The notes beneath the pieces are model-generated. The model was not told the origin of the DNA. It made no database searches and saw only the letters and a list, made by a program, of their open reading frames with translations. A stretch of 64,000 bases of DNA from Bacteroidales bacterium 6E (GTDB lineage Bacteria; Bacteroidota; Bacteroidia; Bacteroidales; Prolixibacteraceae), in contig DF970671.1 of NCBI GenBank assembly GCA_001270045.2, forward strand, positions 57,745 through 121,744, read 5' to 3'. Made by a program: the position numbers and the translations under genes. Shown here piece after piece: positions 1-64,000 of this stretch (position 1 is its first letter; each line of letters begins with the position of its first letter).

Positions 1-301
1 ATACAAGATATATTTAAGATACGCACAACATACGTCTAAATACCGAATTTGGACACTATGGATAGATAACAATGAGCGCTTTGATGGGTAAGATTTCCGG
101 AGATTCTTATCAACTATTAAAATCCCCTACATTTAAAGATTTAAGGTACAAAGTTGCAATTTGAATTTTCGGGATTTTTTTTGGTTTAAGTAATTGTTTC
201 GTATGTAGAATGATTATAAAATAGGGTGCCTGAGAGGGGAAATTAGGGTCAATTGAAAATTAGAAATTAAATTAGCGTCAGCTATATTTAAAGCCTATGA
301 C
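1..301. other. Intergenic region, 5' of kinase gene
   Basis: AT-rich stretch without a credible gene. It should hold the promoter of the downstream two-component operon, but I find neither a convincing TAnnTTTG -7 element nor a sigma-54 -24/-12 pair. Confidence 0.5.
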
Positions 302-1984
302 ATGGGGTGGTTTAACAAATTGAAAGATGAAAATCAGGGTATCGGCCGCCCGTTGATACACGGATATGTCCGTTTCAGGTCTTCCATCTATGGGAGAGTG
401 GTTTTCATCATTGCCATATCATCTTTTTTCCTGTTTATCTCTTTCGGTATTATTTTCAGGTCGGTTAATGAAAGTTATATCAAGACGGTCATCAGTGAAA
501 ATGGAAACAATGTCGGATATCTGGTTGAAGGAGCCTTGTACCGTTCCATGCTTGAAAATGACCAGTCTTCCTTGCAATCGACATTGGACATGATCAATTC
601 CATGTCGGGGATTGATGATGTCAGCATGTATGATCAAAATAATGTGTTGGCTTACACTTCAATTGCCGATTTTGGCCGGAGTGAAGCGAATCCTGACTGT
701 CTCAGTTGTCATACCAATCTGGATCAGCTGTTTTCGCATACAGAAAAATCGTACCGTATCATTGACGATGACAGCCCCTGTGCGATGAATCCTTCTGAGG
801 CGGGTACCCGTCATTTATTGATTAAATCACCAATCCTTAATAATCCTTCCTGTTACACCAGTGCCTGTCATGCACATAGTGCCGATGAGGATGTTTTGGG
901 CTCCTTAATCATCAGGATGCCATTGGAGGGATTGGACAATGCCATGAAGCAGTCAAGCAATGAATTCTATCTTTTGGCTGCTTTGATGACCATCCTGCTT
1001 TCAGGGGCATTGCTGGCTTTTACAAACAAAAAAATCAAGAATCCACTGCAGGACCTGGTAAGAGCCAGTATTGCCGTGGCCAATGGAGACACAAGCAAAA
1101 GATTGCGTGTGAAACCTAATCAGCTGTCGGATATCCGCATGATGTCAATGGCATTTAATGAGATGCTCGATAACCTGCAGTCGGCCAATAATGAGCTGCA
1201 GAATTGGTCACAGCAGCTGGAGTATAAAGTCCAGAAGAAATCCGAAGAGTTAGGTCAGGCGCAAAACGAACTGATCAACATTGAGCGAATTGCATCTTTG
1301 GGTAAACTTTCACTTTCGGTTGCACATGAAATCAACAATCCCCTTTCCGGAATCCTGGTTTATGCCAAGTTAGTGTCAAAACAGTTGAATAATCAGGAAT
1401 TGGATCCTTCCAAAAAGGAGTCAATGCTTAAGCACTTGAAACTGATTGAAAATGAAACCAAGCGCTGCGGTGATATTGTCAAGGGCTTGCTTGATTTTTC
1501 GCGAAAAGACCAGGAGAACCATGAGCCTAAACACTTGCACGAAATACTTCGGGATACCTTCGAGCTGATGTCACATCCCATGAAAATCGCCAACATTCAT
1601 TTTTGGACTGACTTTAATGCCCGGCACGACCTGATACAATGCAGTGCCAACCAAATCAAACAGGCGTGTGTAGCTATGCTGGTCAATGCTTCTGAGGCCA
1701 TTACCGAAAATGGGGAGATAATAATCCGCACCGAAAATCCAGATGAAGAACATATTCGGATCGATATCACGGATAATGGAATTGGAATTGCCGAAGAGGA
1801 TATTCAACATGTATTTGAACCATTTTTTTCAACAAAGGATAAAGTTAGCGGAACAGGCCTCGGACTTTCCATTGTCCATGGAATTGTCCAGAGCCATAAA
1901 GGCAGAATCAGTGTGAAATCAATCCGGGGCAAGGAAACTACCTTATCGGTTTTATTACCTCTTATTAAAAACGTTAATTCATAA
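302..1984 (+). CDS. Membrane histidine kinase with c-type haem sensor domain
   Basis: 560 residues: TM1 about 33-52, periplasmic sensor about 53-220, TM2 about 221-241, HAMP about 242-295, a short coiled coil, HisKA with phospho-acceptor His342 in VAHEINNPLSG, and an HATPase domain with DNGIG and GTGLGLS boxes. The sensor holds two c-haem attachment motifs, CLSCH (133-137) and the wider CX4CH CYTSACH (184-191 region). This implies covalent haem on the outside of the inner membrane and sensing of redox state or a small gas; the signal is inference. A sigma-54 response regulator begins 4 bases after its stop, so the two are almost certainly one operon and a cognate pair. It phosphorylates that partner by family rule. 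Confidence in kinase high, in haem binding good, in ligand low. Confidence 0.93.
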   Translation: MGWFNKLKDENQGIGRPLIHGYVRFRSSIYGRVVFIIAISSFFLFISFGIIFRSVNESYIKTVISENGNNVGYLVEGALYRSMLENDQSSLQSTLDMINSMSGIDDVSMYDQNNVLAYTSIADFGRSEANPDCLSCHTNLDQLFSHTEKSYRIIDDDSPCAMNPSEAGTRHLLIKSPILNNPSCYTSACHAHSADEDVLGSLIIRMPLEGLDNAMKQSSNEFYLLAALMTILLSGALLAFTNKKIKNPLQDLVRASIAVANGDTSKRLRVKPNQLSDIRMMSMAFNEMLDNLQSANNELQNWSQQLEYKVQKKSEELGQAQNELINIERIASLGKLSLSVAHEINNPLSGILVYAKLVSKQLNNQELDPSKKESMLKHLKLIENETKRCGDIVKGLLDFSRKDQENHEPKHLHEILRDTFELMSHPMKIANIHFWTDFNARHDLIQCSANQIKQACVAMLVNASEAITENGEIIIRTENPDEEHIRIDITDNGIGIAEEDIQHVFEPFFSTKDKVSGTGLGLSIVHGIVQSHKGRISVKSIRGKETTLSVLLPLIKNVNS

Positions 1985-1988
1985 CCAT

Positions 1989-3329
1989 ATGGCAAAAAAA
2001 ATTTCCATACTTATTGTAGATGACGAACAGTCAGTAAGGGATTCTTTATATAATTGGTTCATTGAGGATGGATATGACGTTGAATGTTCCGAAAATGCGC
2101 TGAAAGCTTTGGGTCTCCTGGAATCAACACAGTTCGACATCATTCTTGCCGATATAAAGATGCCAGGTATGGATGGTCTTGAAATGTTAAAGCGAATTAA
2201 GGCATTGAAGAAAGATTCCATTATTATCATGATGACTGCCTTTGCAACTGTAGACACCGCGGTTCAGGCTCTTAAGGATGGGGCTTTCGATTATGTCACC
2301 AAGCCTTTCGATCCGGATGATTTATCGCACCTGATCCGTAATGCAGCCAAACAGGTTCTATTAACGGAAGAGAATGAGATTTTGCGGGAGAAGGTCATTT
2401 CCCTTGAGAACGTTGAAGATCTCATCGGGAAAAGTGAGGCGATGCAAAAAGTGCTGAAGGACATTGAAAGTGTATCCCAATCAAACGCATCAGTGATAAT
2501 TACAGGAGAGAGTGGAACTGGCAAAGAGTTGGTTGCCAGGGCGATCCATGCCAACTCTCCGAGAAAGTTCTTTCCAATGGTGAGCGTCCATTGTGGTGCC
2601 TTAAGTGAAAGCCTTTTGGAAAGTGAGCTGTTTGGACATGAAAAGGGGGCTTTTACAGGAGCTGTCTATAACCGTAAAGGGAGGTTTGAAATGGCGGATA
2701 ATGGAACCATTTTTTTGGATGAAATTGCCACCATTTCAACAAAAATGCAGGTTGAGCTTTTACGGGTATTGGAAACAAAAAGTTTTGTCAGGGTTGGGGG
2801 ACATAAGGAGATTTCATCTGACTTTCGGGTTATATGTGCAACAAACCGTGATCTCAAAACCATGGTAGATAACGGCTTGTTCAGGGAGGACCTCTATTAT
2901 CGCCTGAATGTGGTGAATATTTATGTGCCTCCTCTTAGGGAACGGATTGATGACATTCCTTTATTGGTGGAATATTTCATCAAGAAGTACTGCCTTTCCA
3001 TGAACCGACCCTTGATGACCATTGATGCCTCAGCCCTGAAAAAGCTGGAGGAATTTCCTTTTCCGGGAAATATCCGGGAGCTTGAAAACATGATTGAGCG
3101 TGCGATTGTCGTTGGAAATGGGAAAAGAATTACCATGAAGGATTTGCCGCTTGGGAAAGAAAAGAAGCTTCCGGCGTTTGAGAGTCTTGATGACCTGGAA
3201 AGAAACCATATACAGCAGATCCTTGACAAATATTCCTGGAATATCTCGGCCTCGGCCAAGGCATTGAAAGTCGATCGGGTCACACTTTACAACAAGATTC
3301 GTAAATATGATTTAAAGGCTCCCAAATAG
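1989..3329 (+). CDS. Sigma-54-dependent response regulator (NtrC type)
   Basis: 446 residues. Receiver 1-120 with D11/D12, phospho-acceptor D55 (ILADIKMP) and K105; AAA+ domain about 142-370 with Walker A GESGTGKE (173-180), the sigma-54-contact loop GAFTGA (220-225) and Walker B IFLDEIA; C-terminal Fis-type helix-turn-helix ending in VDRVTLYNKIRKY. It activates sigma-54 promoters when phosphorylated, presumably by the haem kinase directly upstream. All catalytic residues are present. Targets are not visible; the archaemetzincin gene follows 63 bases later but no clear -24/-12 element was found before it. Confidence 0.96.
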   Translation: MAKKISILIVDDEQSVRDSLYNWFIEDGYDVECSENALKALGLLESTQFDIILADIKMPGMDGLEMLKRIKALKKDSIIIMMTAFATVDTAVQALKDGAFDYVTKPFDPDDLSHLIRNAAKQVLLTEENEILREKVISLENVEDLIGKSEAMQKVLKDIESVSQSNASVIITGESGTGKELVARAIHANSPRKFFPMVSVHCGALSESLLESELFGHEKGAFTGAVYNRKGRFEMADNGTIFLDEIATISTKMQVELLRVLETKSFVRVGGHKEISSDFRVICATNRDLKTMVDNGLFREDLYYRLNVVNIYVPPLRERIDDIPLLVEYFIKKYCLSMNRPLMTIDASALKKLEEFPFPGNIRELENMIERAIVVGNGKRITMKDLPLGKEKKLPAFESLDDLERNHIQQILDKYSWNISASAKALKVDRVTLYNKIRKYDLKAPK

Positions 3330-3392
3330 TGTCGGGACTGCAGTGGCATGATATTGGAAAACAATCGATAGTGATATCTTTTATCTGATTGA

Positions 3393-3944
3393 ATGAGAGA
3401 TAAACCGGAAAACATCACGCTTATTTCGTTTGGTTATTTCGAAAAGGAAATTTTGGAAATGATCGTAAAGGATATTGAGCATGAATTTCAATTGCCGGTT
3501 AAAATGAGAGAAGGGCATCTTGATTTGAGTGTTTTTTTTGATGCGAATCGCAAACAGTATGATGGGAACCGTCTTCTGGGAGAGATTGACAACAAGTTCT
3601 CGTCAGATCATGCCAAGACACTTGGACTTTTTAGCGTAGATCTTTTCATCCCAATTTTGACCTATATTTTCGGCCAGGCTTTTTTGAATGGAAGGAGTGG
3701 TATCGCTTCCTTACATCGACTTAAAAACGAACGTTATGGTATCAAAGGCGATAAGGGCGTTCTGATCGCCAGGTTCAGGAAAGAGGTAATCCACGAATTG
3801 GGCCACATGTTCGGGCTGATTCACTGTACCAATCCAGTTTGTGTCATGCGATCGAGTACTTATGTGGAAGATATTGATCAGAAAAACCATCATTTTTGTC
3901 CTTCCTGCAGATCGGGACTCGATGGTTTGAATATGGCAGACTGA
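3393..3944 (+). CDS. Archaemetzincin-type zinc metalloprotease
   Basis: 183 residues, the usual size of archaemetzincins. The core reads HELGHMFGLIHC: His134, His138 and His144 should bind the catalytic zinc and Glu135 is the general base. Four cysteines follow (C145, C150, C169, C172, the last pair as CPSC), with the family's conserved Met152 after C150; these form the second, structural zinc site typical of the family. No signal peptide, so cytoplasmic. Archaemetzincins occur in archaea and vertebrates and only patchily in bacteria; physiological substrates are poorly known. Position behind a haem-sensor two-component pair is suggestive of shared control, but the 63-base gap leaves room for its own promoter. 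Confidence 0.92.
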   Translation: MRDKPENITLISFGYFEKEILEMIVKDIEHEFQLPVKMREGHLDLSVFFDANRKQYDGNRLLGEIDNKFSSDHAKTLGLFSVDLFIPILTYIFGQAFLNGRSGIASLHRLKNERYGIKGDKGVLIARFRKEVIHELGHMFGLIHCTNPVCVMRSSTYVEDIDQKNHHFCPSCRSGLDGLNMAD

Positions 3945-4049
3945 TCGTGTTTCATTAGAAATTGATTGATTAAGAGTAAATTCGAATTAAACGTATATGG
4001 GCTTACACTGTCAAATATGATATAATAGTTGTACCAAAAACCAGATTTT

Positions 4050-5360
4050 ATGCGATTAGTATCTTTTGTAGTTGTTTTCTTTATTTTCATGGGCGGTATC
4101 TCTGCCCAACAGAATGCCAGTGATTTTTGGGCCCAATGGAGAGGTCCTTTGGGAACCGGAGCCGCACTGCGTGGAAATCCGCCCATACATTTTGGTGAAA
4201 ACCAGAACCTGAAGTGGAAGGTTGAAATTCCCGGCAAGGGTCATGCCACTCCATTGGTTTGGAATGATAAAGTCATTATATTGACGGCCGTGCCAACCAC
4301 AGAAAAAGGGATGAGAGATACCAATGAAAATGCAGACCATCCCATGACGCCTCAAACGACTGAGTACATTCATGAATTTCGTGTAATCCTGATCAATCGA
4401 TCGAACGGTGAAACCATTTGGGAGAAAACTGTTGCACGTGAGCTCCCTTTGGAAGGAATCCATGAATTAGGAAGCTGGGCTTCCAGTTCACCATGTACAG
4501 ATGGGGAAAATATATATGCTTATTTCGGATCCCGAGGACTTTATTGTCTCGATTTTGAGGGAAATGTACTCTGGCAAAGAGATTTTGGTCAAAGCAACAA
4601 ACATATGAGCTTCGGGGAAGGTGATTCACCTTATTTGCATGGCGAAAGAATTTTTGTCCTTTGGGATCATCAGGGTGAATGCTTCTTATATTCCATTGAC
4701 ACGAAGAGTGGCAAAGATGTTTGGGTGGCAAAAAGGGATGAGATCACTTCATGGTCTACACCTTTGGTGGTTGAGGTAAATGGTAAACTCCAGGTCATAA
4801 CAAGTGCGCCAAACCAGGTGCGAAGTTACGATTATGAAACAGGAGAGGTGCTTTGGTTTGGTACGGGAATGACCCGGAACGTGATTCCCAACCCGGTTTA
4901 TGCTGATGGGATTCTTTATCTGGCCAGCGGTTTTCGGGGAAGCGCCCTTATGGCTGTTGATATTGCAAGGGCAAAAGGGGATATCACCGGTTCAGATGCC
5001 ATCCTTTGGACCTATAACCAGGACACTCCTTACACCCCCAACCTACTTTTGATGGACGGGAAGCTATATTTTCTAAGGGTAAATAATGGATTCCTGACTT
5101 GCCTGGATGCAAAGACAGGAAATGTTGTCTATGCCCGTGAAAAGCTTGATGGAGTTTCCACCCTGTTTAGCTCCCCAACCGGTGCTGCCGGTCGTATTTA
5201 TATTGCCTCAAAAGATCAGGTACTGGTACTCAAGGGTGGAGACAAACCTGAGGTGCTGGCAAAAAATTTGCTGGATGATGATTTCCATGCTTCCCCGGTT
5301 GTTGTAGGAAATGATTTAATTATCAGGGGATTTAAATCGCTCTATTGTTATAGTGAATAA
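4050..5360 (+). CDS. Secreted PQQ-like beta-propeller protein
   Basis: I choose the ATG at 4050 over an upstream TTG because it starts directly at a signal peptide (MRLVSFVVVFFIFMGGISAQ), giving 436 residues. The mature part shows repeated propeller blades of the PQQ-repeat kind (for example GNVLWQRDFG, GKDVWVAKRD, GEVLWFGTG, GNVVYAREK) beginning with FWAQWRGPLGTGAA, a start typical of exported PQQ_2 domain proteins. There is no dehydrogenase active-site domain, so it is more likely a scaffold or binding protein than a quinoprotein enzyme. Function unknown. It ends at a strong terminator shared with the convergent gdhA. Confidence 0.85.
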   Translation: MRLVSFVVVFFIFMGGISAQQNASDFWAQWRGPLGTGAALRGNPPIHFGENQNLKWKVEIPGKGHATPLVWNDKVIILTAVPTTEKGMRDTNENADHPMTPQTTEYIHEFRVILINRSNGETIWEKTVARELPLEGIHELGSWASSSPCTDGENIYAYFGSRGLYCLDFEGNVLWQRDFGQSNKHMSFGEGDSPYLHGERIFVLWDHQGECFLYSIDTKSGKDVWVAKRDEITSWSTPLVVEVNGKLQVITSAPNQVRSYDYETGEVLWFGTGMTRNVIPNPVYADGILYLASGFRGSALMAVDIARAKGDITGSDAILWTYNQDTPYTPNLLLMDGKLYFLRVNNGFLTCLDAKTGNVVYAREKLDGVSTLFSSPTGAAGRIYIASKDQVLVLKGGDKPEVLAKNLLDDDFHASPVVVGNDLIIRGFKSLYCYSE

Positions 5361-5383
5361 GGGAATTTTTAGCTGCCATAAAT

Positions 5384-5415
5384 AAAAAAAGAGGTCAGTC
5401 AAGACCTCTTTTTTT
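5384..5415. terminator. Bidirectional rho-independent terminator
   Basis: A 13-bp perfect stem (AAAAAAAGAGGTC against GACCTCTTTTTTT, 6-base loop) flanked by A- and T-runs, so it works both ways. It lies between the convergent propeller gene and gdhA. Confidence 0.9.
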
Positions 5416-5456
5416 ATTTATGATGTGATTTTATAAAATCAAATCTATTGCTACAC

Positions 5457-6910
<1,454 letters not shown>

Positions 6911-7003
6911 GTGAATGTTAACCGAAAGTAAACCACATATGAGGGATGGCAGAATTTGGAAGGACAAGCCTTAAAAATCAGTTTCTGTGAGATTTCTGAA
7001 TAT

Positions 7004-7657
7004 TCAAATTTCTATAATGTTGTTTTTGATGGCAAACTTAACCATGTCGACAGTACTTTTAAGGTTAAGTTTCTGCATAATATGGTTTTTATGGGTTTCA
7101 ACAGTTCTTACGCTGATGTAGAGTTTGTCTGCTATTTCCTGGTTCGAAAGACTTTGGCCCCATAATTTAAGAATTTCTATTTGTCTGGCGCTAAGTTGTT
7201 TGATTTCATTGGCGGGCAATTGTTCCGGTGTGTCAAGTGATGTTATGTACCGGTTTAATACAATCTTGGTGATCGAATTCCCGAAGTATTCGTAACCATT
7301 CCGCAAGGTGAGAATTGCCTCTTTCAAGTCGTTAGTGTTTGAATCTTTGCCCAGAAATCCTCTGGCCCCTGATTTTACGGCTTTCATAATGATTTCATCA
7401 CCGTCGTTTTGTGATAGGATTAAGATAGACATTCGCGGAAAGGCAACCTTCAGCTGTGAAATTTGGATCAGGTTTTTGAGAGAGTCGTCCGGCAGTGAAT
7501 AAACCAGAATATGGGCTTTCCTTTTTTTTAGGCTTTGGGTTAGCTCTTCGATGTTCCGGCTCGACAAGGTAACCCTGAAATCAGGGATATCCGCAATTAG
7601 CTTTGTTAATGTCTCCAGCCCAAGTTGATAGTCATTATAAATGGCAATTTCAATCAT
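7004..7657 (-). CDS. LuxR/NarL-type regulator with degenerate receiver
   Basis: 217 residues: receiver-like domain 1-120 and a LuxR helix-turn-helix about 150-215 (LSARQIEILKLWGQSLSNQEIADKL). In the receiver the acidic pair is reduced to N8-D9 and the residue aligned with the phospho-acceptor Asp is Tyr53 (HILVYSLP where HILLLDxxMP is normal), with a one-residue deletion before the Pro; the conserved Lys (GFLGKDS) remains. So ordinary Asp phosphorylation seems impossible. Its start overlaps the stop of the giant GAF/ATP-grasp gene by 8 bases, hence translational coupling and a functional link. DNA targets unknown. Confidence 0.9.
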   Translation of the reverse strand: MIEIAIYNDYQLGLETLTKLIADIPDFRVTLSSRNIEELTQSLKKRKAHILVYSLPDDSLKNLIQISQLKVAFPRMSILILSQNDGDEIIMKAVKSGARGFLGKDSNTNDLKEAILTLRNGYEYFGNSITKIVLNRYITSLDTPEQLPANEIKQLSARQIEILKLWGQSLSNQEIADKLYISVRTVETHKNHIMQKLNLKSTVDMVKFAIKNNIIEI

Positions 7658-10600
7658 GTATCCCCTGTTTATTCAATAACCAATTTTGATCTGTAGCCTC
7701 TAATGGAGTGATGACTATTGCAGAAGTTTTATTCCGTCCGTCCATAAAAATATGGAGAGGTTTTCTTAATCGTACATGTCTGTAAAATTTGGTTTCCTGG
7801 ATTAGAGGTAGATTATTAAGCATATCCCAACGAATGAAATCAGTGGCAGAGGTATGTTGAACCGAGAAGTAACCAATGTTCATGGCGGTTACATTGTGAA
7901 AAAAATGGGATCCTAGGGATGTGTCCAATGGAAAGTTTCTCAGACTAATCTCGACAATTACCTTGGCATTCGAGATCTGTGACCAATTGACCGGGATTCC
8001 CACGAATCGGTCACGGCTACCCCATCGGCCCGGGCCGACGAGAATGTATTTCCTGTTATAACTGATCATCTGCTGGTTAAGGGCTTCAATTTCTTCGGCC
8101 ATTTCCATCGTCCGCAGTTTGTCAAATTTCTCAGGATCGATGTAAATGATATCATAAATGTCTGAGATTTGTCCATTGCCTACACATGAGGTTGTGAAAA
8201 GAAGCATTTTTGATTTATCCAGTTTGTCTATCCTGACAGGCTTATAAATGTGATCTGAGATCAGGGGTTTAATCTGAAGAAGATAGAAGGAGGGAAGTCC
8301 GTTTTTGGTTCTGTCGAGATCGACCGCATATTCTATTTCCACGGGTGAACCGAATGCCTCCTCAACCGTGACCAATAATTCCCTTATGGTTTCAGCCAGA
8401 GGCACGTGATCGTATTGCAGAATGTTTGCAAAGTTTACGACAAACGGTCCGTATCCTTGGTCTCCAGGTTCAAGTCTGTCGTTATCCTTATTGTAGACCG
8501 AAACACAGTGTTTAAGTGTACCATGTTCCACTGCATCATATATGTCTAGTAGTTTAAGCGCTGCCAACTCTCCATCCTGCAGAAAATCGATGTCCCTGTT
8601 ACGGCAATCGAGGGCATAAAATTGTGACTGGGTGCTGTTCAGAAGGTCTCTTACACTGTACATGTTCACCTTGGGATATTTGGGCGAGAACCGATAAGAT
8701 TTCCATCCGTCAACAACGTATGTGCCTAAACCGACGGCCGCGATGGCAAAACCTTCTTCCGGAAGCATATTGGCTACCGGATAATAATTATACGACTGGG
8801 CCACGCCACTGATGTGGGGGTAATAATAATCTCCATATTGGTTTCCGACTAACTCCTGGAGGACGATTGCCATCTTTTCTTCTTCAATTTTGTGATGGAT
8901 AATCGTGAAGTAATTTCTTGCCTTGGGAGAGAATGTGGAAGCAAACACCAGCTTAATGGCTTGCGTGAGATGCTCAAAGAGCAATTTCTTATTTGAACTG
9001 TTTGGTATGATGTATGTGTCAAATATTCCCGCAAATGGTTGGGTTATTGAATCTTCCGCGATACTTGATGACCTTACGGCAACAGGTCGGTTAATTTGTT
9101 TGATGAGAATCTTTAGCTTCTGAAGCAATTGCATTGAAAGATTACCTTTGGCAAAATGCTCCCTGAGTTGTTGGTAAGGGATTGTCGGATCAATTATTTT
9201 TTCAAATAGCTTGTTTTTGCTGATAAAATGTTGAAACTCATCCGTTCCGATCACTACAGTGATCGGGGTGGTGATGTTTATCTTATCACTTAAGCCAGGG
9301 AAGTCCAGATTGTATATCAGTGTGTTGATAAATGCCAGACCACGTCCCTTTCCTCCGAGGGATCCGGGCGCAAAGGCGACAATGTTCTTTTCATCGATAA
9401 TGGATGTCTCATCAAAGGTCAGGATTTTCCCTTTTTTCTTTTCCTTCCTGTACTTTTTGATGATTTCAAGTAATTGCTGCCTTGATTCCTCAAGGGTCCT
9501 GAACATGTTTAACGAAAGGGGATTCAGGGTGCGGGCCAGTTGGATTTCACCACGCTGCATCAGCCAGAGCGAGAATTGGTTTTCGGAAGCGTGGATCGAA
9601 AGCGACTCATCCGGAATCTGTTGTAACAAGTTCTCAAATTCACGGAGGGTTTTTGCCACCCCAATTTTATTGCCTGCCTTATCCCTGAAAACAAAATGTC
9701 CGAAACCTAGATAACTGTTGAGGAAGTGTTTCAGGTCTTTTATAAGCCTGTCCGAATTTTTGTTCAGGAATGTTACCTCCAGTTCCTTTGCAAGGGCAGA
9801 GTTGCTGTCTTCAGAGGATTGCAGGATAATGGGAAGTTTTGAAATATGTGACTTTACATACCTGATGAGTTTGGCTCCCGCCTCCTTGTCCATACGCCCG
9901 GCCTTTTCAAATTCGACGTCCGAAATGATGCAAAGCATAAAATCCCTGTACTTATTGAAAATGGCGATCGCTTCTTCATAATTGCGCGCATGCAGGATTT
10001 TTGGCCTTGACCTCATACGGCTGATTTTATCCAGTTCGTTCTTCTCAACCTCCGGCAGAAGTTGTTTGACGTGGTTGAAAACGATATCGAAGAGAATCTG
10101 GATATATTTCGAATAATAAATAGGTGAATCCTCGATGAGGAGGATCACCCTGACCAGGCCGACCCTTGTGTCGTTGTCGACGTTCACTTTGTCCTCGGTG
10201 AGCTTTACAATCGAGAAAAGAATCAGGGAATCTCCACTCCAAACAAATAGCTTGTCGATTGACCTGAGAGAGGGCATGACTTCCTCATAGTATTTTACAT
10301 CACTTTTGCGGTTGACTAACAGGTATATAGGAAGCGATTCGAATCTTTCGCGAATTTTTTCGCTCAACTGCACCGGTGACTCCCGATCGATGCCAGCCAT
10401 TAAGATAACCAAATCAAACCTGGTTGTTTCCAGAAGTTCAAGGGCTTCTTCCGCAGTGGAGACACCTGTAATTCGTGGAACCGAAAAAAGACTGTACTGA
10501 TAAATTTCGCCCATGAACTTTGCAAAGAATGAATCTTCGCTCTCGAGATTGAAAGCATCGTACAAGGTAGACACGAAGAGAATGTGCTTGATCTTGTAAC

Positions 10601-12365
10601 GCATCATCTCAAGGTAAATGTACTTGTCGATCGCCTGCTGGTTAAAATAGAGCTGCAAAGGCTTTTTGTTTCGTATCAATGATGTGCGGAAAGCATCGGA
10701 AGGATGAACAGCTTGTTCAGGTACACCTTTTAAATGAATGATGCCCCTGCCTTTTAAATTGTTGAGGTATCCGCTGATCAATCTGCAAATATTGATCAGG
10801 AGGTTTCTTTCTTCATGCAGGAATGGACCTTCATCTTCGGCAGGGAATTTACGGAGATAGAAGATTTCGACCGATCCTTTATTGTTGTCTATGGTAACGA
10901 AATACTCTGTTTGATACCATGGCGTTTCCTGAAATTCACCACTGACGTAGGTTCGCCCCTCGAATTGGATTCTGGCTGCCGTATATTTTGGATACTGCCA
11001 TGATTTTGGCAGGATTTCACAAATTTCACGAAGCGTTTCAGGGATTGTTTTTCCTTCATCAATGATTCTGGATGTTTCATTGATTGCCTTAAGTTCCTTG
11101 ATTCTCTCGGTATTTTCGTAATTCAGTTTTTTGAATACATCCTTTATGGCAGATCCGGCAATCAGTGTGGCAATGTTCTCGAGAAGCTCCAATTCCTCTT
11201 TCAGAAATGGACCTTCAAATTCATCAGGGAAATTTTCAAGGTAATAAATTTCAATTACGCCTTTTTTACGGTCTGGCAGTTCGAATTTTTGTTTGAGATT
11301 CCATTCTGTTTCTCGGAATCCAGGCGAAACAAATAATTTCCGATGATAAAATATTCGCACAACGGTGGCGTGTGGGTATTGCATGGCCTCCGGTAGCATA
11401 TTGCAGATTCGCTGCAGGGCTTCCTCAATGTTTCGTGAACTCTCAAGTATTTTGGTAGTTTGGTTAATTCCACGAAGCTCTTTCAGACGTTCAGTATTTT
11501 GAATCAGAAGCTTTTTCAATGCCTTTTCTGAAACGCTCCCTGCAATCAATGTAGCAAGATTGGCAATCAAGGTCTGCTCCCTCGGCAGGAATGGCTGTTG
11601 ATAGGTATTTTCATTTAATTCCCTGTAGAATAATTCGATGGATCCATGTCCGTTGTCAGGTGTTTCAAGAGGATGGATAAATACCCAGGGGGTTTCGGTA
11701 AATCCGGGGCTGGTATATATCTTTTCTCCAAACCTAATCCTCGCTTCCGCAAGATTGGGATATCGGAGAATCTCGGGAAGGAATTTACACATCTCTGTCA
11801 TCAGTTCATCGATGCTCTTGCTTCTACCCAGGATTTCGGCAGCCCTGTCGATCCCATCAAACTCATTTTTGAAGCCATTATCAGAATCTGTGAGAATCTT
11901 TAGCTGTTCTTTGGCTAAAATACCTTTGATAAATGGTAAAATGTAGTCGAGTGATTTTATGGCTACGTGAACTTGTTCTTTGGTAACAGGTATGTTATTG
12001 GAATTGCGGAGAACCCATTCTATCGATCCAGCCGAGTGATCGGGAAGATAAAAATTCCTGCTAATCAATTCTCCATTGTCAGAATACCCTGAATCGGCAA
12101 TAATCAATCCGCCAAAGTTCAACCTTGAATGAAGAATAAGATCTTGTCTGCAATTGGCGACAATCCAATTGTTTATTGAAACCAGTTTGTCTGTAATGGG
12201 AATCTCGAGGTCTGAAATTTGGACCAGGTCAATGATTGAAGATAAAGTAAATGAAGGTCCCGACTGTCTCGGTTCACTGTTGTTGAGAATGTTATTGTTT
12301 GCTTCTAATGTCATACCTGGTAATAAAATGGATGATGAAACAGCCGGTTCTGGATCGTTATTCAT
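7650..12365 (-). CDS. Giant GAF-receiver-ATP-grasp (PEP-synthase-like) signalling protein
   Basis: 1571 residues, no signal peptide or TM segments. Order: a divergent GAF-like unit about 60-155; three clearly homologous GAF-like units about 175-287, 305-415 and 432-537, each with the pattern 'LPE/K..xYP...ARI.F...Y/FVSPGFxET.W...G.IE.FY...F..EGPFL..E..L...I'; receiver-like domain 1 about 592-720 with Met at the phospho-acceptor position (DLVILMAG); receiver 2 about 740-885 with acidic ED, Asp816 in LCIISDVEF and Lys869, apparently intact; a pyruvate-phosphate-dikinase/PEP-synthase N-terminal ATP-grasp domain about 995-1370 (GSLGGKGRGLAF, PVAVRSSSIAED, EIEYAVDL...LLQIKPL); and a C-terminal domain about 1385-1560 I cannot name. 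The phospho-His swivel domain and the PEP-binding TIM barrel of true PEP synthase are missing, so it is not a metabolic enzyme. Role inferred: multi-input sensor whose ATP-grasp unit phosphorylates an unknown partner. Couples to the LuxR-type gene downstream. Confidence 0.88.
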   Translation of the reverse strand: MNNDPEPAVSSSILLPGMTLEANNNILNNSEPRQSGPSFTLSSIIDLVQISDLEIPITDKLVSINNWIVANCRQDLILHSRLNFGGLIIADSGYSDNGELISRNFYLPDHSAGSIEWVLRNSNNIPVTKEQVHVAIKSLDYILPFIKGILAKEQLKILTDSDNGFKNEFDGIDRAAEILGRSKSIDELMTEMCKFLPEILRYPNLAEARIRFGEKIYTSPGFTETPWVFIHPLETPDNGHGSIELFYRELNENTYQQPFLPREQTLIANLATLIAGSVSEKALKKLLIQNTERLKELRGINQTTKILESSRNIEEALQRICNMLPEAMQYPHATVVRIFYHRKLFVSPGFRETEWNLKQKFELPDRKKGVIEIYYLENFPDEFEGPFLKEELELLENIATLIAGSAIKDVFKKLNYENTERIKELKAINETSRIIDEGKTIPETLREICEILPKSWQYPKYTAARIQFEGRTYVSGEFQETPWYQTEYFVTIDNNKGSVEIFYLRKFPAEDEGPFLHEERNLLINICRLISGYLNNLKGRGIIHLKGVPEQAVHPSDAFRTSLIRNKKPLQLYFNQQAIDKYIYLEMMRYKIKHILFVSTLYDAFNLESEDSFFAKFMGEIYQYSLFSVPRITGVSTAEEALELLETTRFDLVILMAGIDRESPVQLSEKIRERFESLPIYLLVNRKSDVKYYEEVMPSLRSIDKLFVWSGDSLILFSIVKLTEDKVNVDNDTRVGLVRVILLIEDSPIYYSKYIQILFDIVFNHVKQLLPEVEKNELDKISRMRSRPKILHARNYEEAIAIFNKYRDFMLCIISDVEFEKAGRMDKEAGAKLIRYVKSHISKLPIILQSSEDSNSALAKELEVTFLNKNSDRLIKDLKHFLNSYLGFGHFVFRDKAGNKIGVAKTLREFENLLQQIPDESLSIHASENQFSLWLMQRGEIQLARTLNPLSLNMFRTLEESRQQLLEIIKKYRKEKKKGKILTFDETSIIDEKNIVAFAPGSLGGKGRGLAFINTLIYNLDFPGLSDKINITTPITVVIGTDEFQHFISKNKLFEKIIDPTIPYQQLREHFAKGNLSMQLLQKLKILIKQINRPVAVRSSSIAEDSITQPFAGIFDTYIIPNSSNKKLLFEHLTQAIKLVFASTFSPKARNYFTIIHHKIEEEKMAIVLQELVGNQYGDYYYPHISGVAQSYNYYPVANMLPEEGFAIAAVGLGTYVVDGWKSYRFSPKYPKVNMYSVRDLLNSTQSQFYALDCRNRDIDFLQDGELAALKLLDIYDAVEHGTLKHCVSVYNKDNDRLEPGDQGYGPFVVNFANILQYDHVPLAETIRELLVTVEEAFGSPVEIEYAVDLDRTKNGLPSFYLLQIKPLISDHIYKPVRIDKLDKSKMLLFTTSCVGNGQISDIYDIIYIDPEKFDKLRTMEMAEEIEALNQQMISYNRKYILVGPGRWGSRDRFVGIPVNWSQISNAKVIVEISLRNFPLDTSLGSHFFHNVTAMNIGYFSVQHTSATDFIRWDMLNNLPLIQETKFYRHVRLRKPLHIFMDGRNKTSAIVITPLEATDQNWLLNKQGIHD

Positions 12366-12405
12366 CTGAAAATCAGATTAACTTGACAAATGACCAGAAC
12401 ATAAA

Positions 12406-12413
12406 CAAAATTA
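12406..12413 (-). promoter_or_regulatory. Candidate -7 element of the GAF/ATP-grasp operon
   Basis: On the minus strand the sequence TAATTTTG matches the Bacteroidota -7 consensus TAnnTTTG exactly and sits about 40 bases before the start codon of the 1571-residue gene. A good -33 TTTG at 19-21 bases upstream is not visible, so this is only half a promoter. Confidence 0.4.
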
Positions 12414-12581
12414 GCAATTTATTGAAATGATTGGATCATGGATGATAAGTGATTGAAATATAGAATGATATCGGAATTGGTGTCATAAAAAAGGGATGGC
12501 TTAAAGCATAAATTCACAGCAAAAGAAATAAAGATATACAAAACTTTTATTTAACTTGAATCAAATTTAACCTCAGGTATT

Positions 12582-13547
12582 ATGAAAAAAGTGTTGTTTC
12601 TGTTGCTGGTGATTCTGGTCCTGGCTGTTGCCGGAGTGTTCAGCTGGCTCCGTTTTGCATTGCCTTCGGTAGGTCCTGCACCTGATCTGACAGTTGCTCT
12701 TACAACTGAGCGTATAGAACGTGGCAAATATCTGGCAACCCATGTGATGGTGTGTCTTGATTGCCATACACAACGTGATTTTTCACGCTATTCGGGACCG
12801 GTAATGGAACCGCATTATGCTGGCGGAGGAGAGGAATTTATCCGGGAGGCTGGGTTGCCGGGCAATTTTTATCCACCTAACCTAACCCCACATCATTTGG
12901 GTGAATGGACCGATGGTGAATTGTATCGTGCCATTACTTCCGGGGTCAATAAAGACGGTAAGGCATTATTCCCTGCCATGCCCTATCATCTTTATGGTCA
13001 GGCAGATGATGAGGATATTTATTCGGTGATAGCCTATTTGCGCACTCTTGAACCGGTTGAGTCTGAGTTAAGGGTATCGAAAGCTGATTTTCCTGTAAGC
13101 CTGTTGATAAACACCATGCCTATGAAGGGCAGTCCAACGATAAGGCCTGATTCTGATGATAAGGTGGCCTACGGTAAGTATATGGCGACAGTGGCAGGTT
13201 GCATCGAATGCCATACACCCATGAAAGGGGCGAAGGTGTTATGGGATGAGGCTTTTACTGGTGGCCGGGAATTTCCACTTCCTGCAGGCATTGTTCGTAC
13301 AACCAATCTTACTCCCGATAAGCGAACTGGCATAGGATCATGGACGGAGGAGATGTTTTTGGAGAGATTCAAAACTTATTCCGACTCTGCTGCCTTGGTT
13401 ACGGTTGCTCCTGATGCCTTTAATACCCCCATGCCCTGGTCACTTTATTCTGGTATGGAAGAAACTGACCTGAAGGCAAAATATGCTTACTTGCAATCCT
13501 TGCAACCTGTAGAGAAGGAGATCGTCAGGTTTTCTCCCAGACAGTAA
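12582..13547 (+). CDS. Membrane-anchored dihaem cytochrome c
   Basis: 321 residues with an N-terminal anchor (about 3-22) and two tandem class I cytochrome c domains. Haem sites are CLDCH (58-62) and CIECH (207-211); likely axial methionines are M133 (FPAMPYHLY) and the Met in NTPMPWSLY near 283. Each half carries the paired phrases NLTP and a MP-x-LY segment, showing an internal duplication. This architecture is common in electron-transfer subunits of membrane dehydrogenases, but no dehydrogenase partner is adjacent, so the donor is unknown. It is divergent from the GAF/ATP-grasp operon. Confidence 0.9.
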   Translation: MKKVLFLLLVILVLAVAGVFSWLRFALPSVGPAPDLTVALTTERIERGKYLATHVMVCLDCHTQRDFSRYSGPVMEPHYAGGGEEFIREAGLPGNFYPPNLTPHHLGEWTDGELYRAITSGVNKDGKALFPAMPYHLYGQADDEDIYSVIAYLRTLEPVESELRVSKADFPVSLLINTMPMKGSPTIRPDSDDKVAYGKYMATVAGCIECHTPMKGAKVLWDEAFTGGREFPLPAGIVRTTNLTPDKRTGIGSWTEEMFLERFKTYSDSAALVTVAPDAFNTPMPWSLYSGMEETDLKAKYAYLQSLQPVEKEIVRFSPRQ

Positions 13548-13672
13548 TAAAGATCCGATCCGGATAATGGCTGTGGTTAATAATTGTTTGCTGAAGTTCG
13601 AGTTTGTGAACTTTGCTTAACGCAAAGGTCAGTAAATTGGTGTATTTTTATCATGTAGGCAGACTAAAACAC

Positions 13673-14818
13673 ATGATAGAAATGAATGATTTCCAGATTT
13701 TCGCCAAGCCTGTAGGATCATCGTGTAACCTCTCGTGCACTTATTGCTATTATTTGGACAAGGAGCCAAATGATTATGGTTTCGGAATTTTAAGGATGTC
13801 AGATGAACTGCTTGAAAACTATATCATTAATCATATTGAGGCAACAAATGGAGATATCGTCATGTTCTCGTGGCATGGCGGTGAACCTTTGCTGGCAGGA
13901 ATCCCTTTTTACAGAAAGGCACTGGAGTTCCAGAACCGGTTTTTACCCCGGGGCAAGCGAGTTTTAAATGGCCTCCAAACTAATGGAACACTTTTGGATA
14001 AAGAATGGTGCCAGTTTTTATCCGGGAATGGTTTTTTTGTGGGCCTTACTTTAGATGGTCCTCAAAAATTCCATGATCAATTCAGGATCAATAATGGTGG
14101 AATAGGGACATTTAACCAGGTCCTCAAAGGATTTCATATGTTGAGGCAATATGGCATCATTCCCGAAATATTGTGTGTCGTGAATTCCTCCAATGTCGAA
14201 CATCCGTTGTTGGTATATTCTTTTTTGAGGGATTTAGGTCCGGAATACCTGACATTTCTCCCGTTGGTAAACAAGGATAATGAAAAGGAATCTCATAACG
14301 CAGTAACTGCTGATTCGGTTTCATCTGAGGCATTCGGTGATTTTTTGATCGCCATATATGAAGAGTGGATGTATCGCGATATCGGGAAGATAAAGATTCA
14401 GGTTATAGAAGAGGCACTAAGGACTGCATTTAATCAGGATCATACACTCTGCATTTTTAAAAAGGAGTGCGGGGGTGTACCCATAGTTACACATTCAGGA
14501 GATGTTTACAGCTGTGATCATTATGTGGATGGTGATCATTTCATGGGTAATCTTATGAATGTCCCTTTACAAGAAATGCTGAATAGTGACATACAGACAG
14601 ACTTCGGACGAAAAAAGAGGACAATGCTACCTGCAATATGTAAATCTTGCCCGGTTTTGAGTATGTGCAACGGGGAATGTCCCAAAAACAGGTTTATAAC
14701 TACGCCTGACGGGGAGTTCGGACTAAACTACCTGTGTCCCGGATACCGAAAATTCTTTACCCATCTCCAACCTTTTGTTGAGGAAGTCAGGAAAAACTGG
14801 CTGGATCAAATGCGTTAA
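13673..14818 (+). CDS. Radical SAM enzyme, anaerobic sulfatase-maturase family
   Basis: I prefer the ATG at 13673 (about 381 residues) over a TTG at 13613, since family members begin just before FQIFAKPVGSSCNLSCTYCY. The 4Fe-4S radical SAM motif is CNLSCTYC; the C-terminal SPASM part has cysteines in KECGG, YSCDHYV, CKSCPVLSMCNGECPKN and LCPGY, the anSME pattern for two auxiliary clusters. Such enzymes convert an active-site Cys or Ser of sulfatases to formylglycine without oxygen. No sulfatase gene lies in this window, so the substrate must be elsewhere or the enzyme may be a related peptide-modifying SPASM protein. Ends 4 bases from the convergent hydrolase gene. Confidence 0.88.
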   Translation: MIEMNDFQIFAKPVGSSCNLSCTYCYYLDKEPNDYGFGILRMSDELLENYIINHIEATNGDIVMFSWHGGEPLLAGIPFYRKALEFQNRFLPRGKRVLNGLQTNGTLLDKEWCQFLSGNGFFVGLTLDGPQKFHDQFRINNGGIGTFNQVLKGFHMLRQYGIIPEILCVVNSSNVEHPLLVYSFLRDLGPEYLTFLPLVNKDNEKESHNAVTADSVSSEAFGDFLIAIYEEWMYRDIGKIKIQVIEEALRTAFNQDHTLCIFKKECGGVPIVTHSGDVYSCDHYVDGDHFMGNLMNVPLQEMLNSDIQTDFGRKKRTMLPAICKSCPVLSMCNGECPKNRFITTPDGEFGLNYLCPGYRKFFTHLQPFVEEVRKNWLDQMR

Positions 14819-14822
14819 GAAT

Positions 14823-15680
14823 CTACACTAGCTTTTCCCTGAAGAAATCAATTGTCCTGTCCCATGCCAGTTTTGCAGCTTCCGGATGATATCTCCCCGG
14901 ATTGGTGTCATTATTAAATCCATGACCTGTACCCGGATAGATAAATATTTGATATTCTTTACCGGCAGCCTTTAATGCTTCTTCAAAGGCAGCTATTCCA
15001 GCATTGATTCTTTCGTCGTTTTCGGCATAATGTGCCAAAACCGGCGCCTTGATCTTTTTTACGTCATCTGGTTCAGGTTGTCTGCCATAATATGGAACGG
15101 CGGCATCGAGATCCTCACAGTTAACAGCAACCTGATTGGTCATGGCACCGCCCCAGCAAAAGCCAGTACATCCCACTTTGCCTGAAGAATTTGGATATGT
15201 CTTCAAATAAGCAACGGCTGAAACAAAATTTTGGGTTGTCTTGTTGCTGTCAAGTTTGGCAAATAGCTCACCCACATTTGAAATATCTTCAGGTGTTCCT
15301 CCAACCGGTGACAGGGCATCGGGCGCCAAAGAAAGAAAACCCTCCTTCGCCATCCTGCGGGTCACTTCCTTGATATGTGGCACGAGTCCGCGATTTTCAT
15401 GGATCACTATAACAGCGGGAAATTTGGATTCATTATTGGGGATTGCCAGAAATGCTTTCATTTTCCCCGTTACACAAGGATATTCTACCATAGATTCCCT
15501 TATTGCTTCATTTTGATCAGAAAGAGGAATATTCAATAAGGCTTTTCCCTTTATGACAGGAAATAGAGAAAGGGCTGAGGTAATACTGCCGGTCAGAATT
15601 GCCAATCGTGTAAGAAATCTTCGTCTTGGAAGTTGGCTTTTCCCAAAATCACCAAAGGCAGATGGCATTTTCTTTTTCAT
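14823..15680 (-). CDS. Tat-exported dienelactone hydrolase family protein
   Basis: 285 residues. The N-terminus carries a twin-arginine signal (PRRRFLTRLAI followed by a hydrophobic stretch to about 48). The body is an alpha/beta-hydrolase with the DLH nucleophile elbow GFCWGG (Cys as nucleophile), an Asp in YAENDERI and the final His in GTGHGFNN. Members cleave dienelactones or other esters; many secreted Bacteroidota homologues have no assigned substrate. It is alone on its strand here, divergent from the carotenoid operon. Confidence 0.9.
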   Translation of the reverse strand: MKKKMPSAFGDFGKSQLPRRRFLTRLAILTGSITSALSLFPVIKGKALLNIPLSDQNEAIRESMVEYPCVTGKMKAFLAIPNNESKFPAVIVIHENRGLVPHIKEVTRRMAKEGFLSLAPDALSPVGGTPEDISNVGELFAKLDSNKTTQNFVSAVAYLKTYPNSSGKVGCTGFCWGGAMTNQVAVNCEDLDAAVPYYGRQPEPDDVKKIKAPVLAHYAENDERINAGIAAFEEALKAAGKEYQIFIYPGTGHGFNNDTNPGRYHPEAAKLAWDRTIDFFREKLV

Positions 15681-15870
15681 GATTTTTGGTTTTATTGGTT
15701 TAATAATTTAGAGCGATTCTGAATTGCAAATTACGAAAATTGAACGTATAATGGAACAAGTTCTTATCTTATATTGCTGAATGAATTAATCATTTTTCCC
15801 CCAATGATCTTTCCTGAATCTGGAGTTAATCCTTGTAATTATGGCTTGAACAGAGGAGTATTTTTAAAGG

Positions 15871-15929
15871 TGTTTAATTAAAGTGAATAAAAATTAAACA
15901 AAACCTGCAATTCGCTGTTTATTTGTCAA
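15871..15929 (+). promoter_or_regulatory. TGTTTA-box region upstream of the carotenoid operon
   Basis: A perfect 9-bp dyad TGTTTAATT-N12-AATTAAACA (15871-15900) is followed by further half-sites TGTTTA (15916-15921) and TGTCAA (15924-15929). The 11-mer ATTAAACAAAA at 15893-15903 recurs exactly before the CarH-like gene at 22253-22263. The half-site TAAACA fits TnnACA, which I recall as the core of published CarH operators. Candidate operator for light/B12 control of the crt operon. Confidence 0.45.
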
Positions 15930-15963
15930 AAGTGGAACTATTCATTTCCTAAAATTATTGGCT

Positions 15964-16881
15964 ATGATTTTATTGGCAGTAACTGAGCAAAACACAGGTG
16001 AGAAGCAACAACCAACCAAGGCTGGCCGTCTCAGTACAGGGACGAAAGTTTTGTTTGATCAGGTTTCGTTCGAAACAAGTAAACTGATCACTAAATCATA
16101 CAGCTCCTCCTTTTCGTCTGCCACTTCCTTGCTCGAACCTGAGATCAGGGAAGCCATATATAGCATTTATGGTTTTGTCAGGTATGCCGATGAAATAGTG
16201 GACACTTTTCATGGCTATGACAAGGAATACCTTCTCTCCAAGTTTGAAAATGATTTCTATGAGGGCTTGAGAGGCGGCATCAGCATGAATCCAATATTAC
16301 ATTCATTTCAGCAAACCGTAATGAAATATCACATTTCAGATGAACACATCCGGGCATTTCTCAGGAGTATGAGATCCGACCTTTCCAAGAATGTCTATAT
16401 GGATGAAAATGAAATGAGTGATTACATATATGGTTCTGCAGATGTTGTCGGGCTGATGTGCCTCAAGGTTTTTGTGAACGGAGATGAAGAACTGTTCAAC
16501 CATTTGAAAATGCCAGCCATGAAACTGGGATCTGCCTTTCAAAAGGTAAATTTTTTACGCGATCTCAAGGATGATACAGAGGGGCTAAACCGCAAATATT
16601 TTCCACAACTAAGCATTACAAATTTTGACAATAAAGCCAAGGATGAGATCATTCAGAGCATTGATGAAGATTTTGAGGCAGCCCTCATTGGAATAAGACA
16701 ACTTCCGGGAAGATCTAAACTGGCTGTTTATGTGGCATACAAGTATTATTGCCTTTTGCTGAAAAAGTTGAAGAGAACTCCTGCCTCAACCATCCTTAAC
16801 CGAAGAGTGAGGGTTTCAGGACACTTAAAGGCTTTATTGTTGTTGAAGTCTCTGGCTGATTATCGATTCGGATTCATTTGA
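15964..16881 (+). CDS. crtB: Phytoene synthase
   Basis: 305 residues from the ATG at 15964; a TTG two codons upstream is less likely. It joins two geranylgeranyl-diphosphate molecules to 15-cis-phytoene, the first committed carotenoid step. Both Asp-rich diphosphate-binding motifs are present: YADEIVDTFH and FLRDLKDDTEGLNRKYFP (shown here to 18 residues). First gene of a same-strand operon that continues to the CrtI-type desaturase. No GGPP synthase is in the window. Confidence 0.96.
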   Translation: MILLAVTEQNTGEKQQPTKAGRLSTGTKVLFDQVSFETSKLITKSYSSSFSSATSLLEPEIREAIYSIYGFVRYADEIVDTFHGYDKEYLLSKFENDFYEGLRGGISMNPILHSFQQTVMKYHISDEHIRAFLRSMRSDLSKNVYMDENEMSDYIYGSADVVGLMCLKVFVNGDEELFNHLKMPAMKLGSAFQKVNFLRDLKDDTEGLNRKYFPQLSITNFDNKAKDEIIQSIDEDFEAALIGIRQLPGRSKLAVYVAYKYYCLLLKKLKRTPASTILNRRVRVSGHLKALLLLKSLADYRFGFI

Positions 16882-16927
16882 GGTTTTCGTTCTATCAGAA
16901 AATTTTATCTACGTAATAATCGAAATT

Positions 16928-17620
16928 ATGTCACTATACGCTTCCTTACTCCTGTTTTCGTTTATTGTTCCTATTTCTCTAAGTTTTGACAAACGATTAC
17001 AGTTTTACAGAAAATGGCCGACACTTCTTCCGGCAATTTCAATGATAGCCATCTTATATATCATTGCCGATGTCGTATTGACCAATATGGGAGTTTGGGG
17101 ATTTAATGAACGTTATCATTCCGGGGTAACATTTTTAAAACTGCCCATTGAAGAGTGGTTGTTCTTTTTCGTAATTCCTTACGCAAGTATTTTTCTTCAT
17201 GAAAGCCTGGTACTTTATTTTCCAAAATTGAAAATTGATGAGGCTGTTGCACGGCGAACCACTTTATTATTGATTTTCTTTTTTACGGCACTTTTCGTAA
17301 TGAATATCGGGAGAACCTATACAGCATATATTTCCATGAAAATGATTCTGGTTCTCCTTTGGACATTTTTTGACAAGAAACGGGTAATTGCTTCCTTTTA
17401 TGTAACTTTCATGGTAATTCTGATTCCATTTCTGATTGTCAACTCGATTCTTACAGGTAGTTTTATTGACGGAGAAGTTGTTTGGTATAATAATGCCGAA
17501 AACCTTGGTTTAAGGCTGTTTACCATTCCGGTTGAAGATATCGCCTATGCTTTTAGCATGATTTTATTTTCATTGCTGCTCCGAAATTTATTTATTCATT
17601 CCCGGCTTAATCTGAAATGA
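16928..17620 (+). CDS. Lycopene cyclase, fused CrtYc-CrtYd type
   Basis: 230 residues, six to seven predicted TM helices. Two homologous halves can be seen, each ending in the acidic cyclase motif: LPIEEWLFFF in the first and IPVEDIAYAF in the second. This is the membrane-bound cyclase family (heterodimeric CrtYc/CrtYd in actinobacteria, fused in Bacteroidota) that forms beta-ionone rings on lycopene. Stop and next start overlap as ATGA, so expression is coupled to the CruF-like gene. Confidence 0.88.
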   Translation: MSLYASLLLFSFIVPISLSFDKRLQFYRKWPTLLPAISMIAILYIIADVVLTNMGVWGFNERYHSGVTFLKLPIEEWLFFFVIPYASIFLHESLVLYFPKLKIDEAVARRTTLLLIFFFTALFVMNIGRTYTAYISMKMILVLLWTFFDKKRVIASFYVTFMVILIPFLIVNSILTGSFIDGEVVWYNNAENLGLRLFTIPVEDIAYAFSMILFSLLLRNLFIHSRLNLK

Positions 17621-18297
17621 TGATCAATAGCTTTGAGCAAATTAAAAATTGGTCAGATGGTCGACAGAATCTGGTAATCCTGTTGTTTGTCATCTTTTAT
17701 TCGGTAGGGGTAGCCGGATTTATTTATCCCCCAACTTCAGCGCTTTTTGCTGAATTGACACCTCTTATCCTGATCATGAGTTTTATCGCTGTCATTATAT
17801 ATCACGAAGGTAGAATTACCCTAAAGCATCTGGTCATTTTGTTGGGGATCTTTCTGTCTTCATTTGTGGCTGAGGCTATCGGGGTTAATACTGGAATCAT
17901 ATTTGGATCATACGAATATGGAGATAGTCTGGGATTGAAAATCTTTGATACCCCACTTCTTATAGGAGCAAATTGGGTTTTTTTGGTGTATTCCTCTTCA
18001 TCGATTATTCATCGGACAAAATTGAGTGGAGTAATCCTGATATTATCAGCTTCGTTGGTCATGGTCCTTTATGACCTGATACTTGAACAGGTTGCCGGAG
18101 ATATGGGAATGTGGACCTGGACCGAGGGATACATTCCACTTAAGAATTACTTCACATGGTTTGTGTTGGCATTTATATTTCACTGGGTTTTAAAGTATTT
18201 TGTTGTGCCGACTTCAAATAAAGTTGCCCCTGCAATCTTTACAATACAGTTTGTGTTCTTTTTGATGATTTTTCTGTTGAAAGGAGTTGTTTCATGA
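17617..18297 (+). CDS. Carotenoid biosynthesis protein, CruF-like hydratase
   Basis: 226 residues, polytopic. Belongs by pattern (EAIGVNTGIIFGSYEYG, DLILEQVAGDMGMWTW) to the family of CruF carotenoid 1,2-hydratases and the archaeal bisanhydrobacterioruberin hydratase. CruF adds water to the psi-end of a monocyclic carotene, giving the 1'-hydroxyl that a glycosyltransferase can use; that fits the acyl- and glycosyltransferase genes that follow. Linked by 4-base ATGA overlaps on both sides. Confidence 0.85.
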   Translation: MMINSFEQIKNWSDGRQNLVILLFVIFYSVGVAGFIYPPTSALFAELTPLILIMSFIAVIIYHEGRITLKHLVILLGIFLSSFVAEAIGVNTGIIFGSYEYGDSLGLKIFDTPLLIGANWVFLVYSSSSIIHRTKLSGVILILSASLVMVLYDLILEQVAGDMGMWTWTEGYIPLKNYFTWFVLAFIFHWVLKYFVVPTSNKVAPAIFTIQFVFFLMIFLLKGVVS

Positions 18298-18917
18298 TCA
18301 TGGAAGCACGACACCACTGGCTTGTTTACCCTTTTTTCAAATGGTATGCGGTATGGAAGGTCAAGAGAAATTTCAAGCCTGTATCCATCGTGGGCAATGT
18401 AGCTGATGCTGGAATGCCGGTTCTTGTTATTTCGAACCATGTCAGTTGGTGGGATGGCTTTTGGTTACAATATCTGAACCAGGCAATATTTCATCGTAGG
18501 TTACATTTCATGATGCTTGAGGAGCAATTGCGGAAGTTCTGGTTTTTTAATTTATCTGGTGGATATTCGGTGCGGAAGTCCAGTAGAAGTCTCATCGACA
18601 GCTTGGATTATACCGTGAAGCTCTTGGGGAATCGACAAAATCTCGTTTTTATTTTTCCGCAAGGTGAGATCGTATCAATGTATAAAAGTCATGTCGACTT
18701 TGAGAAGGGGATTAGTTATATATTGAAGAAACTTGAAAATTCTGTACAAATCATATTCGTCGCCAACCTGGCAGAATATTTTTCGAACGAGGTTCCCTCA
18801 TTAAATATTTATGTGGAAGAAGTCTGGTTTGACCAGCCTGATAAATTGCAGATTGAGGTCAGATACAATAAATTTTATCAGGAATGCATTGAAAAACAAA
18901 CTCAGATCAAGTCATGA
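18294..18917 (+). CDS. PlsC-type acyltransferase in carotenoid operon
   Basis: 207 residues. The catalytic HX4D motif is NHVSWWDGFW and the acceptor-binding motif is FIFPQGEIVS, both hallmarks of 1-acylglycerol-3-phosphate acyltransferases. Inside this operon the likelier acceptor is a carotenoid glycoside, as for CruD of green sulfur bacteria or CrtO of staphylococci; that is an inference from context, not from residues. Overlaps both neighbours by 4 bases. Confidence 0.82.
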   Translation: MIMEARHHWLVYPFFKWYAVWKVKRNFKPVSIVGNVADAGMPVLVISNHVSWWDGFWLQYLNQAIFHRRLHFMMLEEQLRKFWFFNLSGGYSVRKSSRSLIDSLDYTVKLLGNRQNLVFIFPQGEIVSMYKSHVDFEKGISYILKKLENSVQIIFVANLAEYFSNEVPSLNIYVEEVWFDQPDKLQIEVRYNKFYQECIEKQTQIKS

Positions 18918-20005
18918 TATATATAGTCATCGGTATATTCATTTTTACGTGTGTGCAATTAATGATTGCCTTTATTAATTATGTCTATCCTGAAACGCTT
19001 GTTCCATCAGACCTGAAAACAGATGAATTGGTTTCGGTGTTGATTCCTGCCAGAAACGAAGAGCATAATATTGGAAACATATTGCATGATTTGACTGGTC
19101 ATTCCTACAGGAATCTGGAGATTATTGTTTTTGATGATGAATCATCTGACCGGACAGCTGAAGTCATTAAGGAATTTGCAGCCAGGGATTTACGAATCAG
19201 GCTGGTCAGATCTAATGGTTTGCCTGCTGGGTGGTTGGGAAAGAATTATGCCTGTCATACATTGTCAGGTTATGCAAAAGGATCATATTACCTGTTCCTG
19301 GATGCAGATGTCAGGATTCATGGGAACTTAATAGATGATAGTCTTGGATTTATGAAGCGACATAATTTGGGATTGTTGTCAGTTTTCCCTTCCCAGATCA
19401 TGCAAAGTACAGGGGAAAAGGCCACCGTGCCTGTCATGAATCTTGTTTTGCTTTCACTTTTGCCACTTCGGTTAGTCCGAAGATCCACACGTTCATCTTT
19501 TGCAGCCGCTAACGGCCAGTATATGTTGTTCGAGGCCTCTTGTTACCAAAAGATGCAACCCCATAAAAAGATGAAACTACAAAGGGTTGAGGATATTGAA
19601 ATTTCGAGGTGGTATAAACGTAATGGAATAGGAGTAGCTTGCTTAACCGGAGTTTCAGAAGTCAGATGCCGGATGTATCAGGGTTATCGGGAAGCAGTGA
19701 ATGGTTTTTCCAAGAATGTCATCCAGTTTTTCGGGGGCTCAGGCTTTTTGGCAGTGTTATATGGTTTGGTATCCATCTTTGGGATTATCCCCATAATGTT
19801 TACAATGTCAATAAGGTATGTTCTTTATTATATTTTTCTGCATACCCTGAGAAGAATATTAATTTCTCTTACAAGTAAGCAATCAATAGTTGACAACCTG
19901 ATTTATGCTGTGCCTCAGCAATTGTCTCTTCTAATAATTATTGTAAGGGCCATCTTTGGTGAAATGAAAGGAGGTATCGTATGGAAAGAAAGATTAGTCT
20001 CCTGA
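18914..20005 (+). CDS. Family 2 glycosyltransferase, likely carotenoid-modifying
   Basis: 363 residues. N-terminal TM helix 1-24, then a GT-A domain with SVLIPARNEEHNIG, the donor-site DDESSDRTAE and the metal-binding LDADVRI; C-terminal membrane helices about 275-345. This membrane topology and context resemble CruC and CrtQ, which put a sugar on hydroxylated carotenoids. Product with the neighbours: a glycosyl ester carotenoid. The next gene starts 25 bases before its stop. Confidence 0.85.
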   Translation: MIYIVIGIFIFTCVQLMIAFINYVYPETLVPSDLKTDELVSVLIPARNEEHNIGNILHDLTGHSYRNLEIIVFDDESSDRTAEVIKEFAARDLRIRLVRSNGLPAGWLGKNYACHTLSGYAKGSYYLFLDADVRIHGNLIDDSLGFMKRHNLGLLSVFPSQIMQSTGEKATVPVMNLVLLSLLPLRLVRRSTRSSFAAANGQYMLFEASCYQKMQPHKKMKLQRVEDIEISRWYKRNGIGVACLTGVSEVRCRMYQGYREAVNGFSKNVIQFFGGSGFLAVLYGLVSIFGIIPIMFTMSIRYVLYYIFLHTLRRILISLTSKQSIVDNLIYAVPQQLSLLIIIVRAIFGEMKGGIVWKERLVS

Positions 20006-20700
20006 TATTTTGGGTAATAATATTCATGTCAGTAGGTCGGGCCGCTGAAAAAGACCAGATCTACAAAGCCTATATTTCCGGGAACATGGGCCTTTGGAAA
20101 GAAACCATAGATAAGATGGAACAAAAAAAATCAAACGTGAATGCATCCATATTGGAATTGGTCAATTACCAATATGGATACATTGGATGGGCCATGGGAG
20201 TCGAACGTCATAAGGAGGCCAGATACTATCTTGATTTGGCTGAAAAAAATATTGAAAAATTGTCCAGTCGAGGATATTCCCCCTCTTCGATATATGCATA
20301 CAGATCGGCATTTTATGGCTTTCGAATAGGACTGAATCGCTTACAGGCACCTTTATTGGGGCCCAAGAGTGTTTCACAGGCTAAAAGTGCCATTGAAACA
20401 GATCCTGAGAATCCTCTGGGCTATATTCAGTTAGGTAATGCCGAATATTACATGCCAGCCGTTTTTGGCGGATCGAAGAGCAAGGCACTGGAGTATTTTT
20501 TGAAAGCGAAATCATTAATGGAGAAGCAACCATCAGGATTAAAGAATGATTGGAACTACCTGAGTCTTTTAACGCTTATCGCCCAGGTTCACATTGATTT
20601 GTCAGAGAACGTAAAAGCAAGAAATTTGTATGAAGATATTTTGAGAATTGAACCCGATTTTCTTTGGGTGAAGAATGAATTATATCAAAAAGTAAAATAA
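19981..20700 (+). CDS. Exported TPR-like protein in carotenoid operon
   Basis: 239 residues. Start supported by a strong GGAGG seven bases upstream, inside the 3' end of the glycosyltransferase gene. Signal peptide (MERKISLLIFWVIIFMSVGRAA), then helical tetratricopeptide-like repeats, for example AKSAIETDPENPLGYIQLGNAEYYMP and the segment ending in the C-terminal ARNLYEDILRIEPDFLWVK. No catalytic motif. Likely a periplasmic or inner-membrane adaptor; why it sits between glycosyltransferase and desaturase is unknown. Confidence 0.8.
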   Translation: MERKISLLIFWVIIFMSVGRAAEKDQIYKAYISGNMGLWKETIDKMEQKKSNVNASILELVNYQYGYIGWAMGVERHKEARYYLDLAEKNIEKLSSRGYSPSSIYAYRSAFYGFRIGLNRLQAPLLGPKSVSQAKSAIETDPENPLGYIQLGNAEYYMPAVFGGSKSKALEYFLKAKSLMEKQPSGLKNDWNYLSLLTLIAQVHIDLSENVKARNLYEDILRIEPDFLWVKNELYQKVK

Positions 20701-20713
20701 AAATGGCAATTAT

Positions 20714-22195
20714 ATGAGCAAAAGGGTATTAGTCGTAGGTGCCGGTCTTGGAGGAATAGCTACCGCCCTCAGATTGGCAAAACAGGGATATGAGGTTGAA
20801 ATCCTTGAAAAAAATCAACAGGCGGGTGGTCGGTTGAACCAGATCAAAAAAGATGGATTTACGTTTGATACTGGCCCCAGTTTTTTTAGTATGTCATATG
20901 AGTTTGAGGAGTTTGCCAACGAATGTGGTATTGATCTGCCATTTAGGTATGTTGAGTTGGATCCACTTTATTCAGTTCATATCAAGGGGAATCCTCAAAT
21001 TTTTCACTTGTACAAAGATCTTGACAGGTTGGCCGAACAATTTAATGATTATGAACCTGGATTCAGGTTGAAAATGGAAAAGTACCTCAAGAAATCAGGT
21101 GCACTTTTTGATGATACTATTGATATTGTTATAAAGCGAAATTTCAATTCTCTGCCAGCTTATCTGGTTGCCCTGGCCACTGTAAATCCAATTCATCTGC
21201 CCATACTTTTCAGGAGTTTCTATGACCAGGTGAAGAAGCATTTTACATCAAAAGAGGCCAGGATGATTATTTCACTGGTGGCTTTTTTCCTTGGTCGTAC
21301 ACCATTCGATACCAATGCGGTTTATACCCTTTTGTCATATACTGAGTTCAGGCATAATGGCTATTTTAACGTTGAGGGAGGAATGTATAAAATCGTTGAA
21401 GGGATTGTTAATGAGTTGAATAAAGCTAAAGTAAAAATTCATTACAATACTGAAATTGTCGGATACAAGGAGGATAGAGGTAAACTGGGGTATTTTATTG
21501 ATCAAACCGGAAAGCAATGGGCCGCGGATGCTTTTTTGGTGAACAGTGATGCAGCTAATTTCAGGCATTCAGTGTTTAATCGAAAGGGTTATGAGAAAGT
21601 TAAGATGGATAAGATGAGCTGGACAATGGGTTACCTGACCATATATCTCGGTATCAATATAAAACTTCCGGAAATTAACCATCATAACTACTATTTGGGA
21701 GGAGATTTTGAAAGCTATGCCCATAACATCCTTCACAAGAAAGAAGTACTGGATAATCCCTACTATTATGTGAATGTTTTGTCAAGGAAAAATCCGGAAT
21801 GCGCCCCTGAAGGTTGTGAGAGCCTGTTTTTCGTTTGTCCGGTTCCCAATCTTCTGGCAAAACCTGACTGGAGTGACAAGGATCAAATCGTCGAAAAAGT
21901 TATACAGGATTTTTCTGGCCGGATTGGAGTCAACATTTCTGATAAGATAGTCTCAAAGACTGTATATACGCCCATTGATTGGCAGGATCAATTCAACTTG
22001 TATATGGGGAGTGGTCTTGGACTCTCGCATAGTCTGGGCCAGATTGGCGGATTCAGGCCTCCAAATCATGATGAGGATTTCGCAAATGTCTTCTATGCCG
22101 GTGCTTCTACGGTTCCAGGTGCTGGTTTGCCGATGGCTATCATCAGCTCAAAACTGGCTACTCAAAGAATAAAGGAGTTTTCTGAAAAAAAATAG
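20714..22195 (+). CDS. crtI: Phytoene desaturase-family FAD enzyme
   Basis: 493 residues, CrtI length. N-terminal FAD fold VLVVGAGLGGIATALRLAKQG with GGR (AGGRLNQI) and TGPSFF; C-terminal conserved GxxxxPGAGLPMAI (YAGASTVPGAGLPMAI). Converts phytoene to lycopene, or acts as a later desaturase such as CrtD at C3',4'; being the only family member in the operon I favour the main desaturase, but a second copy elsewhere would change that. Last gene of the operon, 13 bases after the TPR gene. Confidence 0.92.
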   Translation: MSKRVLVVGAGLGGIATALRLAKQGYEVEILEKNQQAGGRLNQIKKDGFTFDTGPSFFSMSYEFEEFANECGIDLPFRYVELDPLYSVHIKGNPQIFHLYKDLDRLAEQFNDYEPGFRLKMEKYLKKSGALFDDTIDIVIKRNFNSLPAYLVALATVNPIHLPILFRSFYDQVKKHFTSKEARMIISLVAFFLGRTPFDTNAVYTLLSYTEFRHNGYFNVEGGMYKIVEGIVNELNKAKVKIHYNTEIVGYKEDRGKLGYFIDQTGKQWAADAFLVNSDAANFRHSVFNRKGYEKVKMDKMSWTMGYLTIYLGINIKLPEINHHNYYLGGDFESYAHNILHKKEVLDNPYYYVNVLSRKNPECAPEGCESLFFVCPVPNLLAKPDWSDKDQIVEKVIQDFSGRIGVNISDKIVSKTVYTPIDWQDQFNLYMGSGLGLSHSLGQIGGFRPPNHDEDFANVFYAGASTVPGAGLPMAIISSKLATQRIKEFSEKK

Positions 22196-22227
22196 TCTGT
22201 CAGTAGACTTTACCAATAAATGTTTTC

Positions 22228-22263
22228 TTTGTTTATCTTATAATTGCATAAGATTAAACAAAA
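22228..22263. promoter_or_regulatory. Imperfect palindrome upstream of CarH-like gene
   Basis: TTTGTTTATCTTAT and ATAAGATTAAACAAA face each other across 6 bases, pairing over 14 positions with one bulged T. It ends in the same ATTAAACAAAA 11-mer found before crtB. It lies 57-92 bases before the regulator's start and so could mediate autoregulation. Confidence 0.5.
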
Positions 22264-22320
22264 GATGATCTTGTGCGTTATTAAGTACATTATTACTGAT
22301 GTAGCTTCAATTATTTTGTG

Positions 22321-23199
22321 ATGACAAACAGGTATTCCATTAAGGACTTAGAAATATTGTCAGGTGTGAAAGCCCATACTATACGTATCTGGGAAAAGCG
22401 CTATAATCTTCTGTCCCCGGAAAGGACCGATACCAACATTCGTTATTATAATGACAATGACCTGCGCAAGATCATTAATGTGTCCTTTTTGGTCAGGCAT
22501 CAATTTAAGATATCGCGGATATCGACATGGGATTCAGCACGTATCCAGACGGAAGTCCTCAATATATCAAATAATTCAGGGGAAAAGGATGAACTAACCG
22601 AACAGCTGCTGTCTTGTTTAATATCCTTTGAAAACCATAAGTTTCTGAAGCTTGTCAATGATATTATACATGACCTTGGAATTGAAGAGGCATATACAAA
22701 GGTCTTTTTTGGTTTTCTTGAAAAAGTTGGACTTTATTGGCAGGCAGGAGTGCTTTACCCTGCACAGGAACACTTTGTATCCAATGTCTTACGGCAAAAG
22801 CTGCTTGCAGAAATCGAATTTGCGGAGGCCGAAAGCAAGAATCAACCCAATATGCTGTTTTTTCTTCACGAAAACGAGATGCATGAATTGGGATTGCTTT
22901 TTTACTCCTGGATTGCACGAAAATCAGGCTTCAACGTAATTTATCTTGGTACACAGGTTCCGTTTGATGACCTCCGTAAGGTGGCAGGCGCCACACGATT
23001 CAGTGCAGTGATGACTGCTTTTACAAATCCCATGGAAGAAGGATTTATACAGGAATATCTTCAAAAATTATTGCATCTGTTTCCAACCCAGAAAATATAT
23101 ATATCTGGATATCAGGTAAAGGATATTATGGATGAGCTTCCTGAAAGAGTTGAACCAATCAGAAATTATCTTGCGCTGAAGCAAAAGCTGAAAGAATGA
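22321..23199 (+). CDS. MerR/B12-binding transcriptional regulator, CarH-like
   Basis: 292 residues from ATG (a GTG one codon earlier is possible). MerR DNA-binding domain 1-70 (YSIKDLEILSGVKAHTIRIW, WEKRYNLLSPERT), helical-bundle cap with the full W-X9-EH cobalamin signature (W140, E150, H151) and a B12-binding Rossmann domain with the lower-ligand motif EMHELG (His188) followed by YLGTQVPFDDL. These are all features of CarH-type photoreceptors, which use adenosylcobalamin to sense light and repress carotenoid genes in the dark. Position right behind the crt operon and shared upstream motif support the role; light response itself is inferred. Confidence 0.9.
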   Translation: MTNRYSIKDLEILSGVKAHTIRIWEKRYNLLSPERTDTNIRYYNDNDLRKIINVSFLVRHQFKISRISTWDSARIQTEVLNISNNSGEKDELTEQLLSCLISFENHKFLKLVNDIIHDLGIEEAYTKVFFGFLEKVGLYWQAGVLYPAQEHFVSNVLRQKLLAEIEFAEAESKNQPNMLFFLHENEMHELGLLFYSWIARKSGFNVIYLGTQVPFDDLRKVAGATRFSAVMTAFTNPMEEGFIQEYLQKLLHLFPTQKIYISGYQVKDIMDELPERVEPIRNYLALKQKLKE

Positions 23200-23306
23200 T
23201 CCCTGACACCTCTTCAGTCAAATAAGAAATCTCAATTGTGGATTTCCTGTATAATTGACAGTAATGTTTCATATATTTAATGCGCTAAATTGAAATATTA
23301 CTGATT

Positions 23307-25175
23307 ATGAAACCTGGCATATCCTTTCAACATCGCTCCCGAATATTTGGGCTTTTATTACTCCTGGTGGCTGTGTTTATGAGTCCTGTGATTAGTTTCT
23401 CCCAACCCAGCGGTGGTCCATACGGTCCTGTGCGACAAAACTATAACCTACCCCAAATACAAGGGAATGTAATTTTTGTTTCACCTGATGGTGACGAAAA
23501 GGCTACTGGCTTATCAATTGATTCACCTACCAGCATAGAAACAGCAATATCGCGCGTCAGTACAGGTGATGCCATAATACTCAGGGGAGGGATATATCGT
23601 ACAGGTGATTTGATATTGAATCAGGGGATTACCATGCAACCTTATATGGATGAACAACCGGTACTAAAAGGTACTTTTGTGGCTGAGAAGTGGAGAAATT
23701 TAGGAAATGGCTTATGGACAACCCATTGGGAAAAATTGTTTCCTGCAGAGCCTGCCGACTGGTGGCAGAGGGACAGGGAAGGAAAGCGTACGCCTCTTCA
23801 CAAGTTTAATAATGATATGGTTTTCGTTGATGGAAGATTATTGCAATCTGCAGGTTATGAGGCGGAAGTTGATGAGAATTCTTTCTATATCGATTATTCA
23901 TCCGGCACTGTTTATATCGGGACGGATCCCACTGATAAGCTGGTTGAAATTACTGCTTATGATGTTGCCATACACCGTACCATCAAGGATGCGCATGGGA
24001 AATCAAACGATGGAAAGGGCCCTGTGATCAGGGGAATTACCTTTACCCAGTATGCTTACCGTGCATTTGAGTTCGACGGCTACAACCCTGAAGAGGTCTC
24101 GCCTGAAACAGCCCATGGGAAGGATATCGTTGGCACTACAATCGAGCATTGCACCATTTCATTTTGTTCAAGGGTTGCAGGTTACTTCCGGGGCGATCAC
24201 CTGACCATCCGAAATTGCAAGGTGAGTGACACTAGTACCGAGGGAGTGTTTGTTCTTAGTTCATCGGATGTTCTCCTCGAAAAAAATATTTTTACACGTA
24301 ACAATATCGAGCGAATAACAGGTTATTATCCTTCGGCCGTGAAAATATTTAACCAGTGTTACAGGGTGACCTGTGCTGATAACCTGGTAAAAGACCTTCC
24401 TTTTTCAAACGGGATATGGTATGATGTTGGTAATGTTGACGGAGTATTCATAAATAACTGGATTGAAAACGTTGGAATTGTGGACCGTAGGATTACAGGG
24501 AATCAGACTTGGCCCAGTGAAAGTGGATTTTTCTTTGAGATTTCATAGGGAGCAATTTGTGCCGGCAATGTTTTTGTGAATTGTGAAATGGGCATTCATA
24601 TTTTGAATAGTTGTGATGTTAAGGTTTACCAGAATACCTTTGTGAACAGCACTGCCACTTTTGCAAGAAGTGAACGAAGTGCACAGGGAGACCATTTTGG
24701 TTGGCATCCTTCATCGGGACCTGATGTTGATGAGCGTGACGGACATATTTTTGTCAATAACCTGATGTATGGGGAAGCAGGTTTTCACAGACCGCATTTG
24801 TTTGTCTGGCAACGTGATTTCCTTTGCGAGAGACTTGACGAACCTCAATTCGATGAATTGGACCACAATGTATATGCCTTGGCCTCCAGGGGAGATTCTC
24901 CCTTAATTCTTTGGAGTCCCTTAAAGGTGCAGGGATGTATTGCCGAAATGAATTCACCGGTAAACCTTAATCAATTGCTTCCAAAATTTTCAGGAAACAG
25001 TAAACTTTATCAGGGTTACAATGTTTTTCAAAGTCTGGAGCTAAAGCGTTTGTCTTTGCTTGAAAGTTTTCCGGGGAATGGTCATGCTTCCAAAATGCCT
25101 GAGTCTATCAGTAAAATTCTGAATCGACCCAAAAAGGACAATCCTTATATAGGAGCGTTCCCAAGTGTCAGGTAG
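23307..25175 (+). pseudogene. Secreted beta-helix protein, broken by in-frame amber codon
   Basis: One reading frame of 622 codons split by TAG at 24546-24548 (codon 414). Reading continues in the same frame on both sides: ...GFFFEIS-stop-GAICAGNVFVNCEMG... so the two halves are one gene. Signal peptide to about residue 33, then repeated right-handed parallel beta-helix rungs (IRGITFTQYAY, IEHCTISFCS, IRNCKVSDTS, LEKNIFTRNN, VYQNTFVNS). Family members include polysaccharide lyases and isomerases; no catalytic assignment possible. TAG is a normal stop elsewhere here, so recoding is unlikely; recent nonsense mutation (AAG or TAT to TAG) or a sequencing error are the choices. The start of the second half at an internal ATG (24576) is probably not used. 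Confidence 0.85.
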
Positions 25176-25231
25176 CATGGGATGTTCGATAGCGTTAGAT
25201 TCATTTTTCATGATCAAATTGGTAAATCATA

Positions 25232-26293
25232 ATGTCAAAGCTTTTATCCACTCTTACCATAAAGGATATAACCTTTAAAAATCGTATTGCAATATCCCCA
25301 ATGTGCCAATATTCAGCCTGGGATGGATATGCCAACAACTGGCATCTTGTGCATTACGGAAGCAGGGCTGTTGGTGGGGCCGGATTGGTCATTCAGGAAG
25401 CCACCGGAGTTTCTCCGGAGGGTAGAATTACTCCTGGCGATTTGGGGATCTACCTGGACGAACATATTGAAAACTTGTCTGCCATAACAACATTTGTAAA
25501 ACAACATGGTGCAGTGCCCGGAATCCAATTGGCCCATGCCGGGCGAAAGGCCGGTTGTGCAAAGCCTTGGGATGGCGGAAAGCAACTACCTGTCAATGAT
25601 GGTGGATGGAAAACAGTTGCACCATCTCCTATACCGTTTTTAACTTCAGACGACCAGCCTGAAGAATTGGATCTTTCGGGGATAATGAAGGTTGTTGCCG
25701 ATTTTAGGGCTGCTGCTGCACGTGCCGTGGATGCAGGCTTTCAAGTGTTGGAGATACATGCAGCCCACGGATATTTGATACATGAATTTTTGTCCCCCAT
25801 AACTAATCAACGAATGGATTCTTATGGTGGGACTTTTGAGAATCGTATCAGATTGTTAATTGAAATCGTCAGAGCCGTACAGACAGTCTGGCCTTCCAAT
25901 ATGCCCCTTTTTGTCAGGATTTCGGCCACTGATTGGGTAAGTGGAGGATGGGACATTGATGAAGCCGTACAATTAGCTTCAAGGCTTCGACGGGAAGGAG
26001 TCGACCTGATCGATACTTCCTCCGGTGGATTGGTTCCGGATGCCAAAATTCCTTTTTCGCCTGGATACCAAGTAGGTTTTGCTGCGAGGATCAGGAAGGA
26101 AACCGGGATAAAAACCGGGGCAGTTGGTTTGATTACCAGTGTGTTGCAGGCTGAAGATATTTTAAAGGCTGATCATGCAGATCTGATTCTCATTGCAAGG
26201 GAATCATTGCGAAATCCATACTTTGGCTTAAATGCAGGCAAGGAACTAACGAAAGAAGTTAATTGGCCTGTTCAATATCTTAGGGCAAAATAA
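25232..26293 (+). CDS. NADH:flavin oxidoreductase, Old Yellow Enzyme family (YqjM-like)
   Basis: 353 residues, FMN TIM barrel. Markers: ISPMCQYSAWDG with the thermophilic-like OYE cysteine near residue 25, EIHAAHGYLIHEFLSP with the His pair binding the substrate, and NQRMDSYGGTFENRIRLL. It reduces activated C=C bonds of enones using NAD(P)H. YqjM-type features (the Cys, SYGGTFENR) are clear. Physiological substrate unknown; freestanding gene, convergent with the Rrf2 regulator. Confidence 0.94.
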   Translation: MSKLLSTLTIKDITFKNRIAISPMCQYSAWDGYANNWHLVHYGSRAVGGAGLVIQEATGVSPEGRITPGDLGIYLDEHIENLSAITTFVKQHGAVPGIQLAHAGRKAGCAKPWDGGKQLPVNDGGWKTVAPSPIPFLTSDDQPEELDLSGIMKVVADFRAAAARAVDAGFQVLEIHAAHGYLIHEFLSPITNQRMDSYGGTFENRIRLLIEIVRAVQTVWPSNMPLFVRISATDWVSGGWDIDEAVQLASRLRREGVDLIDTSSGGLVPDAKIPFSPGYQVGFAARIRKETGIKTGAVGLITSVLQAEDILKADHADLILIARESLRNPYFGLNAGKELTKEVNWPVQYLRAK

Positions 26294-26386
26294 CGCGTAT
26301 AGCCTGCTGACCCTTAGATACTACAATTGAAAATTAATTAATTCAGAGTCCACAAATTGCCGGAATCTAAAGGTGAAATCGAAGAT

Positions 26387-26845
26387 TTAGTCCTGATAAA
26401 CCGAAGTGGAAGCCTCTGTTTCATTTTCAGGATGTAAGGAAACTTCCTTGTTGATTAAGTCCTGAAGGGTGATGCCCTGAAGGTAATTGATAATTAATTG
26501 ATTCAGATTGCCATAGACTCCTTGGGCAGAACACTGCCCTGAACGGTCACATATTTCATTGCCCGTAAGGCAATCCACTACGCAAATAGCTGGTTCAAAT
26601 GCCTGATAGATGTCGTAAAGCGAAATCAACTCCGGTGATTTGCGAAGGATGTAACCACTTTTTTTCCCTTTTACATTTCGGATAAGCATGGCAGTCTTAA
26701 GCGCATGGATAATGTGGTCAAGATATTTAAGCGATATTTCCTGTCTTTCCGCAATATCTTTCTGAAAAACTCCTGCTTGGGAGTGATTCATGGCTATTTC
26801 GAGCATGGTTCTGATGCCATACCTTGTTTTTGCATTCAGCTTCAC
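26387..26845 (-). CDS. Rrf2-family regulator with cysteine cluster
   Basis: 152 residues from a GTG start. Winged-helix N-terminus (KLNAKTRYGIRTMLEIA, RQEISLKYLDHIIHALK) and a loop with cysteines ICVVDC...EICDRSGQC around residues 92-110, the region where IscR and NsrR bind an Fe-S cluster. It probably senses cluster state, oxidative or nitrosative stress. Last gene of a minus-strand operon, 15 bases after the YceI-like gene, which suggests feedback on that operon. Confidence 0.92.
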   Translation of the reverse strand: MKLNAKTRYGIRTMLEIAMNHSQAGVFQKDIAERQEISLKYLDHIIHALKTAMLIRNVKGKKSGYILRKSPELISLYDIYQAFEPAICVVDCLTGNEICDRSGQCSAQGVYGNLNQLIINYLQGITLQDLINKEVSLHPENETEASTSVYQD

Positions 26846-26860
26846 AATTTCCGGTTAAGT

Positions 26861-27451
26861 TTATGTCTCAGTGATTAAAATTTTAAAGTTAATATTTACT
26901 TTGTTATTTAATCTAACCAAGCCCATAAATTTTTTTGGTGGTTCCAGTAAAAATTCTGATAGATAGATATTTGCATTGCCGGTTAGTGTTTTGGATCCGG
27001 ACATATGCTTGATAGAGGAGTTGTTTGTCTTTATTTTTCTTGTTTGCCCTGAAAGGCTGACTTCAAGCACAGTGGGTTCACTTTCCTTCCTTTCATTGAT
27101 ATGACGATAGAATTGTTCAATATCAATTTTTATTGTCACAGAGGGATGTTGATCTGCATTGACCAGATTATGAAAGTCATAGAGGATTATCTGATTTTTA
27201 CAATTCAATCGTTCAATCGGGATAGTGAAAATAATCGTTGAATTTTCATAAATCCCAACAATATCCTTTACTTCATTATTTGTTTTTGAATCGAGGAATA
27301 ATTGGAATTTGTTAATATTGGTTTCGCCCATTATTACGATATCCTGCAGCTGTGCTGTTGTTAATGCTGGAGCTTGTTGCGCTTTTATTGATGAAGCAAA
27401 GCATCCGAAGGCAACCAGAAGATAAAGTAATATGTTGGACTTATTTTTCAT
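26861..27451 (-). CDS. Exported YceI-like protein
   Basis: 196 residues: signal peptide to about residue 24 (ending SSIKA), then a divergent YceI lipocalin-like fold: IPIERLNCKNQIILYDFHNLVNAD corresponds to the 'MN.HM...L....YP' strand and hairpin, PSVTIKIDIEQF and LTGNANIYLSEFLLEPP to the later strands. YceI proteins bind isoprenoid or lipid ligands in the periplasm. It is the second YceI-type gene of the operon and much less conserved than the first. Confidence 0.75.
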   Translation of the reverse strand: MKNKSNILLYLLVAFGCFASSIKAQQAPALTTAQLQDIVIMGETNINKFQLFLDSKTNNEVKDIVGIYENSTIIFTIPIERLNCKNQIILYDFHNLVNADQHPSVTIKIDIEQFYRHINERKESEPTVLEVSLSGQTRKIKTNNSSIKHMSGSKTLTGNANIYLSEFLLEPPKKFMGLVRLNNKVNINFKILITET

Positions 27452-27561
27452 TTTATTTTGAATGGCAATCCTGTGTTTCTATCCTGTATTGGTATTCATT
27501 TTCCGTAAGCAATGTTTCCAGGATTTGGTGAATACACAGGATGGCCAGTTTGTTATTTATG

Positions 27562-28806
27562 TCAGAACGATATGCCAGCCTCCAGCATCATACCTTTGAA
27601 TCCGGCTTTATCCCCGTAATTGGCGAAATTTTCATATTTCTGGTCAACGTATTCGAGCTTTAACCCGACATTTTCAGTCATGAACCATCCTGCCGCAAAT
27701 TGAACCCGGTTAACTTTCATTTCAGGTTGTGATTTTTTGTTATTCACGGTGTTATATCGGCTGCCTACATGAAACTGGTCTGATTTACCAAATCGGTAGA
27801 TGGCTTCAATCGCTAATTGATTGAAGTCATAGTCAGCATTAGCCATGTTCAAACCCTTCGAATTCTGAAGCGTCCCGAAAATTTCAAGACCGTTATACTG
27901 AAGGAAGAGGTTACCCACAATCGTATTGTCTTTCCTAAAGCTACCTGGACCCCAGTTCCCGGATGTAAAGTTTTTGGTGATATCAAATTCAGAACCATCA
28001 CCTGTTTGACGATTCATTACGAGATAATATCTCGAACCGGTGCGATCTCCACTGTGCAATGAACCACTCAGGGTCTCTGATTGATGTGATCCGGCCAGTG
28101 TAGCCCTTACCCTGAAAAGCTCGCTGACCTGTTTGTCAATACTTGCCTTCCATACATATGCAAGTTCATCGGTAAGGTTTCTTTCAATATAAGTCTTGTT
28201 TTCACCAGTACCCGAAGTTGTGCCCAGGGCAGGTTTTAAGGTTCCATTGTTTATACCACCCATCAATAAAATACCTTTATCCCTGAACATTATTTCGACA
28301 CCTGTATTTGTGGTAAAATCGTCAAGGATGTAGTTTCCGACAAATGCGTTTTTCAAAATGCTGCCATTGTCGGACCTCCTGAAATGTTGATCACCCACAT
28401 TGGGATTCATAACCCCTGCCTTAATCGTTAAATATTGCATCAGTTTGTCTGCTGCCGGTAAAAAAGGCAGGTTGTCTATCAAAAGATAACCACCTTTGAC
28501 CCAGGTTTCATTGTGATGTCTGGAGGATAGATATGTTTCCAGATTCACTTTAATTCCTGGGGCAAGCAGGGTGTTTATATTTAGATTGGCGGTAGGTAAA
28601 TTGAAGTTGGATCCCAATTCAATCAACGCCCAGGATGGATTGCTTGCCTCATGATTGAGCGCTTGATACTGGATTGCGAAATCAGCACCAATGTTAACTT
28701 TTACTTTCTCAAAATCAGATGGTAAGAGCTTTGGCTCTTCAAAATTCTGTGCTTGAACAGAGACATATGCAAAAAATGCTAAAACGAGCAAAATGGTGTT
28801 TTTCAT
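27562..28806 (-). CDS. Outer-membrane porin, O/P family
   Basis: 414 residues. Signal peptide 1-19 (ends VSVQA), then amphipathic beta-strands throughout and a terminal Phe (MMLEAGISF) as expected for beta-barrel assembly. Reads like phosphate-selective porin O/P relatives (QYLTIKAGVMNPNVGDQHFRRSDNG, GLEIFGTLQNSKG). Transport specificity cannot be read. Lies between two YceI genes; 30 bases separate it from the first. Confidence 0.85.
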   Translation of the reverse strand: MKNTILLVLAFFAYVSVQAQNFEEPKLLPSDFEKVKVNIGADFAIQYQALNHEASNPSWALIELGSNFNLPTANLNINTLLAPGIKVNLETYLSSRHHNETWVKGGYLLIDNLPFLPAADKLMQYLTIKAGVMNPNVGDQHFRRSDNGSILKNAFVGNYILDDFTTNTGVEIMFRDKGILLMGGINNGTLKPALGTTSGTGENKTYIERNLTDELAYVWKASIDKQVSELFRVRATLAGSHQSETLSGSLHSGDRTGSRYYLVMNRQTGDGSEFDITKNFTSGNWGPGSFRKDNTIVGNLFLQYNGLEIFGTLQNSKGLNMANADYDFNQLAIEAIYRFGKSDQFHVGSRYNTVNNKKSQPEMKVNRVQFAAGWFMTENVGLKLEYVDQKYENFANYGDKAGFKGMMLEAGISF

Positions 28807-28836
28807 TATGTATGATATTTAAGTTATAAACTTCAT

Positions 28837-29442
28837 TTATTTAGAGGCGGAGATGGATTGGTTGGTTTTCAAATCAATGCTATATTCCAACACAAAGTCA
28901 TCACCTGTTTTAATGGTTCCCATCATGGCGGTTGGTGGTTTTATTCCAAAATCACTCATCTTCAGTTTAACAACCCCATTTACGGTTATGGCCTGATCGG
29001 ATTTGAAAGTACCACTGAATGGAACTTTGATTGTCTGTGATACCCCTGCAATTTCAAGTTTGCCTTGAAGAGTTCCACTGAAGCTTTTCCCTTGGGTTGC
29101 GACAGTAATCCCTTCAGACTGCGAAAATTTTATTTCCGGATGCTGTTTTACCTTCAAAGCATCAAGGGCTTTTTCGTCCATGAGACTATGTTTGCTTTTC
29201 AGTCCTTTGGCTAAACTGGAAAATTTTACATCGTCTATAGAGATTTTATTTTCATGATGTTCAACTCCCATTTCTATGTTTACGATAGTTGATTCCATTT
29301 CCCAGTCGTGTACTGTGGATGTACCTTTTACCAGAACCTTGCTCTGTGCAGGAACATTTTTAAAAGGAACCTGAGCCAGCAATGTGCCATGGATCATGAC
29401 AAATGCAAAGGCGACCAATAATAATTTGAAACTTGTTTTCAT
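28837..29442 (-). CDS. YceI-family periplasmic protein
   Basis: 201 residues from ATG at 29442 (a start seven codons further out is possible), beginning with a signal peptide MKTSFKLLLVAFAFVMIHGT. Typical YceI features: SKVLVKGTSTVHDWEM, LKSKHSLMDEKALDALKVK with the H-x-x-M-D element, HPEIKFSQS, and VKLKMSDFGIKPPTAM. Function in family: binding of polyisoprenoid-like ligands. First gene of the YceI-porin-YceI-Rrf2 operon. Confidence 0.92.
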   Translation of the reverse strand: MKTSFKLLLVAFAFVMIHGTLLAQVPFKNVPAQSKVLVKGTSTVHDWEMESTIVNIEMGVEHHENKISIDDVKFSSLAKGLKSKHSLMDEKALDALKVKQHPEIKFSQSEGITVATQGKSFSGTLQGKLEIAGVSQTIKVPFSGTFKSDQAITVNGVVKLKMSDFGIKPPTAMMGTIKTGDDFVLEYSIDLKTNQSISASK

Positions 29443-29518
29443 GTCTGTTTTTTTATTGTCCATTAATCAAACTTGAGTTTTACCTGTAGTTTACTATCGA
29501 TAAGCTTTGTTTATATAA

Positions 29519-29553
29519 TAAAGTTATTAATCCTATCAAATAGATAGGACAAA
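29519..29553 (-). promoter_or_regulatory. Candidate promoter with palindromic operator for the YceI operon
   Basis: Minus strand reads TTTG, 23 bases, then TAACTTTA (7 of 8 to TAnnTTTG); the spacing is a little long. Between them lies a perfect 7-bp dyad TCCTATC-N5-GATAGGA (29531-29549), placed to block RNA polymerase. The Rrf2 protein encoded last in the operon is the obvious candidate ligand. Confidence 0.5.
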
Positions 29554-29736
29554 GGTATAGGTTTTTTAAATACTACGATTTCCATATTCATGTTATAAAA
29601 CATAGAATTATGTTATAGTATAAATTAAGTCGCTGTAAATAAAATGTATAGAAGCAATTGGCGGAAATGGATAGAAGGGTGTTATCTTAACTGGATATTA
29701 ATAAGTAGTGTTCTGCAATTGATTATTAAATCAGTT

Positions 29737-31215
29737 TTAATTTATCCCAAACATCATATTTCCATAAAAATACATCATCAGTGTGATAATAATTGCCCCG
29801 ATAATGTTTATTATGAAACCGGTGCGAGCCATCTGTCCAACAGTGATACGTCCACTTCCGAAAACAATTGCATTCGGAGGTGTGGCAACTGGCATCATGA
29901 ACGCCATGGAAGCAGAAAGTGTAGCTGGAACCATGAGAAAAAGGGGATGAATGCCTGATGTGATTGATAAGCCGGCAAGTATTGGAAGAATCATTTCTGT
30001 GGTTGCAGTATTGGATGTAAGTTCAGTCAGGAATGTGATGAAAAGTGATATGATCAGAATAATTAACATCGGATGAAGTGTGGCAACATGTGTTAGTCTT
30101 TCTCCAAACCAGAGTGAAAGCCCTGATTCTTTCAGTCCTGTAGCTAAGGCAAACCCACCACCAAACAATAATAGAATTTGCCAAGGCAGTTTACCGGCAG
30201 TATGCCAATCAAGCAATTTCTCTCTTGTGGCACGTTTCGAAGGTATAATAAACAGAACAATCGACATCAAAATGGCAATTGTGCCATCGTTTATATATGA
30301 TGATTGAGGAAAAAACCTTGACCATCCTGGAACAAGAAAATTTCCAAAAACCAGATCAACCCTGAAAATCCATAGAAAAGCGAGTATGGAAAAGATCGAT
30401 AACACCCACTTTTCTTCATATGAAAATCGGCCCATTGATTTCATCTGACTCGAAAAAATATTCCTTGGTATCTGTATCCATTCACTTTTTCGCGGTCTGA
30501 AGCTATAATACAGTATTAACCATATTGCAAAGGAAATAATCAGGCTGACGGGAAGTGCAAAAATAAGCCATTGTGAGAACGTAATGGATTCAGCATTAGG
30601 AAAATAAATTTCAAAGATTCTGACAAATGAAAGATTTGGTGGCGTTCCTACCAGGGTTGCCATTCCTCCGGTGGAGGCACTATATGCAATGCCAAGAAGT
30701 AATCCGATACTAAATCGTGAAGCTTTTCCTCCATTCATGATCTCATCTAGCTGTTTTATAATGGACATGGCAATTGGTAACATCATCATGGCGGTTGCCG
30801 TATTGGATATCCACATTGAAAGGAAGAAGCTTGCAACCATAAATCCTGCTAAAATATTAGCGGGCTTAACACCGGTCATGCTTAGAATCTTCAAGGCAAT
30901 TCTTTGATGAAGATTCCATTTTTCCATGGCAAGTGCTACCAGAAAGCCTCCCATGAACAAAAAAATGACATCGTTAAAGTAAGCAGACGAAACCGTCTTG
31001 CTGTCCAATACACCAAACAAGGGGAAAAGTGCTACTGGCAAGAGGGAGGTCACCGCCAGAGGGACTGCTTCGGTAATCCACCATACAGCCATAAGTAGTG
31101 TAATACAAAAAGCATGGGTAATTGCACGATTATTGGGATCAAGGTCCCAAAAGAAAAGAATACCCACGATGATTAATGGAGTTATTATAAAGCTGACGAG
31201 TTCCTTTAATTTCAT
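29737..31215 (-). CDS. DASS/SLC13-family sodium-anion symporter
   Basis: 492 residues, about 11-12 TM helices. Both signature SNT motifs are present: WISNTATAMMMLPIA near 135-148 and TSNTATTEMILPI near 402-414, each forming half of the dicarboxylate and sodium sites. Imports di- or tricarboxylates or sulfate with Na+; substrate is not resolvable. Own transcription unit, divergent in control from the DUF4382-like gene which is also minus-strand upstream. Confidence 0.94.
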   Translation of the reverse strand: MKLKELVSFIITPLIIVGILFFWDLDPNNRAITHAFCITLLMAVWWITEAVPLAVTSLLPVALFPLFGVLDSKTVSSAYFNDVIFLFMGGFLVALAMEKWNLHQRIALKILSMTGVKPANILAGFMVASFFLSMWISNTATAMMMLPIAMSIIKQLDEIMNGGKASRFSIGLLLGIAYSASTGGMATLVGTPPNLSFVRIFEIYFPNAESITFSQWLIFALPVSLIISFAIWLILYYSFRPRKSEWIQIPRNIFSSQMKSMGRFSYEEKWVLSIFSILAFLWIFRVDLVFGNFLVPGWSRFFPQSSYINDGTIAILMSIVLFIIPSKRATREKLLDWHTAGKLPWQILLLFGGGFALATGLKESGLSLWFGERLTHVATLHPMLIILIISLFITFLTELTSNTATTEMILPILAGLSITSGIHPLFLMVPATLSASMAFMMPVATPPNAIVFGSGRITVGQMARTGFIINIIGAIIITLMMYFYGNMMFGIN

Positions 31216-31746
31216 ATTCTATCATCAGAAGGCCAGCTAATTTAGCAAATTATTGAGCAGTGATGCCAGTTTTGTTTGATCGGTTTCGATTAGCCTTATT
31301 GTTGCTGTAGCAGGAAATACTTGTTGGAAATTAAAAATAATTTGGTCTCCTTATAAGAAAAAACGAAAAGGCCGGAATTCCTCCGGCCTTTTGTCCGGTT
31401 GACATCCTCCGATGTAACCGGTAACTCACCCCAAGTACGTAATGAATTGTGACATCCTCAATCGGTGCCCAAAACTGTTTATGTTGATCTGTAATGTGTT
31501 TTTAAATTAAGTGCTTCCATTCAAAAAGGTATTGATTTTGGGGATACTGTACTTCTGTATGTTTGAATTTTGTGTGTTCTGTTTTTTAACGAGCTCACAT
31601 ATAATTTGAAAAAGGGATCGTGAATAGAAAATCAAACAGTTTCATTTTTTTCCTTTCTCCGGTTGAGCTCCTGATCCTTAAGCTCAGATTATACTGACAG
31701 AAATCAGGCGCTCACCGGAAAATGGAATTTGATATATAAGGCGGAA
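31216..31746. other. Intergenic region with two structured hairpins
   Basis: 530 bases with no gene. It holds the SLC13 promoter near its left end and, at 31366-31421, two adjacent hairpins described separately. A 10-base direct repeat TGACATCCTC occurs at 31400-31409 and 31450-31459. The remainder is AT-rich and featureless. Confidence 0.6.
31366..31392 (-). terminator. Rho-independent terminator, minus strand
   Basis: 10-bp stem AAAAGGCCGG/CCGGCCTTTT with a 7-base loop. On the minus strand it is followed by CGTTTTTTCTT, so it should end transcription from the lipoprotein gene 355 bases upstream. A second hairpin, CCGGTT-G-ACATC / GATGT-AACCGG (31395-31421), stacks directly beside it. Confidence 0.7.
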
Positions 31747-32637
31747 CTATGGTTCTGATGGTTCTGCTTCAAGCACAAAGTTTACAGTTGTTGAAGCCCC
31801 GGCAGTAACCGGAATATCAAATACTGTGTCATTCTTAAAGCCGGGTAGTTCACATACTGTGGTGTAGGTATCTGCATGGAGACCGATCAGCCTGAAATTT
31901 CCCATCTCGTCGGTGAAGGAAGAAACCAAAATCAGATCTTCATCTTCCATCCCCGGTTCGATTTCATTTTCCGGAATCAGAAGCTTAACCCTGGCATTGG
32001 CCAGTGGATTTTCCAACGAGTCTGTTACTGATCCCTGTATTCTGCCGGCAGCTCCAAGATATACTCCCCGTACGACAGGTTTGAAATTAAATCCGATAAT
32101 ATTGCCAGCTGCAACATTTCCTTTTGCCACAAAGGATTTGCTTACATCAAAGTCAAGCAGTACATCCGAGGTTTGACCTGCTTCTATCATTATAGCCGGA
32201 TGAATCTTGATTTTCAACCCACTTGCAGAGCCGCTTGGCACCTTTAAGTCGTAAACTTCCCCATTATTTAGGGTTACTTTTGAGTCGACAACCCTGAGCC
32301 TGATCATGTCATATGATCCTGGTTCAAGATCAACCGATGCAAGTTCTTCAGTAATACCGTTGGTTAATTCGAGAAGATCAAACTCCATCTCTCCCTCTGC
32401 AATAGTTATGAATGAACTATTTTCATCTTCAACATTGGCTTCAGAACTTTTTCTGATTTCCACCCTGTCGATTGTTACCCAGGTGCTGCTGACCAATTGG
32501 ATGGGGAAGGGTGCATCAGTCAAATGAACATTTAACCGACCTTTACCTTCAGGCAAGGAGTTTTCATCTGTGTTACATCCTGTCATGGCAATTATTGCAA
32601 AGATTAGGATTGCCAGTGACCATTTCATTTGTTTCAT
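31747..32637 (-). CDS. DUF4382-like lipoprotein with carboxypeptidase-regulatory domain
   Basis: 296 residues. Lipoprotein signal with lipobox ending MTGC (Cys20). Residues about 33-195 resemble the DUF4382 domain (GRLNVHLTDAPFP, VNVTIDRVEI-like strand, LLELTNG, YDMIRLRV), followed by an Ig-like carboxypeptidase regulatory domain about 197-290 (GRIQGSVTDSLENPLANARVKL). Cell-envelope protein, probably outer-membrane anchored; function unknown. Confidence 0.85.
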   Translation of the reverse strand: MKQMKWSLAILIFAIIAMTGCNTDENSLPEGKGRLNVHLTDAPFPIQLVSSTWVTIDRVEIRKSSEANVEDENSSFITIAEGEMEFDLLELTNGITEELASVDLEPGSYDMIRLRVVDSKVTLNNGEVYDLKVPSGSASGLKIKIHPAIMIEAGQTSDVLLDFDVSKSFVAKGNVAAGNIIGFNFKPVVRGVYLGAAGRIQGSVTDSLENPLANARVKLLIPENEIEPGMEDEDLILVSSFTDEMGNFRLIGLHADTYTTVCELPGFKNDTVFDIPVTAGASTTVNFVLEAEPSEP

Positions 32638-32841
32638 AGCCTAATTATTTTGAATTATCGTGAATAAATCATCTCAACTGCAAGATTGCGTTACAAATAA
32701 TGTGCTGTCATGTGTCTGAAAGCACAAATGTCTTTAAATCAGTTTGTAAGAATGAGGCAAAGTGGTTGTCATTTTATCAAATTGCAGGAAAGCTCTATCA
32801 ATTTGAAAAACAAATGACTTAGATGATGGAAAATATGGAAC

Positions 32842-33636
32842 CTATTTCGCGGTATTGAGTATCCGAAGCGCCCCTCTTATGACAATCAGAAAAACGACTG
32901 AGCCAATTAGAAGGTCAGGGAGGTTTGAAGAGGCCCATCTTACAGTTAAGCCTGCAATGATTACCCCTAGGTTGATGATGACATCGTTTGATGTAAAAAT
33001 CAGGCTGGCTTTCATATGGACTTCTTCTTTGCTTTTTGATTTTTGCAGCAGGTAGAGGCTGATCCCATTTGCTGCCAGGGCAAAAATCGAAACAATGATC
33101 ATAGTATTGGAATCGGGGATTATTTCAGGGCTGATAAATCGCCTGATCACCTCGGCAAAACCAATCAAGGCCAGTAATAGTTGAAAATAACCGGCAATCC
33201 TGGCAACAATCTTTTTACGCGATATCGCAGCTCCTACTGCCATCAGGCTGATTCCATAGACAAAAGCATCAGCCAGCATGTCCAGGCTGTCGGCTATCAG
33301 GCCCATTGAGCCAGAGATCCACCCTGTAAGAATTTCAATCAGGAAGAAACTGAAGTTGATGATCAATACTGTCCAAAGAAGTCTTTTTTGTTCAGAGTGA
33401 TACTCCTGTGGTGCTGTTTCGGTTTCTTCTGTGGAAATTCTTTTACCCCCCAGATTTAATTGCTGAATCGCTTGTTCCAGCAGCAATGGGTCAGTTGTGT
33501 GATATACTGTCAGTTTTCGGTCGGCCAGATCAAAGTCAAGGCCGTTGATTCCGCCCATGCCGTCAAGTTTCATCCTGATTAGATTTTCCTCGGAAGGACA
33601 ATCCATGTGGGAGATTTTGAAAATGCTTTTCTTCAT
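32842..33636 (-). CDS. Cation diffusion facilitator with HMA-like N-terminus
   Basis: 264 residues from ATG at 33636, preferred over 33657 because the HMA-like fold begins at once. Residues 1-65 look like a heavy-metal-associated domain (FKISHMDCPSEENLIRMKLD) in which the usual CxxC is reduced to a single Cys. Then a CDF membrane domain with TM2 motif GLIADSLDMLADAFVYG and TM5 motif TSNDVIINLGVIIAG carrying the aspartates that bind Zn or other divalent metal. The cytoplasmic C-terminal CDF domain is absent. Likely metal efflux. Confidence 0.87.
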   Translation of the reverse strand: MKKSIFKISHMDCPSEENLIRMKLDGMGGINGLDFDLADRKLTVYHTTDPLLLEQAIQQLNLGGKRISTEETETAPQEYHSEQKRLLWTVLIINFSFFLIEILTGWISGSMGLIADSLDMLADAFVYGISLMAVGAAISRKKIVARIAGYFQLLLALIGFAEVIRRFISPEIIPDSNTMIIVSIFALAANGISLYLLQKSKSKEEVHMKASLIFTSNDVIINLGVIIAGLTVRWASSNLPDLLIGSVVFLIVIRGALRILNTAK

Positions 33637-33706
33637 CAGAATTTCAATTCTTGTCAAAAATAATACAAATTGATCTTTTATTGAGGCGTAAATTATATTA
33701 TAAATG

Positions 33707-33746
33707 AAAAAGGAGCCTGACCGTTTTTTTTCGATGGCTCCTTTTT
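33707..33746 (-). terminator. Rho-independent terminator after tricorn-like gene
   Basis: 11-bp stem AAAAAGGAGCC/GGCTCCTTTTT with an 18-base loop, 40 bases beyond the stop of the protease gene on the minus strand, ending in a T-run in that direction. Confidence 0.8.
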
Positions 33747-33786
33747 CCTGAAATCGAAGTCAATAATAACCCGATGTATCATTTTA

Positions 33787-36700
33787 TTAAGGTTTCACTG
33801 CAGGCTTGGGAAAAGGCGGAGGGATAACCTCTGGTTTTCTTTGTTCATCAATCAATCTTAAAGCTTCCTTTATGGCTCTCAATAGCTGGGGATCTTCTCC
33901 TTTCTGAAGCGATTGGGCATCCTGACGAACTTCTATATCAGGGGCAACACCTGTATTTTCGGCAATCCATTTTCGGTTGATGGGATCAAATACCGCATTG
34001 TCGGGTGCGGTGATCATCCCTCCATCAATCAGTGGGTAATGCACCGATGATTTTACAAGTCCTCCCCAGGTGGTTGTACCGATCAGGGGGCCTGCTTTCT
34101 GCTGCCTGAATACCCACGGGAAGAAATCGCCCCCGGATCCGGCCATTTCGTTGACAAGAAGTACCTTAGGGCCTAAAATCCCGGCCGGAAGCCGTAACGG
34201 TTTACCGTTGGGGACTTCGTTGGTCAAAGATGCTCTCAGACTGCGGGTCATCAGGTCGACCATATAATCATCTAGCAGTCCTCCACCGTTGAACCTTTCA
34301 TCGATAACTGCCCCTTCCTTGTCCTGTTGAGCAAAGAAGTAGCGATTGAATGAAACAAAACCGGATCCACCGGTATTGGGTACCCATACATATGCCAATC
34401 GTCCATTGGAAAGACTGTCTACAAGTCTTCTGTTATCCTCAACCCAAGCCCTCGTCCGCAAATCATTTTCACTGGAAATTGGTGTCACGATTTCTTTCCA
34501 CGAACCTTCGTAAGCTGGTGATGAATTAATGTGAATAATGGTCTGTTTGGCTGCAGTTCCATCGAGGAACCGGTATGGGTCATCATTTGCCGTGAGTTCG
34601 TTCCCGTTTATTCCGGTCAGGTAATTCCCCTCCCTGATTTTCAGCTCAGGTCTGTCGAGTGGACTTGAAAGTTCCGGGTTCCAACTCTCGGCTGTGTATA
34701 TTCTTTTAATTTTCCATCTGCCTTGATCGGATTCCAGATCGGCTCCCAATAATCCGACAGTGTTTCTGTCTGTTTCAGGGTAATCGCCTCCCCCAACAAA
34801 ACTGTGTCCAACCGAAAGCTCCCCGTTCATCATGTCCAGGATATAGGTCAGGTCATCGCGATGGCGGATATGTGGAACCAGTGGTGAATAACGCTGGTAT
34901 ACCACCTGCCAGTCGCGACCATGAAGATTGGGATCGTAGAAGTAGTCACGCTCAACGCGCCATGCCTCTTCGAAGATCTGTTTCCATTCGGCTGCCCGAT
35001 CAAGCTTCACCTGTAAATTTACTTTTACGGATTTTCCATCTGACCCGGAAGGTTTGTCAGTATCCATTACCTTCCAGTCTCCGTTGACCCGCGCAAGCAT
35101 TTTGGTTCCATCGGCCGACACAGAGATTTGCCTGGCTCCACTGATATATTCCTTGGCTTCCCGTTTTTCAAGCGTAAATTTATGAATGGTGTATCCCTGG
35201 GAGTTTTGTTTTTGCTCCATTATAAAAACATTTCCTTTTGGACCGGTAACCATCATCTGGTAATTTCGCTTTGGCATGGGCAAAGGGATAATTCTGCGCT
35301 GTATATCATCGAAGTCGATGATGACCTTTACTCCTTCATCTTTCTTTTCTTCTTTTTCATCGCCTTTTTTCGTGCCAGCTTTTTTGTTGTTTTCAGCTTT
35401 GGCTGCCGACTCTTTCTCATCTGACTTTTTTTCTTCCTCTTTTACCGTTTCTTCATCGCTCTTTGGTTTGAAAGGGGAGGGTTCATCCTTTTTCAGGTTG
35501 ATAAGATAAGCGTTGTATTCGGGATTTGAGGTTTGCGAACTGGTATTTGCCCATCCGGAGCTTAGGGCCCATTCAGTGCTGGCCAGAAAATAGAGACGGA
35601 GTCCGTCTGCATCCCAGGCGGGTGAAAATGAGTCAGCAAATGGATCGGTAAGTGAATTGGCAGCTTGTTTTTCAACCGACCATACCATGATGGTGCGAAA
35701 GCCATTGCTGCCAGCCTTGGAATAGGCAAGCCATTTTGAATCAGGAGACCAGGTGAGGCCCATGGAACCCCGTTCCAGATTATTGCCTGCGATGTCGACG
35801 GTTTTGATATCTCCGGATTCGATATCTAATACCCTGATTCTGACGTCATCGTCAGTAAAGGCAATGGATTTGCCATCTGGTGACCAAACCGGCTCCCAAG
35901 CCATTTTTGATTCTCCAATCGACATCTTCCGTGGCTCTGTCATGCCGTCTTGTGCCCCGACCATCAGGCTATATCCCTCGCCTGAAGCATCAGAAAACCA
36001 GGCAACCTGATTGCCCTTGGGTGACCAAATGGGAGCCCTGTCGGCAGCTCCGGAGGTCTGTGTCAGGTTTCTGGGATCCCCAAACTCGATAGGTACGGTG
36101 AAAACATCGCCCCGTGCTTCAATAAGTACCCGCTTGCCTGTCGGGGAAAGCGATACTGAAGTTGCCCTTGATGAAACATCTTCCCACTTTGTTTCCGCCC
36201 ACGGAAAGTCACCGGTTATTGTGATTTCAAGTTGTTTAACGCTCTTGTCGTTCTGGTTCAGGACATAAATAAATCCGTCTCTTTCGAAGACCAGCTCCTT
36301 TTCATTTCCGGCAAGCCATTTAATGTCAGAATCAGGATAGGAGGTTATCTGATCCAATTTCCCGGAAGAAGTATCGAATGACCAGATATTGGATGTCCAG
36401 TCCCTGTCCGATAAATAATAGATTTTATTCCCTATCCACAGTGGCTGAATATCAGTCGTCCTTTCGTTTGGAATAATGGTCTCGGCATATGTTTCAAGGT
36501 CTAAAATAATTAGCGGGGTGTTTTGTCCACCCCTGTAATTGCGCCATTCGACATCCCAACGCGATACCCGGTCGATGGCGATTTTTTTCCCATCAGGGCT
36601 GTAGGAACCGTCAAAGCCCCATTGTTCAGCTACCGGAGTTGAAGGGCCACCTGTGACCGGCACGGTCCATAATCTGCCATAGGAGGGTGGAGCTGATTCT

Positions 36701-37155
36701 CTTGCCGAGGTATACAATACATTTTTCCCGTCAGGCGTCCATCCCTTGACCCTCGATGCGGCTGGGTACCAAGTCAACCGTTCGGGGGTTCCCCCGGTTG
36801 AAGCCACAACATAAACCGCAAGTACCCCTGCACGGTTCGAATTAAAGGCAATCTTTGTCCCGTCAGGAGAAAAGCGGGGCTCGCTTTCGACAGCAGGAGT
36901 ACTGGTAATCCTGAGAAGTTGGCTTCCATCAAGATTGGATGTCCAGATATCACCACCCGATACAAAAACAATCTTTTCAGCGTTGATGTCGGGCTGGCGC
37001 AAAAGACGTGATGATTCTGCCAAAGCCGTGACTGATGACATCAGACAGAGAATGACTGCAGACAGGAGATAGAGGCTAATCTTTGACCGAAAGTTTCCCA
37101 TTGGGGACCTTAACCCAGTTTGGATTGGCTTGTTGCTTAGTTGTGATGGATCCAT
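33787..37155 (-). CDS. Tricorn-type S41 peptidase
   Basis: About 1122 residues from ATG at 37155; the frame opens at 37197 but that codon lies inside the terminator of the preceding operon. Signal-anchor near residues 25-48. Order: a six-bladed beta-propeller with TolB/WD40-like repeats (DGTKIAFNSNRAG, DGKNVLYTSARES), a second propeller (GKSIAFTDDD, DSKWLAYSKAG), a Lys/Glu-rich linker about 580-630, tricorn C1, PDZ, and the S41 core. Catalytic His sits in ELSVGHSFVGGG and the nucleophile Ser in EMAGSGGDFFPW, with Glu in RKWIAENTG. Degrades peptides, here in the periplasm; the archaeal enzyme is cytoplasmic. Confidence 0.93.
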   Translation of the reverse strand: MDPSQLSNKPIQTGLRSPMGNFRSKISLYLLSAVILCLMSSVTALAESSRLLRQPDINAEKIVFVSGGDIWTSNLDGSQLLRITSTPAVESEPRFSPDGTKIAFNSNRAGVLAVYVVASTGGTPERLTWYPAASRVKGWTPDGKNVLYTSARESAPPSYGRLWTVPVTGGPSTPVAEQWGFDGSYSPDGKKIAIDRVSRWDVEWRNYRGGQNTPLIILDLETYAETIIPNERTTDIQPLWIGNKIYYLSDRDWTSNIWSFDTSSGKLDQITSYPDSDIKWLAGNEKELVFERDGFIYVLNQNDKSVKQLEITITGDFPWAETKWEDVSSRATSVSLSPTGKRVLIEARGDVFTVPIEFGDPRNLTQTSGAADRAPIWSPKGNQVAWFSDASGEGYSLMVGAQDGMTEPRKMSIGESKMAWEPVWSPDGKSIAFTDDDVRIRVLDIESGDIKTVDIAGNNLERGSMGLTWSPDSKWLAYSKAGSNGFRTIMVWSVEKQAANSLTDPFADSFSPAWDADGLRLYFLASTEWALSSGWANTSSQTSNPEYNAYLINLKKDEPSPFKPKSDEETVKEEEKKSDEKESAAKAENNKKAGTKKGDEKEEKKDEGVKVIIDFDDIQRRIIPLPMPKRNYQMMVTGPKGNVFIMEQKQNSQGYTIHKFTLEKREAKEYISGARQISVSADGTKMLARVNGDWKVMDTDKPSGSDGKSVKVNLQVKLDRAAEWKQIFEEAWRVERDYFYDPNLHGRDWQVVYQRYSPLVPHIRHRDDLTYILDMMNGELSVGHSFVGGGDYPETDRNTVGLLGADLESDQGRWKIKRIYTAESWNPELSSPLDRPELKIREGNYLTGINGNELTANDDPYRFLDGTAAKQTIIHINSSPAYEGSWKEIVTPISSENDLRTRAWVEDNRRLVDSLSNGRLAYVWVPNTGGSGFVSFNRYFFAQQDKEGAVIDERFNGGGLLDDYMVDLMTRSLRASLTNEVPNGKPLRLPAGILGPKVLLVNEMAGSGGDFFPWVFRQQKAGPLIGTTTWGGLVKSSVHYPLIDGGMITAPDNAVFDPINRKWIAENTGVAPDIEVRQDAQSLQKGEDPQLLRAIKEALRLIDEQRKPEVIPPPFPKPAVKP

Positions 37156-37187
37156 TTTCTTCAGGATTTTAATTGTTATGAAAAAAA

Positions 37188-37230
37188 GATAGTGCATGGA
37201 AATTCAATTGGATTACATCCATGCACTATC
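37188..37230 (-). terminator. Rho-independent terminator after VOC/SRPBCC operon
   Basis: A perfect 13-bp stem GATAGTGCATGGA/TCCATGCACTATC with a 17-base loop; on the minus strand it runs into TTTTTTT. It ends the VOC-SRPBCC transcript and lies between it and the protease gene. It also excludes the upstream start of that protease gene. Confidence 0.9.
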
Positions 37231-37272
37231 TATCTGACTGCGAGTTAATAAAAATGTTACAGAATGATACTT

Positions 37273-37719
37273 TCAATCATTGGTTTTTTCGGAGCAATTA
37301 AACATCCATTGCACTCCAAAGCGATCACGGCAGCTTCCGTAGTAATCACCCCAGAACATATCCTGCAAGTCCTGCTCTATGGTTCCACCCTCAGAAAGCA
37401 CCTTGAAAAGCGCACGTGTTTCTTCACGGGTATCAGGTTGAAGCATTATATAAACATTGTTTCCTGGGGTCACTTTAAATCCCATGGATTCCGGAGCATC
37501 GGAACCCATCAGCATGTGACCTCCCAAAATCGGAAGCGAAACATGCATAACCAGATTTTTGTCTTCTTCAGGTAATGGAGGCATGTCATCTGACATTGGA
37601 ACATCTTTGAATCTCATGATGCCAGGTTCCACAAATTTGCTTCCGAAGACTTCGCCATAGAAATTGAATGCCTCCTCGGTGGAGTGCTCAAAATTGAGAT
37701 AAATACTTACTGTTGACAT
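37273..37719 (-). CDS. VOC-family protein (PhnB/glyoxalase-like)
   Basis: 148 residues with the paired beta-alpha-beta-beta-beta modules of vicinal-oxygen-chelate proteins; STVSIYLNFEHSTEEAFNFYGEVFG at the front and DMFWGDYYGSCRDRFGVQWMFNC at the end match the PhnB/3-demethylubiquinone-methyltransferase-like subgroup. Cytoplasmic, substrate unknown. Co-transcribed with the double-SRPBCC gene upstream (23-base gap). Confidence 0.88.
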   Translation of the reverse strand: MSTVSIYLNFEHSTEEAFNFYGEVFGSKFVEPGIMRFKDVPMSDDMPPLPEEDKNLVMHVSLPILGGHMLMGSDAPESMGFKVTPGNNVYIMLQPDTREETRALFKVLSEGGTIEQDLQDMFWGDYYGSCRDRFGVQWMFNCSEKTND

Positions 37720-37742
37720 AATGGGAATAATTAATGAATGTC

Positions 37743-38609
37743 TTAACTAAATTGTTCTTCGCAGATTTTCTTCAGAATTGCCAGAGCTTTGGGCCATGTA
37801 TCGTTAAAATACTCATCGAATCCCGGGAATCGGTCTGTTTCAACGTATACCATAGTTACCTTATTGGATGGGAAGTACCAGTAATTTTCCAATGCCCCAC
37901 TCCAGGATTCAGTATTTTGCACATTCTCATTGTTCACTCCGGTTTGTATTTCACCGATGTGTTGCAAACTTATGAAGCGATTGGGAATGAATTCGCGGAC
38001 CAGGCTTTGCATACCGCCCACGTTCCCTTGTTCGTCACTTCCCAGAAACTTGATTGACTCACCTTTCTGCCATTTCCCCTCAAAACGTGAGGTGGGATTG
38101 AAAACTGTAGTCCATCTGCGATATTGGTCATCATCAAGCATGGTCTTGAAAACCTTGTCTGCAGATGCTTCGATTTCGATAGAATAGGATAGGACCGGCA
38201 AGTTCTCCACATACCTTTTAAAATTGTCAAGAATGGCCTGCCAACCATCCCGTTGTAGGTCTTCCGGAAAGGTTGTCTCAGGCTCAAAGGCCTGGATGAT
38301 GAATGTATTCAACCCGTCCGGCTGAAATGTCACCGTTACCTTTCGCTCGTCATCTAAAGTGTATTCAATGATTTGATAGTCTATTACCTTGTCGTACGTA
38401 CCCGAAAAATCAAATTCCATGCTGCCATCCCTGGCTGCCATGCGATATACAAAACGTCCGCCTTCGATAAGGTTATTTTCTGCAGTTGGGCAATGCCAGT
38501 CTTCAGAAGCGGCATTCCAGCCAACAATGTGCTGGGGGTCGGTCATGACATACCATACTTTCTCTACCGGTGCATTGATTCTGGCATTGACAGATATTCT
38601 TGATTTCAT
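37743..38609 (-). CDS. Tandem SRPBCC (AHSA1-like) protein
   Basis: 288 residues made of two START-like AHSA1 domains: 1-140 (RISVNARINAPVEKVWYVMTDP...HIVGWNAAS) and about 145-288 (SYSIEIEASADKVFKTMLDDDQYRRWT). The repeat shows an internal duplication. Such domains bind hydrophobic ligands; single-domain relatives travel with VOC proteins in many Bacteroidota genomes. No enzyme activity can be assigned. Confidence 0.87.
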   Translation of the reverse strand: MKSRISVNARINAPVEKVWYVMTDPQHIVGWNAASEDWHCPTAENNLIEGGRFVYRMAARDGSMEFDFSGTYDKVIDYQIIEYTLDDERKVTVTFQPDGLNTFIIQAFEPETTFPEDLQRDGWQAILDNFKRYVENLPVLSYSIEIEASADKVFKTMLDDDQYRRWTTVFNPTSRFEGKWQKGESIKFLGSDEQGNVGGMQSLVREFIPNRFISLQHIGEIQTGVNNENVQNTESWSGALENYWYFPSNKVTMVYVETDRFPGFDEYFNDTWPKALAILKKICEEQFS

Positions 38610-38946
38610 TTATTCTGATATTATTATTTCTTCATTATTCGATATGGACCTCTTTTTGTCGAAACTGACAATTAAAGTTATAAAAAAATACTTTAATGTC
38701 TGATTAAGATTTTATTGAGTGGACAAACTTTGGTAAATCCCAGACTTGCAATGAATTTGAAATGCTGTTTTTATTTCTTAAATTTGGTTATGATCCATGT
38801 TGATAATCAAATGCTTAATTGTTCGGGCACCATGATTTTTCTATCCGTTAATGTCGAGGGCTGGTGGTCATGATCCTTAAAGAATTCTTAGCCGCTGACT
38901 TCTCATATGTTACATGCGTTCGAAATTTTTAAATGAGGTATACATC
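38610..38946. other. Intergenic region with one near-perfect dyad
   Basis: Divergent promoter space between the SRPBCC gene and the radical SAM gene. The only structure I see is TTTGGTTAT-N11-ATAATCAAA (38783-38811), a 9-bp dyad with one mismatch, which could be an operator. No -7 TAnnTTTG element stands out. Confidence 0.4.
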
Positions 38947-40428
38947 ATGCGTATTCTTTTGATCCATCCTCCAGATAATGAAGTCAGCATTGCCCCGGGT
39001 CGAATGGAGCCACTGAGTCTTGAAATTTTGGCTGCCACCGTTCCACAACATGAAGTTTGGATTCTTGATTTAAGGATTGACCCATTCCGAAAACTCAAGG
39101 ATGAATTGAATACCTTCAAACCTTCTTTGATTGGAATAACATCCAATAATACGATTCATGTAAACCAGGCCTTGAGGACGATCCGAGAAATAAGAATGGT
39201 TAATAAGGATGCCAAACTGATAGTTGGAGGATTTCATCCAACGCTAATGCCACAGGATTTTCATGTGCCCGGTGTTGATGTGATATTCCTTGGGTGGGCC
39301 GATAAAAGTTTTCCGGCCTATGTGGATGAACTGGCAGGAGGGAACCATTTTGAAAATATTCCAGGCATTGAAATGTTGGAGAACGGAAAGACGATTCTTC
39401 GTAATGAAAGTATCTGGAATTTGGAAGCTTCAGATATTCCCCATCCCAGACGGGATCTGACAGAAAGATATTTGAACCATTACCGGAGCGATCTGGGATT
39501 TAAGACAGCTCTGGTAAACTCAGCGAGGGGATGTCCAAGCCGTTGCATGTTTTGTGGAGTCTGGCAGGTTACGCAAGGGCATTTTCTTCTCAGGGATCCC
39601 TTAGATGTTTATCAGGAAATCATCGGTTTACCCTCAAACATACACCGGGTCTTTTTTGCAGACGACAATACCTTCATCAATCCTGATTATGCCGGAAAAC
39701 TCTGTGAAATGTTGCTGGGATCCGGTATCAGGATGAAATATTCGGGATACTGTCGAAGTGATACAATTGTGAGGTATCCTGAATTGTTTGGCCAATGGAA
39801 AAAGGCAGGACTGGATAATCTGTGTGTGGGATTTGAGGGTGTCGATAATCAATTGTTAGCCGATATGAATAAACGAAATTCAGCCGAAAACAATGTAAAG
39901 GCAGCTCATATCCTTAATGAAATTGGGATTCCGTTTCGCCCCCATTTTTTGATAGATCCGGGTTTTGTCGGATCCGAATTTCAGAATATTCTACAGTGTG
40001 TAAGGGCAAACAACCTGAAAAGTCCAATTTTCCCCATTCTGACACCAATCCCGGGAACTATGCTGTATGGCCAGCAGAAAGAAAAGATAATGCTTGATTA
40101 CGATTATTTTGATTTTGCGCATGCAATCATTCCTACGCAAATGCCTGTGGTGGATTTTTACCACGATTGGATTGATCTGTATTTTAAAAGTTATCCCATA
40201 TGGAAAAATCTGAAAAGTGCTGTCATCCATTTTATTGGCAGTGTATTGAAAAGGAAGGAACTTATGCAAAAGAATGCCCATCTTGGCTTGGTCAAGCTAT
40301 TTCTTCTTCACCTGTTTGGTTTTTTTATACAACGAAAAATTGTTCGGCATTATAAAGAAATGGAAAACAGAATCTTAATGAATCGTAATATTGCAGGTGC
40401 CGGAGACTTGAAACATTCGTATATATAA
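38947..40428 (+). CDS. B12-binding-domain radical SAM protein
   Basis: 493 residues from the ATG at 38947, which has GAGG eight bases upstream; an ATG at 38914 lacks one. N-terminal cobalamin-binding-like domain (MRILLIHPPDNEVSIAPGRM, SLIGITSNNTIH, IVGGFHPTL) and radical SAM core with SARGCPSRCMFCGVWQ. Members include methyltransferases, BchE-type cyclases and hopanoid enzymes (HpnJ/HpnR); the substrate is unknown. The N-terminal domain shows no obvious DxHxxG, as in many of this class. Single gene. Confidence 0.9.
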   Translation: MRILLIHPPDNEVSIAPGRMEPLSLEILAATVPQHEVWILDLRIDPFRKLKDELNTFKPSLIGITSNNTIHVNQALRTIREIRMVNKDAKLIVGGFHPTLMPQDFHVPGVDVIFLGWADKSFPAYVDELAGGNHFENIPGIEMLENGKTILRNESIWNLEASDIPHPRRDLTERYLNHYRSDLGFKTALVNSARGCPSRCMFCGVWQVTQGHFLLRDPLDVYQEIIGLPSNIHRVFFADDNTFINPDYAGKLCEMLLGSGIRMKYSGYCRSDTIVRYPELFGQWKKAGLDNLCVGFEGVDNQLLADMNKRNSAENNVKAAHILNEIGIPFRPHFLIDPGFVGSEFQNILQCVRANNLKSPIFPILTPIPGTMLYGQQKEKIMLDYDYFDFAHAIIPTQMPVVDFYHDWIDLYFKSYPIWKNLKSAVIHFIGSVLKRKELMQKNAHLGLVKLFLLHLFGFFIQRKIVRHYKEMENRILMNRNIAGAGDLKHSYI

Positions 40429-40543
40429 ATTTGTTGTAATCCCAAAATGATTGGTTTAAGTCATAGCTTTTTTGCACCTCCTTTTGATAAAAGAGGATAT
40501 CCGTTTCAATGATTAATATTGTATTCTCACGAATTGAACCTAC

Positions 40544-43309
40544 ATGACAACACTTGAGCTGGTCCGGGATAAGTTAGGCAAGCCATATCGGGACCTTGAA
40601 TTTTTACTTGGCTGTTTTAAGGAAGTGCTTCTGGAATCCGGTGACGAGGAACTTGCAAATGAAATCCCATGGATGTCAGGTGATTGTATCTCAGGAGAGA
40701 GATTTACGGGACGACATTTGCAATTGTGGTCAGTATGTTTTCAGCTTCTCAATATCGTTGAGGTCAATGGCGCGATGCAAAACCGACGCCGGAAAGAGGA
40801 TGAAAAATCGCTTGCCGGAATCAATGGGCTTTGGGCATACAATTTAGATCAGTTAAAGAGAGAAGGCTACAGCGAAAGGGAAATGGCCGGGGTGCTTTCA
40901 CAAATACATGTAGAGCCTGTCCTGACGGCCCATCCCACCGAGGCTAAGCGTGCCGTGATGCTTCAGCATCTCCGTAATTTATATCTCCTGATTGTCAAGC
41001 GGGAAAACACCATGTATACCCGCACTGAACAGGATGAATTGAGAAAGGAGATCAAAATCGCATTGCACCGGATATGGCGCATTTATGATGTTTACATCGA
41101 AAAACCGGATGTCGACTCTGAGCTTGACAATATCATCCATTACCTGACAGAGGTTTTCCCCGAGGTTGTTGTCCTGCACGACCGACGGCTGAAACTGGCA
41201 TGGCAGGAGGCTGGATTTGATCCGGCATTAATCAGGGATGCCCGTGCTTTACCACGAATATCATTCGGTAACTGGGTTGGTGGTGACCGTGATGGCCATC
41301 CGCTGGTAACCGCCGAAGTAACCCGGAAAACTTTAACTAAACTGAGATATCATGCCCTGGCAACCATTCAGAAGGAGTTGTCAAAACTGCAGAAAAACGT
41401 GAGTTTTAATGCCGATGTAACAATCATCCAACCTGCATTCAGGGAACGATATGAAATTTTGAATTCTGAAATATCATCGGGACTGCCAGGGTACAAAGTC
41501 CAGTATGTCAATGAGGCTTTCAGGCAATATATAGGTTTTTTGCTTGAAAAGTTGCCATCAACCATGATGGTGGATGACAAACCGGTTATACATGAGAAAC
41601 CATACAGTTACAGGTATCCTTCAGAGTTAACAAGGGATTTGTTTATTCTCCAGGAAGGCCTGGTCGGGTTTAAGGCAAGTGAAATTGCCTATTCCGACGT
41701 GAATGAAATGATTCGGATCGTCGATACATTTGGATTTCATCTCGCCAGGCTGGATGTTCGCCAGAATAGCCAGTTCCACGATATGGCCATTGCCCAGCTT
41801 CTTGACGCCGCCAGCATGGATGGCGCTGGGTTTATTGATTTTCCGAAAAGTGAACGGCTCTCATTTATGAATGCCGAGCTTTTGTCGGGCAGGCCATTTG
41901 TTCACGCGAGCGTCCCGTTGGGCCCTGAGGCCCAGTCAACCATCGATTCTTACAAGGTAATTGCCGATCATATACATATATATGGGGATGAAGGGATCGG
42001 TTCCCTGATTGTCAGCATGACCAGGGATGTGACCGATTTGTTGGCGGTATACCTGCTCGAACGTGAGGCCGGCCTGATGGTTAGCACCCCTGAAGGACTT
42101 GCGTCAAGAATCCCGGTGGTGCCCTTGTTTGAAACAATTGAGGACCTTGATAACAGTGCCGAAATTCTGGATCTGTTTTTATCGCATCAGGTTACGAAAA
42201 ACACGCTGAAGCTGCAGCAGGAAAAAAATTCAGGGGGCGATATCTGGCAGCAGGTCATGATAGGATACAGCGACAGCAATAAAGATGGCGGAATCCTGGC
42301 AAGCCAATGGTTTTTATATCAGGCTCAACTTCGGATGATCAGGGTTGGCGAAAAGCATGGAATAAAGATTTCATTCTTTCATGGCAAGGGTGGCTCTATC
42401 TCACGTGGGGCAGGACCTACTCACTGGTTTTTGCGTGCATTGCCAAAAGGATCGCAAAAAGGTTTCATTCGTTTGACGGAACAGGGCGAAACCATTGAGC
42501 GGAAATATGCCAATAAGGGCAACGCGGTATACAATATTGAGTTGCTTGTTGCCGGAACCTTTGCCGAAACCCTCCGACATGGAAAAAATGCCCCGGTTGA
42601 ACATCATCTTGCCGAGGACCTGGATTACCTTGCCGGGAAAAGTATGGTTTCCTATAAGGAACTGACACAAAAGCCCGGTTTTATTTCCTTCTATGAAAAT
42701 GCAACCCCCATTGATGCGATTGAACAAAGCAAAATTGGAAGTCGTCCTGCCCGCCGAACCGGCAGACGAACATTAGGAGACCTGAGGGCTATCCCATGGG
42801 TTTTCAGCTGGAGTCAGTGCCGCTTCAATATTACTAGCTGGTACGGCGTAGGCAGCACTCTTAAGGAAATGAAAATGAAGGATCCCGAAAAATTTAACCG
42901 ATTCATGCAGGCTGCCAAAAACGATCCTTTTGTGCGCTATGTCCTGACCAATGTTGATACAAGCCTGGCATCCTCCGATGAGCCTGTGTTCAGGAAATAT
43001 GCCGCCCTTGCGACTTCAGTGCCCGAGAGTCCTGAATTTCTGGGCTTGATGTCGGAAGAGCTATTGCGAACAAGAAGGATGATTGATGATATATTGCAAA
43101 TACCTCTGGAGAGGAGAAGAGAAAATCATTACTACTCCACCATGCTTAGAGCGGAAGCAATGTCTCCCCTGCATGAATATCAGGTCATTTTGTTGAAGCG
43201 CTGGCGACAACTATCTTCGGAAGGCAATACTTCCGATTCGGATTTGGTATTGTTCGAATTACTGAGGAGTGTCAATGCCATTGCCGGGGCTATCGGTTTT
43301 ACAGGTTGA
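40544..43309 (+). CDS. ppc: Phosphoenolpyruvate carboxylase
   Basis: 921 residues. Makes oxaloacetate from PEP and bicarbonate. Conserved catalytic stretches: VLTAHPTEAKRAVML (catalytic His), GNWVGGDRDGHP, GYSDSNKDGGILAS, FHGKGGSISRGAGPTH and the C-terminal allosteric end RSVNAIAGAIGFTG, where the usual final 'RNTG' reads GFTG. Forms a pair with the beta-carbonic anhydrase 39 bases downstream, which would supply its bicarbonate. Confidence 0.97.
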   Translation: MTTLELVRDKLGKPYRDLEFLLGCFKEVLLESGDEELANEIPWMSGDCISGERFTGRHLQLWSVCFQLLNIVEVNGAMQNRRRKEDEKSLAGINGLWAYNLDQLKREGYSEREMAGVLSQIHVEPVLTAHPTEAKRAVMLQHLRNLYLLIVKRENTMYTRTEQDELRKEIKIALHRIWRIYDVYIEKPDVDSELDNIIHYLTEVFPEVVVLHDRRLKLAWQEAGFDPALIRDARALPRISFGNWVGGDRDGHPLVTAEVTRKTLTKLRYHALATIQKELSKLQKNVSFNADVTIIQPAFRERYEILNSEISSGLPGYKVQYVNEAFRQYIGFLLEKLPSTMMVDDKPVIHEKPYSYRYPSELTRDLFILQEGLVGFKASEIAYSDVNEMIRIVDTFGFHLARLDVRQNSQFHDMAIAQLLDAASMDGAGFIDFPKSERLSFMNAELLSGRPFVHASVPLGPEAQSTIDSYKVIADHIHIYGDEGIGSLIVSMTRDVTDLLAVYLLEREAGLMVSTPEGLASRIPVVPLFETIEDLDNSAEILDLFLSHQVTKNTLKLQQEKNSGGDIWQQVMIGYSDSNKDGGILASQWFLYQAQLRMIRVGEKHGIKISFFHGKGGSISRGAGPTHWFLRALPKGSQKGFIRLTEQGETIERKYANKGNAVYNIELLVAGTFAETLRHGKNAPVEHHLAEDLDYLAGKSMVSYKELTQKPGFISFYENATPIDAIEQSKIGSRPARRTGRRTLGDLRAIPWVFSWSQCRFNITSWYGVGSTLKEMKMKDPEKFNRFMQAAKNDPFVRYVLTNVDTSLASSDEPVFRKYAALATSVPESPEFLGLMSEELLRTRRMIDDILQIPLERRRENHYYSTMLRAEAMSPLHEYQVILLKRWRQLSSEGNTSDSDLVLFELLRSVNAIAGAIGFTG

Positions 43310-43348
43310 TTTTAAGTGGGATTTACGGATTAAATACTGTGACATATT

Positions 43349-43975
43349 ATGAGAATCGAGCAAATTTTCAGGAATAACAAAGAATGGATTGATGAAAAGT
43401 TAAAAACCGACAGAGATTTCTTCCGTAATCTGCGGTTGGGGCAGAATCCCGACATTCTTTACATTGGTTGTTCCGATAGCCGTGTAACCGCGGAAGAAAT
43501 GATGGGGGCCAAGCCCGGTGAGGTGTTTGTACATCGTAATATCGCCAATATGGTGTCGAACAATGACCTAAGTGCCATGTCGGTGATTACCTATGCAATC
43601 AACCATTTGAAGGTGAATCACATTGTTGTATGCGGACACTATTATTGCGGGGGTGTCAAAGCAGCCATGCATTCGGCCGATTACGGCATCCTGAATCCCT
43701 GGTTGCGGAGTATTCGTGACGTCTATCGCCTTCACAAAAAGGAGCTCGATGGAATACAGGATGAAGAGCTGAAATACAAGCGTTTGATTGAGCTCAATGT
43801 GCAGGAACAATGTGTCAATGTGATCAAGACCGCCGATTACCAGAAAGCATACCGTGACCGGAGGTTAACGGTACACGGATGGGTTTTCGATATGGAAACA
43901 GGGGAATTGAAAGATTTAAAGATTGATTTTGACAAGATTCTGGAGGGAATCATGGAGATTTACCGATTGATTTGA
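43349..43975 (+). CDS. Beta-class carbonic anhydrase
   Basis: 208 residues. Zinc ligands and the catalytic dyad are visible: CSDSRV (Cys and Asp-Arg), HRNIANMV, and CGHYYCGGVKAAM (His and Cys). Interconverts CO2 and bicarbonate in the cytoplasm. Same strand and 39 bases after ppc, so likely co-transcribed to feed anaplerotic carboxylation. Convergent with rhlE, only 7 bases apart. Confidence 0.96.
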   Translation: MRIEQIFRNNKEWIDEKLKTDRDFFRNLRLGQNPDILYIGCSDSRVTAEEMMGAKPGEVFVHRNIANMVSNNDLSAMSVITYAINHLKVNHIVVCGHYYCGGVKAAMHSADYGILNPWLRSIRDVYRLHKKELDGIQDEELKYKRLIELNVQEQCVNVIKTADYQKAYRDRRLTVHGWVFDMETGELKDLKIDFDKILEGIMEIYRLI

Positions 43976-43982
43976 AAGGGTA

Positions 43983-45353
43983 TCATTTCCTTTTTAACCT
44001 GATGATTCTCTTGGGCTGGCTCCCCTGGCCTTTCTGTTCCAATTCCTTTATTTCGGATTTCCCGACTGACAGCCGCGTTTGCAGATGTTCGGGAATTTTC
44101 CCTTGCCTGCCTGGTTTCCCGGGTTTTACATGATGTTTTAATGCCGGAGGAAGGACTTCCCGCAAAATCTTGGAAGAATCCTGTGCCTTCCTGTTTGCTG
44201 CAGGTTCATTGGAGGGTTTCTCGGTTATGAAGGAGAATCTGACTTCAGGGATGGTTTGTTTGATCAGTTTATGGATATCTTTCAGGTAAGCTCTTTCTTC
44301 CTTGTCGCAAAATGAGATGGCTTGTCCATCGGCTCCGGCACGACCTGTCCGGCCAATACGGTGGACATAGGTTTCCGCAATATTGGGCAAATCGTAATTG
44401 ATGACAAGCTGGAGATCGTCAATGTCAATTCCCCTGGCCGCAATGTCGGTGGCGATCAAAACCTTTGTGTAGCCTTTTTTTATGTTTTCCAATGCAATCT
44501 GACGGGCGGTCTGTGATTTATTCCCATGAATGGCATTTGACGTGATTCCAGCTTTTTTCAGAAAGCGGGTGATTTTATCTGCCCCATGTTTGGTGCGGGT
44601 AAACACGAGCGTGGCCCTATCGTTGTTTTCCCTGAGCACGTGGGTCAACAGGGCAGGTTTATCGGCTTTTTCCACATAGCAAATGGATTGTTTCACCTTT
44701 TCGGCTGTGGTCATTTCAGGCTGGATGGTCACCCGTGCCGGATTTCCAAGAATCTTTTTGGAAAGTTCGACGATTTCAGGTGGCATCGTAGCCGAAAAGA
44801 ACAATGATTGTCTTTTGGGCGGAAGTTTGGCTATGATTTTCCTGACGTCATGGATAAATCCCATGTCGAGCATACGGTCGGCCTCATCAAGTACCGACCA
44901 GCCTACATTGCTAAGCGTAACATATCCCTGGTTCATCAGGTCAAGCAATCTGCCCGGGGTTGCAATCAATACATCCACCCCTTCCTTCAGGATGCGGGTC
45001 TGGTTACCCTGCTTAACCCCGCCAAAGATGACGGTGTTGGTAATGCCCGTGAATTTTCCATAATTTGAAAAACTCTCACCGATTTGGATGGCCAGTTCAC
45101 GGGTTGGGGTGACTACCAGGGCTCTCGGCGATCCTGCACGCACCTTCCTGTTTTTCTCTGCCGAGAGGAGTTGGAGTATGGGGATGGTAAAAGCTGCTGT
45201 TTTCCCTGTGCCTGTCTGGGCACAACCCAAAAGGTCTTTGCCTTCCAAAAGTACGGGTATCGCTTGTTCCTGAATGGGGGTTGGTTTTTCGTATCCCTCA
45301 GCCTTTAAGGCGTCCAGTATGGGATCAATTATTCCTAAATTTCTGAATGTCAT
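43983..45353 (-). CDS. rhlE: DEAD-box RNA helicase, RhlE type
   Basis: 456 residues from ATG at 45353; a TTG at 45374 also opens the frame. All helicase motifs are present: Q motif GYEKPTPIQEQAIP, AQTGTGKT, PTRELAIQ, DEADRMLDMGF, SATMP, ARGIDIDDL and HRIGRTGRAG, followed by a basic tail (KPGKPGRQGK, IIRLKRK) that binds RNA. Unwinds structured RNA, typically in ribosome assembly or cold adaptation. Confidence 0.96.
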   Translation of the reverse strand: MTFRNLGIIDPILDALKAEGYEKPTPIQEQAIPVLLEGKDLLGCAQTGTGKTAAFTIPILQLLSAEKNRKVRAGSPRALVVTPTRELAIQIGESFSNYGKFTGITNTVIFGGVKQGNQTRILKEGVDVLIATPGRLLDLMNQGYVTLSNVGWSVLDEADRMLDMGFIHDVRKIIAKLPPKRQSLFFSATMPPEIVELSKKILGNPARVTIQPEMTTAEKVKQSICYVEKADKPALLTHVLRENNDRATLVFTRTKHGADKITRFLKKAGITSNAIHGNKSQTARQIALENIKKGYTKVLIATDIAARGIDIDDLQLVINYDLPNIAETYVHRIGRTGRAGADGQAISFCDKEERAYLKDIHKLIKQTIPEVRFSFITEKPSNEPAANRKAQDSSKILREVLPPALKHHVKPGKPGRQGKIPEHLQTRLSVGKSEIKELEQKGQGSQPKRIIRLKRK

Positions 45354-45374
45354 TTGTTTTCTTAAAGTGTGCAA

Positions 45375-45680
45375 AGGTAATGGTTTTCCTGGTAATATCG
45401 GCGAACGACATAAATGTCCACTGTCATGTGGACTTTAAGTTAACCTCACGTAATAAAAATTACGGTCTTGTTCCTGTTAAATTAGCCTCCAAATTACGTT
45501 CAAACTTGTCGGGAGTGGATATTGGTTAAAAAATTTTAAGGATTTTTAAGGGTATTAAGATATTGATATAATGACAGTTGGTATGATGTTTTCAGCGCGG
45601 TGGCCGATAAAGGGCAAAACTGGTATAGGTTTTGCAACTTTCACAATTGAAGAGACAGTTCTTCAGAAAAGCTCAAAGTC
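45375..45680. other. Divergent intergenic region with hairpin
   Basis: Space between rhlE and the Tyr/His-rich protein gene. It contains GTCCAC-N6-GTGGAC (45416-45433), a perfect dyad in the likely 5' leader of rhlE, and direct repeats of TTTTAAGG near 45532-45550. No clear promoter match. Confidence 0.45.
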
Positions 45681-47270
45681 ATGAAAACAATTATCGCATC
45701 GTTCCTGGTACTGCTAACCGCAGTTTGGAGCACCGTATCAGCCCAGGATTGGCCTGAAGAATACCTGGGACTTCCGGGGGACAACCTCAACCTTTATGCA
45801 GTAATGCAACTTTTTCAGGAATCCGAAACGCTTGAAGAGTTTGAAAGAAAGCTCAACACGCAGGATACCCGCGTCAATAATCTTGACCTGAACGGAGACA
45901 ACCTGATCGATTACATCACGGTTTCCGATTATGTCGATGGCAATGTCCATAACATCGCACTCCGTGTTGCCATGGGGCGAAACGATATGCAGGATGTGGC
46001 CGTCTTTGTTGTTCAGCAATTGGCCAACGGACAGGTCCACATCCAGTTGATTGGTGATGAGGACCTGTACGGAAGGAATTATATAGTTGAGCCAAATTAC
46101 GACCAGTATTATGGTGAGACACCCAATCCCGGCTATACCGGAAATACCCGCAATGTTACCGTTATACGGACAAACACCTACGAGGTAGCCACCTGGCCGG
46201 TGATCAGGTTCATCTACACTCCCGGTTATGTGGCATGGAGGTCATCCTGGTATTGGGGTTATTATCCTTCTTACTGGGTTTCCTGGAGACCTTACTACTG
46301 GCACTTCTATTATGGGTATCACTCACACTGGTATCCCCACTATTACAGCCATTACCGCCATGCACACCACGTTCATTATAACAGGTACAGGGATTTCTAC
46401 TATACCAGCCACAGGCATTATTCCCCAACTGTAAAGATCAAGATCAAGGAAGGGAACTATCGTGTGACCTATGCCCGTCCCGACCAGAGGAAAGCCGGTG
46501 AAAGGCTTTATTCCCGCACTGTTGCCAATGATCGCAGCAGGGTCAGGAGTACTTCGGCTGCCACCAGAAGCTCAGTTTCATCTTCTACAGCGAGAGGACA
46601 GCGCCAGGAGAGCCTGCGTTCAGCCTCCGACAGGAGAACAACTTCCGGTGTAAGTACAAGGTCGGCGTCTTCCGGACAGGTTCAACGCAATTCTGCCAAT
46701 ACGACCCGGAGAACTGAATCAGTTACCCAGAGGCCTTCATCCAATAATTCAAGGGGCGCTGAAAGAGTGAACAGTGAAGCTTCCAGGCCCGGAACCTCCT
46801 TTGGACAACCTTCGGCAACCTCCGGTAGATCCTCTGTTGACAGGTCTGGGGTAAGCAATCGAAATGGCAGTGTCCAGAATAAGTCGGCAACGAGGAGCGG
46901 CAGCAGCGCTGTCCAGCAAAGGCCATCAACCCGTCAGGGGAACAGTACCATTTCTTCAGGGAGAAGTGGCAGCCAGGTCGAAAGAAGCCCCAGGCCCGCA
47001 GTCAATCAGACGAAGTCTGCTTCAAGGTCTTCATCACCTTCCGTCAACCAAACCAAGTCTGCCTCAAGGAGCTCGTCTCCTTCGGTAAGCAGAAGCTCAA
47101 GTTCCAGATCCTCTGACACGAAAGTCTCGACACCTCGTTCACAAAGCAGAAGTAATTCATCGGTATCTTCGGGCAGGACTGAATCACGACCATCCTCTTC
47201 TGGAAGCCGCAGTTCATCCGGTTCCTCCAATTCATCACGAAGCTCTGACAACAGCAAGTCACGCAGGTAA
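45681..47270 (+). CDS. Secreted protein, Tyr/Trp/His-rich then Ser/Arg-rich
   Basis: 529 residues, no family recognised with certainty. Signal peptide 1-22 (ends STVSAQ), a folded-looking acidic domain about 23-155 (LDLNGDNLIDYITVSDY resembles an EF-hand-like DxNxDNxxD loop), an aromatic and His-rich block about 180-260 (WYWGYYPSYWVSWRPYYW, HSHWYPHYYSHYRHAHHVH), a basic strand, then about 250 residues of low complexity dominated by Ser, Arg, Thr and Gln with a tandem unit SPSVNQTKSASRSS. Likely a cell-surface or matrix protein; metal binding by the His block is inference. Ends at a terminator. Confidence 0.75.
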   Translation: MKTIIASFLVLLTAVWSTVSAQDWPEEYLGLPGDNLNLYAVMQLFQESETLEEFERKLNTQDTRVNNLDLNGDNLIDYITVSDYVDGNVHNIALRVAMGRNDMQDVAVFVVQQLANGQVHIQLIGDEDLYGRNYIVEPNYDQYYGETPNPGYTGNTRNVTVIRTNTYEVATWPVIRFIYTPGYVAWRSSWYWGYYPSYWVSWRPYYWHFYYGYHSHWYPHYYSHYRHAHHVHYNRYRDFYYTSHRHYSPTVKIKIKEGNYRVTYARPDQRKAGERLYSRTVANDRSRVRSTSAATRSSVSSSTARGQRQESLRSASDRRTTSGVSTRSASSGQVQRNSANTTRRTESVTQRPSSNNSRGAERVNSEASRPGTSFGQPSATSGRSSVDRSGVSNRNGSVQNKSATRSGSSAVQQRPSTRQGNSTISSGRSGSQVERSPRPAVNQTKSASRSSSPSVNQTKSASRSSSPSVSRSSSSRSSDTKVSTPRSQSRSNSSVSSGRTESRPSSSGSRSSSGSSNSSRSSDNSKSRR

Positions 47271-47318
47271 CAGATGCCATAAACATTATATATTTCTGAT
47301 TCACAGACTTTGTTTTCC

Positions 47319-47353
47319 GGTCTCCTTTCATCCCGAAAGGGGACCGTTTTTTT
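47319..47353 (+). terminator. Rho-independent terminator
   Basis: 11-bp stem GGTCTCCTTTC/GAAAGGGGACC (one G-U pair, 5-base loop) followed by a G and seven T, 49 bases after the stop of the Tyr/His-rich protein gene. Confidence 0.88.
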
Positions 47354-47542
47354 GTCTGGCAATGTTCTTTGACCGGCTATGAACATGTCAAAATACAAAG
47401 CGGGATGATGGGATGTGTTATTGAGTGGCCCAGATTTATGGTCCACCTAGTCTACCTTGACCCAACAAGCTTCAAGGTATGGGATGCCCTTGGGAAAATG
47501 ATTCTTAATGGCGTGACAAGCAATATGCACACCAACTTGATA

Positions 47543-48808
47543 TCAGAACCTTAACAGCCATTTCCATACCGGAATGACTTCAATAATGGCATTATTCATC
47601 TCTACTGTTCGCTCAGTATCCCGGGTGATTATCATCAGCTTTTTACATTCCAGCACATTGCGAAGCTTCAATAAGGCATCGACCTCCCTGTCAAATGTGC
47701 CATTTGCAGTATCAATGTCATAACACACTTGAATGGCAATAGCTTCATCCGGAATATAAAAATCCACCTCCACTCCTTTGTTGTAGAAAAAAACCGCATC
47801 ATGACGTCCATATTTACGTAACAGGTTTATGGCTACCAGATTTTCCAATAATGAAGTATTCCCGTCAAGCAAGAATAGGTTCAGGATACCATTGTCGGTA
47901 AAATAATATTTTGGATTTGTTTCCTTATCAACAAGTTTTCCGGCAATATTTTGCACCAAAGAAATGAGCCAGGCATCTTTTGCATAATCCATATAGTTAA
48001 TTATGGTGGTTTTGCCAACTTTCGCACCTGCCGAGGACACAATATTGGTAACCCTTGAAAATGACACGGGTTGCTTTATGCTTTCTGCCAGTTTCCTGAA
48101 CATGATTCGCATTGCATACGTGTTATCCACTGAATGCCTGATTGCTATATCTCCCAAATATATTTTTTGATAAACGCTTGTCAGATAATCCCGTTTTGCA
48201 GTAAATTCTGCACTCTCGGGGAATCCTCCGTAATATAAATAATCATTGAATTTTCTTAAAACTTCAGCTTTACCTGTTGTTGAATGCAAAGATTCTTCAC
48301 TGAAAACGATATCGTTTGCGGTCAGAAACTCTTTGAAATTATAGGGATAAACATCAACGGGAATATAACGACCTCCCAGAATGGATTGAATATCCTGACT
48401 TAACATTTTGGCATTACTTCCGGTAATGTATACACGGTGTTTGGTATCAGCCATCCGTCGGGCGAATTTTTCCCAACCTGCAATATTTTGTATCTCATCA
48501 AGAAAAAGCATAGGCTTCTTCCCATACATCTCTAAATGGACTTCCAACAGCAGGTTCAAATCTTCCAGAGACATGCCAACCAGGCGTTCATCCTCAAAAT
48601 TGACATACAACATCTCATCCCACTGTACACCCTGTGCAAGTAATTGTTGCATCCGCTGGTAGAGTAAGAAAGACTTCCCGGCTCTTCGAATACCCACAAA
48701 AACGTAGTTCCCGAATTCCTCGAATATAAAATCTCTTGGAATCACCTTATATTTAGGCACTTCTATCTTATTGTCGGCAATAACCGTTTTGAGTGTGTTT
48801 TTGTCCAT
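47543..48808 (-). CDS. AAA ATPase with DUF4143 domain
   Basis: 421 residues from ATG at 48808; the longer frame to 48877 would begin upstream of the predicted promoter. N-terminal P-loop ATPase of the AAA_14 kind (Walker A VFVGIRRAGKSFLL, Walker B MLFLDEIQNI, sensor RVYITGSNAKML) and a C-terminal DUF4143 domain with the nuclease-fold-like VEVDFYIPDEAIAIQVCYDID. Such proteins are common, patchily spread and often in accessory regions; function unresolved. Codon use looks more AT-rich than neighbours, hinting at transfer. Confidence 0.88.
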   Translation of the reverse strand: MDKNTLKTVIADNKIEVPKYKVIPRDFIFEEFGNYVFVGIRRAGKSFLLYQRMQQLLAQGVQWDEMLYVNFEDERLVGMSLEDLNLLLEVHLEMYGKKPMLFLDEIQNIAGWEKFARRMADTKHRVYITGSNAKMLSQDIQSILGGRYIPVDVYPYNFKEFLTANDIVFSEESLHSTTGKAEVLRKFNDYLYYGGFPESAEFTAKRDYLTSVYQKIYLGDIAIRHSVDNTYAMRIMFRKLAESIKQPVSFSRVTNIVSSAGAKVGKTTIINYMDYAKDAWLISLVQNIAGKLVDKETNPKYYFTDNGILNLFLLDGNTSLLENLVAINLLRKYGRHDAVFFYNKGVEVDFYIPDEAIAIQVCYDIDTANGTFDREVDALLKLRNVLECKKLMIITRDTERTVEMNNAIIEVIPVWKWLLRF

Positions 48809-48833
48809 AATTATTTCCGTCTTGTCAACAAGA

Positions 48834-48865
48834 CAAATATAGTCTATTTTTGTCCTGAACGCAAG
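48834..48865 (-). promoter_or_regulatory. Predicted promoter of the AAA/DUF4143 gene
   Basis: Minus strand reads CTTG, 20 bases, then TATATTTG, an exact TAnnTTTG with correct spacing (-33 one mismatch). It would give a leader of about 18 bases before the ATG at 48808. TTGTCTTG occurs twice (48829-48836 and 48862-48869), so a regulator may bind across it. Confidence 0.6.
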
Positions 48866-48877
48866 ACAATTTCGCAA

Positions 48878-49468
48878 CTTTTATTCTTCAGGGATTTCGA
48901 CGGGAAATGCAGACACCTCCATCCTGACGAATATGATACTCCCTTCTTTTTGATAACCGGGATTGGTTATTAAGGTTGGTTGTTTCCATTGTAAACCTCT
49001 TTTCGGGATTGATTTGGGTTCTGTCAAGGGCGGCGACCTCAGGAGCCGTTTATATTCCCTTGACGGGTTCTGATTCTGTAATCTACCCTAAAATTATAAA
49101 TTTTTACATTTTTCAGCGTTGCTGTTTTTAGGGTAGATTACACTATTGATCACCTCCCATATTTTGGGTCATGCAATAGTCGAAAAGTAGGTTTCCAGCT
49201 ATCCGTTGAAAATGCCTGGGAAAAATTATTTTGGCGGATGCTTCTGTTTGGCTCATTTGTATTATTTTTAACCACTTTAAAATAAAACCATTAGCCTTTT
49301 GGTAAAACGGCCGGGTAATTTCATGTGAGTCACGAACCATTAAAATTGATTTTCTGGCATAATGGGAGCTTGATTCAATTATTGAGATTGAAGCATTTAG
49401 TATGAGTAGTTCACATCAGGATTTTGTGGTGAAACCAATTATGAATAAAACTTAATAACAAAGATGAT
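48878..49468. other. Intergenic region with nested inverted repeats
   Basis: 590 bases without a recognised gene. Contains GTCAAGGG/CCCTTGAC (49023-49030 and 49057-49064), a direct repeat GGGTTCTG on each side of it (49017 and 49065), and a 64-base hairpin element at 49078-49141. The promoter of the downstream Tat-lipoprotein gene must lie at its right end. Confidence 0.55.
49078..49141. repeat. 64-base element with 16-bp perfect terminal inverted repeats
   Basis: GTAATCTACCCTAAAA and its exact complement TTTTAGGGTAGATTAC enclose 32 bases that include an inner hairpin CAGC-GTT-GCTG. No target-site duplication is evident. It could be a miniature mobile element, a REP-like repeat or an RNA hairpin. 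Confidence 0.6.
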
Positions 49469-50383
49469 ATGAAAAATTCGCACAACAGAAGAAATTTCCT
49501 CAAGATTTCTGCCGCCAGCGCACTTGGCGTGATGGCATTCGGACCCATGGCCTGTAAGCAGGCCGTAACGGTTGATCGTAAAAGCTTTGGCGTTGGACTC
49601 CAGCTTTATACCATCCGCGATGCAATGGCCGCCGACGTGCCGGGTTCCCTGAAGAAAATTTCTGATATGGGTTACAAAAACGTTGAACTGGCAAGCTATG
49701 CCGACGGAAAATTTTATGGCTATGCTCCTGCCGAATTCCGTAAAATGGTCAATGATCTGGGAATGGACATCCTCAGTAGCCACACCCAGGTGGAAGCTGC
49801 CGGCATTACAATCGATAATGCCCAAAAAATGGCCGATGACCACGCTGCCCTCGGTGTCAAATATTGTGTACAGCCTTGGGTGAATGAGGAAGACAGGAAT
49901 GTTGAGTCGTACAAAAAAATGGTGGCCGACTGGAACGAAGTGGGCCGTATCATGAAGGGTGTCGGCATCCAGTTTGGTTATCACAACCACAATTTCGAGT
50001 TTGCAAACCTGGATGGAATCGTTCCTTATTATGACATTCTTCTGCCTGAAATGGATCCCGACCTGATCACCATGGAGATCGATTTCTATTGGGCCACCAA
50101 AGCCGGTCAGGATCCGGTTGAAATGTTTAACAAATATCCGGGCCGTTTCCAGCTGTTCCACATGAAGGATATGTCCCAGCAACACGATCCGTTCTTTGAT
50201 GTGGTTAAGGATGACATCACCTCGGTTGGAGCTGGCCTCATCGATTTCAAAAGAATTCTTGCAGCCAAGGAAATTGCAGGCATGAAGTATATGTTCGTCG
50301 AGGATGACAATCAGGGTAATGGTCAGCCATTTGAAGCGGTTGAAACCAGTATAGTGAACCTGACAACCAAAATTCTCGTTTGA
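49469..50383 (+). CDS. Tat-exported lipoprotein, sugar isomerase/epimerase-like TIM barrel
   Basis: 304 residues. N-terminal twin-arginine motif NRRNFLKISAASALG runs into a lipobox-like GPMAC (Cys near 28), so export is folded and the product is lipid-anchored. The rest is an AP-endonuclease-2/xylose-isomerase-like barrel with metal ligands in FGYHNHNFEF, MEIDFYWAT, FHMKDMSQQH and FVEDDN. Such periplasmic proteins occur with sugar-utilisation genes in Bacteroidota; substrate unknown. Confidence 0.9.
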   Translation: MKNSHNRRNFLKISAASALGVMAFGPMACKQAVTVDRKSFGVGLQLYTIRDAMAADVPGSLKKISDMGYKNVELASYADGKFYGYAPAEFRKMVNDLGMDILSSHTQVEAAGITIDNAQKMADDHAALGVKYCVQPWVNEEDRNVESYKKMVADWNEVGRIMKGVGIQFGYHNHNFEFANLDGIVPYYDILLPEMDPDLITMEIDFYWATKAGQDPVEMFNKYPGRFQLFHMKDMSQQHDPFFDVVKDDITSVGAGLIDFKRILAAKEIAGMKYMFVEDDNQGNGQPFEAVETSIVNLTTKILV

Positions 50384-50441
50384 TAATGGATGAATTTATA
50401 GCCACCAAAGTGGTTTAATATGGGGTAGCTTTGGCTGCCTG

Positions 50442-50492
50442 GCACAAAAAAGGGATAAAACACCGCTTGTTTTATCCCTTTTCAATTTGTGC
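50442..50492. terminator. Bidirectional terminator between convergent genes
   Basis: 15-bp core stem AAAAGGGATAAAACA/TGTTTTATCCCTTTT with a 5-base loop (50448-50482), extended by an outer GCACAAA/TTTGTGC pair. Lies between the TIM-barrel gene and the GH43 gene. Confidence 0.88.
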
Positions 50493-50505
50493 GGCATTGA
50501 TCCGA

Positions 50506-52773
50506 TCAGTTGCCGATAACCACTTTACTGAAGGCCGATTGATTATCGCCGGTAACTTTCAGCATGTAAATTCCATTGGCCAGTTTTGGGTGTAATTCTT
50601 GATTATGTGATTTTTCCACAGTGATCGAATGCACTTTTTGTCCGTTCAGATTGTACAGGTCGACTGTGTGAAAGTCAAACCCGGCATGAATGTTCAGTTT
50701 CCCTGAAGTTGGGTTGGGATAGACGGTCATTGTCGACATTTCGTTTGAAACTTCAGGGATGCCGGTGGTTTGGGTGCTTGACACGAACTGGAATGAATCA
50801 AGCATAAAAAGCCTGTAGGTGTCCTGTCCCTTGAAGCGCAGATATACATCATGTCGTCCGACTACATTGCCTACCGCTGCCGTAAAGCTTTTCAGGGTAC
50901 TCCAGCTGCCTGTTTGCCTGATTTGGCATTCGGCAATCTTTGTGCCGCTATCGATGGAATCTAACCATACCTCAATATAGCCTCCTTCGGTCACTGATGA
51001 AGCAATAAATTCGACGGAATCAACTTTGGGATAATAGGTTCCGTCGCCAAACTCAACACCGGCATACATGGCCCAATCGTTGTTGTGTATCTGGTCCAGT
51101 ACATAGGTTCCAAACCCAAGTGAAGACTTGGTGTTGCCTAGTTGATTTGCGGGCCATTCAGCCTGGATAGGCGAAAAGGCATCACGATATATGTAGAAAT
51201 CAAAGTATGCATCCTTGCTTCCTTCAGAGAATAGTCCTTGCCTGGTCCCTGTAAAGGTTGAAAAATCTGAATAGGAGTCAATTTCCGGGATGTCGATTCC
51301 TTGTCCAACCTGTTGCCATTTCAGGCCATCATGGCTGAAATATCCGTATATCGTATGGTTATTCCTGATCATTTTCAGCCAGATGATACCGTCTGATTCA
51401 ACTACGGCCTCAAATTGTTTGGCCTCATATCCAAACCGGACGATCCTGTCTCCATTCTCATTTTTCGTGGAGCTTAATTTTACCTGTTGCTGCTCATCTC
51501 CCCTGATAATGATGAGGCCGGCTTCATCTGCCTGTGATGCGGGCATGAACTCGAGTCGTGTCATCAGTGAGTAGTTATGTTCCCCGTCATTTTTCACCAC
51601 CCTGTTGGGTTTCGTTGTGCTTTTGGGTGATATGCGGAGCCAGCCCTGACGGTCGGTCAGCGATGTCTTTGATTCAGGGGTATAACCCATCCATGACCAC
51701 TCGGGATGCAAGTGAGCCGAATCGAAAAAGTCTGATTTTGGTACCATCCATGGAATACCCCCGCTTGGCAGCCTGGGGGCAATGAATGCCTTGTTAACGG
51801 GGTAATCGGCGATGGGGCGGTCGTTGTCGTTGTAGTGTACCTGATTCAGCAGTCCCTGACGGCCCTGTCCTTTCCATTCGCCTTTTGCGTACAAAGGATG
51901 AACGACCCAATAGGTACTGTCAGGAAGCGCGACCACAGGCGAAACATGGTTGGGGCTTGTAAAAAGTGAACTGTTCTTCAGTGGATCATTTTCATTGAAA
52001 AAGTCGCCCAGATACTCCCAGTGTGATTGCTCCGCCGTCAGTATTTTGCTCCTCATGACTTTCTGGCCACCCGACAGGTCTCTTGCAAAGGCATAGTAAT
52101 AATAGCCATTGTGTTTCCACATTACAGGGCCTTCAGCCCAGCTAAACGGGTAATTGGGGGCAGGATTGAGCCAGGCCAGGTTATGGACAACTCCCGTTGG
52201 CTGCCCGTTGGCGTTGAGCTCGACTATCCCGTTATTGGGCTGCCCGTTTTTTACCACAAGGTACCACTTGTTGTCATCATCAATGAAAATTGAATTATCG
52301 TATCCCAGACCATAAGGAAGTGTCGAGGGATTGTTTATCCTGACGGGATTGCTCCATGGCCCTGATGGATCGGAAGCTTTGGTATGGTACATCGTATTGG
52401 CCCGCGAGAAAAAATGCCAGTACTGTCCGTTGTAATAAACCATGTGCCCTCCCCAGCATCCTCCTCCCGGAGTGTCGCCATAACCTGTCCATGATGCGCT
52501 TACCGGTCGGCCTATTGCCTGCCAGTGAACCAGATCGGTGGAGTGGTAGATGACAGGAGTCGGATTGAAAGACGACCCTGTCGTATAATAGTCATTTCCA
52601 ACTTTCGTGAGTGTGCAATCAGCATGATCTCCCGGAATGACGGGATTCATGTATGTTTGGAAAGAGACGGATTGGCCAAAGGAACTGAATGTGACAGTGG
52701 CGGCAACAATCAAAAAGGCAATAATGTACTGCATAAGCATTTGGATGACAGAGGTTTTGGTATTGATATGCAT
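50506..52773 (-). CDS. Secreted GH43 glycosidase with T9SS sorting domain
   Basis: 755 residues (start could be ATG at 52740, nearer the signal peptide). Five-bladed GH43 propeller about 40-330: base Asp in NPVIPGDHADCTL, modulating Asp in GLGYDNSIFIDDD, acid Glu in FSWAEGPVMW. Then a beta-sandwich (about 345-530, GH43 C2-like with SDFSTFTGTRQGLFS), a CBM6-like domain about 540-665 (YAGVEFGDGTYYPKVDSVEF), and a type A sorting tail VYPNPTSGKLNIH...GIYMLKV. Probably beta-xylosidase or arabinofuranosidase on xylan. Divergent from the GH30 gene. Confidence 0.93.
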   Translation of the reverse strand: MHINTKTSVIQMLMQYIIAFLIVAATVTFSSFGQSVSFQTYMNPVIPGDHADCTLTKVGNDYYTTGSSFNPTPVIYHSTDLVHWQAIGRPVSASWTGYGDTPGGGCWGGHMVYYNGQYWHFFSRANTMYHTKASDPSGPWSNPVRINNPSTLPYGLGYDNSIFIDDDNKWYLVVKNGQPNNGIVELNANGQPTGVVHNLAWLNPAPNYPFSWAEGPVMWKHNGYYYYAFARDLSGGQKVMRSKILTAEQSHWEYLGDFFNENDPLKNSSLFTSPNHVSPVVALPDSTYWVVHPLYAKGEWKGQGRQGLLNQVHYNDNDRPIADYPVNKAFIAPRLPSGGIPWMVPKSDFFDSAHLHPEWSWMGYTPESKTSLTDRQGWLRISPKSTTKPNRVVKNDGEHNYSLMTRLEFMPASQADEAGLIIIRGDEQQQVKLSSTKNENGDRIVRFGYEAKQFEAVVESDGIIWLKMIRNNHTIYGYFSHDGLKWQQVGQGIDIPEIDSYSDFSTFTGTRQGLFSEGSKDAYFDFYIYRDAFSPIQAEWPANQLGNTKSSLGFGTYVLDQIHNNDWAMYAGVEFGDGTYYPKVDSVEFIASSVTEGGYIEVWLDSIDSGTKIAECQIRQTGSWSTLKSFTAAVGNVVGRHDVYLRFKGQDTYRLFMLDSFQFVSSTQTTGIPEVSNEMSTMTVYPNPTSGKLNIHAGFDFHTVDLYNLNGQKVHSITVEKSHNQELHPKLANGIYMLKVTGDNQSAFSKVVIGN

Positions 52774-52928
52774 GGCGTACCCCCAATGTTAAAATCTGAT
52801 ACTTTACTTTTTTTGTATAGAATGAAACTGTATAAAGGTTAAATATACTTTTAATATTAATAATATTGGATTTTATTTCTATTTTGCCATTCGAAAAATT
52901 TATCTGTCGGAAATTAAAACCATCTGCC

Positions 52929-54587
52929 ATGAAACAAATGCCTCTTCTGTTATTCCTCTCTTTTTTCGGATTGCTTTTCCCTCATTCCGTATGGTCTCAG
53001 GCGGCAAATCCAACCGAAGTCAAGATCAATCCGAAAACATCTTACCAAACCATGGCCGGTTTCGGCGCATCACTGGCTTTTTATGAAGGCTGGCTAACCG
53101 CACATCCCAATAAATCCCAGATTTATGATGCCATCTTTGGTGAACTGAGCCTAGATATTCTTCGGGTCAGAAATGCATACGATTATGACGCGACCATGAT
53201 TTCAAAGGTGAAGGAGTTTTCCACTGCTGCACAGAATAGACTGGGGAAACCGATTGATATCCTGGTGACATCATGGGGGCCTCCAGCATACCTGAAAAGC
53301 AATAACGACGCCAAGAATGGCGGGACATTAAAATATTCGGTTGCCGATGGCAAGGTAAATTTTAATTATGCCGGCTTTGCTGAGTGGTGGAATAAGTCGC
53401 TCGATAATTATAATGCCAACGGGATTTATCCTGCCTATATCAGTATCCAGAATGAACCTGATTATGAGGATACATGGGAAACCTGCCTTCTCAGGCCTTC
53501 GGAAGTCGTTACTGCAACCGATACCATTGCGGGTTACAATAAATCACTGGATGCCGTATATGACACAATCCAGAAAAGAGATTCGAAACCAAGGATTCTG
53601 GGTCCTGAAACGGCTGGCTTCGGGTTCAATTCAGTGCAAAACTATGTCAATGCCCTTGATGTCAGCAAGTTGTATGGTATTGCCCATCACCTGTACAATG
53701 GGGTGGATGTCAATAATCCCTATGCATCTACCAATTTTGCAACGGTAGGAAATATCCATAAGTCACTTCCCCATTTTCAAACTGAATTTTCGGGAGGCAA
53801 TTGGTATTCCCTTGCCGGATTGATTTACAAATCGCTGTATGACGAAAATGCCGTGGCCTATTTATATTGGGATTTGATTTGGACTGGAGGCGGACTGGTG
53901 AGTCTTGACTTTCCGTGGGATCGTTCGCAGTGGGGCAACTCGGTTGGTTATACACGTACAAAGGAGTTTTACACATTCAAGCAATTCTCGGCCCACATAC
54001 ACCCCGGTTGGAAAAGGGTCGAGTCCCCTTCACACAGCCTGATGGTCAAAACACTGGCTTTCATCAGTGCCGATGGTGACTCAGCCGCTTGGGTTGCCAT
54101 CAATACATCCAGTACGTCAACCTATAATATCCGATTGGCAATCGATGGTAAAAAGATTACGGGAACAACCATCAACCGAACCTCTGAAGCGGATGACTGG
54201 ATTGTATTGGAAGGGAAAGCCGATTCTTCAATTCTGATTGGCCCCAAATCGGTAACAACTGTTTCGATGGCATTAAGTGACCTGACTTCATCGGCCACGG
54301 ACCTGAATACAGCACGTACTGTTGACCACGTCCGGAATTATCCGAATCCGTTTACTGAATCCACAGAGCTCTTGTTCTCGCTGTCGAATGGCGATAGACT
54401 TCAGCTGAAGGTATTTGATTTGCAAGGGAAACTTCTCCGGAATGAATCTCTTGGATTCTTTGACCATGGTGAGCATCGGTATACCTTCTATAGAAATGGC
54501 CTTCACCCGGGTATCTATTTTTATCGCCTCGAATCGGGCAATGGCGAAATATTGCAGGGGAAGATGGCCATCGGGGATAAACGATAG
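52929..54587 (+). CDS. GH30 xylanase, secreted with T9SS sorting domain
   Basis: 552 residues from ATG at 52929, directly at a signal peptide (MKQMPLLLFLSFFGLLFP). GH30 barrel with acid/base Glu176 in ISIQNEPDYEDTWETC and nucleophile Glu286 in HFQTEFSGGNWYS, plus a beta-sandwich (about 385-455). Matches the glucuronoarabinoxylan-xylanase (GH30_8) pattern rather than glucosylceramidase; that subtype is inference. C-terminal type A sorting domain begins NYPNPFTESTELLFS and ends GIYFYRLES. Shares a 155-base divergent promoter with the GH43 gene. Confidence 0.93.
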   Translation: MKQMPLLLFLSFFGLLFPHSVWSQAANPTEVKINPKTSYQTMAGFGASLAFYEGWLTAHPNKSQIYDAIFGELSLDILRVRNAYDYDATMISKVKEFSTAAQNRLGKPIDILVTSWGPPAYLKSNNDAKNGGTLKYSVADGKVNFNYAGFAEWWNKSLDNYNANGIYPAYISIQNEPDYEDTWETCLLRPSEVVTATDTIAGYNKSLDAVYDTIQKRDSKPRILGPETAGFGFNSVQNYVNALDVSKLYGIAHHLYNGVDVNNPYASTNFATVGNIHKSLPHFQTEFSGGNWYSLAGLIYKSLYDENAVAYLYWDLIWTGGGLVSLDFPWDRSQWGNSVGYTRTKEFYTFKQFSAHIHPGWKRVESPSHSLMVKTLAFISADGDSAAWVAINTSSTSTYNIRLAIDGKKITGTTINRTSEADDWIVLEGKADSSILIGPKSVTTVSMALSDLTSSATDLNTARTVDHVRNYPNPFTESTELLFSLSNGDRLQLKVFDLQGKLLRNESLGFFDHGEHRYTFYRNGLHPGIYFYRLESGNGEILQGKMAIGDKR

Positions 54588-54808
54588 CTTTCCCAGTGTA
54601 GCCCCTTATTTCAAACAAATTGACCTGACCTTTCCCGGGATTCAATATCTGGGCAATCCCGCTTTGACATGCGATTTTCGGAAGAGCGCTAAAATTGAAT
54701 TGATGTGGGGTGTAATTATTGAATGAATAAACAGTAAAAAACAATAATAAACAGTAACATTTATGGAATAAGCACGTATCCTGAATTGCAACCTAAACTC
54801 ATTTTAAT

Positions 54809-55591
54809 ATGAAAAGGAAAAGCAGTTTCAGGGAGGTATTCAGCATACTCCAAAATGTTGAGAGGTACTTTGAAGACAGGGATACCGTTCAGTCCAACCG
54901 GTTACTTGTCTATCAGTTTTTGGTCATCTGCCTGTTTTCAATGCTGTATGGCATGGTGATGGGCAGTTACCACAGCTTTTTACAGTCATTGGCTTCGGGT
55001 GTCAAACTGATGTTTTTGTTCCTCAGCTCAATACTTATCTGCTTTCCTTCATTTTTTGTGATCCAGCAAGTGCTGGGTTCAAAAATGAGTCTGAGGCAGA
55101 TGCTTTTTGTGGTCATGAGCGGACTCGTACTTTCCAGTACCATAGCCTTGTCGTTTTCTCCAATCGTCATATTGTTTCAGGTGACAGGCGGCAACTATCA
55201 TTTTCTTCAGCTGCTGCATGTAGGTATTTTTATCTTTTCGGGCATCTTCGGGATGCGTGTGATGGTTGAGGCACTCAAGTTTGCCTGCGAAAACAAAGGG
55301 ATATATCCCCGTATCGGTGTTGCCATCTTCAGGGTTTGGATTATTATTCTGGCATTTGTGGGGATACAGATCGCCTGGAACCTGCGGCCGTTTTTGTGCA
55401 ACAAGGACGAGGAATTCAAACTTTTCAGGCAATATGAAGGGAACTTCTATACGGCCATTGTTTATTCAATACAGCAATTGTCATCTGGATCCGATGATGT
55501 ACAGCCACAAGGTAGCAAAGAGAAATTTCCGCCAAAACAGGAGGTGGAACAGGCAGATCAGGATTCAACTGTCGTGAATTTTTTTAATTGA
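54809..55591 (+). CDS. Polytopic membrane protein of unknown function
   Basis: 260 residues: basic cytoplasmic N-terminus (1-28), five to six predicted TM helices between about 29 and 190, then a soluble tail about 195-260 rich in Lys, Glu and Gln. Reminiscent of small Yip1-like bacterial membrane proteins but no signature is secure. Its stop codon overlaps the next start (shared A), so it is coupled to the HTH gene. Confidence 0.7.
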   Translation: MKRKSSFREVFSILQNVERYFEDRDTVQSNRLLVYQFLVICLFSMLYGMVMGSYHSFLQSLASGVKLMFLFLSSILICFPSFFVIQQVLGSKMSLRQMLFVVMSGLVLSSTIALSFSPIVILFQVTGGNYHFLQLLHVGIFIFSGIFGMRVMVEALKFACENKGIYPRIGVAIFRVWIIILAFVGIQIAWNLRPFLCNKDEEFKLFRQYEGNFYTAIVYSIQQLSSGSDDVQPQGSKEKFPPKQEVEQADQDSTVVNFFN

Positions 55592-55800
55592 TGGATATGG
55601 GTGATATTATGACACTGGAAGAGGTTGCCGAGTATTTGAAATTGAAGCCTCAGACCATATATACCTGGGCGCAGGGAGGAAAAATACCTGCAGTCAAGCT
55701 GGGGAAGGAGTGGCGCTTCCGAAAATCAGTGATTGACAAATGGTTTGACAACCACATGGATGAAAAATTTGTAAATTTTCTGGATCAGGACAGTGATTGA
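55591..55800 (+). CDS. Small excisionase/MerR-type HTH protein
   Basis: 69 residues from ATG at 55591. A single winged-helix of the 'helix-turn-helix domain, excisionase-type' group: MTLEEVAEYLKLKPQTIYTW, KIPAVKLGKEWRFRKSVIDKW. Such proteins occur with integrases but also as free regulators or membrane-gene partners. No integrase or att site is near, so a transcription-factor role with the membrane protein is likelier. Coupled by an overlapping stop/start. Confidence 0.85.
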   Translation: MDMGDIMTLEEVAEYLKLKPQTIYTWAQGGKIPAVKLGKEWRFRKSVIDKWFDNHMDEKFVNFLDQDSD

Positions 55801-55884
55801 CGGACACCCACCGCGATAATGTAGTAGTTTTGCGGGGAAGTTGAGATCGTGAACCAAACTTCTCTCCTCCAAAATTGACCCATT

Positions 55885-57075
55885 ATGGCATTGGCAAAAT
55901 CCGTTGTATTGGACCATCCCGAAATCATGCCCGACAAAAGGCGTATACGACTTGCCGTGGCCCTGATTTATTTCTGCATGGGTCTTTGCTTTTCATCATG
56001 GGCCAGTCGTATACCTGATATCAAAACTGCACTGAATCTCAATGATGCCATGTTCGGGACCATTCTATTCGCATTGCCGGTCGGGCAGTTCCTCATGATG
56101 CCAATTTCGGGCAAGCTTGTAACCCGTTACGGCAGTCCCCGCATTTTGACCTTTTCATTGCCTGCCTATGGGATCTGCCTTGTCAATGTGGGATTTGTCG
56201 AGGCTGGTTGGCAGTTGGCCATCGCCTTGTTTTTGTTTGGTCTGGCCGGTAATCTGTGCAACATAGCCATCAATACTCAGGGTATTGCCGTCGAGAAGCT
56301 TTACAATCGTTCAATCATGGCCTCCTTCCATGGGGGCTGGAGTCTTGCGGGATTCACGGGAGCACTGATAGGCCTTGTCATGATTAACCTGCGCATGGAG
56401 CCGCATTGGCATTTTATCATTGTCGTATTGCTGGTCTGGACGATCGTTTTGATGAATCATCGCTACCTGGTTCCAACTACCACCGACGTTCGCAAGGAAT
56501 TGCCCAGGCGAAAGTTTTTCACCAAGCCCGACAGGCTTCTGTTTCTTCTGGGCGTGATCGGCTTTTGCAGCATGGCCAGCGAAGGGGCAATGTTCGACTG
56601 GAGTGGACTCTACTTTAAGGATGTGGTGAAAGCCCCGGCTTCCCTTGTCATACTGGGTTATACTTCCTTCATGATCATGATGGCCGCCGGCCGTTTTCTG
56701 GCCGATACGATTGTATCGAAGATTGGCCGGAAGAAACTGATGCAGATATGCGGAGTCATGATTTCGGGCGGATTGTTTACAGCGGTATTGTTTCCATACC
56801 TGGTTCCCAGCACCATTGCTTTTATGGTTGTTGGACTGGGCGTTTCAAGCATTGTGCCTTCGGTTTACAGTGCAGCCGGACGACATCCGGATGTGCCACC
56901 CGGCATTGCTCTCGCGACAGTGTCGAGTGTCAGCTTCCTTGGATTTTTGATGGGGCCCCCGTTGATTGGTTATATCGCGGAGCTGGCCGGACTTCGGTAC
57001 TCATTTGCCCTGATAGGGATCTTTGGTCTTGGTATAGCCTTTCTGGTCAGGCATGTGCCTGTCCTGAAGAATTAG
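55885..57075 (+). CDS. MFS transporter
   Basis: 396 residues, 12 predicted TM helices in two halves. The first half has RRIRLAVALIYFCMGLCFSSWASRIPDIK and the second starts after KFFTKPDRLLF. Pattern SSWASRIPDIK and LFGLAGNLCNIAINTQ fits the YbjJ/FucP-like group, many of which move sugars or their derivatives. Substrate unknown; presence among xylan genes hints at a sugar. Its end overlaps the convergent lipoprotein gene by 4 bases. Confidence 0.88.
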   Translation: MALAKSVVLDHPEIMPDKRRIRLAVALIYFCMGLCFSSWASRIPDIKTALNLNDAMFGTILFALPVGQFLMMPISGKLVTRYGSPRILTFSLPAYGICLVNVGFVEAGWQLAIALFLFGLAGNLCNIAINTQGIAVEKLYNRSIMASFHGGWSLAGFTGALIGLVMINLRMEPHWHFIIVVLLVWTIVLMNHRYLVPTTTDVRKELPRRKFFTKPDRLLFLLGVIGFCSMASEGAMFDWSGLYFKDVVKAPASLVILGYTSFMIMMAAGRFLADTIVSKIGRKKLMQICGVMISGGLFTAVLFPYLVPSTIAFMVVGLGVSSIVPSVYSAAGRHPDVPPGIALATVSSVSFLGFLMGPPLIGYIAELAGLRYSFALIGIFGLGIAFLVRHVPVLKN

Positions 57076-57470
57076 TGTAATTCCAGGAGGATCAGTTTCG
57101 TATAAGAAATCTCTTTCCCAAAGGTCAGGCTATCTCCGCTGACCTTGTAAGTCCTTTTATAGGTTTCCTCCGTGCCTGTTGGTCTAAATACGAACAATGT
57201 ATCTATCGTGTAAAACGAGAAATCCATGACCACATCCCGGTCATCGAATTTATAGATCACCTGCCTGCCTTGATTTCCTGTGCCCAGCCATAGTGTGTCA
57301 TGGAAGATAGTCATGGAGTTATGCATGTCTTTCGACATATATGAGCGGGTCCATGTGCCAATTATTCTTGAATCGATATCTCTGTCACTGAAGGTTTCCG
57401 GCAGTTTGTCGCAAGAGGTCGCGATAACCAAAGTGATTCCCACTATGATATAAGGGAATGGATTTTTCAT
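57072..57470 (-). CDS. Small lipoprotein, lipocalin-like
   Basis: 132 residues. Lipobox LVIATSC (Cys20). The mature part is mostly predicted beta (IIGTWTRSY, NSMTIFHDTLWL, VIYKFDDRDVVMDFS, LFVFRPTG, YKVSGDSLTFG), like the Bacteroidota 'lipocalin-like' lipoproteins. No function known. Confidence 0.75.
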   Translation of the reverse strand: MKNPFPYIIVGITLVIATSCDKLPETFSDRDIDSRIIGTWTRSYMSKDMHNSMTIFHDTLWLGTGNQGRQVIYKFDDRDVVMDFSFYTIDTLFVFRPTGTEETYKRTYKVSGDSLTFGKEISYTKLILLELH

Positions 57471-57623
57471 TGCATGGGTTTCTCCATTGACGGATACCCA
57501 CAGGATAGGTTGCGTAACAAATGGATTTTGGTGAGGCTCATCATGGTCATTTGTCCCCGGGGTTTATATTGGCAACACTTTGTCCGGTTCAGTACCCATT
57601 ATTGCTTTTAAGATTCAATTGCC

Positions 57624-57691
57624 ATGGTTTTACCATAATATTACCATATGGAAATGGCAAAACTATGGTAAAAGACTGGAGAAACTATGGA
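57624..57691. promoter_or_regulatory. Cluster of ACCAT/ATGGT repeats
   Basis: Two TTACCATA direct repeats (starting 57630 and 57641) face TATGGTAAAA at 57664-57673, giving a 10-bp dyad with the first; CCATGG, ATATGG and ACTATGG lie between and after. A multi-site operator upstream of the small lipoprotein gene is possible. Confidence 0.35.
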
Positions 57692-57737
57692 GAAACCTAT
57701 AATCGGTACTAAACCTGCATACACCCGCCAGGGTATT

Positions 57738-58736
57738 TCAATTGGATTCTTCAGGTAATTTTTTCAGGTGATGGGATGCGCAGCTTTTTGAAACGGTTTC
57801 ATGCTGCATTTGTAAAGCCGGAATCTCATTATTGATGATTTCGGTTATCTTTTGGATGGGGACAGCCGAGGTCATGCTTGACGACTTTGACAGGCTTTCC
57901 CGGAAGTTCCCGTTGAAATGGATGTTTTTGGCTTTAAATCCACAGGTTTCAATTTTTTCGATCCAAATCCCGATTTCCTGTTCCGTCAGGTCTTCGCTTC
58001 CGGCAATCAATGAAATTTCACAGGGACTTTGGTTGAAATCGTGAACATCCATGGATCCTGATCCCTTGCAATTTCGGATTTCTCTGACCGATTGGTTAAC
58101 CGTGCGATTTTCGTCGTGGGGGCCTTTAGCATCTGCCAAAATGTTGGAATCAATCAATTCCTGGCTCTTCAGCATACCGGCAGTCGGGGAAACAAGAATG
58201 ACCTTGTCGGGGTGCTTTGCATTTACCCTGTTCAGGTGTGATGCAAGCGTAAATGACAGCTCACCCCCGGTGTAATCACCAATCAGGAATATTTCCCTTG
58301 AAATCATCCCTTGAAAGAAATTGACATAAACATCGGTCAGGAATTCAATGGGAACACAAATGTCTCCATCTTCTGATACCGGGTAGCAGGGGACTACGAC
58401 TGTAGCGCCTGATTGTTCGACCAGAACCTGGATATAGTGCCAGTGCTGATTGGTAATCGTCTCGTTTTGATGGTATCCGGGTATATACAGGATGGCTTTG
58501 TTTGCCTCCCTGTGGATCGGGGAAATAATCCAGATTGGGTGGTTGTCCGATTCAGAGGTGGTTATATTCAGGTTTTTAAAGAGCTTACGGGGAACAGGTG
58601 CCGGTTTTTTTTGTTTCTGGATGGCATCATTGTCCGAAGTGAAGTCCTTGTTGAATGAATTTACATTCAACATTCTGTTAAAAAGCAGGCCAAACCATCC
58701 GGTCGTTTTGCTGGGTGAATAATCCGTTGTCATCAT
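57738..58736 (-). CDS. Alpha/beta-hydrolase-fold protein, probably inactive
   Basis: 332 residues, resembling hormone-sensitive-lipase-type esterases in order of elements: AILYIPGYHQNET in the place of the HGGG oxyanion segment, then IFLIGDYTGGELSFTLASHL where GDSAGG with the nucleophile Ser is expected. Tyr replaces that Ser, and no clear downstream Asp/His pair follows the family spacing. Thus a pseudo-enzyme is likely. Adjacent, same-strand hydrolase gene 32 bases upstream retains its nucleophile. Confidence 0.75.
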   Translation of the reverse strand: MMTTDYSPSKTTGWFGLLFNRMLNVNSFNKDFTSDNDAIQKQKKPAPVPRKLFKNLNITTSESDNHPIWIISPIHREANKAILYIPGYHQNETITNQHWHYIQVLVEQSGATVVVPCYPVSEDGDICVPIEFLTDVYVNFFQGMISREIFLIGDYTGGELSFTLASHLNRVNAKHPDKVILVSPTAGMLKSQELIDSNILADAKGPHDENRTVNQSVREIRNCKGSGSMDVHDFNQSPCEISLIAGSEDLTEQEIGIWIEKIETCGFKAKNIHFNGNFRESLSKSSSMTSAVPIQKITEIINNEIPALQMQHETVSKSCASHHLKKLPEESN

Positions 58737-58768
58737 TTATGGTGTTTTTAAGTTATTATACCGCTTGA

Positions 58769-59914
58769 TCATGAAAGGAAAGCCGCGCCTTTTACGAGTA
58801 CTTTATTCATGGCCTCCTTTGTTTGTTTTTTGTCAACTTTCCCATGGTCAGGAAAGGGGATTTCGTGTGTGTAATCGAACGGGAAGTCGATGAGCTCGAT
58901 GCATTCGTTGGTTGTTTCATCTCCCATGCATGCCCTGATTCCACTATATGGCATAACCTGATCCTTTTGGAGTGCAATACCGGATATCCGGTTTTTCGCC
59001 CTTGCGAAGAAGGATTCCCTCTCCGTTTTGAAAAGATCGGGTCTGATCATGGCTGAGAATGCCTTGATTAGCGAATCATCAGGAGAAAGGTTGCCCGATT
59101 TTGACTTGCCATAAATCGCAGGCCACTCACTGCAATAGAATTGTAAAAGCCTGTTATAGGCCGGTGTGTCCATAATCAGTTTGGAAACCCCAAACATCTG
59201 GCTGAAAATGGAACCTCCGCAAAAGATGAATAGCCGCGAGTCGGAGAATAATCTCCCCGGATTGGCCATCAGGAGAATTTCTGCCAGAAAAGCACCAATG
59301 GAATATCCAAACAGATCAATGGCCGCATTTTTGTAAAACAATGGGTGATCTCCATTCCTTATGTTTTTGACGAGACCGGTAATATCGGAAACGGTCTGGA
59401 GCCCTGACCAAAAGAAGCGGTCAGGGAGATCAGTCAGCCTTTGGCTGAGGGCCGCATTGGCAAAACTCATGGCTCCCCGGTTCTCCGGCAAAGATTTCCG
59501 TTTTGTGACCAGTTCGGCCATTACCCTCGGATTTGACCAATCGGCCGGGCCTCTGTTCATGTGGAACGCGATCGGAAACAGGATTACAGGCTTGCCCGTA
59601 TGGTTGGCCAGAAATTCGGCCCATGGTATGTATTTCGCCCAGCTGCGCTCATTCAGGCCATGAAACAGAATTATGCCCGAATGGTATGTCCTGGCATTTT
59701 GAGGTATGATGACCGGGTAGTCGAAATATTGGTTCTCCCTGATTTGTCTGTCATATTGGTGGGTGTTTCCCCCTGGAATCCCATTTAGGGATGGTGGCAC
59801 TGAGTGAAACCCAAAGTGCACGATCCTGTTTGCTGAAGACCCAATGGTTTTGCGGTGGGGAGCAGGGGACCGAAAAGCTGTCTCGAAGTGCAATATTTCT
59901 TCAGAATATGACAT
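58769..59914 (-). CDS. Alpha/beta-hydrolase-fold protein (DUF6051-like)
   Basis: 381 residues from ATG at 59914 (MSYSEEILHFETAF); the longer frame to 59986 adds a Cys-rich tail with no match. Hydrolase elements: SGIILFHGLNERSWAKYIPWAE (first half: HGLNERSW), nucleophile elbow IDLFGYSIGAFLAE with Ser in GYSIG. Resembles a Bacteroidota family I recall as DUF6051. No signal peptide. Next to the probably dead hydrolase, on the same strand, so likely an operon. Confidence 0.75.
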   Translation of the reverse strand: MSYSEEILHFETAFRSPAPHRKTIGSSANRIVHFGFHSVPPSLNGIPGGNTHQYDRQIRENQYFDYPVIIPQNARTYHSGIILFHGLNERSWAKYIPWAEFLANHTGKPVILFPIAFHMNRGPADWSNPRVMAELVTKRKSLPENRGAMSFANAALSQRLTDLPDRFFWSGLQTVSDITGLVKNIRNGDHPLFYKNAAIDLFGYSIGAFLAEILLMANPGRLFSDSRLFIFCGGSIFSQMFGVSKLIMDTPAYNRLLQFYCSEWPAIYGKSKSGNLSPDDSLIKAFSAMIRPDLFKTERESFFARAKNRISGIALQKDQVMPYSGIRACMGDETTNECIELIDFPFDYTHEIPFPDHGKVDKKQTKEAMNKVLVKGAAFLS

Positions 59915-60086
59915 GAATTTGAATTTTTGGATATTATGTGCGAATGATCTGGAAGCAAATAAAACGCAAGTTCTGAGGCCTTCCAAAAAAATGGGTTTTT
60001 CAGCGGCTTCAGGGGAGAAAGTGCGCCCTTAAGGGATGAAATGCCTTATTTAGGGGCGAAATACAAATGCAGATAAATGTAAATTC

Positions 60087-60118
60087 ATTGCGTTGAGTGC
60101 TCAATTCGGTTACCTTTG
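60087..60118 (+). promoter_or_regulatory. Predicted promoter of the LytTR gene
   Basis: ATTG, 20 bases, then TACCTTTG: an exact -7 TAnnTTTG with a one-mismatch -33. TTGAGTGCTCAA, a 12-base dyad, lies in the spacer (60093-60104). Leader to the start codon would be about 46 bases. Confidence 0.65.
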
Positions 60119-60170
60119 TTTTCGACTGAATTCCAGAAAATGTTCCTGAATTCCATGTAAACTATCCAGT

Positions 60171-61016
60171 ATGAATCAAAAGATCCCGGAATACCTTTAC
60201 GAAAAGGGGAATATCACCCGATTGATCATTTATACTGCCTTGTTCGCTCTGGTATTCATCAATATTTACCAACCCTTTGATTCCCGAAATTGGTTCCCGG
60301 TTTCGGAAGGGATGTTTTTGGTGTTTTCCAGCCTTGTTATCCTGACCGGTGTTTTGGTGGTCGTGATCAGCAGGATTATCATGTATCATTATGCAGGCAG
60401 GCATGGGTTGTCACTGTGGCAATACGCAATTTGGATTGTTGTGGAAATTATTGCCATGGCCATGTTTTATACCCTTTTCGAAAGTTTGGTTTTGCATGAT
60501 CCACGATCGTACAGCGAAATGCTTCGCCAGTCATTTATCAATACGGCATTGGTCTTGTTACTTCCATATTCCATTCTCTGGCTTTATTTCTCGCTCAAGG
60601 ACAAAGACCGGAAACTGGCAAGGCTTGTCAGCGCCAAAGGTGAGCCAGAACCTGAAGTGCTGCCTATGCTGAACTTTCGCGATGAAAAGCGGGAACTGAA
60701 ACTTTCGGTACGAAGTGACCAGTTGCTCTGGATTGAGGCTGCCGACAATTATGTGAAAATCCACTACACCCACAAAGGACGAATCGCTTCTTTCATGGTT
60801 CGAAATACCCTCAAAAACATTGAAAGCGAATTTTCGGGAAGCCCATTGGTCCGATGCAACCGGTCGACCATCATTAATTTCGACAAGGTGAAAGTGTTGC
60901 GGAAAGAACAAAACGGGATCTATCTGGGACTTGAGATGGATTCGGCTCCCGATATCCCGGTTTCCCGAACCTATGCCAGTAAGGTATTGGCACGCTTTTC
61001 AGGTTATTCCGATTAA
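60171..61016 (+). CDS. Membrane-anchored LytTR transcription regulator
   Basis: 281 residues: four predicted TM helices (about 17-35, 45-68, 80-103, 118-140) fused to a C-terminal LytTR DNA-binding domain about 170-275 (LLWIEAADNYVKIHYTHKG, RVMVRNTLKNIES-like, LVRCNRSTIINFDKV, IPVSRTYASKVL). No receiver domain, so it probably senses through its membrane part. Common in Bacteroidota; targets unknown. It precedes a xylanase gene on the same strand. Confidence 0.88.
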   Translation: MNQKIPEYLYEKGNITRLIIYTALFALVFINIYQPFDSRNWFPVSEGMFLVFSSLVILTGVLVVVISRIIMYHYAGRHGLSLWQYAIWIVVEIIAMAMFYTLFESLVLHDPRSYSEMLRQSFINTALVLLLPYSILWLYFSLKDKDRKLARLVSAKGEPEPEVLPMLNFRDEKRELKLSVRSDQLLWIEAADNYVKIHYTHKGRIASFMVRNTLKNIESEFSGSPLVRCNRSTIINFDKVKVLRKEQNGIYLGLEMDSAPDIPVSRTYASKVLARFSGYSD

Positions 61017-61120
61017 TTTCCTGGTCCATAAGGTACACTGCAAAATTCCCGGGTTTAGCCTTGTTCAATCGCGATTTCATCCATGGACTTATTGTGTTTC
61101 CAACATTTTGACGGTGCTCT

Positions 61121-61153
61121 GTTGTCGGATTAATAAAAGTATTTTTAACTTTA
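61121..61153 (+). promoter_or_regulatory. Predicted promoter of the GH10 xylanase gene
   Basis: GTTG, 21 bases, then TAACTTTA (7 of 8 to TAnnTTTG), 26 bases before the ATG. The leader would be short. Moderate match. Confidence 0.4.
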
Positions 61154-61178
61154 TACCCATTACTAATCTGAAAGAACT

Positions 61179-63164
61179 ATGCTGATCATTCATCGGATAC
61201 TTGACAAGATACAGGTTGTTTTTGTCGTTTTCATTATGGCAATTGGATTGTCGCTGCCCGTTTTGGCAGTCACTGAAGAGATGTCTGCAATTGAAGGAGA
61301 TTCTGAAATGGCCATGATCGCCGAAGAGGATAGCTCCGCTATTCCTGTCATTATTGAAGCCGAGAGTGGCACGGTTGGATCCGCTTTTGCTGTTGAAACC
61401 GATGGGGATCTGGGATTTGTGACAACAAACGTGAATTATGCCGGACAGTCATCCCCCGGCGATACATCCCGGTTACTCACCTACCGAATCACATTTCCCG
61501 ACACCGGGTATTATCATCTGTATGCCCGAATAAGGGTTGGGTCAGGCGGATTTGATGATGACAGTTTTTTCTCTGCCCTTGGATTTGGGACAAAGGGTGT
61601 TGCCAATAGCAATGACTGGGTTTTTATCAATGGACTTGCCTCTGCGGGTCATACCGTTGGATCTGAGGTTGTTCGCGATCCCGGAAGTGCAGGAACTCTT
61701 GTTTGGAAGTGGATTAATGTTTCAAGAAATTATTTTCCGGCAGCACTTGCTGAACAGCCTTTTTATGTGGGGCCTGATTCTCTTACGATGACATTGCAGA
61801 TTGGAGGTCGTGAGAATGGGTTATCGTTTGACAAGTTCGCTTTTGGCAGGGCCGATCTTTTGTATACGGTCGCTAACCTGGATAACGGGGCGCCTGGAAC
61901 TCCTGAAGTTGTTGTTGTTGAACCGGGGGAAGAGTATACAGGGCCGCCACTTGCCGAAGGGTTGCCCAAATTTTTGGGCAATGTCCTGGGAAGTGACCCG
62001 AATTTCACAAAGTACTGGAACCAGTTGACTCCCGAAAACGAAGGAAAATGGGCCTACATTGGAACCGTGTCAGATACGCTGCGCTGGAACTGGAGCAATC
62101 TTGACCGGGTGTATAATTATGCCAGGGACAATAACCTGATTTTCAAGAACCACACCCTGATCTGGGGACAACAACAACCTTCGTGGATTTCATCCATGTC
62201 GGCCGATCAACAATTAAAATATATCGAGGCCTGGATCCGAATGGTTGGCACGAGATATCCTGATATGGATATGATCGATGTCGTGAACGAGCCTTTGAAG
62301 AACCATAATCCGCCTGATGGAGTCAATGGCAGGGCAAATTACAAGAATGCCCTGGGGGGTGACGGGCAAACCGGTTGGGACTGGGTGATCCAATCCTTCG
62401 TATTGGCCAGGAAATACATGCCCAATACAAAATTGATCCTGAATGATTACGGAATCATCAACGACAACAATGCCACTTCCTCCTATCTGCAAATCATAAA
62501 TCTTCTGAAGGAACGGGGATTGATTGACGGGATCGGGGTACAGGGTCATCGTTTCGAATTGGAGAATGCCAGTGTAAATACCCTGAAGTATAATCTTGAC
62601 CGACTTGCGGCCACTGGCTTGCCGATCTATATTTCAGAAATGGACCTGGGTAATTATGGCGATTCCGGAACCCCGAATGACCAGGTGCAACTCGAGCTTT
62701 TCCAAAAGATATTTCCTGTTATATGGGAACATCCCGGCGTTCAGGGAATCACCCTCTGGGGATATAAGGAAGGGGCGATGTGGCAAACAACCTGTTTCCT
62801 GGTGCGCAAGGATAATACCGCACGGCCTGCATTGACCTGGCTGGCCGGTTACCTGAAAAGTACGGCAACTGACGTGTCGAAGGGCACGGATTTATCAGGG
62901 GCAGGGATCGACCTCAGGCAGAATTATCCCAATCCCTTCAATACATCCACCGTCATAAGCTTTGATGTCACATTTTCGTCTTCAGTGACACTTAAAGTTT
63001 ATAATATGTTGGGTGAAGAGGTGGCACAATTAATGAATGAATACCTGCATCCCGGTGTATACAACGTTACGTGGGATAATCACGGCCATCTTGCGCCCGG
63101 AACATACATATACCGGCTTGTGTCAGGGAAAAAGGCTGTTGCCAAAAAAATGGTGAAAAAGTAA
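61179..63164 (+). CDS. GH10 endo-xylanase with CBM and T9SS tail
   Basis: 661 residues. Signal peptide about 1-30; CBM6/35-like sandwich about 56-228 (IIEAESGTVGSAF, LLTYRITFPDTGYYHLYARI); GH10 barrel about 262-565 with HTLIWGQQQPSW, acid/base Glu371 in DVVNEPLKN, GVQGHRF and nucleophile Glu487 in YISEMDLGNYG; then a type A sorting domain starting NYPNPFNTSTVIS and ending in GTYIYRLVS...MVKK. Endo-cleavage of xylan main chain outside the cell or on its surface. Pairs functionally with the GH30 and GH43 genes. Confidence 0.95.
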   Translation: MLIIHRILDKIQVVFVVFIMAIGLSLPVLAVTEEMSAIEGDSEMAMIAEEDSSAIPVIIEAESGTVGSAFAVETDGDLGFVTTNVNYAGQSSPGDTSRLLTYRITFPDTGYYHLYARIRVGSGGFDDDSFFSALGFGTKGVANSNDWVFINGLASAGHTVGSEVVRDPGSAGTLVWKWINVSRNYFPAALAEQPFYVGPDSLTMTLQIGGRENGLSFDKFAFGRADLLYTVANLDNGAPGTPEVVVVEPGEEYTGPPLAEGLPKFLGNVLGSDPNFTKYWNQLTPENEGKWAYIGTVSDTLRWNWSNLDRVYNYARDNNLIFKNHTLIWGQQQPSWISSMSADQQLKYIEAWIRMVGTRYPDMDMIDVVNEPLKNHNPPDGVNGRANYKNALGGDGQTGWDWVIQSFVLARKYMPNTKLILNDYGIINDNNATSSYLQIINLLKERGLIDGIGVQGHRFELENASVNTLKYNLDRLAATGLPIYISEMDLGNYGDSGTPNDQVQLELFQKIFPVIWEHPGVQGITLWGYKEGAMWQTTCFLVRKDNTARPALTWLAGYLKSTATDVSKGTDLSGAGIDLRQNYPNPFNTSTVISFDVTFSSSVTLKVYNMLGEEVAQLMNEYLHPGVYNVTWDNHGHLAPGTYIYRLVSGKKAVAKKMVKK

Positions 63165-63180
63165 ATTGTTCCCGATTTGT

Positions 63181-64000
63181 TTACCGTTTAATATGGACAT
63201 CCATTTGCGGGAAGGGAATGGTGATATTGTTTTCCATGAATTTTTGGTTGATGATTTTTCGGATATCTGACTTGATGTTTTCAATCTGGAATACATTGTC
63301 GCTGAAAAAGAGTAACTCAAATTCAAGGGCCGAGCTTCCAAAATCGACAAACCTCACATTGATAAGATGTTTGTCATGGATTTCCGGATGCTCCAACGCG
63401 CTTTCGCGAAGTGTTTTGGAAACAAGTTCAATGTCACTTCCATAAGCCACACCAAGTGTAATCCTGAACCTGGTTTTATTGGATTGGTGACTCCAATTGA
63501 TCACCTTGTTTGAGGTTATATGGGAGTTCGGAATGATGATGCTGATATCATCCCGGTTAATTGCCGAGGTGGTTCTTAAACCTATTCTCTCGATTTTAAC
63601 GACTGTGCCGTCGATATCCAGAATGTCTCCCACTTTGGTGGTGCCCTCAAACAGAAGGATAATTCCTGAGATGTAATTGTTGAATATGTTCTGCAGTCCC
63701 AGTCCAATCCCAACCAATAAAGCGGCTGAACCTGCAAGCAGTACATTCAGCTTTATTCCCAGCGTCTCAAGGACAAGAAGAATTGAAATGATCCATGCTA
63801 AATATTTTATCAGCTGAAAAAGTGAGAAGATGTTACTTTCTCCAATCTTGTGAATTAGTTTTTGACTGTAAAAGACTTTCTTGAACACCCATAATATAAA
63901 ATGGGTCATTACTATAATTATGACTACTGAAACGACTGTCGCGAAGGTCAGTGAATAGTCGCCAATGTGGAAAATCTCAAATTCCAAAAAATCGGTTAAG
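63181..64000 (-). CDS. MscS-family mechanosensitive channel (5' end beyond window)
   Basis: At least 273 residues; the frame remains open to the last base, and an internal TTG at 63987 need not be the start. Three TM helices visible (about 20-40, 60-80, 88-110 of the visible part) with the pore-lining GSAALLVGIGLGLQNIFNNYISG, the MscS beta domain (VGDILDIDGTVVKIERIGLRTT) and the alpha/beta domain. Releases solutes on hypo-osmotic shock. The missing stretch is probably only a few residues, as the family starts close to this point. Confidence 0.9.
   Translation of the reverse strand, partial: LTDFLEFEIFHIGDYSLTFATVVSVVIIIVMTHFILWVFKKVFYSQKLIHKIGESNIFSLFQLIKYLAWIISILLVLETLGIKLNVLLAGSAALLVGIGLGLQNIFNNYISGIILLFEGTTKVGDILDIDGTVVKIERIGLRTTSAINRDDISIIIPNSHITSNKVINWSHQSNKTRFRITLGVAYGSDIELVSKTLRESALEHPEIHDKHLINVRFVDFGSSALEFELLFFSDNVFQIENIKSDIRKIINQKFMENNITIPFPQMDVHIKR

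Follow-up and report, generated by a model that had tools for sequence, protein, structure and literature searches.

Among the closest described systems are the aspartate-less receivers and PleD. In the survey of aspartate-less receivers, asparagine ranks second (16%) and serine third (15%) among the residues that replace the Asp (PMC4395418, PMC12632262). The control of PleD is described in PMC12632262. Among the literature matches listed, there is no description of a GAF/receiver/ATP-grasp protein together with a LuxR protein, which agrees with the first-pass annotation of this DNA. The papers listed in searches on glutamate dehydrogenase control in Bacteroides and relatives include no study of it.

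The gene pair presented here seems to be a switch of nitrogen assimilation that has not been described before. On balance, it is probably a transcription switch linked to nitrogen and 2-oxoglutarate, in which an aspartate-less LuxR regulator of gdhA works under a GAF/receiver/dikinase-like partner.

Gene pair and surroundings

The window is the whole 64,000-nucleotide stretch of Bacteroidales bacterium 6E that was analysed. It contains the pair and a neighbouring gene:

7650..12365, minus strand: P0001, GAF/receiver/ATP-grasp protein, 1571 aa (ORF, PPDK_N match, conserved family)
7004..7657, minus strand: P0002, LuxR/NarL-type protein with an aspartate-less receiver, 217 aa (Pfam GerE, E 4.8e-18; Response_reg, E 4.7e-7)
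5457..6809, minus strand: presumed gdhA, glutamate dehydrogenase, 450 aa (ORF; linkage to the pair in relatives)

The ORF list verifies the strand and the lengths of P0001 and P0002 (1571 and 217 residues). Their reading frames share 8 bases (7650-7657). Both the length of P0001 and the overlap had been claimed before and are confirmed. The ORF at 5457..6809 is taken to be gdhA on the basis of its protein sequence. An Rfam search of the window gives no match. A link to anti-phage defence was rejected, as PADLOC has no match for P0001 and P0002 matches only the DNA-binding part of CARF models.

Distribution and linkage to gdhA

The P0001 family is present in 57 of 61 relatives and, in a wider sample of the phylum, in 33 of 198 genomes. 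Of 80 loci fetched, 74 have at least 300 bases past the large gene and 6 were too short. In 54 of the 74, a LuxR gene follows the large gene directly and in the same orientation, so the adjacency seen in the window is not rare. The distance between the two genes is -8 to +7 bases in 39 of these 54 pairs, suggesting coupled synthesis of both proteins. When the LuxR protein is searched for in the 61 relatives, the ten best matches are neighbours of the large gene.

Linkage also extends to gdhA. Of the 80 loci, 59 have 3 kb or more past the large gene (21 with less were dropped), and 37 of these 59 carry gdhA in the same orientation. In linked loci, the LuxR gene usually precedes gdhA. Among forms of at least 1350 aa with 3 kb beyond, LuxR is directly downstream in 36 of 38 and gdhA is linked in 33 of 38. 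Short GAF forms are linked less often (LuxR 9/21, gdhA 4/21). Family members that contain neither GAF units nor a LuxR neighbour also adjoin gdhA or korAB.

GAF-like units and receivers of P0001

The N-terminal half of P0001 contains GAF-like units followed by two receivers:

11871..12245, minus strand: GAF-like unit 1, degenerate, residues 41-165 (repeat alignment, z 1.6-7.7 against the other units)
11490..11870, minus strand: GAF-like unit 2, residues 166-292 (repeat alignment, z 34-37 against units 3 and 4)
11130..11489, minus strand: GAF-like unit 3, residues 293-412 (repeat alignment)
10752..11129, minus strand: GAF-like unit 4, residues 413-538 (predicted fold against DosP 255-383, Z 14.3, 121 residues)
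10221..10598, minus strand: receiver 1, dead, about residues 590-715, Met656 at the Asp site (Pfam Response_reg 631-695)
9696..10160, minus strand: receiver 2, intact, about residues 736-890 (PorX receiver fold match, Z 13.8; catalytic residues conserved)
9918..9920, minus strand: Asp816 codon, phospho-acceptor site of receiver 2 (D in 111/111)

Units 2, 3 and 4 clearly repeat one another (z 34-45), but unit 1 is degenerate, and the earlier count of four GAF-like units holds firmly for three. By modelling, unit 4 alone shows the GAF fold, and units 2 and 3 are connected to it through repeat similarity. DosP residues 255-383 are presumably the GAF domain of that protein. No GAF model, HisKA or HATPase_c is among the Pfam matches of P0001 up to E 1.

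The description of one dead and one intact receiver is borne out across the family. The Asp site of receiver 1 is Met in 109 of 111 members. Judged by its sequence, receiver 2 has the full residue set of a functional receiver: the acidic pair (E745, D746), D816 (111/111), S/T850 and K869, which is Lys in all 110 covering members. PleD chains are the top Foldseek matches of the P0001 receiver model.

ATP-grasp and C-terminal domain

The C-terminal part of P0001 contains three features of interest:

8256..9368, minus strand: PEP-synthase-type ATP-grasp, about residues 1000-1370 (Pfam PF01326, PEP synthase profile, conserved residues)
7698..8210, minus strand: C-terminal domain, residues 1386-1556, probable divergent phosphohistidine swivel domain (model aligned to 2ols and 1dik)
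7905..7907, minus strand: His1487 codon in the GSHFFHN motif, candidate phospho-carrier (H in 107/107 covering members)

The ATP-grasp recognized in the first-pass annotation matches PPDK_N (PF01326) over residues 1002-1368 (E 1e-38) and the PEP synthase profile (E 7e-14). K1006, R1098, E1104, E1343, E1345 and Q1364, together with His1487 and Asp816, are invariant in covering family members; E1171 and Q1170 vary. We assume that the roles of the Lys, Arg, acidic pair and Gln are those known from PPDK.

P0001 had also been described as lacking a phospho-His domain, which is now doubtful. In structural alignments, the model of the C-terminal domain extends to chain residue 467 of PEP synthase 2ols and to residue 511 of PPDK 1dik; these alignments (VIA rows) give the first and last aligned residues only. 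Several PPDK chains align only in the ATP-grasp part. With the invariant His1487, these fits suggest that the domain is probably a divergent phosphohistidine swivel domain.

Sequence profiles do not confirm this assignment. The swivel domain PF00391 is not found in P0001 by Pfam or profile search, and profiles give no significant homology of the C-terminal domain to a phosphohistidine domain. The domain alone scores against the PEP synthase swivel profile at the level of column shuffles, also when more distant relatives are added. In the global profile alignment, the catalytic His of PEP synthase is opposite a gap beside GSHFFHN and not opposite His1487. The PPDK profile is too distant for alignment, even of the ATP-grasp. 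A PDB sequence search with P0001 returns nothing useful. The PDB profile search with A2 (L055 was excluded from A2 and A3) recovers part of the ATP-grasp only, and its C-terminal matches (E 0.15 and 0.52) look like chance. No PEP/pyruvate barrel family is among the Pfam matches up to E 1, in agreement with the claimed absence of a PEP-binding domain, and the chain ends 84 residues past His1487.

Receiver of the LuxR partner

Two codons of P0002 bear on its phosphorylation:

7496..7498, minus strand: Ser54 codon, usual phospho-Asp position (phmmer alignment with VraR, 57-sequence alignment)
7499-7501, minus strand: Tyr53 codon, one residue before the phospho-Asp position

The Pfam Response_reg match of P0002 scores 30.4 bits against a cut-off of 30.2. 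In the ungapped phmmer alignment with VraR, S54 is opposite the Asp and Y53 is opposite the preceding Met. The Tyr previously placed at the phospho-Asp site is therefore one residue too early, and Ser54 occupies the site. Conservation of the Tyr had been set beforehand as a test, and only 2 of 57 LuxR partners have Tyr at column 53, the one in the window and L114. The other 55 have Leu, Ile, Val, Met, Phe or Lys. Column 54 contains N in 42 partners, T in 5, S in 3, G, V and H in 2 each and D in 1, so 56 of 57 lack Asp at the phospho-Asp position. On sequence grounds, P0002 is an aspartate-less receiver protein without the phospho-acceptor Asp of response regulators. The intact Asp is in receiver 2 of the large protein (D816, 111/111) and not at the usual position in the LuxR partner.

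The earlier interpretation of the pair thus survives in part. A signalling pair that bypasses the normal Asp of LuxR stands, because the genes are often adjacent and 56 of 57 partners lack that Asp, but the Tyr in the LuxR receiver is unsupported as a target of the ATP-grasp.

Palindrome before gdhA

A probable operator lies between the LuxR gene and gdhA:

6894..6910, no strand: palindrome TTACGTGTTTTACGTAA (exact site; conserved before gdhA)

The palindrome TTACGTRWWWYACGTAA precedes gdhA with two or fewer mismatches in nine of ten genomes that contain the pair (0, 0, 1, 1, 1, 1, 1, 1, 2 and 3 mismatches; the last is G029). Among 42 gdhA upstream sequences, from part of which the consensus itself was built, the site is exact in 13, has one mismatch in 7 and two in 4. 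In 200 dinucleotide shuffles, 0 or 1 mismatch is never reached. The sample for the comparison with controls is 40 regions from 39 of the 56 genomes with gdhA. The 30 control regions (29 genomes) have 2, 3 and then 4-6 mismatches. Two or fewer mismatches occur in 9/10 pair genomes versus 1/30 controls (Fisher p 3.6e-7, uncorrected for relatedness), the 'no pair' class including GAF-form genomes without a directly downstream LuxR gene (G043, G049, G050, G056, G058 and G060).

In G040 and G054, two of the nine, gdhA and its palindrome are on a contig other than that of the pair. Where gdhA is right behind the large gene without LuxR (L097 and L126), there are 6 and 5 mismatches. Five are also found in G049, whose adjacent LuxR gene is divergent, but there are only 2 in G060, which has no LuxR gene adjacent.

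Elsewhere, the palindrome is not commoner in its own genome than a reversed control (exact 2 versus 1; one mismatch 7 versus 26), and the two matches with two or fewer mismatches in the window are within chance. The only other exact site in the genome precedes gltB, glutamate synthase. Control of gltB was rejected as a general rule, since the palindrome precedes gltB in one of nine pair genomes (gltB upstream sample, 40/48). Autoregulation of the pair was also rejected, as none of 69 regions before the large gene has a site with two or fewer mismatches. With a free spacer, the exact pattern turns up at 5 further sites in 4 genomes that lack the pair; in the stretches seen, it is never beside gdhA or gltB.

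Proposed switch and alternatives

In the favoured switch, the LuxR protein would bind the palindrome ahead of gdhA and set gdhA transcription. As it lacks the usual Asp phosphorylation, its activity would be governed by the large partner through protein contact. The large protein would sense small molecules with its GAF-like units, and receiver 2 (Asp816) would be its internal phospho-switch. The ATP-grasp and the probable swivelling His domain may stand in for a histidine kinase. The sequences themselves show that the pair is conserved and linked to gdhA, that the palindrome is there and accompanies the pair, and that Asp816, His1487 and the ATP-grasp residues are conserved. We infer the binding of LuxR to the palindrome, the contact between both proteins, the ligand and all chemistry.

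A bolder form of this explanation, a PPDK-type histidine kinase for a receiver, is tentative. It has an intramolecular dikinase relay from the ATP-grasp to His1487 to Asp816, replacing the PEP/pyruvate barrel, with the phosphorylated receiver controlling LuxR. The step from His1487 to Asp816 is possible, given the invariance of both residues and of the ATP-grasp residues in covering members and the alignment of the model into the His domains of PEP synthase and PPDK. Rifampin phosphotransferase shows that such an architecture can serve another acceptor (PMC4844700). However, the identity of the His domain lacks sequence significance, and relatives of about 580 aa without receivers retain the His motif, so the His can act without a receiver. 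That the pair represents a further route of receiver phosphorylation, with AMP release and control of LuxR and gdhA expression, is accordingly a claim we would make only with considerable doubt.

The large protein might instead be an enzyme or modifier acting directly on glutamate metabolism or glutamate dehydrogenase, with LuxR merely tuning expression. The retained ATP-grasp residues and the members without GAF units and LuxR beside gdhA or korAB are consistent with this, but receivers and GAF units belong to signalling and the short gaps in 39 of 54 pairs suggest coupled synthesis; we regard it as unlikely. Still less probable is a signalling scaffold in which the ATP-grasp and C-terminal domain perform no chemistry and gauge energy by binding ATP or ADP. 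The pair does contain signalling domains in inactive form, namely receiver 1 and the receiver of the LuxR protein, yet K1006, R1098, E1343, E1345 and Q1364 never vary in covering members while E1171 and Q1170 do. Modification of a Tyr of the LuxR receiver by the ATP-grasp is largely refuted and very improbable: the window and L114 have Tyr53, but the Tyr is neither conserved nor at the Asp site, and this reading is left without support.

The favoured switch provides a candidate regulator of glutamate dehydrogenase with its putative DNA site and target gene. In the family named here, receivers are attached to a dikinase core, which makes a phosphate source for receivers other than a histidine kinase directly testable. 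The pair bears on how 'dead' LuxR receivers are switched.

Comparison with known systems

P0002 resembles NarL/FixJ-type two-component regulators in combining a receiver with a GerE DNA-binding domain. It differs from them in lacking the Asp, and P0001 has no HisKA or HATPase match. Like other aspartate-less receivers and pseudo-receivers, P0002 is without the phospho-Asp; unlike them, it occurs with a dedicated ATP-grasp partner and not with a histidine kinase. The ATP-grasp of P0001 has the same residue set as PEP synthase, PPDK and rifampin phosphotransferase. By model, but not by sequence profiles, the C-terminal domain with its invariant His fits their order of elements. In contrast to these enzymes, P0001 has no match to a PEP/pyruvate barrel or drug-binding domain and has N-terminal GAF units and receivers instead. 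P0001 is similar to PleD in having tandem active and inactive receivers ahead of an enzyme domain. In P0001, however, the inactive receiver is first and the enzyme is an ATP-grasp rather than a diguanylate cyclase.

Gene pair and domain composition

The first-pass annotation placed two open reading frames on the minus strand with an 8-base overlap, and the ORF coordinates confirm this arrangement:

7650-12365, minus strand, large protein, 1571 aa
7004-7657, minus strand, LuxR protein, 217 aa

In the large protein, Pfam detects PPDK_N (E 1e-38, residues 1002-1368), a DUF5752 stretch and, at weak scores, receiver domains. The small protein has a GerE match and a receiver match barely over the cut-off. 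No Pfam model reaches the GAF-like units of the large protein. Four such units had been proposed; units 2-4 stand as clear repeats of one another, and unit 1 is a degenerate repeat. In a structure model of residues 416-985 (mean pLDDT 79.4, pTM 0.75), unit 4 matches the fold of DosP residues 255-383 (Z 14.3, 121 residues, rmsd 2.8). The proposed combination of one dead and one intact receiver is conserved among 111 family members (87 with GAF units, 24 GAF-less). The Asp site of receiver 1 is Met in 109 of these; the catalytic set of receiver 2 is complete, with Asp816 present in all 111.

LuxR receiver

The LuxR protein had been described as carrying Tyr in place of the phosphorylated Asp, a description that does not survive alignment with VraR. 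In the ungapped phmmer alignment, the VraR Asp falls on Ser54, and Tyr53 lies one residue earlier. Across 57 LuxR partners (54 directly adjacent, two located some 4 kb downstream, plus the one in the window), the residue at column 54 is N in 42, T in 5, S in 3, G, V and H in 2 each, and D in 1, and two partners have Tyr at column 53. By this alignment and these counts, the partner receivers are aspartate-less, mostly through a change of Asp to Asn, and a special role for Tyr53 is rejected. A survey of aspartate-less receivers lists Glu (26%), Asn (16%) and Ser (15%) as replacements at the Asp position (PMC4395418).

C-terminal domain of the large protein

The large protein was thought to lack both the PEP-binding and the phospho-His domain. 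The first absence stands, as no PEP/pyruvate barrel is found in the protein; the second is doubtful. In a structure model of residues 985-1571 (mean pLDDT 84.8, pTM 0.80, 60 sequences), model residues 2-570 align with residues 4-467 of PEP synthase 2ols (Z 25.3, 365 aligned, rmsd 4.8) and residues 3-511 of PPDK 1dik (Z 18.4, 350 aligned, rmsd 5.8). We take chain residues 467 and 511 to be the ends of the phosphohistidine domains. Alignments with the ATP-binding chains 5hv6_A and 9goj stop at model residues 385 and 389 (283 and 286 aligned); with several differently arranged PPDK chains, the match is confined to the ATP-binding part (223-232 residues, stopping at 384-413). The modelled elements run strand, strand, helix, strand, short helix, strand, helix from Ser1486-His1487, strand, strands. 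This order presumably fits a phosphohistidine domain, with His1487 at the helix start in the position of the catalytic His.

His1487, in the motif GSHFFHN, is present in 107 of the 107 members covering the position and in 12 more distant relatives aligned. It is model residue 503; residue 835 of rifampin phosphotransferase 5hv3, whose catalytic His is 825 (PMC4844700), is matched at model residue 517. Profiles do not confirm the domain. PF00391 is not found there in a profile search, the domain alone gives profile alignment scores no better than column shuffles, and the PEP synthase His lands opposite a gap adjoining GSHFFHN when a global alignment is forced. On balance, the C-terminal region is probably a phosphohistidine domain.

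Distribution and gene neighbourhood

A family member occurs in 57 of 61 relatives. The GAF form is found in 18 (a nineteenth, in G048, is cut by a contig end), and a GAF-less form of about 1000 aa is commoner. The own-genome paralogue without GAF units (997 aa; L050:3110-9181, contig C25) lies behind korA and korB, which we take from sequence to encode 2-oxoglutarate:ferredoxin oxidoreductase. The same form follows korAB in L134, L142 and L144; in L042, L043 and L046, korAB is followed by the GAF form, the GAF-less form and gdhA, in that order. Genes presumed from sequence to be gcvT, serC, serA and a DUF1015-like gene precede the GAF-less type in L131 and L138.

A scan of genome contigs gave 120 confirmed stretches, of which the best 80 were used for neighbourhood counts. 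Of these 80 records, 74 are labelled Bacteroidota or subgroups, many of them Prolixibacteraceae. The two genes are commonly neighbours in this set: a same-strand LuxR gene lies directly downstream in 54 of the 74 loci that extend at least 300 bases past the large gene, and gdhA is present in 37 of the 59 that extend at least 3 kb past it. Within the same best 80, long forms (at least 1350 aa) have LuxR in 36/38 and gdhA in 33/38, and short forms have them in 9/21 and 4/21. In 16 of the 54 relatives that have both a family member and a gdhA, coordinate comparison puts the two about 2.5 kb or less apart. Gene orders and strands vary among these 16, so a functional link with gdhA would explain the proximity better than inherited order on its own. 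Matches at E 1e-40 or better occur in 33 of 198 genomes from a broader sample of the phylum, in some cases to more distant branches alone.

In two Salinivirgaceae loci (L102:17558-18208 and L109:8370-9020), the LuxR partner is not adjacent to the large gene but lies some 4 kb further downstream. The large gene also turns up, at 55-62% identity, in records that carry an Opitutales or Spirochaetales/Spirochaetaceae label (L071, L075, L085, L089, L108), together with LuxR in L085, L089 and L108; these copies reflect either mis-binned contigs or gene transfer. In more distant Bacteroidota (L301-L306, e.g. L306:1-7381), the family has other branches: a protein of about 580 aa with the ATP-grasp and C-terminal domain alone occurs beside a longer form, and L306 has long, short and receiver forms in a row. 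Three of the longer forms (L293, L296 and L300) carry a nucleotidyltransferase domain (NTP_transf_2) at their end; a scan of a fourth, L295 (778 aa), shows no NTP_transf_2.

Elsewhere in the window, 302-3329 encodes a histidine kinase with CxxCH and Cx4CH motifs in its sensor part, possibly a haem-binding redox sensor, and after it a sigma54-type response regulator. A presumed carotenoid cluster (phytoene synthase, cyclase- and desaturase-like genes, then a MerR/B12-type regulator gene) occupies 15958-23199.

Palindrome upstream of gdhA

One palindrome lies between the LuxR gene and gdhA:

6894-6910, palindrome TTACGTGTTTTACGTAA

Among 42 sequences upstream of gdhA, TTACGTRWWWYACGTAA is exact in 13 and has one mismatch in 7, two in 4, three in 8 and 4-6 in 10, a partly circular count as the consensus was drawn from the scored sequences. 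Shuffles never give 0 or 1 mismatch and give two mismatches 0.03 times per set. In gdhA upstream regions from 39 genomes, mismatches number 0-3 in the 10 genomes with the pair, against 2, 3 or 4-6 in the 30 control regions; four same-genus genomes without the pair are among the controls (5-6). G040 and G054 retain the palindrome before gdhA despite having the pair on another contig. It is not enriched upstream of the large gene (69 regions).

With the spacer left free, the whole own genome has two exact palindromes, one before gdhA and one before gltB (glutamate synthase); the gltB palindrome is present in 1 of 9 pair genomes. Among genomes with the pair or a GAF form, other exact sites precede a presumed NfnB/GltD-like operon in G040, which has another site at a place without evident link, a presumed aspartokinase-like gene in G024, whose contig ends before any LuxR gene is visible, and, in G054, the pair's own operon; one in G008 is near a gene we take from sequence to be hisG. 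Four genomes without the pair hold five further exact sites; among these four, G058 has a GAF form but no LuxR gene beside it. The exact palindromes in L161, L159, L168 and L152, before the aspartokinase-like gene, near hisG, and before the NfnB/GltD-like operon and gltB, hint that the regulon of some species extends more widely into amino-acid genes.

Proposed mechanism and comparison with known systems

The LuxR protein would most likely be the DNA-binding output for gdhA and, by analogy, would most likely be controlled through contact with the large protein. The GAF units probably sense nitrogen or carbon status; the NifA GAF domain binds 2-oxoglutarate. In the boldest reading, phosphate would be fed from the ATP-grasp domain to His1487 and then to Asp816.

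The component parts are already known. Among the matches listed in literature searches, there is no description of a receiver-linked PPDK-type protein or of the pair, and none was found of the combination with its proposed target. Rifampin phosphotransferase is a dikinase with another acceptor and uses His825, Lys22 and Arg117 (PMC4844700). In PleD and BldM-WhiI, pseudo-receivers are controlled by contact (PMC12632262), and the LuxR partner is proposed to work in the same way.
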